In this document: piece after piece, positions 1 to 44,530 of the stretch | Position numbering within the stretch: position 1 is the first letter of the stretch | Layout of the letters: each line of letters starts with the position of its first letter | Source: an uncultured bacterium | GTDB taxonomy: Bacteria > Bacteroidota > Bacteroidia > Chitinophagales > Chitinophagaceae | Reading direction: 5' to 3' | Assembly: GCA_903920455.1 (NCBI GenBank) | Contig: CAIXLY010000026.1 | Span: forward strand, 1 to 44,530 | Length of the DNA stretch: 44,530 nt | Notes under the pieces: model-generated | What the model saw: only the letters and a program-made list of their open reading frames with translations | Told to the model about the DNA's origin: nothing | Database searches by the model: none | Program-made: the position numbers and the translations under genes

Positions 1-1254
1 CCGATTGGCCTCAAAAACAATGTTTTTGTTGCAAACAATGAGCATATCAAAAGCTGCTAAACCATGAAGATTTTGGCCTGGAACATTGCCTTCCAACTTT
101 GGCAACATCACCGCTTCAGGTTTGAAGGCAATATACTCTCTGAGGCTAGAGCAATCTGCAACAAAACTTAACTGCTGGGCATCTAAAACAGTAGTAACCT
201 GATTAGGGGTTAATCGATTTGTGATGTCCCATACCAAAGTTGAGGCGGTTGCATTCCTCAATTGAAACCTAGCAAGATTTCCCGGGCCGACGGACTGAAG
301 GTGTCGAAATTGAAGTTGAGAAGACTGCCCAAGATTCAGCGAACGTTTAAAAAAAACCTCAAACCAATTCAGCCATCCTTTTGCATTGATGCTGCCACCG
401 TCAAATTGATAGGAAACACGCATTGAAGTTTCAGAAAGTATCCCCTGGGTCGAAGCCAGACTTGGACTTGCCATAGGATCTAATGTCGAACCAGCCAATG
501 GAGGAGTGAGTTGATTAACTACCTCCTGACCATTGATGGAAATCGAAAAGGTATTGGATTGCCCAACACTGCGGCCAATTACCTGACTGCGAAAGCTATA
601 GTTACTCCCCGAAATAAGATCTGAAAAGGGAATGGGGAAATTTATTGAGGCCTCAGCTCCTATATCCTGACTAAACTCTTCGCCATACCACTCCTGACCA
701 CTTTTTAAGAAATTTATGCTGTCTAACTCATGCCGATAGTATTCATCAAAGTCACTGATGGAGGTGGTTACGCCCGAAAGCATGGGTAATGTTGATATCC
801 GCTTGCCATTGCTTTCAGCAACTGTAATAAAAAAATAAGTATTGCCGCTGTAGATATTCTTCTTGAAATTAAATCTCCTACCCAAGGAGTCGTAGGCCCA
901 CTGATCAGCCCCTTGCGCATAAAAGAAAAAATAATCATCGCCATCAAAAAATCCATCCCCCCCGTCGTGCACAAGAATGGCATTCTCCACCAAATCGTCT
1001 TGAATGACTGCTGAATTTGCCTCTGGAAGTACCCCGCCACCGTTTCCGAATAACTTGACCGAATTGGAGGGGATTTCGGAAGAAAAACCCGCCTCTTTCA
1101 TGAAATCGGCAGTGATTTTATAGACTCCTGAAGCTTTAGTAGACAGCTTCACCCAAGATCCTGAAGACAACACAGAAGATTCAGCATAAATCCTCTGCCC
1201 CCTTCCCACAAGGGAAACCAGTAGCAGGATAACAAAAAGGGGGTATTTTTTCAT
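1..1254 (-). CDS. porU: T9SS C-terminal signal peptidase/sortase PorU, N-terminal part (runs off window)
   Basis: The reverse frame is open from an ATG at 1254 to the window edge, giving 418 residues. It starts with a signal peptide (MKKYPLFVILLLVSLVG, then GRGQ) followed by a PorU-like N-terminal region with VKLFGNGGGVLPEAN and DGFFDGDDYFFFYAQG, which I recognise from PorU. The last visible residues (HGLAAFDMLIVCNKN) match the start of the gingipain-type C25 peptidase domain, so the catalytic Cys/His lie outside the window. In the family, PorU is about 1100 residues, sits on the outer membrane, cleaves the C-terminal sorting domain of T9SS cargo and attaches cargo to the surface. It diverges from gldJ with 163 bp between. 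Identification rests on recalled family features, not a search. Confidence 0.85.
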   Translation of the reverse strand, partial: MKKYPLFVILLLVSLVGRGQRIYAESSVLSSGSWVKLSTKASGVYKITADFMKEAGFSSEIPSNSVKLFGNGGGVLPEANSAVIQDDLVENAILVHDGGDGFFDGDDYFFFYAQGADQWAYDSLGRRFNFKKNIYSGNTYFFITVAESNGKRISTLPMLSGVTTSISDFDEYYRHELDSINFLKSGQEWYGEEFSQDIGAEASINFPIPFSDLISGSNYSFRSQVIGRSVGQSNTFSISINGQEVVNQLTPPLAGSTLDPMASPSLASTQGILSETSMRVSYQFDGGSINAKGWLNWFEVFFKRSLNLGQSSQLQFRHLQSVGPGNLARFQLRNATASTLVWDITNRLTPNQVTTVLDAQQLSFVADCSSLREYIAFKPEAVMLPKLEGNVPGQNLHGLAAFDMLIVCNKNIVFEANR

Positions 1255-1308
1255 AAAGCCATGTTAACAAATTTAGCATTTAATAAACATAAAAATTGAC
1301 GTAAACCA

Positions 1309-1339
1309 TTGAATTGATTTAATTTAACACTTACATTTG
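1309..1339 (+). promoter_or_regulatory. Bacteroidota-type promoter for gldJ
   Basis: TTG at 1309-1311 and TACATTTG at 1332-1339 match the Bacteroidota -33 (TTG/TTTG) and -7 (TAnnTTTG) elements with 20 bases between them, which is the usual spacing. Transcription would start near 1346, about 70 bases before the gldJ ATG. Inferred from motif match only. Confidence 0.5.
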
Positions 1340-1417
1340 TTACTGTTTCAGTTGCCCTTTGGGCAATAAATTGAAAATACGCTCGTTACCATTGGATAAA
1401 TTAAACACGCGCAAAGC

Positions 1418-2962
1418 ATGAGAAATTTTTTGTACCTGTCAGCTATCGCATTATTGTTTAGCGCCTGTAAAGGAGGAATGCCTTTTTCAAAGGGCAAAAA
1501 AGACAAATCTCAGGTAACAGGCTGGAACTACAACGATAAAAATATGGGGGGCTTTTTCAAATCCCCTGTAAACGAACAAGGCACAGGACCAGGATTGGTT
1601 TTCGTTCAAGGTGGCACTTTTACCATGGGCGCAACAGATGAAGATATTATGGGCGACTGGAACAACGTTCCAAGAAGGGTAACACTTTCTTCTTTTTACA
1701 TTGACAAAACAGAAGTTGCTAATATCCATTATCGCGAATACCTAAGTTGGATAGAAAGAACATTTGATGATCCTATGTACGAGGCTGTAGTCAATGGCGC
1801 TAAACCAGATACGTTGGTATGGCGCAGTGAATTGGCCGCTAACGAGCCATTGATCGATTACTACTTCAGGCATCCCTCTTACAACAACTACCCAGTTGTT
1901 GGGGTAACTTGGAGACAAGCGAATGACTTCTGTATTTGGAGAAGCAATAGGGTGAATGAGTTAATCCTCGTTGAAAAAGGCATGTCAAATGCCAATACGC
2001 TAAAAAGCATACAAGGCAAGGGTGAAGAAAATTTCACCACCAAATCATACCTCCTTGGAATCTATTCTGCACAAGGTGCTAAGAATAAGAAGTCGCCTTT
2101 GATGGACGAAAATGGCAGACCAAGAAATTATGTGAAAGTTGAAGATGGTATTTTGATGCCGGACTATAGACTTCCAACAGAAGCTGAGTGGGAATATGCT
2201 GCATATGGATTGGTGAATCAAAATCCTAATGCCAAAAGAAAAGAAGGAAAACGTGGCGAAGAACTCATTATGAACAAGCAAGTATACTCTTGGTCTCACA
2301 ATGTAAATGGATTACGCGATAGCAGAAGTGGCAGCTGGCAAGGTAAATACATGGCCAACTTCAAGCGTGGAAGTGGTGATTATATGGGTGTTGCAGGAGG
2401 ATTGAATGACAATGCCGCAATACCTGGACCAATCGATGCCTACTTCCCTAACGGGTTCGGGATTTACAACATGTCTGGCAATGTAAGTGAGTGGGTTGCT
2501 GATATCTACAGGCCACTGAATAGCAAAGATGTTGATGATTTAAATCCTTACCGTGGTAATATATTCAAGAAGCCGGTAAAAGATGAAAACAATGAATACC
2601 AACGCGATAGCCTTGGAAGGGTAAAGATGATTGAAGAAACGAATGAGGATTTGAAAAAAAGAAGAAACTATCAAAAAGCCAATGCAATCAATTACCTAGA
2701 TGGTGACTCCTTGTCAATGGTACAATATGGTTACGGCACTACTACACTAGTAAGTGATAAATCCAGAGTGTTCAAAGGTGGTGGATGGGATGATCGTGCA
2801 TATTGGTTGAGTCCGGGTACACGCAGACACCTCGAAGAAGACCAAGCAAGTTCTAGCATTGGCTTCAGGTGTGCAATGGATCGTTTTGGAAGTCAGGAAG
2901 GAAATGGATTCAAAAGTGGTTTGTATTTCAGCAACCGCAGACAAAATACCAGAAAGAAATAA
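1418..2962 (+). CDS. gldJ: Gliding motility/T9SS lipoprotein GldJ
   Basis: 514-residue lipoprotein of the FGE-sulfatase (formylglycine-generating enzyme-like) fold. The signal peptide ends in a lipobox (ALLFSAC, Cys at residue 17). The fold is visible from about residue 58 (GLVFVQGGTFTMGAT) through RLPTEAEWEYAAYG, NMSGNVSEWVADIYRP and the closing FKGGGWDDRAYWLSPGTRR ... SSIGFRCAM. The ending SDKSRVFKGGGWDDRAYWLSPGTRR resembles GldJ rather than the paralogue GldK. The neighbours, divergent porU and downstream murF, match the gldJ locus of flavobacteria as I recall it. GldJ supports gliding and T9SS function at the outer membrane. The protein probably has no enzyme activity, because GldJ/GldK proteins use the fold structurally (family knowledge). 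No gldL/M/N follow. Confidence 0.85.
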   Translation: MRNFLYLSAIALLFSACKGGMPFSKGKKDKSQVTGWNYNDKNMGGFFKSPVNEQGTGPGLVFVQGGTFTMGATDEDIMGDWNNVPRRVTLSSFYIDKTEVANIHYREYLSWIERTFDDPMYEAVVNGAKPDTLVWRSELAANEPLIDYYFRHPSYNNYPVVGVTWRQANDFCIWRSNRVNELILVEKGMSNANTLKSIQGKGEENFTTKSYLLGIYSAQGAKNKKSPLMDENGRPRNYVKVEDGILMPDYRLPTEAEWEYAAYGLVNQNPNAKRKEGKRGEELIMNKQVYSWSHNVNGLRDSRSGSWQGKYMANFKRGSGDYMGVAGGLNDNAAIPGPIDAYFPNGFGIYNMSGNVSEWVADIYRPLNSKDVDDLNPYRGNIFKKPVKDENNEYQRDSLGRVKMIEETNEDLKKRRNYQKANAINYLDGDSLSMVQYGYGTTTLVSDKSRVFKGGGWDDRAYWLSPGTRRHLEEDQASSSIGFRCAMDRFGSQEGNGFKSGLYFSNRRQNTRKK

Positions 2963-2985
2963 ACCATAGAAATACTTGTTTTATG

Positions 2986-3009
2986 AAACCCCCGCTAGGG
3001 GGTTTTTTT
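2986..3009 (+). terminator. Terminator of gldJ
   Basis: An 8-bp stem AAACCCCC/GGGGGTTT with a GCTA loop is followed by a run of T (through 3009), 24 bases after the gldJ stop. A second hairpin, TTGAGGG/CCCTCAA (3015-3033, 5-base loop), follows at once. Confidence 0.85.
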
Positions 3010-3035
3010 ATAGATTGAGGGCTAAACCCTCAACA

Positions 3036-3122
3036 ATGACCATTCCAATTATATTCAGCCTAATCGCTTTCATGATCATTATCTACAAGAGAAAAAAAAG
3101 ATCAGCCCGCGATGATGATTGA
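3036..3122 (+). CDS. Possible 28-residue single-span membrane microprotein
   Basis: ATG at 3036 opens a 28-codon frame: MTIPIIFSLIAFMIIIY, then KRKKRSARDDD and TGA. It has one hydrophobic span of about 16 residues, a basic patch and an acidic tail, the layout of a genuine single-pass small membrane protein. It lies between the gldJ terminator and murF. The hairpin at 3015-3033 ends 2 bases before its ATG, so translation start might be occluded by RNA structure. No promoter of its own is clear. It may be a chance frame; the amino-acid layout is the only support. Confidence 0.35.
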   Translation: MTIPIIFSLIAFMIIIYKRKKRSARDDD

Positions 3123-3186
3123 CCTTCACTAGATAAAGCATTAAGCACCTAGGATAGTTCTTGAACTTTGGCATTATCTTCGCAGT

Positions 3187-4473
3187 ATGGAGATAAGCCA
3201 GCTCTATCGCATTTTTGAGCAACATCCCCGTGTGCAAACAGATACCCGTTTGCTGCAGGCTGGAGAAATTTTCTTTGCCCTAAAAGGGCCAAATTTCAAT
3301 GGCAATTCCTTTGCCTCAAAAGCACTAGAGATTGGTGCAGCAGCAGTAGTCATAGACGAACCAACCATCCCATCAGGCCCTAAAGTTTTTTTAGTGCCTG
3401 ATGCGTTGGAAACACTCCAAGCACTTGCTAAACATCACCGCAAACAATTCAATATCCCGTTTATCGCCATCACGGGCAGCAATGGAAAAACAACCACCAA
3501 AGATCTTATACACGCTGTGCTTTCTACCACATTCAATACCCACACCACAAAAGGAAATCTGAATAACCACATTGGCATCCCCCTCACGCTACTTTCCATT
3601 CCAATAGAAGCAGAGATGGCGGTGATTGAAATGGGCGCCAATCATCAAAAAGAGATTGAAGGCTACTGCACCATTGCATTACCCACACATGGCCTCATCA
3701 CCAATTGTGGCAAGGCACACATGGAGGGCTTTGGTGGTGTTGAAGGAATAAAAAAAGGTAAAGGCGAACTATTTGTACACCTCGCCAACCAAGAAGGAAC
3801 AGCATTTATCAATGGCGATCTTGATTACTTTGAGGGCATGAGCAAACAGATCAAACATCGGGTGTTCTATGGCAATAAACGGGGCAGCTTCACCACTGCA
3901 GTAATGCAGGATGAGCCGTTGTTGGTTATTGAAGTACTGGATCCGCAATGGGGCAAACAACGAATATTTACCAGGCTGGTCGGGGCGTACAACAAACCCA
4001 ATATTGAAGCGGCCATCTGCATTGGTAAATACTTTGACATCAGTCTAGACAAGATAAGAACAGCCATTGAATCATATTCTCCAGATAACGCACGCTCTCA
4101 GCTGATCGAAAAAGGAACCAACAAAATAATATTGGACGCTTATAATTCCAACCCCAGCAGCATGCAGGTTGCGCTCGAGAATTTTACTCGTCAGAAATCT
4201 GAAAACAAATATCTTTTTGTTGGCGCAATGATGGAATTGGGAGAAGATTCGATAAAGGAACACAGATTACTTTCTGAAGCAATACAACAATCGGGCATTC
4301 AGCATGTCATTTTGGTTGGCGGCGATTTCTCAAAAATCACCCACCCCTTTCTTTACTTTGATGATTCAGCAACAGCATCTCTCTGGGTTAAGGAAAATCA
4401 TCCATCAGATGCCTTGATATTGATTAAGGGCTCAAGGAGCACCAAAATGGAAAAGATTCTCGATTCACTGTGA
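3187..4473 (+). CDS. murF: UDP-N-acetylmuramoyl-tripeptide--D-alanyl-D-alanine ligase (stand-alone MurF)
   Basis: 428 residues, near the usual MurF length of about 430-450. MurF adds D-Ala-D-Ala to the UDP-MurNAc-tripeptide in the cytoplasm, the last soluble step of peptidoglycan precursor synthesis. Visible features: N-terminal substrate domain (DTRLLQAGEIFFALKG, residues ~19-34), the ATP loop GSNGKTTT (97-104), the central-domain motif NLNNHIGIPLTLL, VIEMGANHQKEIEGYCTIA, and the C-terminal LDAYNSNPSSM (Mur ligase DxYNxNP motif). It follows gldJ but is separated by a terminator, so it probably has its own promoter. A second MurF domain exists in the MurF-Alr fusion at 38.8-41.3 kb. The start is the only ATG before the substrate domain. 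Confidence 0.9.
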   Translation: MEISQLYRIFEQHPRVQTDTRLLQAGEIFFALKGPNFNGNSFASKALEIGAAAVVIDEPTIPSGPKVFLVPDALETLQALAKHHRKQFNIPFIAITGSNGKTTTKDLIHAVLSTTFNTHTTKGNLNNHIGIPLTLLSIPIEAEMAVIEMGANHQKEIEGYCTIALPTHGLITNCGKAHMEGFGGVEGIKKGKGELFVHLANQEGTAFINGDLDYFEGMSKQIKHRVFYGNKRGSFTTAVMQDEPLLVIEVLDPQWGKQRIFTRLVGAYNKPNIEAAICIGKYFDISLDKIRTAIESYSPDNARSQLIEKGTNKIILDAYNSNPSSMQVALENFTRQKSENKYLFVGAMMELGEDSIKEHRLLSEAIQQSGIQHVILVGGDFSKITHPFLYFDDSATASLWVKENHPSDALILIKGSRSTKMEKILDSL

Positions 4474-4532
4474 TATGAGACAAATGTCACATAAGATGAA
4501 AAGACTAAAGCGTAGATTGCAAAAAAATATTC

Positions 4533-4946
4533 ATGGGCGGATTCAAATCATCATATCTCTATAGCGTTCTTAACAACAAATGTCCGCGTTGCAGAAAAGG
4601 AAACCTTTTCGTCTCCTCCAACGCCTATAAGCTCAGTCAGCTTACAGCGATGAACGAGACCTGTCCTTCATGTGGACAACCCACAGAAATTGAAGTTGGC
4701 TTCTACTATGGCACAGGCTATGTGAGCTATGGAATCACTGTGGCTTTTAGTGTTGCCACACTTGTTGCCTGGTGGGTATTAATAGGGTTTTCATTGGATG
4801 ATAACCGATTTTTCTGGTGGATGGGTTCCAATGCAGTACTTATGATTATCATGCAACCGCTTTTCATGCGTTTGTCAAGAACCCTCTGGCTATCCTGGTT
4901 TGTTAGCTATGAGAAAGACTGCAAAAAACTTGATACATCATCTTGA
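4533..4946 (+). CDS. DUF983 family membrane protein with zinc-ribbon-like N-terminus
   Basis: 137 residues. Two Cys pairs (CPRCRKGNLF and CPSCGQ, about 24 residues apart) look like a zinc ribbon; they are followed by the family-typical GFYYGTGYVSYG and two hydrophobic spans (about 67-87 and 96-113). This is the pattern of DUF983, a family of unknown function common in Bacteroidota and Alphaproteobacteria. It starts 59 bp after murF in the same direction, so it may share its transcript. No function is assigned. Confidence 0.8.
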   Translation: MGGFKSSYLYSVLNNKCPRCRKGNLFVSSNAYKLSQLTAMNETCPSCGQPTEIEVGFYYGTGYVSYGITVAFSVATLVAWWVLIGFSLDDNRFFWWMGSNAVLMIIMQPLFMRLSRTLWLSWFVSYEKDCKKLDTSS

Positions 4947-5055
4947 AATCGGCCATCAACGATCTAACTAGGCCGAACTATGGGACTCCCCCGTTGTTGT
5001 GTAAATGAAATAAACATTATTGTATTTCCCAGCACACTAATCTCATCTCTCTAAG

Positions 5056-5087
5056 TTCAGTCATCTGCTATTTTTTTCCGATATTTG
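5056..5087 (+). promoter_or_regulatory. Probable promoter of the aldolase gene
   Basis: GATATTTG at 5080-5087 differs at one position from TAnnTTTG, and TTC at 5056-5058 stands 21 bases upstream where TTG is expected. Transcription would start near 5094, just before the ATG at 5109. An upstream in-frame TTG (5085) lies inside this element, which argues against its use as a start codon. Confidence 0.4.
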
Positions 5088-5108
5088 CACTTCTTAAAAC
5101 AACAACAT

Positions 5109-6176
5109 ATGGGCAAATACAAAGCAGGTGTACTTTTTGGGGAAGATCTAAAAGCACTATACGAAGACGCAAAACAGCATCAATTTGCAATGCCAGCAGT
5201 CAATACCACTGGCACAGACACAATAAATGCAACCATTGAAGCGGCTGCAGCAGTTAACTCACCCGTAATTATCCAGTTCTCCAACGGTGGTGCGCAGTTC
5301 ATGGCCGGTAAGGGTATGCCAAATGATAAACTACAGGCTAATATCTCCGGCGCAATTTCTGGAGCCCTTCATATCCACAACGTTGCTCAATACTATGGGG
5401 TACCGGTTGTACTTCATACAGACCATGCATCAAAAAAGTGGTTGCCATGGATCAGTGCATTGATCGATGCAGGCGAGCAATATAAAAAAGAAAAAGGCCA
5501 ACCGCTTTTCAGCTCACACATGCTTGATCTTAGTGAAGAGTCGTTGGAAGAGAATATCGAAACTTCTGCCCAGTTCTATAAGCGCATGGCGCCATTGGGC
5601 ATGGGAATAGAAATCGAATTGGGTGTAACAGGTGGTGAAGAAGATGGTGTAGACAACTCTGATGTTGAAAATGATAAACTGTATACTCAACCACAACACG
5701 TTGCTCACGCTTATACTGAACTGAGCAAAGTGGGTAACCTGTTCACGGTAGCTGCTGCGTTCGGCAACGTTCATGGTGTGTATAGTCCGGGTAACGTTCA
5801 ACTGCGACCTGAGATTCTAAAGAATTCTCAAGACTACATTCAAAAGACATTCAATACTGGTGAGAAGCCTGTTTTCTTCGTATTCCACGGAGGATCCGGT
5901 TCCCCTCAAAACCAAATTCGTGAGGCCATCAGTTACGGTGCCATCAAAATGAATATCGACACCGATCTTCAATGGGCATTCTGGGAAGGCGTATTGAATA
6001 ACTACAAGAAGAATGAGCCTTATCTTCAAACTCAACTTGGAAATCCTGAGGGAGCTGAGAAGCCAAATAAAAAATACTACGACCCAAGGGTATGGTTGAG
6101 AAAGGGTGAAGAAACCTTTATCGCTCGTCTTAAAGTAGCATTTGAAGACCTGAACTGTATCAATAGGAATGCGTAA
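5109..6176 (+). CDS. fbaA: Class II fructose-bisphosphate aldolase
   Basis: 355 residues from the ATG at 5109, the length of E. coli-type (class IIA) FbaA. It interconverts fructose-1,6-bisphosphate with dihydroxyacetone phosphate and glyceraldehyde-3-phosphate in glycolysis/gluconeogenesis. Zinc-site motifs are present: VVLHTDHASKK (residues 101-110, catalytic Asp and zinc His), EIELGVTGGEEDGV, FGNVHGVY and FVFHGGSGS, then the phosphate-site NIDTDLQWA. An in-frame TTG 24 bases upstream is not chosen because it overlaps the likely -7 promoter box. The gene converges on uxaA, with 6 bases between the stops. Confidence 0.95.
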   Translation: MGKYKAGVLFGEDLKALYEDAKQHQFAMPAVNTTGTDTINATIEAAAAVNSPVIIQFSNGGAQFMAGKGMPNDKLQANISGAISGALHIHNVAQYYGVPVVLHTDHASKKWLPWISALIDAGEQYKKEKGQPLFSSHMLDLSEESLEENIETSAQFYKRMAPLGMGIEIELGVTGGEEDGVDNSDVENDKLYTQPQHVAHAYTELSKVGNLFTVAAAFGNVHGVYSPGNVQLRPEILKNSQDYIQKTFNTGEKPVFFVFHGGSGSPQNQIREAISYGAIKMNIDTDLQWAFWEGVLNNYKKNEPYLQTQLGNPEGAEKPNKKYYDPRVWLRKGEETFIARLKVAFEDLNCINRNA

Positions 6177-6182
6177 TCACTC

Positions 6183-7823
6183 TTAGAGCGATACGCCTCT
6201 CTTCCAAGGAATAAAATCATCTTGATTAAGCTGGACGGCCTTGGGGATAACCTCCCCACTGGCTGCCTTGATGCAATATTCCATAATATCCTCAGCCATC
6301 TCGGGTATTGTTTTCTCTCCACTGACGATAGGTCCACAGTCGATATCTATAATATCACTCATCCTTTTTGCCAACACACTGTTGGTAGCAACTTTGATGG
6401 TCGGACAAACTGGATTACCAGTCGGTGTTCCTAAACCGGTTGTGAACAAGATCAAGGTGGCTCCCGAAGCGGCCTTACCAGTGGTTGCCTCTACATCATT
6501 GCCTGGCGTACATACAAGACTGAGTCCTGGCTTTATTGCTGGCTCTGTATAATCAAGCACATCAACCACAGGAGACGATCCTCCTTTTTTTGCAGCACCC
6601 GCACTCTTGATTGCATCAGTAATCAATCCATCCTTAATATTACCTGGAGAAGGATTCATATGAAACCCAGAGCCAACGCGTATTGCCTCTGCGCTATAAT
6701 CCTCCATAAGTCTGATAAATTTTTCTGCAGTCTCTTTTGATACTGACCTGTCAATCAACTCCTGCTCAACACCACACAATTCAGGGAATTCAGCAAGCAG
6801 AATTTTCCCTCCCAAGGCCACAAGCATGTCAGAGAAATAGCCAACTGCAGGATTAGCAGAAATGCCGCTAAAGCCGTCGCTTCCTCCACACTTCACACCA
6901 ACAGTGAGGTGATTGAGTGATGCAGGTGTGCGTTCAAATTTATTTATTTCAACAAGACCTTCGAAGGTTTTGGCAATGGCCTGCTTAATCAAATCTTCTT
7001 CACTGGTTGAGCCCTGCTGTTCAAATACAAACATTGGTTTATCAAATGTTGGATTCCTCTTTTTTAAGGTGCTCATAAAGCTATCTACTTGAAGATGCTG
7101 ACATCCCAAGCTCAATACCGTAATGCCACCAACATTAGGATGATCTGCATAAGATACCAATAGGTTTTCCAATATCTGTGAATCCTCTCTAGTACCGCCA
7201 CATCCACCTTGATGATTTAAAAATTTAATGCCATCCACATGCTTGAAAAGTCTTTCCTGATGAGCAACGGGAGCAAGATCAATTGGTCCCTTTACAAGAT
7301 CAGCACCCTTGGCATATGCCTCTTTTAGTAATTTGGTATACTGCTTATACTTATCCGTTACTGCATAACCAAGTTCGTTGTGCATCGCCTCACGGATGAC
7401 ATCCAAATTCCTATTCTCACAAAAAACAGTAGGGATGAATAGCCAATAATTTGCAGTGCCCACCCTGCCATCATTTCGCTTATACCCATTGAATGTTCTG
7501 TTCTTATATGTAGATACATCAGGGGGAGTCCAGCTTGCATGCACGCCCTTATAGGCATAAGGTTCAGCAGCATGATGAAGATTGTCAGTTGTCATGGGCT
7601 CTCCTTGCTTGATATCCCTTTGTACGCGTCCTACAAGCACCCCATACATAAATATTTCACTGCCCTTGGGCATATCGTTCATGTAAAACTTATGCTTGGC
7701 GGGTATATCTTCCAGCAATTCATATGAATGACCCTCAAAAGAAAGGGTTGTTCCTTTTTTAAGATCCTGCAATGCAACAATCACATTATCGTTAGGGTGC
7801 ACCTTAATCACATTTCTACTCAT
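6183..7823 (-). CDS. uxaA: Altronate dehydratase, UxaA family
   Basis: 546 residues. Altronate dehydratase turns D-altronate into 2-keto-3-deoxygluconate in hexuronate (galacturonate) breakdown. The N-terminal SAF-like domain (about 1-95, VHPNDNVIVALQDLKKG ... GVLVGRVQRDIKQGEP) precedes the long UxaA catalytic domain with GYKRNDGRVGTANYW, NHQGGCGGTREDS, VGVKCGGSDGFSG and TTGLGTPTGNPVCPTIK. The conserved cysteines in these motifs are candidate metal or active-site ligands. Other members of the family (galactarate dehydratase GarD) are possible, but the SAF-plus-UxaA layout in one chain fits either. It diverges from a sodium symporter, a natural partner for sugar-acid uptake. Confidence 0.8.
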   Translation of the reverse strand: MSRNVIKVHPNDNVIVALQDLKKGTTLSFEGHSYELLEDIPAKHKFYMNDMPKGSEIFMYGVLVGRVQRDIKQGEPMTTDNLHHAAEPYAYKGVHASWTPPDVSTYKNRTFNGYKRNDGRVGTANYWLFIPTVFCENRNLDVIREAMHNELGYAVTDKYKQYTKLLKEAYAKGADLVKGPIDLAPVAHQERLFKHVDGIKFLNHQGGCGGTREDSQILENLLVSYADHPNVGGITVLSLGCQHLQVDSFMSTLKKRNPTFDKPMFVFEQQGSTSEEDLIKQAIAKTFEGLVEINKFERTPASLNHLTVGVKCGGSDGFSGISANPAVGYFSDMLVALGGKILLAEFPELCGVEQELIDRSVSKETAEKFIRLMEDYSAEAIRVGSGFHMNPSPGNIKDGLITDAIKSAGAAKKGGSSPVVDVLDYTEPAIKPGLSLVCTPGNDVEATTGKAASGATLILFTTGLGTPTGNPVCPTIKVATNSVLAKRMSDIIDIDCGPIVSGEKTIPEMAEDIMEYCIKAASGEVIPKAVQLNQDDFIPWKRGVSL

Positions 7824-7842
7824 GATTCAATATTCTTGATTT

Positions 7843-7871
7843 CAATAATAAACACATGAAGCCTTCATGCG
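7843..7871. promoter_or_regulatory. Palindromic operator candidate over the uxaA promoter
   Basis: CATGAAG (7855-7861), one spacer base, then CTTCATG (7863-7869) form a perfect 7-bp dyad in the 147-bp gap between uxaA and the symporter. On the reverse strand TATTATTG (7850-7843) is one base off the TAnnTTTG -7 box, and the dyad lies just upstream of it. A hexuronate-responsive repressor site is an inference from position and symmetry only. Confidence 0.4.
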
Positions 7872-7970
7872 TGTAGGATAAAATTAAAGCAAAATATCGT
7901 TCTATTATCCATTTATTGCTAACTTCCAATCAGAAGCCCGTAACCATTACCAACAAACTGACTAAAGAAA

Positions 7971-9698
7971 ATGAACAATTCTCTTGGCATCGCAGACCTC
8001 ATTGTTTTTCTCGCCTATTTCACACTCGTTGCATCATACGGATATTGGATATATAGAAAGAAAAAGAAAGACGTTACTGACACAAAAGATTTTTTTCTCG
8101 CTGAAGGATCACTGACCTGGTGGGCCATTGGCGCATCCCTCATTGCCTCCAATATATCTGCTGAGCAGTTCATTGGAATGAGTGGAGACGGGTTCTTCGT
8201 GGGTATTGCAGTTAGTGTTTATGAATGGCTTGCAGCCATTGCCCTCATCGTCATTGCCGTATGGTTGATCCCCATCTATTTGAAGAACAAGATCTTCACC
8301 ATGCCGCAGTTCCTTAAAAAAAGGTACAATGATTCAGTGGCGTTGGTGATGACCATCTTCTGGCTATTCCTCTACATCTTTGTAAACCTAACATCTATAC
8401 TGTATCTCGGTGCTGTAGCGATTAATGGATTGCTGGGCGGACAATACCTTCATGTTATTATGGTTGCCCTGATGATCTTTGCTTTGATCATCACGCTTGG
8501 CGGGATGAAGGTGATCGGATATACTGATGTAATACAGGTATCTGTGCTCATCATTGGTGGACTTGCTACAACCTATCTCGCCTTAACGATTGTCAGTGAA
8601 AAATTTGGAACTGGAGGTTCGGCGTTGGCAGGATTTAACGACCTGTTGAGGCTCGCACCTGATCACTTTCACATGATACAGGATAAGCCTTCTGTAATTT
8701 CAGCAACCATCGATCAACCCGAAAATCTTCAGATTCAAAAATATGTGATCCTGCCTGGTATCATGATGTATCTGATGGGACAATGGATTATCCAGATCAA
8801 CTATTGGGGATGCAATCAATACATTACCCAACGTGCGTTAGGAGCTGACCTAAAAACGGCAAGAACAGGATTACTGTTTGCTGCGTTTCTAAAACTCTTG
8901 ATGCCGGTAATTGTTATGCTTCCCGGCATTGCAGCGTATGTACTGTATCAAAACGGACATCTTCCGCAAATGGGATCAAGCAGCAAGGATGGTGCCTATT
9001 CAGCCATTTTGGGCTTTCTTCCAACTGGACTAAAAGGCCTTTCTGTTGCGGCATTAACTGCAGCGATTGTTGCTTCACTAGCAGGAAAGTCGAATAGTAT
9101 TTCAACCATTTTTACGCTTGACATTTTTAAAAAATATATTGACACAGAGGCTGATGAAAAGAAATTGGTCTGGACCGGCAGGCTGGCAATCGCTTCATCC
9201 ATGATTGTTGCATTGATTTTCACTTGGAATGATACACTAGGCATAGGCGGAGAGGGTGGATTTACCTTTATCCAGAAATACACTGGGTTTATTAGTCCGG
9301 GTGTATTCGCAACATTCATCTTGGGTATGTTCTGGAAAAGAACCACCGGTGCTGCTGCCATGGCGGGAATCATTGTAGGCTTTTTGATGTCTGTCTTTTT
9401 CAACAGCTATGCTGTTCCATTATTCGGACAAGAAACATGGCTTTATACCGCATTTGAATACCAGAAGATGGACAATGGTGTAGTGAAAACATTTACTGAA
9501 ATACCATTCCTGATCTATATGGGTTGGTCATTTGTTTTTACAGCATTGGCCATGGTGGTGATCAGCATGTTTGGTCCGAAGGTGAACGAAAAAGCACTTG
9601 TGTTGGATAAAGGAATGTTCAAACTCGAGCCGAGAACCATAGTGATGATCATCGCAACACTGATGATACTCGGTGCATTGTATGTGAGGTTTTGGTAG
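7971..9698 (+). CDS. Sodium:solute symporter (SSS/SGLT family)
   Basis: 575 residues with about 14 hydrophobic spans, as expected for vSGLT-like sodium/sugar symporters. Family motifs: DFFLAEGSLTWWAIGASLIASNISAEQFIGMSG is typical of the SGLT subfamily (seen around residues 41-74), followed by GGMKVIGYTDVIQ, NYWGCNQYITQRALGA and LTAAIVASLAGKSNSIST (sodium-site helix 8). It acts in the inner membrane, driving uptake of a sugar or sugar acid with Na+. The divergent altronate dehydratase suggests a hexuronate or related substrate, but this is only context. The start is the first ATG, with a normal N-out first span. Confidence 0.85.
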   Translation: MNNSLGIADLIVFLAYFTLVASYGYWIYRKKKKDVTDTKDFFLAEGSLTWWAIGASLIASNISAEQFIGMSGDGFFVGIAVSVYEWLAAIALIVIAVWLIPIYLKNKIFTMPQFLKKRYNDSVALVMTIFWLFLYIFVNLTSILYLGAVAINGLLGGQYLHVIMVALMIFALIITLGGMKVIGYTDVIQVSVLIIGGLATTYLALTIVSEKFGTGGSALAGFNDLLRLAPDHFHMIQDKPSVISATIDQPENLQIQKYVILPGIMMYLMGQWIIQINYWGCNQYITQRALGADLKTARTGLLFAAFLKLLMPVIVMLPGIAAYVLYQNGHLPQMGSSSKDGAYSAILGFLPTGLKGLSVAALTAAIVASLAGKSNSISTIFTLDIFKKYIDTEADEKKLVWTGRLAIASSMIVALIFTWNDTLGIGGEGGFTFIQKYTGFISPGVFATFILGMFWKRTTGAAAMAGIIVGFLMSVFFNSYAVPLFGQETWLYTAFEYQKMDNGVVKTFTEIPFLIYMGWSFVFTALAMVVISMFGPKVNEKALVLDKGMFKLEPRTIVMIIATLMILGALYVRFW

Positions 9699-9740
9699 AG
9701 GAATAAAACAAGGGACGAGGAACGAGGGAACAGCCAAGGA

Positions 9741-9771
9741 CGCAGATTCCTCGCTGCGCTCGGAATGACAG
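9741..9771 (-). repeat. Extragenic repeat copy 1 (reverse orientation)
   Basis: CGCAGATTCCTCGCTGCGCT continuing CGGAATGACAG. Its reverse complement is CTGTCATTCCGAGCGCAGCG plus AGGAATCTGCG, matching the copies at 12104, 17693 and 17765. Confidence 0.8.
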
Positions 9772-9818
9772 AGAAAAAGGTGGAAATGACAGTTGGTGAT
9801 TGTTAAGGTGTTGATGCA

Positions 9819-9854
9819 TTGATTTGTTTAGGGATAATCAACTAAACAAATCAA
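9819..9854. repeat. 12-bp stem hairpin
   Basis: TTGATTTGTTTA (9819-9830) and TAAACAAATCAA (9843-9854) are perfect inverted repeats around a 12-base loop. No T-run follows, so it is not an obvious terminator. Role unknown. Confidence 0.6.
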
Positions 9855-9870
9855 CATATGTTCGGATAAC

Positions 9871-9905
9871 AAAAGGAGACTGAATTATCAGTCTCCTTTT
9901 TATTT
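9871..9905. terminator. Bidirectional terminator
   Basis: A 13-bp perfect stem (AAAAGGAGACTGA / TCAGTCTCCTTTT, 4-base loop) has a T-rich tail on the forward side and TTTTGTT on the reverse side. It can serve the symporter (forward) and the reverse-strand frame ending at 9904. Confidence 0.85.
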
Positions 9906-10080
9906 ATTTAAAGCATCTATTCAACACACTAATCAATAATTTCCTGACTGTTTCCATTTCGTCTGCTTTGCTTGCAGCAACAAAAAGAGTAAGACTTGCC
10001 AATGCCTCATTGCTAATGGCAGGTTGGCCATTTGGGATAACCCAAGGGCCCCTTATGACCCACTTCGAGTAGGGATTCCG
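9904..10080 (-). pseudogene. Orphan 3' end of an unidentified gene
   Basis: A reverse frame of 58 codons with no start (a TGA precedes it) ends in TAA only 4 bases before the terminator stem. The peptide contains NPYSKWVIRGPWVIPNGQ and ISNEALASLTLFVAASKAD and looks like real protein. Its tight placement against a terminator suggests a genuine gene end whose 5' part has been lost. It overlaps the last codons of the RhuM frame in another frame, so it could also be the original tail of that gene after a frameshift. I do not recognise the family. Confidence 0.4.
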
Positions 10081-10493
10081 TCATGCAATACCTGAATTTC
10101 CTTGTCTTTCTCTTGAAGTCGCTTTTCGTTTATTGCAACACCCTCAATCAAGTAGTCCTTTAATCGCTGTGTTGCCCATTGTCGGAAGTGTGTGCCTTGA
10201 ATTGAATTGATACGATAACCGACAGATAAAATTGCATCAAGATTATAAACCAACTGCTTGCGTTTTATTGCACGGCTACCTTCAAATTGAACTTGTAAGC
10301 GTTCCTTACAAGTTGCCTCAAAGTCAATTTCTCTTTCAGAAAACACCTTCTTAAGGTGAATTGTGATATTTTGAGGAGATGTATTGAAAATTTCTGCCAT
10401 CTGCTTTTGAGTAATCCAAAGCGTATAATTATTGAGTATTATTGAAACCTCAATACCCTGCTCTGATCTGTATATCTCTAATTTGTTTTCCAT
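10053..10493 (-). pseudogene. Truncated RhuM-family protein
   Basis: 146 residues, against roughly 320-340 for full RhuM-family proteins. The N-terminal RhuM region is intact: LWITQKQMAEIFNTSPQNIT (helix-turn-helix-like), RKQLVYNLDAILSVGYRIN and GTHFRQWATQRLKDYLIEG. The match stops after KEIQVLHDGI, where the frame runs into PTRSGS and a stop. RhuM proteins were named from a Salmonella pathogenicity island and are often found on mobile or accessory DNA; their biochemical role is unclear. It could still yield a short DNA-binding-like product, but I read it as decayed. It lies at the start of an 8-kb run of broken genes. Confidence 0.7.
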
Positions 10494-10641
10494 ATTCGAA
10501 GTTTAATTAAGTTATGTTAGCTATCATTAATTATACTTTTCAACTTTTATCACATAATTAGCAGCTCAACCACTTACAAGTGGTAAGCGAGGCCGCATGT
10601 TATACACCAAATATAAGTTCTGACCCCACCACCCAAAAACA

Positions 10642-10669
10642 GAAAAACACCACCATGGCAGTGTTTTTC
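10642..10669. terminator. Probable terminator between the RhuM remnant and the peroxidase gene
   Basis: A 9-bp stem GAAAAACAC / GTGTTTTTC encloses CACCATGGCA. It has A/T-rich arms and stands 51 bases downstream of the reverse-strand peroxidase stop. Confidence 0.55.
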
Positions 10670-10719
10670 CTATTCTAACGTTCAATGAGATGCTGATAAA
10701 AAAATCCAGAAAGATTTTA

Positions 10720-11904
10720 CTAAAACGGATTACTCCAGCGTGTATCGGTGTAGATTTTTGTTCCGGCAAGTGTTCGTAAAAATGCCTCTACGGCATTTAC
10801 CTCTGGTGCAGTTAAGTGCAATTGTTGACCAACACCTCCGGGCCTTAACCGTTGATCCAATGAAGCACCATTGCCAGGGGCGATGTTGATGTTACCGTAA
10901 TGTCCGATTACTTGTTGAAGACTCGTGAAAAATCCTGTATGCATCATCGGACCATTGACTGTTCCGTCGGCTTTTACCAAATCACGTAAACTGGGAGCTC
11001 TTGTATTCTCAATATCTATTCCGCTTTCGTTCACCACGCCAATAATACCATTGTTTCTAGTGTTTGGATCGATGTCAAACTCGGGAGCATTATGACAACC
11101 ATTGCATCCTAATCCTCCAGCAATTCGGTTTCCGCCGGCATCAAATTCGGGTCGCGCTAAAAACAATTGCTTTCCCTGATTCTCCTGAGTTGTAAAATTG
11201 GGAAAAGACGCGGCATCATTGTTAACCAATGCTCTACCGGCATCATATTTACTGTCGAAACTCTGTATACTCCTTACAAAATGAGTCAATCCCTCTTGTA
11301 TTCTGGTTTCGGTTACTTGCTCATCTCCATATACAAACCGAAACAACTCTTTGTAATATTCTATCTCCTGTAACTTGCTTAACAATGCCGAAAAGCCAAG
11401 TCTTCCATTCTCACCACTAAAGCCCATCTCAGCATGATCCTGTATGGGCTGCACTACTTGCTCTTCTAAATTCAGGGCACGCTCATTCCAAAACATCTTG
11501 GCTTCTGTGGCAAAACGAATATTCACCAACCGCATCGAGTGTCTTCCAGTTAAGCCACCTTCAACGCCACTGCTCACCAGGGCCGTATCTCCGAAAGCAA
11601 AGGCTTGCTTATGACAGCTTCCGCAACTAACTGAATTGTTGATGCTCAAATTCTTGTCGTAAAACAACACCCTGCCCAACGTAGCCTTGGAATTATTGAC
11701 CACTGCACCACCACTATTGTCTTTAACGATGTATGCGGGTTTAGCCTGACTTGCATAACCTAATAAGTTACTTAAATCGATATTGGTACCAAAGGCAGCT
11801 TCAACGGCGGGGTAGATAATTACTGATTGTGTTATTCCCTCTTGATCTGTTTTACTGCAGGATATCACTATAGTAATAATAAAAGGGGCAAGAAATTTTT
11901 TCAT
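10720..11904 (-). CDS. Di-haem cytochrome-c peroxidase / MauG-family lipoprotein
   Basis: 394 residues. The signal peptide ends in a lipobox-like IVISCSK (Cys 16). Two c-type haem motifs are visible: CGSCH (in NNSVSCGSCHKQAFAFGD) and CNGCH (in GLGCNGCHNAPEFD), the pattern of the CcpA/MauG family. It would sit in the periplasm as a lipoprotein and reduce H2O2 or carry out a MauG-like oxidation using two haems. GRVLFYDKNLSINN and APSLRDLVKADGTVNGPMMHTG are typical of the Bacteroidota members. It is alone, flanked by remnants on both sides, and is one of the few intact genes in this stretch. Confidence 0.9.
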   Translation of the reverse strand: MKKFLAPFIITIVISCSKTDQEGITQSVIIYPAVEAAFGTNIDLSNLLGYASQAKPAYIVKDNSGGAVVNNSKATLGRVLFYDKNLSINNSVSCGSCHKQAFAFGDTALVSSGVEGGLTGRHSMRLVNIRFATEAKMFWNERALNLEEQVVQPIQDHAEMGFSGENGRLGFSALLSKLQEIEYYKELFRFVYGDEQVTETRIQEGLTHFVRSIQSFDSKYDAGRALVNNDAASFPNFTTQENQGKQLFLARPEFDAGGNRIAGGLGCNGCHNAPEFDIDPNTRNNGIIGVVNESGIDIENTRAPSLRDLVKADGTVNGPMMHTGFFTSLQQVIGHYGNINIAPGNGASLDQRLRPGGVGQQLHLTAPEVNAVEAFLRTLAGTKIYTDTRWSNPF

Positions 11905-11983
11905 ATTTGCTAGGACAGCTAATAAGGGATAAAGTTAAAACTGCAACCAATATCATTAACGTATTTAACAAAACTATTGCTTT

Positions 11984-12418
11984 TCTGATCTGGTTATCGA
12001 GAGAATACTTTCAGGGTCATTGCTCATGAGCAGTCGCTCGGAAAGACAGTTGGTAGGAGGACTGTCATCCTCTGCTCTTGCTGTCATCCTCTCCCGCCCT
12101 TGTCTGTCATCCCGAGCGAAGCGAGGGATATATCAACGCAAGAGACCAACTTTGGTAACTATTTAACAAATATTTTTAGCTCTTGATTAATGAAATTGAA
12201 CGTTAGATTTACCGGCGATCAAGCATGAAAATATGGCCAAGTTATCATTCAGACAGAATGTATGGGGCAACAAATATTTCCTTCAGTCTGACAGCTTGTA
12301 ATAGTCAGCGTTCCCAATACATCCAGACCCATATATGATCCACTGAACGTATCGCCTGTGTGCGCGATTTTTCGATAATGCCTTTCACTTCATCTATAAA
12401 CCCATTTCTCAATTCCAT
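11984..12418 (-). pseudogene. Decayed DUF1016 (YhcG-type) nuclease gene, second copy
   Basis: Two separate fragments of a DUF1016 gene lie in one direction. The 5' piece (12418-12305) encodes MELRNGFIDEVKGIIEKSRT and AIRSVDHIWVWMYWE, then breaks. The middle piece (12046-11984) encodes ERLLMSNDPESILSITRSEK, matching RLLMSNHPEAVLSIARSEK in the copy at 16.5-17.5 kb. Between them the expected coding sequence has been replaced by about 260 bp that holds extragenic repeat copy 2. DNA upstream of both copies is also similar (GCTGTAAAAAGGT is shared), so the copies are duplicates or came from related insertions. Not functional. Confidence 0.75.
12104..12129 (+). repeat. Extragenic repeat copy 2
   Basis: CTGTCATCCCGAGCGAAGCG followed by AGGGAT. 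It is inserted in the DUF1016 remnant. Partial CTGTCATCCTCT units precede it at 12062 and 12081. Confidence 0.8.
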
Positions 12419-12614
12419 ATTGATACAGAAACAATAGTCACTAATTGTTATAGCTGTAAAAAGGTGAAAACACAGAATAGAAAAGATATTTTCTCGTCTG
12501 ATAAAACGGTTTAATATGAGCACCAATAGCTGAAATATTACTATTTTACTGTTAAGAATTTAGATATTAATTAACCTACCTTGTAACATAACAAGTACAC
12601 CTCTAACGAACGCC
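12419..12614. other. Intergenic DNA upstream of the methyltransferase
   Basis: No gene seen. The left part resembles the DNA upstream of the other DUF1016 copy (around 17470-17540). The remainder is AT-rich and probably holds the promoter of the gene at 12615, though no clear box was found. Confidence 0.5.
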
Positions 12615-13328
12615 ATGAATTATCCCCTTAAAATATATTACACAATCACCTCATTGCTATTACTGTTTATTGTCAACGGACAAGAACACTACAGCTACAA
12701 AGCTGGCGATCCCAATGGAATAAAGAAATGGTATATGGGCCGGCAGATCGCTCAGGTGATGAGTCACTATGGCATCGAATGGCTGGAGAGACCAGAAAGA
12801 GAGATTGAAGAAAACACAACAATGCTGCTCAAAAACCTGGACCTCAAATCGGGGATGCATCTTGCAGATATCGGAGCAGGGAGCGGCTACTATACCAGGA
12901 TGTTATCCACACGCATTGGAAATGGAAAAGTCTATGCGGTGGACATCGAGCCGGAAATGATTGCTTACCTAAAAGAAAAGATTAAAAAAGAAAAACTATC
13001 AAACATCAGCACGGTGCTCGGTACAGAAAAATCGGTTTCACTAAATGCGGAAAGTATAGACATGATGCTCCTCGTAGATGTGTATCATGAATTCTCCTTT
13101 CCCTACGAAATGGCATTATCAATGTACAAATCACTCAAGCCAAAAGGAAAACTGGTGTTGGTGGAATTTAGGACAGAAGATGATGCAGTTCCAATCAAAA
13201 CAATCCATAAAATGAGCGAAGCTCAGGCAGTAAAAGAATTAAAAGCAGCTGGCTTTAGGTTAGAAAAAAACATCAGCAACCTCCCCTGGCAGCATTGTAT
13301 GGTGTTTGTGAAGGAGGGTGGCAAATAG
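12615..13328 (+). CDS. Exported class I SAM-dependent methyltransferase
   Basis: 237 residues. A hydrophobic N-terminus (TITSLLLLFIVNGQ, about residues 10-23) looks like a signal peptide ending before QEHYSYK. The Rossmann methyltransferase domain follows: motif I LADIGAGSGYYTRML (about 83-97), VDIEPEMIAYLKEK, MLLVDVYHEFSFPYE and GKLVLVEFRTEDD. Methyltransferases with export signals occur in Bacteroidota, but the substrate and the source of SAM outside the cytoplasm are unknown. It stands alone between two decayed regions. The 43 codons after its TAG stay open in the same frame (see findings). Confidence 0.8.
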   Translation: MNYPLKIYYTITSLLLLFIVNGQEHYSYKAGDPNGIKKWYMGRQIAQVMSHYGIEWLERPEREIEENTTMLLKNLDLKSGMHLADIGAGSGYYTRMLSTRIGNGKVYAVDIEPEMIAYLKEKIKKEKLSNISTVLGTEKSVSLNAESIDMMLLVDVYHEFSFPYEMALSMYKSLKPKGKLVLVEFRTEDDAVPIKTIHKMSEAQAVKELKAAGFRLEKNISNLPWQHCMVFVKEGGK

Positions 13329-13570
13329 GATAATTGCAATGATGCAATTGGTGAACAAACTGTTGCAGATGCCATACACGACAGGCGAGTATATCAATCC
13401 GCTCGCATAGCACTGAAAAGCGAATCGTTGAAAAAAATAAAGAAAGAAATTAACACTTAAGAATCATAGCAAATTAATTAAACAAAATTTACAGAAAAGA
13501 CCTAGGTTTAAAAAAAAGAAAAGCACTTTAGGATTTTTAAGGGCATCAATGAATTTATAATAGAAAAAAC

Positions 13571-14080
13571 ATGAATATCAAAAACCGTATACTGTACTCT
13601 TTAGCCATCTTCATTGGCCTCGCTCTAACCCTTTCATCCTGTAAAAAGAATGATGCACCCCAGACAAAGACCTTGGAACAACAAGTAGAAGAGAACCTTG
13701 ATGCCTTCGTTGCGGATCTGGAATCGCAACCTCCAACAGCGGAGGATATCTCAACTAGGGTATATGCCTATATGCAGGGTAACCCGGAGGTCTTCTTCGG
13801 TTCAACAGTGGTGTTACTCGATGGTACACAAACCGCCGTTGTGGGCCCTTACTGGTACCGCAGTTCAGGAACATTGGTAGAGAGCGATCTCATGAACATA
13901 GGATATCAAATAAATGAACAACATTGGCTTCGAGAAGTAATTGATGGCGGTCAGGCCATTTGGACCGAGCCTTATTTTGATGATGGTGGAGGAAACATCT
14001 TGATGAAGACACGTTCGGTTCCTGTATTCGTAAATGGTCAGATGGTGGCAGTGGCCACTACCGATCTCTCATTGGAGTGA
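13571..14080 (+). CDS. Lipoprotein with a single Cache/PDC sensor domain
   Basis: 169 residues. The lipobox LALTLSSC places Cys at about residue 24, so the mature protein is anchored by lipid. The rest matches the PDC/Cache fold found in chemoreceptors and histidine kinases: GPYWYRSSGTLVESDLMN, EQHWLREVIDGGQAIWTEPY, FDDGGGNILMKTRSVPVF and the closing VAVATTDLSL. Those domains bind small extracellular ligands such as amino or organic acids. Here no signalling domain follows, so it may act as a ligand-binding lipoprotein or be what remains of a larger sensor. A propeller-sensor remnant follows 80 bp downstream. Confidence 0.7.
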   Translation: MNIKNRILYSLAIFIGLALTLSSCKKNDAPQTKTLEQQVEENLDAFVADLESQPPTAEDISTRVYAYMQGNPEVFFGSTVVLLDGTQTAVVGPYWYRSSGTLVESDLMNIGYQINEQHWLREVIDGGQAIWTEPYFDDGGGNILMKTRSVPVFVNGQMVAVATTDLSLE

Positions 14081-14161
14081 GTTTATGCCTGCGCCGACAA
14101 CAACTATCAATGAAACGCTGATTAGACAGATTACCTGCCTTCGGCAGGGGATCTGTCAACA

Positions 14162-14380
14162 GCAAGAGATAACAATAATAATTTGTGGTTTGTAACCTAT
14201 CGTAATGGCGTTTGGAAATAAGACGGAACAAAAGTCACTCATTACCCAGTTCAGAAAGATGCTAAAGACATTGCGATTTTTAGCATTTACAAAGACACCA
14301 ATGGCGGCCTTTGGCTTGGAACACACGAAAATGGAGCATTTAAATTCAATGGGGGAACTTTTGTAAAATTTACACCATGA
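14162..14380 (+). pseudogene. Remnant of a two-component-regulator beta-propeller protein
   Basis: One frame encodes RDNNNNLWFVTYRNGVWK, a TAA stop (14219-14221), then DGTKVTHYPVQKDAKDIAIF and DTNGGLWLGTHENGAFKFNG, ending FVKFTP and TGA. These are two to three blades of the Reg_prop type (DxxGxLWxGTxxxG), the sensor part of hybrid two-component systems. The TAA stands where the blades normally have Tyr before DG, so a TAT/TAC-to-TAA change is likely. The 5' side ends in a CCTGCCTTCGGCAGG hairpin unit (14136-14150). Start and signalling domains are missing. Confidence 0.7.
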
Positions 14381-14570
14381 TGAAATACAGAAGAGCTACC
14401 GGCAACAGCACATGTGCGATAGGCTGGGTGACGTTTTTCGCATCAATATCTGCCTGCCGGCGGGGAGGTGTGTGCTAAAAATCCCCCTCAACGCAAAGCC
14501 GCAAACCGTTAGGGTGCAATTTGAAAAACAAATAAATAATATACAGCGTCTGAAAACTACTAATGGATAT
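14381..14570. other. GC-richer leader of the fusion gene
   Basis: No gene seen. The stretch 14390-14520 is clearly GC-richer than the gene that follows and contains a CTGCCGGCGGGGAGG unit similar to the hairpin repeats at 14136 and 16340. An open frame through it joins the fusion gene, but its peptide resembles no protein domain and I treat it as leader. Confidence 0.4.
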
Positions 14571-16280
14571 ATGTTCAATAAACATCTAATTGAAATCTCA
14601 ATTGCAACACGTATTGATAGAAATAAAATTTATCAGCTTCGCCACGAAGTCTATGCATTAGAGTTAATGCAGCACCCACATAATGAGGCAATGAGGTTTG
14701 AAGACAAGTTAGATCAATTCAATGTATACATTGTTGCAAAAATAAATGCAGAAATCGCTGGTTTCATCAGTGTTACTCCACCTGATCAAAACGATTATTC
14801 AATCGATAAATATTTCACACGAAATGAAATTCCTTTCGCAGTAGATGCCGGCACATTCGAAATGCGAATATTAACAGTGATCAAAGAATATCGAGGTAGG
14901 CCTATTGCAGTGGCACTCATGTGGGCCGCTTTTCGATTGATTCAGTCGCTAGGTGGTTTGAATATCATGGCCATCGGCAGATCTGAAGTGCTTGACCTGT
15001 ATTTAAAGTTAGGATTTAAGGCAACTGACAAGGTAGTTAAAGCTGGTGAAGTCACGTTTACATTAATTCATGGACAAGTAGCAGACTTGCATGATTTCAT
15101 AGAGAGTAATTTAAAAAGTACTTTCAACAAGGTCAAACAGCAATGTGATTGGAAATTGTCGATTGACTTTTTTAAACCTGCTACATGTTATCATGGAGGT
15201 GCTTTTTTTGATGCCATCGGAAACGAATTCGATGACCTCAATAAAAGAAGAAATATCATTAATGCAGATGTGCTGGATGCTTGGTTTGATCCGGCTCCAA
15301 GGTTGATTAAAGAACTGGAAAATCATTTTTCATGGATTTGCAAAACTTCCCCTCCAACGGATTGTGCAGGTATGGCAAATGGCATAGCCAGAGCACGGGG
15401 CGTTCAACCGGACAACATTCTTCCTGGCGCGGGCTCATCGGATTTAATATTTCTTGCTTTTAGAGAATGGTTAACACCGGCATCACGTGTATTGATACTT
15501 GATCCAACCTATGGTGAATATGTGCATGTTCTTGAAAATATTATTGGATGTCAGGTTGATCGGATCAACTTACTCAAAGCCAATAATTATGCTTTGGACT
15601 TAGAACAACTTGTAAACCTAGCAATGAATAATTACGACTTAATTGTCATTGTCAATCCAAATAGTCCCACAGGTCAACATGTTCCGAAGACACAACTCGA
15701 GAATGCGTTAAGACAAATCAGCCCTACTACCCGTATTTGGATAGATGAAACCTATATCGAATACTGCGGGAGAGATCAGACGCTAGAGAAATTTGCCGTC
15801 CGTACAAGTAATGTTATTGTCTGTAAATCGATGTCTAAGGTGTATGCATTAAGCGGACTTCGCGCTGCGTATTTGTGTGCGTCAGCGCTTCAACTTGAAA
15901 AATTAAGATCTATTTCTCCCCCATGGGCAGTGAGTCTGCCAGCTCAAATTGCTGCATTAGTCGCTTTACAAGAGGATAGTTATTATGAAGAATGCTATGA
16001 GCAGACACACTCACTTAGGGAGGAATTCTCTAAAGAATTGTTGAAATTTAATTCATTAGCCGTTTTACAAAGTAAGGCCAATTTTGTGCTTTGTTATCTT
16101 GCTGAAAATGGGCCTAGTGCTGAAACAGTTGTTTCTAAATGCAAAGAAATGGGCCTATATCTAAGGGATGTTTCCAATATGGGAAATAATTTCAATAAAC
16201 ATACAATTAGAATTGCGATAAAAGATAAAGAAACAAATCAAAAGATGCTGGAAATTATTAAGCAAGTACTAGATGATTGA
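14571..16280 (+). CDS. GNAT acyltransferase-aminotransferase fusion protein
   Basis: 569 residues from ATG 14571 (MFNKHLIEIS). Residues ~1-170 resemble a GNAT or autoinducer-synthase-like acyltransferase: IYQLRHEVYALELMQHP, VDAGTFEMRILTVIKEYRGR and LYLKLGFKATDKV. Residues ~215-569 form a fold type I PLP aminotransferase close to histidinol-phosphate aminotransferase/CobD: DNILPGAGSSDLIFLAFREW, VNPNSPTGQHVP, WIDETYIEYCG and CKSMSKVYALSGLRAAYL, whose Lys binds PLP. The two domains in one chain suggest transamination (or decarboxylation) and N-acylation of the same small molecule, but no other biosynthetic genes are nearby. An in-frame upstream start at 14412 exists; the extra 53 residues look non-coding. 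Confidence 0.75.
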   Translation: MFNKHLIEISIATRIDRNKIYQLRHEVYALELMQHPHNEAMRFEDKLDQFNVYIVAKINAEIAGFISVTPPDQNDYSIDKYFTRNEIPFAVDAGTFEMRILTVIKEYRGRPIAVALMWAAFRLIQSLGGLNIMAIGRSEVLDLYLKLGFKATDKVVKAGEVTFTLIHGQVADLHDFIESNLKSTFNKVKQQCDWKLSIDFFKPATCYHGGAFFDAIGNEFDDLNKRRNIINADVLDAWFDPAPRLIKELENHFSWICKTSPPTDCAGMANGIARARGVQPDNILPGAGSSDLIFLAFREWLTPASRVLILDPTYGEYVHVLENIIGCQVDRINLLKANNYALDLEQLVNLAMNNYDLIVIVNPNSPTGQHVPKTQLENALRQISPTTRIWIDETYIEYCGRDQTLEKFAVRTSNVIVCKSMSKVYALSGLRAAYLCASALQLEKLRSISPPWAVSLPAQIAALVALQEDSYYEECYEQTHSLREEFSKELLKFNSLAVLQSKANFVLCYLAENGPSAETVVSKCKEMGLYLRDVSNMGNNFNKHTIRIAIKDKETNQKMLEIIKQVLDD

Positions 16281-16479
16281 AATATAAATTAACGCTAACC
16301 CAACTTATCAAAACAATTGCTGACATGGCAGCGCAGATTCCCAGCCTTCGGCAGGCAAGCTCGCTGCGCTCGGGCAGATACAGCCAGAGACAAGGGACGA
16401 GGGACAAGTGATACAGCCAACTCACACAACTTTCTTCAACTTCCCTCAACCTTGTATTTCCTCGTCCCCGGCAGCATAT
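16281..16479. repeat. Degenerate repeat cluster
   Basis: No gene. At 16331-16376 a GCGCAGATTC start and a CTCGCTGCGCTCGGGCAG end, the two halves of the extragenic repeat, are split by a CAGCCTTCGGCAGG unit. At 16386-16416 the text GACAAGGGACGAGGGACAAG resembles 9711-9730. So the same set of repeat modules occurs on both sides of the graveyard. Confidence 0.6.
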
Positions 16480-17469
16480 TCATTTCACCTTACGCAATTC
16501 CTTTAGTAACTGCTCCTCCGAAGGGAGATAGAGTTGATACTTGCTGGCAATGATGGTTTGGTTATCATCCGGTAAAGTGATTTTCACCACGGCATCATTT
16601 TTATCCGCACATAGCAGAATGCCGATTGTTGGATTTTCATGATCCTTCTTTTCAAAACGGTCATGGTAATTAACATACATCTGAAGTTGTCCGATATCCT
16701 GATGGGTGATTTTATCCGTTTTGATCTCAACAATCACAAAACATTGCAACAGCCTGTTATACAATACAAGGTCAATAAAGAAATCATCACCAGCCAAGTG
16801 AATCCTTTTTTGTCTAGCCATAAAAGCAAAACCATTTCCCAGTTCAAGCAAAAATTCCTGTAAGTGGGTGATGATCTTTGTTTCAAGGTCTTTTTCATAA
16901 TAATTGGACTCTTGCTTTAACCCGAGAAATTGCAAAACCATGGGGTCTTTAATGATATCTTGGGCATCAGCAGGTTCCTTTTCTGATCTGGCAATGGAGA
17001 GAACTGCTTCAGGATGATTGCTCATAAGCAGTCGCTCGTAGAGATGACTATTGATCTGTCTTTCTAATTGTCGGGAACTCCATGCATTTTTTACAGCTTC
17101 AGCTTCGTAGAATTCTCTTTTCATTTGATTTTCAGTACTTAATCGTAGTTTGTAGTGCGTCCAAGTGAATTGCGTCCGCAGTGCGGACGCAATTGGATAT
17201 AACTTATGAAACTGTCCATACCTTTCCAGTTGCCTTCTACTAAAAGACTCACCATATAACGCGGAAAGCTCTACTGATAAGTGTTTTAATAAATAGATTC
17301 CGTACTCCGCTCACTCACTCCCCATCTGCGCCTCCTCATAGATCTTTCGCCCCAACTCCCAATACATCCGAACCCGAATATGATCAACTGACCTTATTGC
17401 ACGTTCACGCGAGTTCTCTATAATTTCTTTTACTTCCTCTAAAAAACCATTTCTCAATTTCATATTCAT
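16480..17469 (-). pseudogene. DUF1016 (YhcG-type) PD-(D/E)XK nuclease, interrupted by one in-frame stop
   Basis: The reverse frame from ATG 17469 or 17463 (MKLRNGFLEEVKEIIENSRE) to TAA 16480 is a full-length DUF1016 protein of about 329 codons, broken only by TGA at 17313-17311. Around the stop the peptide reads KIYEEAQMGSE-stop-AEYGIYLLKHLS; family members have GxERAEYG there, so an Arg CGA-to-TGA transition explains it. After the stop the frame is intact: SFSRRQLERYGQFHKLYP, TQFTWTHYKLRLS, KREFYEAEAVKNAWSSRQLE and the nuclease core FFIDLVLYNRLLQCFVIVEI then KTDK (D...ExK). Family members are PD-(D/E)XK nucleases of uncertain role, often with mobile DNA. An internal ATG (17124) could give the C-terminal 214 residues alone. 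Confidence 0.85.
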
Positions 17470-17692
17470 ACAGCAATAAAAATCCACAAATGTTAGAGCT
17501 GTAAAAAGGTAAAAACACTTAATAAAAAAAGAGATTTTCTCTTCGCTGGAAGAGGCAATCTTCATGTCATTAAAGAATGTTTAGGTGTTTAGGACCCAAC
17601 AACTAAACAGTTATTCCTAGTCTCTTTAGTGTATGTCGTCCGTCTCTTTTTTCTGTGACCCCTCTTTTTTCTTTCATCCCTCCACCACTACC

Positions 17693-17720
17693 CTGTCATC
17701 CCGAGCGAAGCGAGGGATCT
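17693..17720 (+). repeat. Extragenic repeat copy 3
   Basis: CTGTCATCCCGAGCGAAGCG then AGGGATCT. It forms an inverted pair with copy 4, with 44 bases between. Confidence 0.85.
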
Positions 17721-17764
17721 ATGCTATCAAGAGTCTTACGTTAATTTATAATGAAACGATGAGT

Positions 17765-17796
17765 GCGCAGATTCCTCGCTGCGCTCGGAATGACAG
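17765..17796 (-). repeat. Extragenic repeat copy 4 (reverse orientation)
   Basis: GCGCAGATTCCTCGCTGCGC then TCGGAATGACAG, the reverse complement of the repeat, near-identical to copy 1. Confidence 0.85.
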
Positions 17797-17838
17797 TTTG
17801 GGTGAGGGACGGTGCGCTACGGCAATGCTAAAAATAAA

Positions 17839-17865
17839 AAATGCCCCTAATGGGGCATTTGATTT
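17839..17865. terminator. Terminator next to the tRNA-Ser 3'-end duplicate
   Basis: A 9-bp stem AAATGCCCC/GGGGCATTT with a TAAT loop and A/T runs on both sides. On the reverse strand it stands 10 bases after the CAGTCTCCGC sequence that matches the tRNA-Ser end, the spacing expected of a tRNA gene's own terminator. Confidence 0.8.
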
Positions 17866-17870
17866 TTAAT

Positions 17871-17887
17871 GCGGAGACTGAGGGATT
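17871..17887 (-). repeat. Left att-like site (tRNA-Ser 3'-end fragment)
   Basis: 17 bases identical to the end of the tRNA-Ser gene at 28332-28348, in the same orientation. The similarity stops sharply after 17887. Confidence 0.7.
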
Positions 17888-18013
17888 GTCCTCGCTTCGC
17901 TCGGACATCGGGTGGGAACCTGCAATCTTCAATTAAAACCAATGCGGCTTCGCCGCAGTATTTTTTGTTTTCCCCGACCTCCATAAAGCAAGCTTCAGTC
18001 GGCGGGAAAACAA

Positions 18014-18039
18014 AAAACCCACGAAAATTCGTGGGTTTT
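18014..18039. terminator. Terminator in the second att-like module
   Basis: A near-perfect stem AAAACCCACGAA/TTCGTGGGTTTT with T/A-rich sides. It stands 10 bases from the GCGGAGACTG copy at 18050, repeating the terminator-att spacing seen at 17839-17871. Confidence 0.75.
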
Positions 18040-18048
18040 AATTTCGAT

Positions 18049-18123
18049 TGCGGAGACTGTTTGGGAAGAAGCGGAATAGAAAAGTAACAATAAGGCAATA
18101 GCAAAAAACATTTTACTGTACAT
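18049..18123 (-). pseudogene. Orphan signal-peptide start joined to an att-like core
   Basis: ATG at 18123 (reverse) opens MYSKMFFAIALLLLFYSASS then QTVSA, a good secretion signal. The frame at once enters the CAGTCTCCGCA sequence (18059-18049) and the terminator, and closes soon after (about 17999). So a gene for a secreted protein has been cut right after its signal peptide at the same 11-base sequence found at the left att site. Confidence 0.55.
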
Positions 18124-18468
18124 GGGTGTAGGTTTTAGGTTAACAACGGAGGCCTAGCGAAAGTAATGGGATGAAATAAAAAGAATTGTTAAGTAGTCCT
18201 ACGCGAATGTTAAAGTGATGTTAGTTAGGATTTTGTTACCACAACCTATTTGAGGTTAAAATCAGTGAACAGAAAAAGGATAATTTGCGTGAATTTACTG
18301 AGACGACTTTGATAATGATATAGCTGGATTGAAAAAATTCAATACAGTACAAACTTAAAGTGGGGATAGTAGATAGTAACGCTCTTCCAGATTTAATTAA
18401 TGAACAAAGAACGTGCTGAGATAGCAAACGTTTTCCAATAACAAACAAAGGAATTACTATAAGCTCAA

Positions 18469-18490
18469 TGGAATATTCCGGAATATTCCA
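18469..18490. repeat. 22-bp perfect palindrome (left copy, P1)
   Basis: TGGAATATTCC followed by GGAATATTCCA: perfect dyad, no spacer. It is conserved at 26763-26786, where it extends to 24 bp. Confidence 0.9.
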
Positions 18491-18504
18491 GAATATAATG
18501 GGCG

Positions 18505-18542
18505 GTTTTTGCTGGATTATTCCGGAATAATCCAGCAAAAAC
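18505..18542. repeat. 38-bp perfect palindrome (left copy, P2)
   Basis: Arms GTTTTTGCTGGATTATTCC and GGAATAATCCAGCAAAAAC are exact reverse complements with no spacer. The counterpart at 26809-26828 keeps a 20-bp perfect core with one mismatch beyond it. P1 and P2 share the centre TATTCCGGAATA. Confidence 0.9.
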
Positions 18543-18801
18543 TAAAGGGCTTTTTATATCCCCTTAAGAGCGCCTATAGCAAATTCCTATAAAACCTTAT
18601 GAATACCCTAGGTCTACCCTTTTCATATCATTGGTCAACTTCAATGCAACCGACACACTTCCAGCGGATCTATGTGAACCTCTTATATTGCATTTAGCAA
18701 TTACTCTATATCAATTATTTTATTAAGAATAATACATTATTAAATTTCTATGAAAGACATACATTTGGTGCCATAATTGCTGAAGCTTAAATTCCTTTAG
18801 G

Positions 18802-19533
18802 ATGATAATCCGCATTCTTATTGTTCAACAAATAATTAATCTCTTGGAGAGATTCTTTTTTTACCCTAAGCTAAAAAACTATTATAAGTCGTTGAAGCTA
18901 ACTGACCCATTTACGATTATTGATGTAGGAGCAAACAAGGGTCAATCTATTGATTTCTTTCTAAACCTTTATCCATTAGCTATTATTTATGCATTTGAGC
19001 CAAATAGAAAACTGTTTTTGAAATTAGTTGAGAAATATAAACCTTATCAGCAAATAAAATTGTACAATTTGGGGATAAGCAATGTTAATGGAAGCTTAAG
19101 GTTTTATCAAAATATATTAGATGAGACTTCTTCATTTGAACTGCCAAGTAAAAATTCAACTTGCCTAAAAAAGAAAGCATCTATTCTTGGTGTTGGGCCT
19201 AATGAAATTATTGCTACTGAATACGATGTAGATGTGAGCACTTTATCCCATTTCTGTTCATCTCATGAAATTAGAGATGTCTCAATTTTAAAAATTGATG
19301 TCGAGGGACATGAATTCCAATGCCTTGAGGGGCTACTTCCCAGCTCTGATGTTAATATTGGCATAATTCAATTAGAGAAACACAATGACGATATGTATGA
19401 AAGCAATTCTTTGTCAAACGGCACCCCATCTATCATCTCTGTTTTAGATATGGAACTCGCTAAAACAATATCTCATCCGTTTGCCAACTTTGATGAGCTT
19501 ATTTATACAAAGAAAATTTCTACAACTAAATAG
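18802..19533 (+). CDS. FkbM family methyltransferase
   Basis: 243 residues. FkbM-type Rossmann motifs: FTIIDVGANKGQSIDFFL (about 37-54, SAM loop), IIYAFEPNRKLFLKL and the family hallmark ILKIDVEGHEFQCLEGL (about 168-184). These enzymes usually O-methylate sugars of glycans, O-antigens or natural products. No glycosyltransferases are nearby, so the substrate is open. It is the first cargo gene of the element; the following CotH gene starts 44 bp later in the same direction and may share its transcript. Strongly AT-rich. Confidence 0.85.
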   Translation: MIIRILIVQQIINLLERFFFYPKLKNYYKSLKLTDPFTIIDVGANKGQSIDFFLNLYPLAIIYAFEPNRKLFLKLVEKYKPYQQIKLYNLGISNVNGSLRFYQNILDETSSFELPSKNSTCLKKKASILGVGPNEIIATEYDVDVSTLSHFCSSHEIRDVSILKIDVEGHEFQCLEGLLPSSDVNIGIIQLEKHNDDMYESNSLSNGTPSIISVLDMELAKTISHPFANFDELIYTKKISTTK

Positions 19534-19577
19534 TCCACTTTCTTTGACGACATGAATTGGTATACGACATGGCACAT

Positions 19578-21269
19578 ATGGAAAATATAATTTTCAAAAG
19601 GTGGTTTCTGTTAATCTCATTTTTTCTGATTACTATTTCCATTAGCGCAACAATCATATCTCCTCTTTCGAAATCAGATAATATTAGTGGTAGTGACTAC
19701 TTCATGTTCAGTGAGGATAGTTCATTCTTGCCGATAATAATGATTAATACCTTTAATCAAGAGATTATTCAGGATAGTAAGATTCATGCAGTCATGTCTA
19801 TTAAATATCAAGGTGATGGTAAGTTCACTCACTTAACGGATAGTTCCAATATTTATTATGGCGATATTGGTATTGATGTCAGAGGAGCTAGTTCAGCCTG
19901 GTATCCACAAACACCATTTAATATTGAAACGAGAACTTCATCCGGACTGAGCAATAATGTTTCATTATTTGGGATGCCTGCTGAAAATGATTGGGTGCTT
20001 ATCTCGAATTATAATGATCGGTCTTTACTCCGAAACACACTTGCTGGGAGATTATTCTCTAGTATGGGAAACTATGCATCACGCTCGAAGCTATGTGTTG
20101 TATACCTTGATAGTGTTTACCAAGGCATCTATGTATTTTGCGAAAAATTAAAACGAGATAAAGATCGAATTGATATTGCGCATCTCTACACGTTTGAAAA
20201 TACTGGAGATGACTTAACCGGTGGATATATTTTACAGCAAAATCTTTGGTACGGTAAAGATGGATTTGTGTCCAATTATTCTCCAATCGATCATCCTGGA
20301 TACGAAGTACATTATTTGTACGAATATCCAAAAACAGATTCTATAACACTTGCTCAGAAGAGATATATAGCTCAATATGTTGACACCTTAGAGAAAGTTT
20401 TATATAGTCCAACGTTTAAAAATTCTCAGAGTGGGTATCGAAAATACCTCGATACAAAATCGTTTATTGATTATTTTATTGTCAATGAAGTGGCAAGAAA
20501 TATTGATGGCTTTAAGAAAAGTATTTTTTTTAGTAAAGACAAAAATTCTAATGGCGGGAAATTGAAAGCAGGTCCTGTTTGGGATTTTGATTGGGCTTGG
20601 AAAAATATTGATGATTGTTTTTTATTAGCCAATACCAGTGGTAGCGGTTGGGCCCATCATATTAATGATTGCCAACCTGATAATAATTCCAATGGGTATT
20701 ATATACGATTATTGCAAGACACATCTTTTGCAAATGAATTGAGGTGTACTTACGAGGCATATCGTAAAACAGTATTAGATACGGCTTTTATTTTTCAGTA
20801 TATTGATAGTGTAGAACAGCAAGTACGATTCGATCAGGAATCTCATTTTCAAAAATGGCAAACTCTTGGAGTTTCAGGGCCTGCGCCAGAGATTAATACC
20901 ATACCTGGAACATACGGCGGAGAACTGGATTATTTGAAAGATTGGATTACTAAACGGTTGGCTTGGCTCGATAAGAATATCCCAGGGAAGTGCAATGGCG
21001 GTGGTAGTAGTGGGGGCTCAGGAACAAAATATTTCAGTTTTTATCCCAATCCATCCCATAGCGGTATTATTCATTTTGATGGGAGCTTAAATGGCATGGG
21101 GCCCTTCCAATTAAGCATCTTTGATGTTTCGGGCAGGGTAGTTAAAAAAATGGCACTCGCAACCGGGCGTTCAACATTTGACATAACCCTTACTTCTCGT
21201 GGGGTATATTATTTCACAGTTGTTGATTCTGGAGAAGTAGTTCAATACGGAAGGATATTAGTCCTGTAA
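19578..21269 (+). CDS. CotH-family secreted kinase with T9SS sorting domain (CotH-1)
   Basis: 563 residues from ATG 19578 (MENIIFKRWFLLISFF), the start that gives the best signal peptide; ATG 19569 is also possible. CotH domain (about 45-440): GDIGIDVRGASSAWYPQTPF, FGMPAENDWVLISNYNDRSL, YQGIYVFCEKLKRDKDRI and the conserved acidic motif LKAGPVWDFDWAW. Bacillus CotH is an atypical protein kinase for spore-coat proteins (established). After a glycine-serine linker, FSFYPNPSHSGIIHFDG ... LSIFDVSGRVVKKM ... RGVYYFTV is a T9SS type A sorting domain, so the protein should be secreted and PorU-processed. A paralogue follows 361 bp downstream. Confidence 0.85.
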   Translation: MENIIFKRWFLLISFFLITISISATIISPLSKSDNISGSDYFMFSEDSSFLPIIMINTFNQEIIQDSKIHAVMSIKYQGDGKFTHLTDSSNIYYGDIGIDVRGASSAWYPQTPFNIETRTSSGLSNNVSLFGMPAENDWVLISNYNDRSLLRNTLAGRLFSSMGNYASRSKLCVVYLDSVYQGIYVFCEKLKRDKDRIDIAHLYTFENTGDDLTGGYILQQNLWYGKDGFVSNYSPIDHPGYEVHYLYEYPKTDSITLAQKRYIAQYVDTLEKVLYSPTFKNSQSGYRKYLDTKSFIDYFIVNEVARNIDGFKKSIFFSKDKNSNGGKLKAGPVWDFDWAWKNIDDCFLLANTSGSGWAHHINDCQPDNNSNGYYIRLLQDTSFANELRCTYEAYRKTVLDTAFIFQYIDSVEQQVRFDQESHFQKWQTLGVSGPAPEINTIPGTYGGELDYLKDWITKRLAWLDKNIPGKCNGGGSSGGSGTKYFSFYPNPSHSGIIHFDGSLNGMGPFQLSIFDVSGRVVKKMALATGRSTFDITLTSRGVYYFTVVDSGEVVQYGRILVL

Positions 21270-21630
21270 TGGCTTTTTCATTTTGACTAAATGCATTAGA
21301 ATATCTACCATTTTTTATGTGTTGCTAATTGATGAGCGTTGATTGTTAGTTATAAGTAACTGTTAATTAATGATGTATAAGTGAAAGTCAGGCTTCAAAC
21401 AGGTCAACTTGGCTGCTAAACATAAAACTAGCTTCAATTGCTGATTTCCTAAAAATAATAGGGATTTTATTATATAAATTGATTGTATAATTTTTATTTC
21501 AGGCCAAAATCTGTAATTTTTCAAAACGCGTTGGACGCCAATTATGCTAAAACTCAAAACAAAAAAGACTTTCAAAAAACTTATTTTTATAACATCATAA
21601 CGCTAGTGAAACTCATTATGAAATAAACTT
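21270..21630. other. Gap between the two CotH genes
   Basis: No gene seen on either strand; very AT-rich. No convincing terminator or promoter box was found, so I cannot say whether the two CotH genes are co-transcribed. Confidence 0.5.
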
Positions 21631-23670
21631 ATGTCTTTAAAAATATTATTAAATTTTGTTTTTATTATCTGCACTGTAACAGCTAAAGCGCAGGTATTTA
21701 CGGATAGTAACCTCCCCATTGTTATTATTACTACAGACAAAGATCCAAATACAGGACTACCGAGTATAATACCTGATGAATCCAAAGTGCTGGGGTCAAT
21801 GAAAATCATATACAGGCCCGATGGTTCACGCAACTATATTTCAGATCAAAATAATCCAACTTATCTAAATTATAATGGAAAAATAGAGATAGAAGTAAGA
21901 GGTTCAACTTCTCAATTTTTAGAAAAGAAACCTTATGGATTAACAACACTTACTGAAGATAATAGAACCAACAACAATGTCAGTATTTTAGGAATGCCAG
22001 AGGAAAATGATTGGATATTAAATTCACTAGCCTTTGATCCATCCTTATTAAGAGATTACCTCTCTTATTATCTTTCAAGAAGTATTGGCAATTATGCATC
22101 CCGAGGGAAATATTGTGAAGTAATAGTAAATGGAGATTATAGAGGTCTGTATATTTTCATAGAAAAAATAAAAATTGACAAGGAACGTGTCAATATAGAA
22201 AAAATGGATCAAGCTGATAATAGTGGATTAAAGGTTACTGGAGGATATATTGTTAAAGCAGATAAAACAAATGGAGATCCAGTAGCATGGGAAATGGAAA
22301 ATAACAATGGAGGATACGTACAATACATTCATGATAATCCAAAATCAGAATTAATCAATTCTATACAAAGCACTTACATCCAATCAATATTTAATCGACT
22401 CAAAGATGATATGATAAATCGAAATGAATCCATAAAAGATGGCTACCCATCTGAAATAGATATACCAAGTTTTATCGACTACATGATAATTAATGAATTA
22501 TCATCTAATGTTGATGCATATCAATTCAGTACGTATTTCCATAAAGATAGAGGGGGGAAATTAAAAGCAGGGCCAATATGGGATTGCAATTTGACATATG
22601 GCAATGACTTATACTTTTGGGGATATGATAGAAGCTTCGTTGATGTATGGCAATTTGACAATGGAGATAATACAGGATCGCGATTTTGGAATGACCTCTA
22701 TAAAAATCAAACTTATAAATGCCATCTTGCAAAACGATGGAAACAAGTAAGCCAATTCAATAATCCATTGAATTATAACTCAATATCTAAAAAAATCGAC
22801 TCCATTTTTTTAGATATTAATGAAGCGGCAATAAGAGAACAAAATAAGTGGTATTCAGTTGGCAATCTTCAATCAAACGTAAATGATATAAAAATATGGC
22901 TTCAAAAAAGAATTGAATGGATGAACGCGACAATAGGAAACGATGATGGCTGTCCAACACCTATAGCCCCACCTCTAGTTATTTCCAAAATCCATTATAA
23001 CCCTTTAGAAAACAATGGGTACACCAGTAATAATCTTGAATTCACTGAAATCACTAACAATAGTAATCTAAAAGTAGATATGTCAGGGCTCTATTTCAGT
23101 GAACCAGGCTTCACCTTTCAATTTCCGATTAATTCTACAATAGACCCACTTCAAAAAATATATTTATGTAGCGATAGTATAGCGTTTAAAAATATTTACG
23201 GTATTGCTCCTTTGGGGCAATTTGGAAGAAATTTGTCAAATAAATCTCAGAAATTAGTCCTTTCAGACGCATGGGGGAATACCATAGATGAGGTAGAATA
23301 TAAAGATGAAACTCCTTGGCCTGTTGAAGCAGATGGCAAAGGGTTTTTCCTAGAATTAATCAATCTCTCCTTTGACAATAGTCTGGCCTCAAGCTGGATT
23401 GCAAAAGACTCTGCCTTTCAACAAAATAAAATTGAAACAACCATTTCAATATTTCCAAATCCATTTATACATCAGATAATTATAAAAAACGGAAATGATT
23501 ACCCACTACATCTTCGCATATTTAATGCAACAGGGCAACTAATCGAAATAATAAACAATTTATCACAAGGGCAAGAAATTCAAATTGGCAGTAGGTATAG
23601 ATCAGGAATCTACTTTATAGAGGCTACAGGAAATGGAGAAAAGGTAATTAGAAAAATCATCAAATCATAA
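21631..23670 (+). CDS. CotH-family kinase with lamin-tail domain and T9SS sorting domain (CotH-2)
   Basis: 679 residues. Signal peptide LLNFVFIICTVTAKAQ. CotH domain (about 20-445): GKIEIEVRGSTSQFLEKKPY, GMPEENDWILNSLAFDPSLL, YRGLYIFIEKIKIDKERV and LKAGPIWDCNLTYG. In CotH-1 the last motif reads WDFDWAW; here the second acidic residue of WDxD is replaced (WDCN), so activity may differ. Residues ~448-595 form a lamin-tail domain (VISKIHYNPLENNG, LEFTEITNNS, GFFLELIN), common in Bacteroidota surface proteins. The end ISIFPNPFIHQIII ... LRIFNATGQLIEI ... SGIYFIEA is a T9SS type A sorting domain. Strongly AT-rich. Confidence 0.85.
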   Translation: MSLKILLNFVFIICTVTAKAQVFTDSNLPIVIITTDKDPNTGLPSIIPDESKVLGSMKIIYRPDGSRNYISDQNNPTYLNYNGKIEIEVRGSTSQFLEKKPYGLTTLTEDNRTNNNVSILGMPEENDWILNSLAFDPSLLRDYLSYYLSRSIGNYASRGKYCEVIVNGDYRGLYIFIEKIKIDKERVNIEKMDQADNSGLKVTGGYIVKADKTNGDPVAWEMENNNGGYVQYIHDNPKSELINSIQSTYIQSIFNRLKDDMINRNESIKDGYPSEIDIPSFIDYMIINELSSNVDAYQFSTYFHKDRGGKLKAGPIWDCNLTYGNDLYFWGYDRSFVDVWQFDNGDNTGSRFWNDLYKNQTYKCHLAKRWKQVSQFNNPLNYNSISKKIDSIFLDINEAAIREQNKWYSVGNLQSNVNDIKIWLQKRIEWMNATIGNDDGCPTPIAPPLVISKIHYNPLENNGYTSNNLEFTEITNNSNLKVDMSGLYFSEPGFTFQFPINSTIDPLQKIYLCSDSIAFKNIYGIAPLGQFGRNLSNKSQKLVLSDAWGNTIDEVEYKDETPWPVEADGKGFFLELINLSFDNSLASSWIAKDSAFQQNKIETTISIFPNPFIHQIIIKNGNDYPLHLRIFNATGQLIEIINNLSQGQEIQIGSRYRSGIYFIEATGNGEKVIRKIIKS

Positions 23671-24013
23671 GCATTCAGGTGCGCTCAGCCTATATAGTGA
23701 AAAAATAAATTACTATTATATAAATCGATATTCTCCCAAACGATAGATAAACTATCTACTTACTTTTGTTCTGAGGAAAAAAGACGCCTTATTTTGCAGC
23801 GAACTTCTTTAATAAAGTTCTCTGTAGATAGATTTGAGTAGTGTTTCATGTCATTATTGAGTTAATTATTAATGATAATGCTCTCTACGATTTTAGTATA
23901 GATTTTATCCACTGTATGCTGACGATTTACAGATGGCCTTGCTGATTTAATATCATTCGCGGTTTATTGATTTTGAGAATGATAAGCTTAAGCATTATTT
24001 ATATATTTGCTAT
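23671..24013. other. Gap between CotH-2 and the VTC operon
   Basis: No gene seen. It holds weak hairpins (GATAG/CTATC near 23745; GAACTT/AAGTTC near 23800-23820). TATATTTG at 24002-24009 matches TAnnTTTG but is only 4 bases before the ATG at 24014, so either the transcript is nearly leaderless or the box is fortuitous. Confidence 0.4.
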
Positions 24014-24772
24014 ATGACATTAAGTGTGCCATTAACTTCTGATTACATCTGTGAGGGATTTTCTCGTGTGCTTTTTTCTGAGCTGCCTAGTGAATTATTG
24101 CTGTCTAACCGCAAAGATCTGAAGTATATAATTGATAACGATTCATTTTTACTGATATTTGAAAAGTTAAAGAGCGAGTATGATATACTTGTTAACGACG
24201 GAAATAGTCTGTTTGAATATAAGACCCAATATTACGATACAGCTGATTTCCGGTTTTATGCCGATCACCAAAGGGGTAAACTACCCAGGCAAAAAATCAG
24301 AACAAGAACCTATCAGGATGGCAAAAGTTTTCTGGAGATAAAGAGTAAAGATAACAAGGGCTTTACGCGCAAGATCAGAAATGAAATTGATATTTCAACT
24401 TTTGTAATTGATGACTATGATACCTTCATTTATAATTCAATCGGATTTAAAGTTTTGCCACTATTAAAAACATTAACAGTCAACTATAAACGAGTTAGTC
24501 TCTATGATAAAGACAGGACAGAAAAAATAACCTTTGATTTTTTTTATAATGCTGATCATCATGGACGGACTTATGAGAGAACTCAGATGGTTTTGGTAGA
24601 AAGTAAGGGACTAAACCATAAGCATTCTTTATTTAATTTACTCATGCATGATATGCGCATTGGTCCTGTTTCATTTAGCAAATATTGCTTCGGACTTAGC
24701 AATCTTGAATCTTGCTTAAAAATCAATAATTTTATGCCATTGCTTAAGACAGTTAAAAAAATATTTAATTAA
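24014..24772 (+). CDS. VTC-domain polyphosphate polymerase-like protein
   Basis: 252 residues, a cytoplasmic CYTH-like VTC domain as in yeast Vtc4, which builds polyphosphate from ATP. Tunnel-fold motifs: NRKDLKYIIDND (about 32-43), YKTQYYDTADFRFYADHQ, LPRQKIRTRTYQDGKSFLEI, KSKDNKGFTRKIRNEID, VLVESKG and SFSKYCFGLS. The basic RxKxRxR and KxR clusters that bind phosphate chains are kept. It is shorter than fungal Vtc4 because it lacks the SPX domain. DUF4956 follows after one base, and CotH genes lie upstream; this trio is a neighbourhood I recall from other bacteria. Substrate and product are not proven here. Confidence 0.8.
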   Translation: MTLSVPLTSDYICEGFSRVLFSELPSELLLSNRKDLKYIIDNDSFLLIFEKLKSEYDILVNDGNSLFEYKTQYYDTADFRFYADHQRGKLPRQKIRTRTYQDGKSFLEIKSKDNKGFTRKIRNEIDISTFVIDDYDTFIYNSIGFKVLPLLKTLTVNYKRVSLYDKDRTEKITFDFFYNADHHGRTYERTQMVLVESKGLNHKHSLFNLLMHDMRIGPVSFSKYCFGLSNLESCLKINNFMPLLKTVKKIFN

Positions 24773-24773
24773 T

Positions 24774-25376
24774 ATGAAAATACTTCAAGTTGTATTTGAT
24801 GGGATGGGTGATGATGTAGTTGCACTATTGGCAACTAAGTTAATCATCGATCTTTTAGCCATTCTCGTGCTCGTTCGATTTATCTATTTGAAAAACTATC
24901 GACGCACTGATCTTTTTTTGACATTTTTTTCTTTTAATATCATCGTTTTTTTTATCAGCTATTTGCTTAATAGGGTTGAGATGAGCACTGGTGCTGCCTT
25001 TGGTTTGTTTGCCATATTTTCAATGTTACGTTATCGTACTGAAGGGATTTCAGCAAAGGATATGACATATCTTTTTTTGTGTATTGCCATTGGCTTAATT
25101 ACTGCTGTTAGCAATGGATCCATACTTGAATTATTTCTTATTATAGTCTTTATTGTAGCTGTGATATTTTTGTTGGAGTCCGGACATATTCTAAGGAATA
25201 GGCCTTCTATACAAATTGACTTTGACCGCACTGACTTGATTCATCCAGACAAAAGGCAAGAATTAAAATCTGAACTGGAAAAAAGAACAGGCTTATCGAT
25301 TAGCCATATAGAAATTAGTACGATTGATTATTTAAAAGACAGTGCCATTGTACACATTTACTATGATCAAAAATAA
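24774..25376 (+). CDS. DUF4956 membrane protein
   Basis: 200 residues with four hydrophobic spans (about 18-38, 45-66, 85-105 and 110-128) and a soluble C-terminal tail with SELEKRTGLSISHIEISTID. The motif GAAFGLFAIFSMLRYRTEGI (about 64-83), followed by KDMTYLFLCIAIGLI, is typical of DUF4956, a family that often neighbours VTC polymerases. It starts one base after the VTC stop and overlaps the next gene by 14 bases, so the three are almost surely translated from one mRNA. It may channel or sense the VTC product at the inner membrane; this is inference. Confidence 0.85.
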   Translation: MKILQVVFDGMGDDVVALLATKLIIDLLAILVLVRFIYLKNYRRTDLFLTFFSFNIIVFFISYLLNRVEMSTGAAFGLFAIFSMLRYRTEGISAKDMTYLFLCIAIGLITAVSNGSILELFLIIVFIVAVIFLLESGHILRNRPSIQIDFDRTDLIHPDKRQELKSELEKRTGLSISHIEISTIDYLKDSAIVHIYYDQK

Positions 25377-26043
25377 GTTCTATTTATTTGCTTTGCTTTT
25401 CTTTTCGGCTCAGTCTATATTTGGTCAAGCAACCAAAGCAGATCCAATTGATATTCAAGGATGGTTTGGGGCTAATGTTGAGGCTGATTTGCCCCAAAAA
25501 TGGAGCTTCGATTTTTCATATCAAACACGACTTAATAACAACCTGACGAAGAATAATGGGTCTTATTATTCATTCGGCACTAAGAAGCGTTTGTTTAAAC
25601 CTTTGTCATTACTGGGCGAGTATCGCTTGTCAAAAGTTCTTAATGGCACATATAATCGTTTTACTGCAGGGGTTGATATAGATTATAATATAAATAAAAT
25701 TAAAACTGATTTTAGATTGCTCTATCAAAATCAGATACAAGATTTTGATGATTTAAGGAAAGAGAATGACGATGATCATTTTTTGCGTGCGCGAATAAGA
25801 GGTCGTTTCCCTTTGGTTAAAAACACATCAATAGTATTATCTACGGAGCCAATTTATAAGATAGCGTCAGGGATTACAATAGATAATTACAGGCATCAAG
25901 TTGGCTTGCGTTATAATTTTAAAAATTACCTACGAGCGGAGGTTTTTTATATTAATCGCTCGGATTATGCAAAGAAGTATAGGCGCCAATACCATATTTT
26001 CGGCACTACAATCACTTACTCATTTAAGATCAAATCAAAGTAA
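25363..26043 (+). CDS. DUF2490 outer-membrane beta-barrel protein
   Basis: 226 residues from ATG 25363 (MIKNKFYLFALLFFSAQSIF, signal peptide ending at GQA). An upstream GTG at 25342 is not needed. The mature part is a chain of amphipathic beta strands: QGWFGANVEADLPQKWSFDF, SYYSFGTKKRLFKPLSLLGE, FLRARIRGRFPL and a closing strand HIFGTTITYSFKI, typical of DUF2490, a predicted outer-membrane barrel of unknown function. It overlaps DUF4956 by 14 bases (translational coupling). It would place the outer-membrane end of a pathway whose other parts sit in the cytoplasm (VTC) and inner membrane (DUF4956). Confidence 0.8.
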   Translation: MIKNKFYLFALLFFSAQSIFGQATKADPIDIQGWFGANVEADLPQKWSFDFSYQTRLNNNLTKNNGSYYSFGTKKRLFKPLSLLGEYRLSKVLNGTYNRFTAGVDIDYNINKIKTDFRLLYQNQIQDFDDLRKENDDDHFLRARIRGRFPLVKNTSIVLSTEPIYKIASGITIDNYRHQVGLRYNFKNYLRAEVFYINRSDYAKKYRRQYHIFGTTITYSFKIKSK

Positions 26044-26061
26044 GCTACTCCACATCTATTA

Positions 26062-26277
26062 TTGTTGCTTAAAAAAGTTGATAATCAAAGTGGGAAAGAT
26101 GGAATTAAACCTGCTTTTTATTTCGATGGAGTTAAGATTACAGAAAAGGAAATGAAAGCTATTTCTTCAAATGATATAGAATTAATTAATATATTGAAAG
26201 GAGAAAATGCAATAAAAAAATATCATGAGAATGGTAAAAGTGGGGTAGTGGAAATTAAATTAAAGCATAAGAATTAA
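26062..26277 (+). pseudogene. TonB-plug-like C-terminal fragment
   Basis: The frame continues in phase after the DUF2490 stop and encodes KPAFYFDGVKITEKEMKAIS, NDIELINILKGENAIKKYHE and KSGVVEIKLKHKN. This is the segment shared by TonB-dependent receptor plugs and the tails of some BlaR/M56 proteins (xxDGxxI...I..IxVLKG..A...YG..G.xGVV.I). There is no ATG before it, only TTG codons, so I read it as a remnant. Confidence 0.55.
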
Positions 26278-26390
26278 TTTTAACCACTGCGTGAGGAAAA
26301 CACCCCCTGCATTCGGTTAAAATCGGTTGATTTCGGTTTTGTGAAAACATAACCCCTTACAAATCGATGCTTTTATTTTCTCAAAAAATC

Positions 26391-26420
26391 TTTATAACCC
26401 TGAGGTCCCGGGTTCAAATC
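26391..26420 (+). other. tRNA-derived remnant (3' half)
   Basis: TTTATAACCCTGAGGTCCCG followed by GGTTCAAATC reads as the 3' side of an anticodon arm, a variable loop (GAGGTC) and the 5' strand and loop of a T arm (CCGGG-TTCAAAT). The 3' T-stem strand and acceptor stem are missing. T loops are common crossover sites for tyrosine recombinases, so this may be an old att scar. Confidence 0.5.
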
Positions 26421-26462
26421 TTGTTATTGTACAGTGTTATTGTTGAGAATAATATAGGAGCT

Positions 26463-26492
26463 AAAAAGCAGGCATTAAAGGCCTGCTTTTTT
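26463..26492 (+). terminator. Terminator after the tRNA-like remnant
   Basis: An 11-bp stem AAAAAGCAGGC/GCCTGCTTTTT with a 7-base loop and T-run. Confidence 0.85.
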
Positions 26493-26653
26493 GATATTAA
26501 GTAATTTCTCAAAGACACCTATCAGACTGTAGAACTCCCTCAAATCTATCCACATTTGGTTAGATTGTAGTAAAATATTGGCTAGTAAGTTAGTCAAAAA
26601 AGTAATGTATTTTTTGAGGTGGAAATCCTCCATCTATCGGAGGTGTAGGAATT

Positions 26654-26947
26654 AGTGGGGAAAGAGACACTAATACTCTTGTAGATTTATTTGATGAACA
26701 AAATAACGCGCAAATAGAACAAACGTTTTCCAATGACAAACAAAGGAATTACTATAAGCTCACTGGAATATTCCGGAATATTCCAGAATATAATGCGCGG
26801 TTTTTGCTGGATTATTCCGGAATAATCCGGCAAATAGTAAGGGGCTTTTTTATATCCCCTTAAGAGCGCCTATGCCAAATTCCTATAAAACCTTATGAAT
26901 ACACCAGGTCAACCCTTTTCATATCATTGGTCAACTTCAAGGCAACC
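26654..26947. repeat. Direct repeat, right copy
   Basis: Counterpart of 18359-18651. It overlaps the last ~55 bases of the intact integrase gene. It contains the palindromes at 26763-26786 (24 bp, perfect) and 26809-26828 (20-bp core). Confidence 0.85.
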
Positions 26948-28104
26948 ACTTTGGCATAATCCTGTGTTTGACGAATCGTTGCATGCCCAAGCATGGAACT
27001 CACCGATTCTATAGGAACCCCATTTGAAAGAGTTATGGTAGTTGCAAAGGTGTGTCGGGCCAAATGAAAATGAAGGAGCTTCTCCACTGTAGACAGCCTT
27101 CCAATGGTTTTAAGCTGTTCGTTAATTTTCTGGTTGGTTGATACATACCAACTGAAATCCCTAAAATCACTTGAATTGCTATACTTTTTCAAAATCTCAA
27201 TGGCAGGAATGATTAGAGGAACTATGCTGAGCTGACCAGTCTTTTGCCTGGGCTTTTCAATGAAATAAGTTCCTCCATTATCTTTTCTGATGTTGGCCTT
27301 TCCAAGTTGGCCCAAGTCTACATAGGCCAAGCCTGTGTAACAACAGAATAAAAATTGATCCCTTACCCGCTCAAGGCTGACGCTCTTTAAATCAGCATTG
27401 ATTATGCAAGTCAACTCCTCATTGGTCAGATATCCCTTATATACTTTTTTGGATTTGAATTTTAATTCAAGAAATGGATTTTTCCGGATTATTCCTTCAT
27501 GCATTGCTGGCATCAATAAGGTTCTGAATGCTCCCAGATATTTTACGCTGGTGTTGTTGCCAATTTTTCGGACTGACCTTAAATACAAAAAAAACTTTTC
27601 TAGAAACCGGACATCAATCTGGACTAAGGGATAACTTTTCAACTTATACTCGAACTGCACAAAGTCTAAAGCAAACCTCATTACCCTTTCATACTTTTCA
27701 TACGTAGTAGGCGTGATGTCAATCAACACCCGCTGTTGCAGCTCCTCCTTCCTAGACTCTAGAAATACTGCGAGCAGGATAGGTTTTTCTTCATTGCCCT
27801 TGATTTTCTGCACTAGGTCTTCCATCGTAAATGGAATACCGCTAAATTTCAACTCATCAAATAGCTGAATGGTTTTGTACCGAATCAAATCAAGGTTTTG
27901 GTTAAATAGTATACACTTCTTGGATTTGGCATACATCATTCCCTGGTCTGCATCCCACTCCAGAGGTGAGCAGTACAACCCGGTATAGATGTCGCGGCGT
28001 TCACGACGAAAGATGATTCTCAGAACCACGGGCGATTCTCCCTTTTTGTTCGCTCTGTCTTGCCTACAAAGGAAATTGAAATGAACTTGCATGATTTTTT
28101 GCAT
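26893..28104 (-). CDS. Tyrosine recombinase (site-specific integrase, Bacteroidota type)
   Basis: 403 residues from ATG 28104 (MQKIMQVHFNFLCRQD); a longer frame to 28182 adds 26 residues that do not look coding. The N-terminal arm-binding region (VVLRIIFRRERRDIYTGLYC) and SAM-like core-binding domain precede the catalytic domain. Catalytic residues seen: HLARHTFATTI (HxxR), MLGHATIRQTQDYAKV (GH and the nucleophilic Tyr). In the first Arg motif it reads CCYTGLAYVDL, with Ala where most have Arg, as is common in Bacteroidota integrases of this group. It lies beside tRNA-Ser with its 5' end toward the tRNA, as expected for an integrase that uses the tRNA as attachment site. Confidence 0.9.
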   Translation of the reverse strand: MQKIMQVHFNFLCRQDRANKKGESPVVLRIIFRRERRDIYTGLYCSPLEWDADQGMMYAKSKKCILFNQNLDLIRYKTIQLFDELKFSGIPFTMEDLVQKIKGNEEKPILLAVFLESRKEELQQRVLIDITPTTYEKYERVMRFALDFVQFEYKLKSYPLVQIDVRFLEKFFLYLRSVRKIGNNTSVKYLGAFRTLLMPAMHEGIIRKNPFLELKFKSKKVYKGYLTNEELTCIINADLKSVSLERVRDQFLFCCYTGLAYVDLGQLGKANIRKDNGGTYFIEKPRQKTGQLSIVPLIIPAIEILKKYSNSSDFRDFSWYVSTNQKINEQLKTIGRLSTVEKLLHFHLARHTFATTITLSNGVPIESVSSMLGHATIRQTQDYAKVVALKLTNDMKRVDLVYS

Positions 28105-28332
28105 AACCTTCTTTTTTAATGTGGTGTAAATTGAGAAGAATGCAGTAATCCAGATTATGCAAAATGGGGCAGAGGGGCGCAAAAGAAGTTGCCGCAGAAA
28201 TTAGCCTGTTTCTGGTGTCTGATTTTACCAAAAAACCCTGCTTTTGTCTGCTTCGCCTTGCATCAATAAAAAATGCAAAGCATTGACAATGTTGAAGTTG
28301 CAATGTTTTGCATTTGTTTGCAAGATATTCAG

Positions 28333-28419
28333 CGGAGACTGAGGGATTCGAACCCTCGAAACAGTTTCCCGTTTACACGCTTTCCAAGCGTGCTCCTTCA
28401 GCCACTCGGACAAGTCTCC
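28333..28419 (-). tRNA. tRNA-Ser(GGA)
   Basis: The reverse strand reads GGAGACT ... AGTCTCC as a 7-bp acceptor stem, a D arm (CCGAGTGGCTGAAGG), an anticodon arm ACGC-TTGGAAA-GCGT with anticodon GGA, a long variable arm (AACGGGAAACTGTT) and a T arm GAGGG-TTCGAAT-CCCTC. The discriminator is G; CCA is not encoded. Its 3' end is duplicated at 17871-17887. Confidence 0.95.
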
Positions 28420-28453
28420 TGAAATTCGGAGGGCAAAAATAAACCCTTAATCC

Positions 28454-29227
28454 TTAGCACTCGAATATTTTTTTGGCAGTAGCCGTAGTCATTTGCTTGA
28501 CCTCATCAACAGAAATGCCCTTTACCTCTGCAATTTTTTCTGCTACATAACCAATATAGGCGGTCTCGTTTCTTTTGCCCCTAAATGGCATGGGTGCTAA
28601 ATATGGAGCATCTGTTTCCAACACCAAGCTCTCCAAAGACAACTCCTCAACCACCTTGGCCAACCCTGAATTCTTATACGTTATAACCCCTCCTATTCCC
28701 AAGACAAAGCCCAATTCAATAATCTTCCTCCCCTGCCTGAGGTCTCCTCCAAAACAATGAAATATCCCCTTGATCCTGCCCTTGCCATGCTCGGCAATCA
28801 TCTCAATGCACTCATCCATTGAACTTCTGGAGTGAATCACGATGGGAAGATCATGGTCAAGCGCCAAGCTGACCTGTCTTGCAAAGGCATCAATCTGTTG
28901 CACTTTAAATTCCGTTGAATGATAATAATCAAGTCCAATTTCCCCAATCGCATAAAACTTCTCCCTACCAAGCCAATCCTCTACCAAACTCAACTCTTTC
29001 TCATAGTCCTGATTTACATAACAAGGATGCAAGCCCATCATCGGCAAACAATATCCAGCATGTGCCTTAGCCAACCTCATCATCCGGTCATGAGTGGATG
29101 AATCTATAGCAGGTAAATAAACACGCTCCACCCCTGCTGCCATAGCCCGCTCAATAACAGCTGATGAATCTTCATCAAACTCCTCAGCATACAAATGACT
29201 ATGGGTATCAATCATCGGATTTATCAT
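28454..29227 (-). CDS. tatD: TatD-family metal-dependent hydrolase
   Basis: 257 residues. TatD proteins are metal-dependent nucleases (3'-5' exonuclease activity reported) with a TIM barrel. Metal-site motifs: MIDTHSHLY (residues 5-13, HxH), YAIGEIGLDYYH (Glu ligand), LPIVIHSRSSMDE (His), KGIFHCFGGD (His) and VLETDAPYLAP (Asp). The second ATG (MIDTHSHL) is a possible alternative start. It begins 2 bases after the deacetylase gene, in the reverse operon engB-deacetylase-tatD. The organism-specific role is unknown. Confidence 0.9.
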   Translation of the reverse strand: MINPMIDTHSHLYAEEFDEDSSAVIERAMAAGVERVYLPAIDSSTHDRMMRLAKAHAGYCLPMMGLHPCYVNQDYEKELSLVEDWLGREKFYAIGEIGLDYYHSTEFKVQQIDAFARQVSLALDHDLPIVIHSRSSMDECIEMIAEHGKGRIKGIFHCFGGDLRQGRKIIELGFVLGIGGVITYKNSGLAKVVEELSLESLVLETDAPYLAPMPFRGKRNETAYIGYVAEKIAEVKGISVDEVKQMTTATAKKIFEC

Positions 29228-29229
29228 GG

Positions 29230-29862
29230 CTACACTAAACTTTTAAGCTCAATTTTTTTAAAGGAATAATCCTGCTCGCTGCCAGCTTTCAGCAACGCTT
29301 CCAAAGCATACATCATGTTCTGCTCTGCTTTCTCTGAATCGTGAAAGAGATAGATGGCGCCGGATTCAATATTACTCAATGTGCGTTTTGCACAGGCCTC
29401 TTTACTCAACGTTTTTTCATAATCACCACTCAGCACCGTCCACATCATAGTCGTGAACCCCATCATTCCAATTTGCTTTAACTGCTTGGCGCTTACCCTG
29501 CCATAAGGGGGACGAAAAAATATTGAATCAATAACACCTGCAGCTTGATGCACATCAGCCAAATACTGATCGGTATCGGTCTTCCATCCATTAAGATGGC
29601 GATGGGTATGGTTTCCAACGGCATGGCCTTCCAATAATATCCTATCATACGTGTCTCGATATGCTTCAACGCGTTGGCCAATGCAAAAAAAAGTTGCCTT
29701 TGCATTGTACTGCGCAAGCAGATCCAAAACATTATTTGTTATGCGGGGATCTGGACCATCATCAAAGGTGAGGTAGAGGGATTTGTCAGACGAAGGCATG
29801 CGCCACATGCGGCCAGAGAAAAGATATTCAATAATTGCAGGTGTGGTTGCCGGCAGCATCAT
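29230..29862 (-). CDS. Polysaccharide deacetylase (NodB-type, carbohydrate esterase family 4)
   Basis: 210 residues forming one NodB domain. Motifs: LYLTFDDGPDP (about 29-39, catalytic Asp and metal Asp), GHAVGNHTHRHLNG (HxxxH metal pair), FFRPPYGR and AIYLFHDSEKA (catalytic His region). It likely removes acetyl groups from peptidoglycan or another N-acetylated glycan. No signal peptide is clear, so its compartment is uncertain. Its ATG overlaps the engB stop (ATGA), showing translational coupling. Confidence 0.85.
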   Translation of the reverse strand: MMLPATTPAIIEYLFSGRMWRMPSSDKSLYLTFDDGPDPRITNNVLDLLAQYNAKATFFCIGQRVEAYRDTYDRILLEGHAVGNHTHRHLNGWKTDTDQYLADVHQAAGVIDSIFFRPPYGRVSAKQLKQIGMMGFTTMMWTVLSGDYEKTLSKEACAKRTLSNIESGAIYLFHDSEKAEQNMMYALEALLKAGSEQDYSFKKIELKSLV

Positions 29863-30509
29863 GCATGGGTCGGTTTAAATGTCAACTGCGCCTCATCGTT
29901 CAAATTGCTGATGAATGTCAGAATAGCATTCTTTCCTGTATTCTTCTCAGCACTGGTAACAAATATAGGAGGCAGTTCATCCCACTGCTTCTTCATCTCT
30001 TCCGTAAATGCCTTAACATTTGCACTCACTACCTTCTGCGTTTCTTTATCACACTTGGTAAACACAATTGCAAAAGGCACTTTCCACTCACCGAGCTTAT
30101 TTACAAAATCAAGATCAATTTGCTGCGGGGAATGTCTCGAATCAATTAAAATAAAAATATTAACGAGCGTCTCTCTTGTGCGGATATAGCCCTCAATCAT
30201 CTTCTCCCATCGCTTCCTCTGCGAAGCCGAAACTTTTGCAAAACCATAGCCCGGAAGATCAACAAGATACCAACGAAACAAGGGTGCCTGGTCCTTACTC
30301 TTGCTCTCAATCGTAAAGTGGTTAATCAACTGGGTTTTACCAGGGGTAGAAGAGGTCTTGGCCAAATTATGAATACCGGTGATCATATTGATCAGCGAAG
30401 ATTTACCCACGTTGCTCCTCCCTATAAATGCATACTCCGGCTTGTCGGCTTTAGGACAAGAAGCAACATCCGGACTGCTAATGACATACTCTGCTTTATG
30501 TATATTCAT
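29859..30509 (-). CDS. engB: Ribosome biogenesis GTP-binding protein EngB/YsxC
   Basis: 216 residues, the usual length. GTPase motifs: G1 GRSNVGKSS (about 30-38), G2 region TPGKTQLINHF, G3 DLPGYGFAK, G4 TKCDK, G5 TSAEK. EngB is a cytoplasmic GTPase needed for assembly of the large ribosomal subunit. It is the first gene of the reverse operon with the deacetylase and tatD, and diverges from ubiE. Confidence 0.95.
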   Translation of the reverse strand: MNIHKAEYVISSPDVASCPKADKPEYAFIGRSNVGKSSLINMITGIHNLAKTSSTPGKTQLINHFTIESKSKDQAPLFRWYLVDLPGYGFAKVSASQRKRWEKMIEGYIRTRETLVNIFILIDSRHSPQQIDLDFVNKLGEWKVPFAIVFTKCDKETQKVVSANVKAFTEEMKKQWDELPPIFVTSAEKNTGKNAILTFISNLNDEAQLTFKPTHA

Positions 30510-30574
30510 GGTTATTGATCAGATTTACAATTACTTTAAGACCCCTTGTGTCTAATTTGATTATTTTTGTTCAG

Positions 30575-31318
30575 ATGGGAAATTTTGCACACGATACAGT
30601 AGTTCCAGACCTGGCATCAAATTTACCGAAAAAAGAACAGGTGGCTCTCATGTTCGACCAGATTGCCCCTAAATATGACTTTCTGAACCGATTTCTTTCA
30701 GGAGGAATCGATATCTATTGGAGAAAAAAGGCACTCTCCCTCCTCAAAAAACACAAACCAGAGCAGATGCTTGATGTCGCCACCGGCACAGCCGACCTGG
30801 CAATCATGGCGGCAAAGATGCTCCAGCCAAAGAGAATCGTTGGCATCGACATTTCTGAAGGAATGTTAGGGCTAGGAAGAAAAAAGATAGTTTCAAGTGG
30901 ACTAACCTCCATCATTGAACTTCAATCTGGAGATAGCGAATCAATTCAGTTTCCTGACGAAACCTTCGATGCCGTAACCGTATCGTTTGGTGTCCGTAAT
31001 TTTCAACACCTTGAAAAAGGGATGCAGGAAATCAACCGCGTCTTAAAACAAGGGGGCAAACTGGTGGTGCTGGAGTTCTCAAGACCATCACTGCCAATCG
31101 TGAAACAGGTATATAATTTTTATATGGGCATTGTGAGCCCTGGTCTTGGGCGACTTTTTTCTAAAAATAAAACCGCTTACCAATACCTAAACGACTCGGT
31201 GCAGAAATTTCCAGAAGGAAAAGACTTTATCGCAATTCTAGAGAAAACAGGATTTAGAAATTCATCATTCAAAAGACTGAGTCTGGGTATATGCAGCATC
31301 TACACCTCCGAAAAATAA
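30575..31318 (+). CDS. ubiE: Demethylmenaquinone methyltransferase (UbiE/MenG)
   Basis: 247 residues from ATG 30575 (MGNFAHDTVVP); the 20 extra upstream codons do not resemble the family. It methylates demethylmenaquinone to menaquinone with SAM, the last step of menaquinone synthesis. Motifs: MFDQIAPKYDFLNRFLSGGI, DVATGTADLAIMAAK (SAM loop), FDAVTVSFGVRNFQ and LKQGGKLVVLEFSRP, all diagnostic. The porT frame begins before its stop (28-base overlap); ubiE-porT adjacency is one I recall from other Bacteroidota. Confidence 0.95.
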   Translation: MGNFAHDTVVPDLASNLPKKEQVALMFDQIAPKYDFLNRFLSGGIDIYWRKKALSLLKKHKPEQMLDVATGTADLAIMAAKMLQPKRIVGIDISEGMLGLGRKKIVSSGLTSIIELQSGDSESIQFPDETFDAVTVSFGVRNFQHLEKGMQEINRVLKQGGKLVVLEFSRPSLPIVKQVYNFYMGIVSPGLGRLFSKNKTAYQYLNDSVQKFPEGKDFIAILEKTGFRNSSFKRLSLGICSIYTSEK

Positions 31319-32031
31319 TCACCATGCTGCTCTTTACGCTCACGCTTGGCAATATCCAAGCGCAGCGGGCTATTGAGTTGAATCTGCCTGATCATGATGA
31401 TAAGCTGTATTATTTTGGAATCATCCTGGGCTACAACACCTCCCACTACAACATTACCCATCATCCCTACTTTCTGGATAGGGATACCATACAAGGCGTT
31501 GAATCTCAAAACAGCGGAAGAATTCACTTGGGTATCATGGCCAATCTCCAGCTTTCAAAACATCTGGACCTTCGCTTCTACCCGCTCAATTTGATTTTTA
31601 GTGAAAAGAAATTCGGCTACACACAAAAGTTGCCCAGTGATGCAACAACAAGTTTTGAGAAACAGAACATTGAGTCTATTGTCATGAGCTTCCCAATACA
31701 AGTTCGATTAAAGAGCGACCGCATCAACAACTTCAGGGTATATACCCTTGCCGGAATGAAATATGATTTTGATTTGGCCAGTAACTCGGGTGCAAGAAAT
31801 TCAGAAAATATAGTCACCGTAAAAAAGAACGACTACGGAATTGAGGGTGGAATAGGGTTTCAAATTTTCTTCCCTTACTTCATCTTATCTCCGGAAATAA
31901 AATTTAGCTACGGCCTAAGTAATGTACACAGCAGAGATGAAACGCTTCGCTACTCCAATGTAATCGATAAAATGAACAGCCGCATGATTCTGTTCTCCCT
32001 TCATTTTGAAGGTGGTGGTGGTGGGAAGTAA
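31291..32031 (+). CDS. porT: T9SS outer-membrane protein PorT
   Basis: 246 residues. Signal peptide with a basic N-region (MQHLHLRKIITMLLFTL, then GNIQAQ); the later ATG (31324) would lose that basic region, so the first is chosen. The mature protein is a small beta barrel with FGIILGYNTSHYNI, GIMANLQLSKHLDLRFYP and YGIEGGIGFQIFFPY, the pattern of PorT/SprT. PorT is an outer-membrane barrel needed for T9SS secretion (established in Porphyromonas and Flavobacterium). Overlap with ubiE implies one transcript. Another small barrel family cannot be fully excluded. Confidence 0.8.
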   Translation: MQHLHLRKIITMLLFTLTLGNIQAQRAIELNLPDHDDKLYYFGIILGYNTSHYNITHHPYFLDRDTIQGVESQNSGRIHLGIMANLQLSKHLDLRFYPLNLIFSEKKFGYTQKLPSDATTSFEKQNIESIVMSFPIQVRLKSDRINNFRVYTLAGMKYDFDLASNSGARNSENIVTVKKNDYGIEGGIGFQIFFPYFILSPEIKFSYGLSNVHSRDETLRYSNVIDKMNSRMILFSLHFEGGGGGK

Positions 32032-32065
32032 TTGCAACAACTAACCCTGCAAATTGCGTAGACCC

Positions 32066-33736
32066 CTAGTAATCATATTCTCTCCGCTGCATATTCCACC
32101 TCAATCCAAATGAAGCAAACATATTTTTTGCTGCTGCTCCATATTTCCTTGCACTCAAATTCGCCTCGAGGAATAAATTTTCTTTTACCTCATACGCTAA
32201 CCAGAGGTTGGCATTCAGGTTCTGCTGAGCAGCAGGAGCACCATAGAAGAGTCCTTCATCGGCCGATCTCGTATTGCTATTAAGAAAGATATTATTACCA
32301 TAATTAGTACCTGCACTATCAACCCCGCTTTTCCAATAAATTACCTTTGCTTGGGCATACCATTTTGGAATAGGCTGATATCTTAAGATGAAGATATACT
32401 CTTTGATATTCGACATCAATGGATGCGCCAAGGGCTGATTGTAATGCGTGTAATTTGCTAGTGTGTCGCTATGTGCGTAAGTAAAAGGTCGAATCCAATT
32501 TGCTTCAAGCTGTAGATCAAGGTTATTTATTCCTGCTACATCAATATATTTTAGTCCACCTTGAAAAGCCCACTTGTTACCCCACCAACCTTTTTTCTCT
32601 CTGATGTATTTGGTATAAAACTCATCCACCATAACCTGGCCGTAGACCTGCACACGCTTTGCAATATTTGCCTTAACATCAAATCCGATAAATGCATTAT
32701 CCGGACTGCCAATCTGCAGTTCAGCCACGCGCAGAAGCATTACAGGGTTTAAATAAGCAAACTCAAATTTATTCGCCCTGCCAAAAACAACTCCTTCGAA
32801 AAAACCGAGGGTGAGCCACTTTGGTGCATTAATGCTGAGATAGTGAAGCGACATATACTTCTTTGAGAAAAGGGTATCAGCACCAAGCGATCTTCGGGTA
32901 TACTGAGGCTGAAGCTCCATGATTCGGCTGATATAATTGAGCCGCCATACTTTGAGGTTCATATTAAGAAAGAGGTGACTATTGGAAAAGTCACTAATAA
33001 ATAAACTCCTGTAGCCATTACCAAGAAACATCTTATCGTAGCCAAATTGAAGATCAAGGTACTTGGCGGCATTAAAAAACACAGAGCCTCTGGCGTCAAA
33101 ATAGTCGCGCCCAGTGCCTTTAAATATTTTATTCAACCCTGCGCCTGGAACGGCTCTGAAATGGTTGATTCTGTCTTGAACAAAGACCGGTGCTTTTTCC
33201 TGCGTTTCTGTAACATAGGCCTGAAAACCAATTTTACGTGCTACGAGTGACCTGACCATTGCACCCCGCGTATTTAGATAAAGCATCTCATCACTTGCAT
33301 CATCCTTGATGGCTTGCAACTGAAGCACTGGATTGACGGAAAGAAAAAAGTCTTTCTGATTAATTCCAACGAAATTTGCAGGATCAGTATAAAAAGTATT
33401 AAAAATCGGCTTTCGGCTCTTAACTAAATCAGCGTTGGGGGAAGTCCACTCCAAATTATTGATCTTAGAGCGCTCAACATTGTATTGGTCAACCTTGGAA
33501 AGGCTAATTGGTGAACCAGGATCAACCGCCTTTGAAAGCGATAAAGCCCACCATTTACGATTGAAAGGCTTGATTTGTGCGAAATTAAGCACTGTATCAG
33601 TCTGCAATTTGATCTCCAATCGTTCCAACAGTATGTTCTCCTTTGAGCCCTGCTGGAATAGCGTTGATTGCCCCATCAAACTGAAAGGAAGAATAAAAAT
33701 TGAGGCAACTAAAAAGGTTTTAATAATTTGCATCAC
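32066..33736 (-). CDS. Wzi/RemB-like outer-membrane beta-barrel protein
   Basis: 556 residues. Signal peptide TFLVASIFILPFSLMGQ. The mature region resembles the capsule-assembly Wzi family of Bacteroidota: YLDLQFGYDKMFLGNGYRSL, NYISRIMELQPQYTRR, FGRANKFEFAYLNPV and a closing aromatic strand ASFGLRWNMQRREYDY. Wzi is an 18-strand barrel that binds capsule at the surface; RemB, a related flavobacterial protein, helps gliding. Which applies here is unclear, as no capsule genes are nearby. It is convergent with porT. Confidence 0.75.
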   Translation of the reverse strand: MMQIIKTFLVASIFILPFSLMGQSTLFQQGSKENILLERLEIKLQTDTVLNFAQIKPFNRKWWALSLSKAVDPGSPISLSKVDQYNVERSKINNLEWTSPNADLVKSRKPIFNTFYTDPANFVGINQKDFFLSVNPVLQLQAIKDDASDEMLYLNTRGAMVRSLVARKIGFQAYVTETQEKAPVFVQDRINHFRAVPGAGLNKIFKGTGRDYFDARGSVFFNAAKYLDLQFGYDKMFLGNGYRSLFISDFSNSHLFLNMNLKVWRLNYISRIMELQPQYTRRSLGADTLFSKKYMSLHYLSINAPKWLTLGFFEGVVFGRANKFEFAYLNPVMLLRVAELQIGSPDNAFIGFDVKANIAKRVQVYGQVMVDEFYTKYIREKKGWWGNKWAFQGGLKYIDVAGINNLDLQLEANWIRPFTYAHSDTLANYTHYNQPLAHPLMSNIKEYIFILRYQPIPKWYAQAKVIYWKSGVDSAGTNYGNNIFLNSNTRSADEGLFYGAPAAQQNLNANLWLAYEVKENLFLEANLSARKYGAAAKNMFASFGLRWNMQRREYDY

Positions 33737-33757
33737 AATAGATTAATACGAACACAT

Positions 33758-35101
33758 ATGTCAAAAATCCTCATCAAAAATATCAAGATTGTCAATGAAG
33801 GTAAAATTAACTCAGCAGATATTTTGATTGGAGATCAGCGGATATTAAAAATCGATCAGAATATTGACAATACATACAACGCAAGAGAGATTAATGGTGA
33901 AAACAAGTATCTCTTCCCAGGCGTAATTGATGACCAAGTCCATTTTAGAGAGCCTGGTCTCACCCACAAGGCAAATATCCATAGTGAGTCGATTGCTGCA
34001 GTAGCCGGAGGAACAACCTCTTTCATGGAAATGCCGAATACGAAGCCAGCTGCACTAACACAAGAACTGCTTGAAGAAAAATATGTGATTGCTGCAAATT
34101 CATCTCCGGCGAACTATTCATTTTTCATGGGTACCTCAAATGACAATGCCGATGAAGTTTTAAGAACCAACGACAATAAAGAAAACATCTGCGGCATCAA
34201 GATCTTCATGGGCTCTTCAACGGGTAACATGTTGGTAGACAACCACCTTGTGCTGAATAGAATATTCAATGAAAGTGAAGTGCTGATTGCAACCCATTGC
34301 GAAGACGAGCGCATCATCAAGGCCAATCTCGAAAAAATTCGTCTTGAAAAAAATGAGTTAGACCCCGCAGATCATCCCATCATCAGAAATGTTGAAGCCT
34401 GCTTTGAATCATCACTGATGGCTGTACAGCTGGCGCAAAAAAATAATACCAGACTTCATATACTTCATATTTCAACAGCAAAAGAGTTGCAGCTCTTTAC
34501 CAACTTCATTCCACTGGAAGACAAACGAATAACATCTGAGGTATGTGTTCACCACCTTCATTTTACAGCAGACGACTACGCAGTGCTGGGCAACAAAATA
34601 AAATGCAATCCCGCCATCAAGTCAAAAGAAAACAAGGAAGCACTTTGGGAGGCACTGCTAGACGATAGATTAGACATCATAGCCACAGACCATGCGCCCC
34701 ATACCAAAGAGGAAAAATTTGGCAGCTATGAACAATCTTATGCAGGACTGCCACTCGTGCAACATGGCCTCCAACTCATGCTTCATTACTACAAGGAAGG
34801 AAAGATATCACTAGAAAAAATTGCAGAGAAAATGGCGCATGCCCCGGCCAAATGCTTTCAGATAAAAGACCGCGGATTTATTCGTGAAGGATATTTTGCA
34901 GACTTGGTAATGGTTGACATGAACACACCATATACGATCAGTCAGGATAACATCCTCCATAAATGTGGATGGAGTCCGTTCGAAGGATTCACCATGCCGG
35001 CTACAATAGAAAAAACATTTGTAAATGGCTACCCGGTATATGAAAATGGCAAGGTGGATGCATCCTATAGGGGCATGCGCCTCAAATTTAACAGGAGCTA
35101 A
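33758..35101 (+). CDS. pyrC: Dihydroorotase
   Basis: 447 residues from ATG 33758 (MSKILIKNIKIVNEG); the upstream ATG at 33728 overlaps the divergent gene and adds no family-like sequence. It closes carbamoyl-aspartate to dihydroorotate in pyrimidine synthesis. Amidohydrolase motifs: GVIDDQVHFREPGLTHKA (about 58-75), FMEMPNTKPA, KIFMGSSTGNM (metal-bridging Lys region), ATHCEDE, LHILHISTAKE and IIATDHAPHTKEEK (catalytic Asp). The usual metal motif HxH reads QVH; I recall this substitution from Bacteroidota dihydroorotases, so it is probably functional, perhaps with altered metal binding. Confidence 0.85.
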   Translation: MSKILIKNIKIVNEGKINSADILIGDQRILKIDQNIDNTYNAREINGENKYLFPGVIDDQVHFREPGLTHKANIHSESIAAVAGGTTSFMEMPNTKPAALTQELLEEKYVIAANSSPANYSFFMGTSNDNADEVLRTNDNKENICGIKIFMGSSTGNMLVDNHLVLNRIFNESEVLIATHCEDERIIKANLEKIRLEKNELDPADHPIIRNVEACFESSLMAVQLAQKNNTRLHILHISTAKELQLFTNFIPLEDKRITSEVCVHHLHFTADDYAVLGNKIKCNPAIKSKENKEALWEALLDDRLDIIATDHAPHTKEEKFGSYEQSYAGLPLVQHGLQLMLHYYKEGKISLEKIAEKMAHAPAKCFQIKDRGFIREGYFADLVMVDMNTPYTISQDNILHKCGWSPFEGFTMPATIEKTFVNGYPVYENGKVDASYRGMRLKFNRS

Positions 35102-35110
35102 GCTCATCCA

Positions 35111-36442
35111 ATGCAAATCGACAAGACCACACTAAACGATTTATCTGTTTTTCATGCTGATGAAGAATACTCGCTATTAAACAGGGTTGATTACTGCAGA
35201 ACCAACGAAGGACGAGCGGTGCTGAAAAAAATATTTTCTGCCCCACTGGAAAGCATAGCAGAAATAAAAACCGTTCAGGAAATTTTAAAATTTTATCAAG
35301 CCAAACTTAGTGATTGGCCATTAAGAATCACCAATGGCAACCTGCTCGTGATTGAAAAGTTTTTAGACGATCAGCCCGAGCCTATTCCAACATCACCCAA
35401 CATTATTAATGCCACCGCCTACAAGCTATTGCATCCTGCAGACTTTTCCATGATTGTTTTCTCGATGAAACAAGTTGTTGAATTTTTCAGCGGATTTAGA
35501 GAAATAGTTACTTTCTTTTCCAATTCATCCCATCCCAAAAAACTTGATGACATCCTCCACGAGTGCAGATCGATACTTTCGAACAACGCCCTTCAGGCCA
35601 ACTATACAAAGAAGGAATTTTCAACCCTCACCACTCCTGAATTGCTTGATTACGCTCGACTAATCCACGTTGAATTTATTTCAGAAACCAGAAAACTAAT
35701 AAAGCACTATGGCATATTGGATGCGTGGTATGCAATGGCAAAAGCAAATCAAACACTCGGACTTCATTCCCCTCAATTTATTGAACAAGAGGACCCGATG
35801 ATTCGTGTGGCAGGACTGAAACATGTCTTGCTCAGCAATCCTGTTGGCTATGATCTTGAAATGAATCGAGATAAAAACTTTATTTTTCTCACTGGTGCAA
35901 ACATGGCAGGGAAAAGCACCCTCATCAAAGCCGTGGGACTTTCCGTCTATCTGGCCCACCTGGGTATGGGTGTGCCTGCGGATGAAATGAAGCTTACCCT
36001 CTTTGAAGGCATATTGAGCAACATCAATGTAGCCGACAACATCGTCAAGGGTGAAAGTTATTTTTTTAATGAGGTAAAACGGATCAAGGAAACCATCCTT
36101 CGCATCAATGATGGAAGAAGATGGCTCATCCTCATTGATGAACTATTTAAAGGCACAAATATTCAGGACGCGATGAAGTGCTCGCTTGCGGTGATTGAAG
36201 GATTAAACAAAATGAAAAATGGTCTCTTCATCCTATCATCGCATCTGTATGAAATTGGCGAGGAATTGAAAAATATCCCATCCATCAGTTTCAAGTATTT
36301 TGAAACCGAACTTAAAGACAATGAATTGCTATTCAGTTACAAATTAAAAGATGGCATCAGCAAAGACAGGATGGGCTATCTTATCCTCCAGCGCGAGGGC
36401 GTTACTACGCTATTGGAAAATATTGGTAAGTACACCCAATAA
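35111..36442 (+). CDS. MutS-family ATPase (MutS-like, lacking the mismatch-recognition domain)
   Basis: 443 residues. The C-terminal half is the MutS ATPase: FIFLTGANMAGKSTLIKAVG (Walker A, about 260-279), SYFFNEVKRIKE, RWLILIDELFKGTNIQDAMK (Walker B and signature region) and LSSHLYEIGEEL. The N-terminal half is the lever/core domain of MutS proteins; the mismatch-binding domain I is absent, so it is not classical MutS. Similar short MutS homologues in Bacteroidota have unknown roles. It starts 9 bases after pyrC in the same direction. Confidence 0.85.
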   Translation: MQIDKTTLNDLSVFHADEEYSLLNRVDYCRTNEGRAVLKKIFSAPLESIAEIKTVQEILKFYQAKLSDWPLRITNGNLLVIEKFLDDQPEPIPTSPNIINATAYKLLHPADFSMIVFSMKQVVEFFSGFREIVTFFSNSSHPKKLDDILHECRSILSNNALQANYTKKEFSTLTTPELLDYARLIHVEFISETRKLIKHYGILDAWYAMAKANQTLGLHSPQFIEQEDPMIRVAGLKHVLLSNPVGYDLEMNRDKNFIFLTGANMAGKSTLIKAVGLSVYLAHLGMGVPADEMKLTLFEGILSNINVADNIVKGESYFFNEVKRIKETILRINDGRRWLILIDELFKGTNIQDAMKCSLAVIEGLNKMKNGLFILSSHLYEIGEELKNIPSISFKYFETELKDNELLFSYKLKDGISKDRMGYLILQREGVTTLLENIGKYTQ

Positions 36443-36535
36443 AGAGAGTAAAAAACGCTCAATACGTAGAATTAAACTTACCGAGTTTCGTTTAATCACC
36501 ATTTCTTAGTCCACCCGCATTTCTACTTTCACTTC

Positions 36536-38083
36536 ATGTTCGTAAAGACATTTGGAAGTGCTGTTCATGGGGTTGAGGCAATCACCATTACCATAGAAGT
36601 TAACTGGACCGCTCAGGGAAAGGAATACTGTATTGTTGGGCTCCCAGACTCTGCCATCAAGGAGAGTATGCAACGTGTGGAGAGTGCCATAAAATCGATT
36701 GGCTTTGAAATGCCCAGAACCAGAATTCTTGTAAACCTCGCTCCGGCAGACCTTCGAAAAAGTGGCACTGCGTTTGACTTGCCAATAGCAATAGGTGTTC
36801 TTGCCGCTTCAGAACAATTAAAAATTTCACCATCAATGGCCAACCATGTGATGATGGGTGAACTGAGCCTGGATGGCGAACTGCGCGCGATACGCGGCGC
36901 ACTGCCCATTGCCATTCAGGCAAGAAAAGATGCTTTTTCTGGCCTCATACTTCCTGAATCTAACTCAAAAGAAGCAGCCATGGTGGATGGTTTTCATGTG
37001 TATGGCATGAGAACCATCAAAGAGGTTATTCAATTTATAAGATCAGAAGGGACCTCCTTGTCTCCTATCAAAATAGATATTCAAAAAGAATTTCATGATG
37101 CTCAGCAACAATTTGAGTCAGACTTTTCAGAAGTAAAAGGACAAGAAAATATAAAACGCGCATTGGAAATCTCGGCATCGGGCGGACATAATGTAATTCT
37201 CATCGGTCCGCCCGGTGCCGGGAAAACCATGTTGGCAAAACGACTGCCGTCTATACTACCGCCATTATCATTAGAGGAAGCATTGGAGAGTACAAAAATT
37301 CATAGCGTTGCGGGCAAGCTTCCTGAGAATTCAACCTTCATTACAAAACGCCCATTCAGAAATCCGCACCACACGATCAGTGATGTTGCTTTGGTCGGCG
37401 GAGGCTCAACACCTCAACCCGGAGAGATTTCACTGTCACACAACGGTGTCTTATTTTTAGATGAACTCCCCGAATTTAAACGAACCGTACTTGAAGTAAT
37501 GCGGCAGCCCATGGAGGAAAGAAGGGTTACGATATCAAGAGCAAAACTGGCCGTTGATTTTCCTGCATCATTTATGCTAGTGGCCTCAATGAATCCATGC
37601 CCCTGCGGGTTCTACAATCACCCTGAAAAAAAATGTTCTTGTCCACCTGGCGCTGTCACCAAATACCTCAACAAAATATCAGGCCCGTTGCTTGACAGAA
37701 TAGACCTGCATGTAGAAGTAACGCCGGTAGTATTCTCTCAACTTACATCTGCACAATCTGCAGAATCTTCCGCAGCGATTAGAGAGCGGGTAATCTCGGC
37801 AAGAAAAATTCAAGCCCAGCGATTTCAAGATCAACCAGGCATCTACTCAAATTCTCAAATGAGTGTTCGGGAGTTAAAAAAGATTTGTGCACTAGACAAT
37901 ACAAGCCAAGCCTTGCTGAAGAAGGCCATGGAGCGACTAAGCTTATCAGCCAGGGCATACGACAGAATCTTAAAGGTATCAAGAACGATCGCTGATCTTG
38001 CTTCCAGTGAGGAGATCAAGTCGGAGCATATTGCAGAAGCTATTCACTACAGAAACCTGGATAGAGAAGGCTGGGGCGGTTAA
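36536..38083 (+). CDS. comM: YifB/ComM family Mg-chelatase-like AAA+ ATPase
   Basis: 515 residues, normal length. Domains: N-terminal Lon-substrate-like domain (about 1-165: VNLAPADLRKSGTAFDLPIA), AAA+ core with Walker A GPPGAGKTMLAKRLP (about 221-235), Walker B GVLFLDELPEFKR, MNPCPCGFYNH with a cysteine cluster (CPCG ... CSCP), and the C-terminal Mg-chelatase region. ComM is a helicase that helps branch migration during natural transformation in proteobacteria (established); the Bacteroidota role is presumed similar. It converges on lspA: both stop codons lie in one TTAA. Confidence 0.9.
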   Translation: MFVKTFGSAVHGVEAITITIEVNWTAQGKEYCIVGLPDSAIKESMQRVESAIKSIGFEMPRTRILVNLAPADLRKSGTAFDLPIAIGVLAASEQLKISPSMANHVMMGELSLDGELRAIRGALPIAIQARKDAFSGLILPESNSKEAAMVDGFHVYGMRTIKEVIQFIRSEGTSLSPIKIDIQKEFHDAQQQFESDFSEVKGQENIKRALEISASGGHNVILIGPPGAGKTMLAKRLPSILPPLSLEEALESTKIHSVAGKLPENSTFITKRPFRNPHHTISDVALVGGGSTPQPGEISLSHNGVLFLDELPEFKRTVLEVMRQPMEERRVTISRAKLAVDFPASFMLVASMNPCPCGFYNHPEKKCSCPPGAVTKYLNKISGPLLDRIDLHVEVTPVVFSQLTSAQSAESSAAIRERVISARKIQAQRFQDQPGIYSNSQMSVRELKKICALDNTSQALLKKAMERLSLSARAYDRILKVSRTIADLASSEEIKSEHIAEAIHYRNLDREGWGG

Positions 38084-38111
38084 AGGGGGGGCTCCGGGGG
38101 GGTCGGGGGGG
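38073..38111 (+). repeat. G-run cluster (potential G-quadruplex) at the comM/lspA junction
   Basis: On the + strand: GGGG (38073-38076), G7 (38085-38091), G7 (38096-38102) and G7 (38105-38111), separated by 8, 4 and 2 bases. Four G runs with short loops meet the usual quadruplex pattern. The tracts encode the proline-rich tail of LspA on the other strand. Confidence 0.85.
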
Positions 38112-38730
38112 CAAAAAACTTATTCTGAAAAATAATAATCGCAAATACCCCGCTGGAAATGGCCATGTCAGCCAGATTAAATACAGGCCTGAAGAATTCG
38201 AAAGACTCTCCTCCCCACAATGGAACCCAAGATGGAAACACAGCACCTTGAATAATTGGGAAATACAACATGTCTACCACCTTTCCGTGAAGAAATCCTG
38301 CATATCCATTGGTAAAGTTTGCGCTCCAAATTCCATTGGCAAGATTTTGAATGTAAGCATCGCTGGATTCAAAAATCATCCCATAAAAAAGGCTATCAAT
38401 CAAATTTCCTATCGCGCCAGCAAACACCATGGTTGCACAAAAAATATATCCAGTATGATATTTCTTCTTGATGATGCCAATGATATAATACAATCCGAAA
38501 CCAACAGCAATAAGCCTGAATACAGTGAGGGCAATCTTTCCCCAATCGCCACCAAGCTTCCATCCATAGGCCATCCCCTCATTTTCAATAAAATGCAACC
38601 TGAACCAGGGCAGTGATTGAAACAGAATCGTTTCTTGCCCCATATAATAATTGGTCTTGATATAAATTTTAAGTGCCTGATCAGCAAGTAATACGAGAAA
38701 GGTTAGGAAAAATACATGTTTAAGCTTCAC
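38080..38730 (-). CDS. lspA: Lipoprotein signal peptidase (signal peptidase II)
   Basis: 216 residues; four hydrophobic spans. LspA cuts signal peptides of lipid-modified prolipoproteins in the inner membrane. Catalytic Asp motifs: GAIGNLIDSLFYG (first Asp) and PVFNLADMAISSGV (second Asp), with FHFIEN-like LHFIENEGMAYG near the start. Bacteroidota LspA is often longer than the ~165-residue E. coli form, with an insert between the Asp motifs, as here. After the last span (FAIIIFQNKFF) the tail APPTPPEPPL is encoded by poly-C/G7 tracts, so its end could vary by strand slippage without touching the active site. Confidence 0.9.
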   Translation of the reverse strand: MKLKHVFFLTFLVLLADQALKIYIKTNYYMGQETILFQSLPWFRLHFIENEGMAYGWKLGGDWGKIALTVFRLIAVGFGLYYIIGIIKKKYHTGYIFCATMVFAGAIGNLIDSLFYGMIFESSDAYIQNLANGIWSANFTNGYAGFLHGKVVDMLYFPIIQGAVFPSWVPLWGGESFEFFRPVFNLADMAISSGVFAIIIFQNKFFAPPTPPEPPL

Positions 38731-38782
38731 AAAGAATGTTTTTGCAAATATAATATATCAACAGTATAGCTGAGCACTTCAA

Positions 38783-41263
38783 CTACTCTCCAAAGTAAAC
38801 GCGTGGAACCCGCTCTGAAATACCCGTCATAATCTCGTAGGCAATTGTGCCCGCATCCTTGGCAATTTCGAGTATTGATTTATCAGGTCCAAATACCACC
38901 ACATCATCATCAATTAGAATATCATCATGCCCGGTAATATCCACCATCGTCATATCCATGCACACATTGCCAACAGAACGAACTTCATGTCCACGTATCA
39001 GGAAAGTTCCCTTGCCATTGCCCAACGACCTTGGATATCCATCCGCATAACCAATCCTGATGGTAGCAATCTTGGCATCATGCGATAGCAAAGACTTTCG
39101 TCCATATCCCACACTCTCCCCAGCAGCAACATGCCTGATTTGTGCAATCGTTGTTTTAAGTGTCCCCGATTCAATGAGTCCCAAATCTGCAGTTCCTGGA
39201 TCAACGCCATACAAACCAATGCCGATGCGCACCATATCATACTGTACATTTGGATGTCTTGAAATAGCTGCCGTATTTGCAGCATGACGAAGAAAGTCAT
39301 AGCCCAATCCATTGCGCAGATCAAGACAGAGTTCATCAAATATCCTTAATTGCTTTGCAGTAAACTCATCGTGGGCAGGATCTTCCGATGCCACCAAATG
39401 GGTGAACACCGACTTAACCATGAACACAGAATTTAAACCAGGAATATCAAGCAAGGAGCTGATTGATGATGCATCAAATCCAAGTCTGTGCATTCCTGTA
39501 TCAAGTTTGATGTGAACAGGAAAAAATGTTACGCCTTCGGTCTTTAAAAATGAAATGAGCTTGGTAGCAATTTCTGTTGAGTAGATCTCTGGTTCAAGAT
39601 CATATTCTACCAATGAAGAAAATGCAGAGGGCTCTGTATTCATAACCATGATGGGCAAACTAATGCCGGCTTTTCTCAACACCACACCTTCATCCACATA
39701 AGCAACCGACAAGTATTCAACACGATTGAACTGCAGTAGATTGGCTACTTCTACACTACCCGCACCATAAGAAAATGCCTTGACCATGGCCATGACACGC
39801 GTGCCTGGCTGGATATGTAGTCGATATTGTTTCAGATTATGAGCAAGAGCGGATAAGTCGATTTCTAATCGCGTTCTGTGAACCTTACTTTCAAGCAGCT
39901 GACTTACACGCTCAAACCTATATGATCTGGCGCCTTTGACCAAGACGAGTTGATTCATGAAATCAATAGGCCTGATGCTGGCCATCAACGATTCAAGATC
40001 GCTAAAGAAATGCGCGGTGATGCCCCGCGCCTTGAATAGCGGTGCATGGTGACTAAACCGATCACCCACAGCAAACAGATTGAGCACTTTCTTGACATTT
40101 AGCAAGTCCGCTATTTGCGCATAAATTTCATCATCAATTCCTGACACCCCTGTCAGATCAGAAAGGATAGCAGTTCTCTTTTTCCCAGGATGTTGAAGAC
40201 CAACAAACTCCAGCGCACTCACCAATCCGTTAAAGTCGGCATTATAACTATCATTAATAACCACACATCCATTTTGCCCTTCTCTCATTTCCAAACGCAT
40301 GGAAACAGGTGGTAGCTCACGAAAACGATCAATCACTTTTTCAGCAAGATTCAGATGCATACAAACCGCAAAGCAATGCATTGCATTTTCTAGCTCAGCA
40401 GCATCGCGATAGGGTATGATCATGTTATGGCTACTGCCTTTATACTTAGCCTCCACGGTGGTGGCATGTTCATGAGCCGCTGAAAAGTGTATTACAATAT
40501 CAGCCCCAGGATGTTCGCCCCAGCTGAGGGCAGCAGCAATCAATCCTTCTGAAAGATGTTGTTGAATATATGAATGTACCAACTCTTGATCTCTTCTATA
40601 AATCAGCAATTTGCTGTTTCTGAAAAGAAGTAATTTTTCAGCGAGCTTTTCATGGATGGAAGAAAAGCCATCGCTATGCGCTTCTCCTATATTGGTAACA
40701 ATTCCGATGTCGGGTCTAATAACACCCTCTAGCTTTTCCATCTCGCCGCGTTGCGACACGCCTGCTTCGATAATGGCAAGATTATGGTCATCCTGCATCT
40801 GCCAAACACTCAAGGGAACACCGAGTTGTGAATTATAACTACGTGGACTTCTTACAATATTTCTTTGTTCATTCAATAAATAATTCAGCCACTCTTTTAC
40901 AATGGTTTTTCCATTGCTGCCTGTGATTCCAATAACAGGATAGTTGAATGCTGCACGATGTGCTGATGCAATCTGTTGAAGAGATTCTACTACATTGGTT
41001 GATTGATAAAAACTTGCTTCAGGAAATCTATCAACTGCCGGAAGCTGGCCAACAACAAAATGACGAACGCCACGTAAATACAGATCTTCTATATATCCAT
41101 GTCCATCGCCTCTTTCCGTTTTGATGGCAAAAAATAAAGTTGTTTCTGGGAAAACCAATTTCCTACTATCAATAAGCAGGTGGTGAATAAGGCCTGACGC
41201 ACTTTTACCGACATGTCTTGCGCCTGTCATAGAAACTATATGGTCTGCATTACAACCTATCAT
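38783..41263 (-). CDS. Bifunctional MurF ligase / alanine racemase
   Basis: 826 residues. The MurF half (about 1-450) has HHLLIDSRKLVFPETTLFFA, the ATP loop GSNGKTIVKEWL, RSPRSYNSQLGVPLSVW and VVINDSYNADFNGL. The racemase half (about 460-826) has RLEIDLSALAHNLKQYR, PLP-Lys motif MAMVKAFSYGAG, HIKLDTGMHRLGF, MVRIGIGLYGVDP and DMTMVDITGH. The fusion, well known in Bacteroidota, would make D-Ala from L-Ala and join D-Ala-D-Ala to the peptidoglycan precursor. In the ATP loop, KTIV replaces the usual KTTT; the window also has a stand-alone MurF with KTTT, so this ligase half may be weak or specialised. Reverse-strand neighbours are lspA and terC. Confidence 0.9.
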   Translation of the reverse strand: MIGCNADHIVSMTGARHVGKSASGLIHHLLIDSRKLVFPETTLFFAIKTERGDGHGYIEDLYLRGVRHFVVGQLPAVDRFPEASFYQSTNVVESLQQIASAHRAAFNYPVIGITGSNGKTIVKEWLNYLLNEQRNIVRSPRSYNSQLGVPLSVWQMQDDHNLAIIEAGVSQRGEMEKLEGVIRPDIGIVTNIGEAHSDGFSSIHEKLAEKLLLFRNSKLLIYRRDQELVHSYIQQHLSEGLIAAALSWGEHPGADIVIHFSAAHEHATTVEAKYKGSSHNMIIPYRDAAELENAMHCFAVCMHLNLAEKVIDRFRELPPVSMRLEMREGQNGCVVINDSYNADFNGLVSALEFVGLQHPGKKRTAILSDLTGVSGIDDEIYAQIADLLNVKKVLNLFAVGDRFSHHAPLFKARGITAHFFSDLESLMASIRPIDFMNQLVLVKGARSYRFERVSQLLESKVHRTRLEIDLSALAHNLKQYRLHIQPGTRVMAMVKAFSYGAGSVEVANLLQFNRVEYLSVAYVDEGVVLRKAGISLPIMVMNTEPSAFSSLVEYDLEPEIYSTEIATKLISFLKTEGVTFFPVHIKLDTGMHRLGFDASSISSLLDIPGLNSVFMVKSVFTHLVASEDPAHDEFTAKQLRIFDELCLDLRNGLGYDFLRHAANTAAISRHPNVQYDMVRIGIGLYGVDPGTADLGLIESGTLKTTIAQIRHVAAGESVGYGRKSLLSHDAKIATIRIGYADGYPRSLGNGKGTFLIRGHEVRSVGNVCMDMTMVDITGHDDILIDDDVVVFGPDKSILEIAKDAGTIAYEIMTGISERVPRVYFGE

Positions 41264-41272
41264 TTCAACTGA

Positions 41273-42235
41273 TTAATCTTGCCTCGCCTTGGGGCGTGGA
41301 GCGCGAAGTGAATACAATACAGACCCCACAAGACATGCAACAATAACCAACAATGAAATAGTTATTGAAATATGAATTCCAAAAAACTCGATTAACATTT
41401 TAACTCCAATGAAGGCCAACACAATTGCAATGCCCTGTTGCAAGTAATCAAATTTATCAACAGCTCCTTTTAGCAAAAAGAAAAGAGAACGCAGTCCGAG
41501 AAGTGCAAAAATATTGGAGGAATAAATGACCAGAATATCATCAGATGTAAAATCAGCTTTAGCAGATTCCCTTACCAGCGATACTACTGTAGGAATTGAA
41601 TCCAATGCAAAAACAATATCTACTGCAGCCAACATAAAAACAACCACTGCGAGATTTGTAAAAAATATTTTCCCATGAACCTTAATAATATATCGCCCCT
41701 TAGGCTCCATGTCACTAATGCGAAAGATTTGAGTAATGAGCTTATAGATGCGTGTTTGCCCCGGGTCAAATTCAGCATCATCTTTTTTGAAAAAAAGCGT
41801 GTACCCCGTATAAATAAGGAAGGCACCAAAAATATAAAGGATCCAGTGAAAACGATCGATGAGCTCAATCCCCACAGCAATAAAGGCTATACGAAATACA
41901 ATGGCAAGCAATATTCCTATCAACAAAGCTCTGGCAGCATCTTGTTCCTGAACCTTAAAATAGGTGAAGATGAGTATAAATACAAAGATGTTGTCGATAC
42001 TGAGGGACCACTCCATCAAATAAGCCGCAAAGTATTTTGTTGCAACAATTGGAGTTTTTTCAAACCACAAGAACCCACAGAACGCAATAGAAAGCCCTAC
42101 CCAAAAAACGGTCTGCCACAGTGCCTTCTTGATGGTGATTGAAGTGCCTTTTTTACTCATCAGACCCAAATCGAAAACGAGGGCCACTAGAAGCAATGAT
42201 CCAAAGGTCAAATACGTAATTTGGTCTACGCTCAT
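41273..42235 (-). CDS. TerC/Alx family integral membrane protein
   Basis: 320 residues with 8-9 hydrophobic spans. TerC-family hallmarks: MEWSLSIDNIFVFILIFTYF (about 74-93, acidic residues within the membrane), VFMLAAVDIVFALDSIPTVV (DSIP motif) and YSSNIFALLGLRSLFFLL. Members such as Alx and YceF/MeeF export or balance manganese and other metals, some linked to folding of exported proteins. It ends 10 bases upstream of the murF-alr start, so they may be co-transcribed. Confidence 0.85.
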   Translation of the reverse strand: MSVDQITYLTFGSLLLVALVFDLGLMSKKGTSITIKKALWQTVFWVGLSIAFCGFLWFEKTPIVATKYFAAYLMEWSLSIDNIFVFILIFTYFKVQEQDAARALLIGILLAIVFRIAFIAVGIELIDRFHWILYIFGAFLIYTGYTLFFKKDDAEFDPGQTRIYKLITQIFRISDMEPKGRYIIKVHGKIFFTNLAVVVFMLAAVDIVFALDSIPTVVSLVRESAKADFTSDDILVIYSSNIFALLGLRSLFFLLKGAVDKFDYLQQGIAIVLAFIGVKMLIEFFGIHISITISLLVIVACLVGSVLYSLRAPRPKARQD

Positions 42236-42287
42236 AACTGAAATAAATTAATGGCAGTAAAGATAGTCAATCCGAGATGGTGAATCT

Positions 42288-44000
42288 TTAACTGCGGTAT
42301 GCAAATTGTCTTTTTCTAAAGAAAGCATACAAAAAGAAAAGGGCTATGGGGAATAGCAGTGGAAGCAATAAGTTAATGGCCTGCCAGAACCCGGTATCCT
42401 GCTCAATTTTTCCCTTGTCCAGCAGCCTTAGCCTGAATGTCTTTGTTCTGGCCTCCATAATATCAGCCCCGCCAGTTAGGTAAAATAAGCAGTTTCCAAC
42501 AAAATCGCGGTTCGCAAACTGTTGCCGAGTATAGGCATTTGTTCCCATGCGCAATGGGCCATCCTCCTCACTAATCGGATTAAACAAGATGTCTGCATCC
42601 GAGAGCACAATCATCTGATTAGACTCGGCACATTGAGCCACAAAGGGCATGCCGTTTTGGGTCTTCATGATTTCCAAATCTGCTGAAGAAACCCTATTGG
42701 TAAAGGCAGATGAAAACTGACCTTCAAGCAAAATACCAATAGGAATGTTGGGTTTGTTGAACTGACTAAGGTCTTCCTCTTCTTTAATACTTCTCCACTC
42801 AACGATTGCAGGCGTTTGCAATGACCTCGAATATCCGGAACTTGTCAACAACAAATGCTTGCTGATGCCGGGAGAAGCTACCGTATCAAGTGATTGCGGA
42901 AATGATGAAAGCACAAAATCCAGATTTCTTGAAATAGGATGGCCGCCACTATTTCTCAACAGGGGAGCATACGGCCAGGGCAATAACTCGATTTGGGGCT
43001 TATCGCCAACACTTCCGATCACCGAAGGAACTTTATCACACTCTAAATCCTGAACAAGGTCTCGATTTATTCTGATGCCATATTTGAACAACTGATCATC
43101 AAGATCCAGTCCCAGATCAAATGCGATGAAAGAACCGCTGCTTCTTTGCAAGCTGTCCATGCTGGCAAACAAATTATCCAATGCCCACAATACTTTTCCG
43201 CCACCCATGATGTATTGATCAATCTTCAGCTTTTGGCTTTTGCTAAATGTTGAAATTGGCCTCACAATGACTACAGCAGAAAAATCTGCAGGAATAAAAG
43301 ACACGCTGTCTATCGGTAAAACAGAAAAACGATAATTTTTCTGCATGATACCCTCAATAAGATCATATACCCTCAGGTCCAAGGGCTCGCCATTGCCAGA
43401 CAGATAGGCAACTGCGGGTAGACTATCCCTCTGCAACATTACAATTGCCTTTGCAATTTTATATTCCATCAGCGCTTCTGCATTGTTAAGCGATTCCAGT
43501 CCGTTCATGCTGCTTTGACCTTCAAGAAAATCAATACCGAGCTGTCCATTCGGACCAGATAAAATGGCACCCGGAAAAACCAAGGTTTGTTCAGTCTGCT
43601 CTCCCTTTTTTTGCTGGGCCTTTACATTGGTTGGATTGATTCCCATCCGCTGCAGCGAATCGAATAGTAGCGACTTGGAAGAATCACTAAGTCCTTCTCC
43701 CGGTCTTTCAAACTCAACCCTAAACTTTCCGCCACTCAAGGAATTAAAACTGCCTCCCATATCTTCTGCGGCATTGGCAAGTCGCTTAAATCCCGCAGGC
43801 ATATCGCCTTTCAGATAAACAGTAAGTGTTAGTGGTTCTTTAATTTTTCTGATTAAGGATTTGCTCGCATTCGAGAGCGTAAATCGCTTTTCAGCTGTAA
43901 GGTCGATTCCACCATGGAAAAAATAAGAAACTACATTAATGCCAACAATTACCACCAGGGGCAGCAACAAATTTTTTATATGTATTCTTCTTTTTACCAT
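42288..44000 (-). CDS. gldG: Gliding motility ABC transporter component GldG
   Basis: 570 residues. Short basic N-terminus with a membrane span (LLLPLVVIVGINVVSYF), a large periplasmic part with GGIDLTAEKRFTLSNASKSL, the ABC-auxiliary region KGDMPAGFKRLANAAEDM, SSMNGLESLNNAEALMEYKI and MGGGKVLWALDNL, and a C-terminal span (ALFFLYAFFRKRQF). This is the GldG layout (Gld/auxiliary-transport-like). With GldF and the ATPase GldA it forms an ABC transporter required for gliding in flavobacteria (established). It starts 4 bases after gldF. Confidence 0.85.
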   Translation of the reverse strand: MVKRRIHIKNLLLPLVVIVGINVVSYFFHGGIDLTAEKRFTLSNASKSLIRKIKEPLTLTVYLKGDMPAGFKRLANAAEDMGGSFNSLSGGKFRVEFERPGEGLSDSSKSLLFDSLQRMGINPTNVKAQQKKGEQTEQTLVFPGAILSGPNGQLGIDFLEGQSSMNGLESLNNAEALMEYKIAKAIVMLQRDSLPAVAYLSGNGEPLDLRVYDLIEGIMQKNYRFSVLPIDSVSFIPADFSAVVIVRPISTFSKSQKLKIDQYIMGGGKVLWALDNLFASMDSLQRSSGSFIAFDLGLDLDDQLFKYGIRINRDLVQDLECDKVPSVIGSVGDKPQIELLPWPYAPLLRNSGGHPISRNLDFVLSSFPQSLDTVASPGISKHLLLTSSGYSRSLQTPAIVEWRSIKEEEDLSQFNKPNIPIGILLEGQFSSAFTNRVSSADLEIMKTQNGMPFVAQCAESNQMIVLSDADILFNPISEEDGPLRMGTNAYTRQQFANRDFVGNCLFYLTGGADIMEARTKTFRLRLLDKGKIEQDTGFWQAINLLLPLLFPIALFFLYAFFRKRQFAYRS

Positions 44001-44004
44001 CAGA

Positions 44005-44530
44005 TCATTTTGCTTTCACTTTCATTATGGTCAAGTACATAAACAACGATACCATGCTAACAAAATATACAATATCCCTTGAGTCGATATTGCCCTTGCT
44101 GATATTTTCATAATGAACTTGAATGCCCACCAGCGAGATATAATATCCAATGCCGGTCTTCCATGCATCAATGCCGGCTAAAGATGAAAACAAGGAATAG
44201 ATGATATAACACAGGAGTGCACTCAACAAAAAAGAAATTACGGAATTCGATTGCAGGCTGCTTGTAAATATGCCGATAGAAACATACACCGCACAAAGCA
44301 AGATAAGTCCAATATAAGAACCCAATATACCTCCTGCATCAATCCCATCAACAGAAAGCATGTCAATCGAAACAACATACACGAGCGTTCCCAAAAGCGA
44401 CATGATTGTTACACCCAATGCTGCAAAAAACTTACCAAGTACTAGACTGTTTGCCGAAACGGGCGCAGTTCTCAACAGCTCAAAGGTTCCACTGCGATAC
44501 TCTTCACTAAAACTCTTCATGGTAATGGCA
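44005..44530 (-). CDS. gldF: Gliding motility ABC transporter permease GldF (C-terminal part; runs off window)
   Basis: At least 174 residues; the frame is open through the right edge (AITMKSFSEEYRSGTFELL at the start of what is seen), so the internal Met is not the true start. Four to five hydrophobic spans follow (LVLGKFFAALGVTIMSLLGT, GSYIGLILLCAVYVSIGIF, VISFLLSALLCYIIYSLF and others). EEYRSGTFELLRTAPVS is typical of ABC-2 permeases of the GldF group. Its tight spacing to gldG (4 bases) supports a gldFG operon. Confidence 0.85.
   Translation of the reverse strand, partial: AITMKSFSEEYRSGTFELLRTAPVSANSLVLGKFFAALGVTIMSLLGTLVYVVSIDMLSVDGIDAGGILGSYIGLILLCAVYVSIGIFTSSLQSNSVISFLLSALLCYIIYSLFSSLAGIDAWKTGIGYYISLVGIQVHYENISKGNIDSRDIVYFVSMVSLFMYLTIMKVKAK

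Follow-up and report, generated by a model that had tools for sequence, protein, structure and literature searches.

In an uncultured bacterium of the Chitinophagaceae, the gene for tRNA-Ser(GGA) appears to be an integration site that has been used repeatedly, and the 10.5 kb beside it probably record a layered history, in which a small non-coding mini-element arrived first, integrase islands were stacked later, and a deletion occurred around cargo from a tRNA-Met cassette. The mini-element family is the new part of this account, whereas the island adds a further example to a familiar type, the tRNA island. The window referred to throughout is the whole stretch of DNA analyzed (44,530 nucleotides of contig CAIXLY010000026.1). 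An earlier note on this DNA had described a single 10.5-kb element at the tRNA gene; integration at the tRNA 3' end stands, whereas the 17-bp repeat does not hold as the bounds of one unit, and the single element was set aside in view of a third tRNA copy and of a unit inside the 17-bp repeats that is also found at other tRNA genes.

The overall layout reported in that note is confirmed. The intact tRNA-Ser(GGA), the integration target, lies at the right end (28332-28419, minus strand; ARAGORN and Rfam tRNA), and the 17-mer GCGGAGACTGAGGGATT occurs in exact copies at 17871-17887 and 28332-28348 of the window, the latter copy being the 3' end of the intact tRNA. The left copy is a displaced tRNA-Ser(GGA) 3' end of 17 nt on the minus strand, which runs from the T-loop base at AATCC to the last tRNA base and forms the outer boundary of the mini-element insertion; after it, on the same strand, comes a terminator-like hairpin (17839-17860), the native terminator of the tRNA gene. 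The chance expectation for the 17-mer in the window is 0.01 matches at up to two mismatches, and no third exact copy was found in the 2.3-Mb genome (106 contigs). The cargo is AT-richer than its flanks, as had been noted, with a G+C content of 0.38-0.45 outside, 0.31-0.36 along most of the inside and ~0.40 over the integrase gene. A reading of the cargo as an old chromosomal segment with unrelated, coincidental scars would suit the lack of any transfer or replication gene in the eight ORFs scanned, but is highly improbable, given the repeat expectation and the low G+C, a tRNA-Met boundary inside the segment (described below), and empty sites in relatives, which contradict it.

Such an empty site, with tRNA-Ser running uninterrupted into the terminator, had been predicted, and in 4 of the 20 relatives fetched (G063, G035, G036, and G004) the tRNA does stand directly before the GCCCC terminator. 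In the first three, the old gene order (symporter, altronate dehydratase, and aldolase genes) continues behind the empty site, while in G004 the site is seen across a contig end, which cuts the tRNA, and none of the tested window genes lies past the terminator. Altronate dehydratase follows within ~130 bp of the tRNA in five more relatives (G024, G015, G025, G021, and G012), and the island is therefore absent there too. The proposal that the detached terminator is the original downstream sequence of the tRNA gene agrees with the four relatives. The case named in the note as refuting, an uninterrupted tRNA with another sequence after it, does occur in 14 other fetched relatives, and the GCCCC terminator is therefore not universal in the genus. 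Homologous island ends occupy the same tRNA in two relatives: at a distance of 5.27 kb, G008 carries a distal tRNA fragment of its own together with a terminator of similar type, and the G016 contig stops inside an integrase that is 74% identical to that of the window over the 251 aa before the contig end.

Judged from the sequence, the 17-bp repeat is probably the edge of a distinct unit of 179 bp (17871-18049), composed of the displaced tRNA end and a 162-bp non-coding cloverleaf mini-element (17888-18049, minus strand), whose predicted structure includes its own terminator-like hairpin (18014-18039, minus strand). Adjoining it is a third, partial tRNA-Ser copy, a 10-bp 3' scar (18050-18059, minus strand) that is most likely the left edge of the island proper, which most likely spans 18060-28331 and is itself composite. 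The 179-bp unit would have recombined into the tRNA T-loop first, rebuilding the tRNA with its own 3'-end copy and setting its own terminator behind it, and integrase-encoding islands would later have integrated at the tRNA 3' end, inward of the unit. It is unlikely, though not negligibly so, that 17888-28331 is instead one element, with the cloverleaf as the left attachment arm of the island and the 17-bp repeat as the true attL. In its favor, the match is longer for the 17-bp repeat than for the 10-bp scar, and the same mini-element (93%) borders two islands with different cargo on the same native flank, in the window and in G062; however, elsewhere such elements alone separate a tRNA gene from its displaced 3' end (e.g., G014, G008 contig 14, G485, and G470), and the related G008 island has no mini-element at its left end.

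That the mini-element stands apart from the island is also suggested by its family. The tRNA 3' end is the start of 23 of 26 held-out model matches (Ser, Leu, Pro, and Lys), the other three having no tRNA gene called alongside. Displaced tRNA ends of at least 12 nt follow 10 of 28 copies, as against 0 of 468 mismatched-isotype controls, and all ten start at AATCC, the same T-loop base. There is no displaced end of at least 12 nt in 18 of the 28 mini-elements, and none of at least 9 nt in 14, so that decay must be assumed for many of them. Presence and absence at the same site, the displaced target copy in 10 of 28, and near-identical copies at different sites are what a mobile mini-element should display, and by sequence comparison the mini-elements appear to move, presumably with the help of a recombinase. 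The copies at tRNA-Leu(CAG) in G013 and tRNA-Leu(GAG) in G008, for example, are 98.7% identical, while the host TatD DNA is 74.4% identical; the window and G062 copies are 93.1% identical, against 74.5-74.8% for the neighboring genes, and the island beside the G062 copy is a different one.

The opposite reading, that the cloverleaf units are immobile and long-standing trailer or terminator structures of tRNA genes, their repeated tRNA ends having arisen by local tandem duplication, is quite unlikely. At several loci (G026, G006, and G013), the first copy can be read as being followed by an incomplete second one, tRNA-Leu copies mostly resemble other tRNA-Leu copies, and the layout of the Escherichia coli tyrT repeats is similar. 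However, the same tRNA lacks such a unit in several relatives, near-identical units sit in different isoacceptor genes in hosts with TatD DNA of only ~74% identity, and Ser(TGA) units from G026 and G030 are 86.5-89.3% identical to the Ser(GGA) units found in G013, G006, and G002 but only 76.5-79.7% identical to the Ser(TGA) units found in G002, G017, and G009. The copies at tRNA-Ser(GGA) in G013, G006, and G002 could be inherited. The balance tips slightly toward a protein-free class of mobile DNA of ~160-200 bp, whose only conserved content would be a four-stem cloverleaf and its own terminator, and which would insert by site-specific recombination at one exact T-loop base in genes for several tRNA isotypes throughout a bacterial family, supply the tRNA with a fresh 3' end and terminator, and leave landing sites at which larger islands accumulate.

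The cloverleaf is a predicted structure. In a pair test on seven sequences, from which the tested structure had itself been derived, 17 double-changed cells were counted, a number reached by 0 of 500 shuffles; among the five measures of this test, pairs changed on both sides were reached by 8 of 500 shuffles, and further pair types, reached by 159 of 500, do not stand out. A wider MAFFT alignment of 20 sequences retained 16 predicted pairs only, and of six further copies folded one by one, two (L152 and L165) gave a best fold other than the closed cloverleaf. An alignment of all matches fitted to the model mixed sense and antisense and was left out of the covariation analysis. No known RNA family matched the cloverleaf at the curated Rfam threshold in the window; besides tRNA, Rfam gave sub-threshold matches only (17600-18800 at E up to 1, ten other loci at E up to 0.01), and rtT had no match in either search at these same limits. 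Mini-elements were absent from phage records (queried with the window copy and the G008 Leu copies) and from plasmid records (queried with the window copy only), and none like them was among the matches listed for the open-licence literature, an absence that carries little weight. By analogy with the folded single-stranded sites of integrons, the cloverleaf fold may itself be the recombination substrate.

At its right end the island carries an arm (28255-28331, minus strand) with a hairpin and a T-run, the probable replacement terminator for the tRNA; G008 shares the 134 nt next to the tRNA at 96% identity, and G016 shows 77% identity over 231 nt. A short piece of this arm (68 nt, 85%) also lies near tRNA-Leu in G006. 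The tyrosine recombinase that had been placed beside the tRNA is upheld by Pfam matches (Arm-DNA-bind_5, Phage_int_SAM_5, and Phage_integrase) in an integrase of 403 aa from its ATG (26893-28104, minus strand), which has R259, K299, H358, R361, H385, and Y394 (414-aa numbering) in conserved columns, residues that we take to be catalytic. With the tRNA 3' end as its presumed site of action, this integrase could cut the island out and insert it again. Of the 23 further best integrase matches for which a locus is available, 21 likewise lie at 3' ends (tRNA-Ser 12, tRNA-Phe 5, and tmRNA 4), on the same strand and side relative to the tRNA or tmRNA, and 13 stretches around integrase relatives, five of them shorter than 8 kb, contain no distal tRNA-end copy of at least 12 nt. 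Close relatives in phages or plasmids were considered and rejected, as the 93 phage and 100 plasmid records that match all stay below 60% identity. Peptide scans of genome contigs and viral contigs with the window integrase gave no match; the scan with the G184 integrase returned one contig only, 100% identical and evidently the query's own.

The cargo, all on the plus strand and assigned by Pfam, encodes an FkbM-family methyltransferase (18802-19533), a CotH-domain protein with a type 9 secretion tail (19557-21269), a second CotH-domain protein with a lamin-tail domain and the same kind of tail (21631-23670), a VTC-domain protein (24014-24772), a DUF4956 protein (24774-25376), and a DUF2490 protein (25363-26043). 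Next comes an ORF of 71 aa (26062-26277), whose homologs (70% and 65% over 63 aa) adjoin tRNA-Met cassette boundaries in G467 and G225 (contig 13), and a 131-bp arm (26282-26412) common to tRNA-Met cassette boundaries of other genomes and present in contig 98 of the same genome (83%). A tRNA-Met(CAT) 3' fragment from the anticodon on, partly degenerate (26394-26433, by sequence comparison), and a terminator-like hairpin (26463-26491), similar to one after the tRNA-Met fragment in G467, complete this end of the cargo, which, as far as sequence comparison goes, is the edge of cassettes that lie in arrays in a few relatives; the cargo would thus formerly have been part of a tRNA-Met-bounded cassette.

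Two copies of a ~290-bp direct repeat flank the cargo and are 89.6% identical over 289 aligned bases. The right copy (26665-26961) comprises the integrase 3' end and two palindromes, and the left copy (18371-18665) contains the final ~60 bp of another integrase gene, whose 3' end remains at about 18597-18660. At least two related islands would therefore have been stacked, and we infer that a deletion fused them around the cargo. From the tRNA outward, the layers are the integrase with the new terminator, the CotH/VTC/DUF4956 cargo, the second integrase end, the 10-bp scar, and the cloverleaf with the 17-bp repeat. The left core of the island itself is 10 bp long, vs. 17 and 25 bp seen elsewhere. 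This shortness counts against the layered history, which is otherwise the best explanation.

Although the island itself is not of a new kind, its layers can be read as successive events, with empty sites for comparison. If the mini-elements move as proposed, they would be very small site-specific mobile elements, each insertion of which would alter the sequence context in which the 3' end of an essential tRNA is processed and its transcription terminated, and they would offer a test of a folded cloverleaf as a recombination substrate. They also advise caution, as a repeat of a tRNA end can flank an island without marking its edge.

With an integrase gene beside the intact tRNA 3' end, a displaced 3' copy (17 bp plus the inner 10 bp), and an empty site in relatives, the island falls among the tRNA islands, and its three tRNA-Ser copies and second integrase end give more than one att scar at one target, as in a CIME or tandem accretion. 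An IME, ICE, or prophage was rejected: the eight ORFs of 18802-28182 contain no relaxase or other transfer genes and no phage structural genes by Pfam, and PHROGs, run on five of the eight, matched the integrase and methyltransferase only and likewise gave no structural gene. In E. coli tyrT, 178-bp repeat units lie behind the tRNA gene, each bearing the tRNA 3' end, which recalls the ~180-bp unit described here; the units here differ in their cloverleaf fold, in the lack of an Rfam rtT match, and in following tRNA genes for Ser, Leu, Pro, and Lys in different species. As to other systems, R. anatipestifer is a member of the Bacteroidota, tycheposons come from a phylum other than that of the window, and CcrB is a serine recombinase. 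rtT is mentioned in the available parts of two papers (PMC2965389; PMC4986893). The Riemerella anatipestifer 10K genomic island, in the portion of its description at hand, is similar in its ~10 kb at a tRNA, its direct repeats, and its tyrosine integrase, which is reported to integrate and excise, but it adjoins tRNA-Arg, its repeats are of 53 bp, and that portion describes no nested scars or mini-element (PMC6764341). Compared with the tandem accretion of IMEs and CIMEs, as outlined in excerpts of a review, the present locus has no mobilisation gene found, one of its layers is a 162-bp non-coding element, and its cargo bears the boundary of another tRNA's cassettes (PMC5704250). The Dehalococcoides ssrA islands share the many tRNA-like 3'-end direct repeats, the T-loop insertion, and the tandem arrangement, in which some islands have no integration module, while their integrase is CcrB-related, their target is tmRNA, and the accessible sections mention no small structured element (PMC3146451). 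Tycheposons, in the part of the account available, are likewise cargo islands that begin at a tRNA gene with a tyrosine recombinase (PMC10872708).

The 17-bp direct repeat that the earlier note had described is exact and lies at 17871-17887 and 28332-28348, with no extra exact copy elsewhere in the genome. As had also been claimed, its right copy makes up the 3' end of the intact tRNA-Ser(GGA) gene (28332-28419, minus strand), the segment between the copies is AT-rich, and a tyrosine integrase is found beside the tRNA. The integrase reads away from the tRNA and has all six residues that are presumably catalytic. The group to which this integrase belongs resides at tRNA-like genes: among the best integrase matches, such a gene adjoins in 21 of 23 other genomes with a locus, namely tRNA-Ser (12), tRNA-Phe (5) or tmRNA (4), and these 21 integrases lie on the same strand as the tRNA or tmRNA, just behind its 3' end. 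Among more distant integrases of the genus, one of five is at such a site.

A tRNA-TatD query matched 34 of the 41 genomes of the genus, and 20 stretches from relatives were fetched. The empty site that had been predicted, in which the tRNA is followed directly by the GCCCC hairpin (here its detached native terminator at 17839-17860), is present in four of them (G004, G063, G035 and G036). The symporter gene comes at once behind the empty site in G063, G035 and G036, while G004 is a weaker case, as its tRNA is cut by the contig end and the 16.8 kb beyond show none of the window genes tested. The remaining stretches carry altronate dehydratase within ~130 bp of the tRNA (5/20; G024, G015, G025, G021 and G012), a mini-element (3/20; G013, G006 and G002), an island arm (2/20; G008 and G016) or other sequence (6/20, including G010 and G030, where likeness extends only to the first hairpin of the mini-element). 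In G008 an element of 5.27 kb remains, at whose distal end 25 bp of the tRNA end recur together with a similar terminator; the element contains an IS66-like insertion (transposase named from ORF reading) and no integrase match. In the window, a further 8.1 kb (9699-17836) separates the symporter gene from the native terminator; this segment, in which the gene for a YhcG-like nuclease is broken up into two ORFs, is missing from the matching place in G063, G035 and G036. A palindromic interspersed repeat of the CATCCCGAGCGAAGCGAGGGATC type, common in such genomes, lies at 17697-17797.

The 162 bp (17888-18049) between the left repeat copy and a third tRNA-Ser copy of 10 bp (18050-18059) fold as a cloverleaf (z-score -4.2), and relatives have similar sequences behind tRNA-Ser genes. 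In seven copies, scored on a structure derived from these very sequences, 94.9% of cells are paired and 17 are double-changed (each reached by 0/500 shuffles), eight pairs are changed on both sides (8/500) and 18 further pair types occur (159/500). Six further copies folded singly gave z-scores of -4.4 to -13.5, and the closed cloverleaf was the best fold in four of them, the exceptions being loci L152 and L165. The seven copies also served to build a covariance model, which was searched at E<=0.001 in the genus (41 genomes) and at E<=0.0001 in the family (195 genomes). Mini-elements were found in at least 15 and at least 11 genomes, respectively, which are lower bounds because the large searches ran with stricter filters. 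Among held-out places in the genus, 11/13 begin 2-5 nt ahead of the point where a tRNA gene ends (5 Ser, 6 Leu). In the rest of the family, a tRNA lies next to 12/13 places (Ser at 5, Pro at 3, Leu at 3 and Lys at 1), and the remaining place begins inside a tRNA-Ser 3' fragment. No Rfam family and, in the open-licence literature searched, no description of these cloverleaf mini-elements was found.

Displaced tRNA ends were sought behind 28 copies with an adjoining tRNA, five of them training copies; the copies of the window and of G062 were excluded, as were three hits for which no tRNA was called. At least 9 nt of the own tRNA's 3' end recur behind the cloverleaf in 14/28 copies and at least 12 nt in 10/28, the latter 146-288 nt behind the tRNA, as against 1/468 and 0/468 for tails of other isotypes compared with the same downstream DNA. 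All ten long displaced ends begin at the same T-loop base, AATCC, as does the window repeat, which thus has exactly the form expected of a mini-element boundary. Of the proposal that the repeat marks the two ends of one element, the exact repeat stands, but the left copy is shaped like a mini-element boundary.

The window and G062 mini-elements are 93.1% identical, compared with 74.8% for the neighbouring symporter and 74.5% for altronate dehydratase. Copies behind tRNA-Leu(CAG) of G013 and tRNA-Leu(GAG) of G008 share 98.7% (TatD, the yardstick of host divergence, 74.4%), and those behind Ser(TGA) of G026 and Ser(GGA) of G013 share 89.3% (TatD ~71.5%). The simplest reading of these identities is that mini-elements were transferred between different tRNA genes and hosts. 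Two points speak against it: Leu copies mostly resemble other Leu copies, and the Ser(GGA) copies of G013, G006 and G002, which are 92.6-96.0% identical at a TatD identity of 80-90%, could instead have been inherited. A second mini-element of the window's own genome, behind tRNA-Leu(CAG) (contig 51, 20096-20221), is 87-90% identical to the tRNA-Leu copies of G013, G006 and G008. G062 (contig 5) has the same flank and mini-element, but a different island instead of the CotH cargo, in which ORF reading points to genes for formate dehydrogenase and for molybdopterin synthesis.

The island is a stack of layers. Its cargo is flanked by a direct repeat of ~290 bp (18371-18665 and 26665-26961; 89.6% identity across 289 aligned bases), which includes the terminal part of the integrase gene together with two palindromes, and since it contains this gene end, the left copy is the remnant of a second, diverged integrase end. 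The palindromes (18469-18542 and 26764-26834), with lengths of 22 and 38 nt, follow each integrase 3' end, are perfect in the left copy and near-perfect in the right, and might serve for protein binding or recombination. In G006 (contig 229, 1501-1568), 68 nt of the island's right arm recur at 85% identity, ~250 bp behind a tRNA-Leu(CAG) that also carries a mini-element.

At its end the cargo has an arm of 131 bp with a tRNA-Met fragment (26282-26433), and this combination also bounds cassettes in other genomes. With as many as 3 mismatches allowed, the boundary pattern occurs in 6/394 genomes and a reversed control pattern in 1/394. As a window ORF of 71 aa (26062-26277) also has homologues beside tRNA-Met boundaries in G467 and G225 (contig 13), we infer that part of the cargo derives from a tRNA-Met cassette. 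In G225, six such fragments, one with a different arm, lie within 28 kb behind the intact tRNA-Met as a tandem array with varied genes. The array (contig 7, ~70-98 kb; loci L204, L220 and L221) has an integron-like layout, its cassettes are bounded by ~42 nt from the 3' half of tRNA-Met, and it carries an AcrB-type efflux set, MgtC, a glycosyltransferase and, from ORF reading, TonB receptors; among the ORFs scanned, which were part of the total, one cassette gave a weak, below-cut-off integrase match (160 aa). Another boundary in the window's own genome (contig 98, 16698-16827) has its tRNA-Met fragment interrupted by a small inserted palindrome.

In the most likely course of events, recombination at the T-loop brought in a mini-element, from which the tRNA received a new 3' end as well as a terminator. 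Insertion of islands with a tRNA-Ser integrase between tRNA and mini-element would have followed, supplying the terminator arm (hairpin and T-run, 28255-28331), and two of them would have stacked before a deletion joined them around the CotH, VTC and DUF4956 cargo. In streptococci and clostridia, a like gene set adjoins the pel genes for exopolysaccharide (PMC7112168), and our guess for the cargo role is surface or matrix modification. Earlier work describes a 10-kb tRNA island of Riemerella with integration and excision shown (PMC6764341), stacking of elements by accretion (PMC5704250), and T-loop insertion with tandem repeats at ssrA (PMC3146451).
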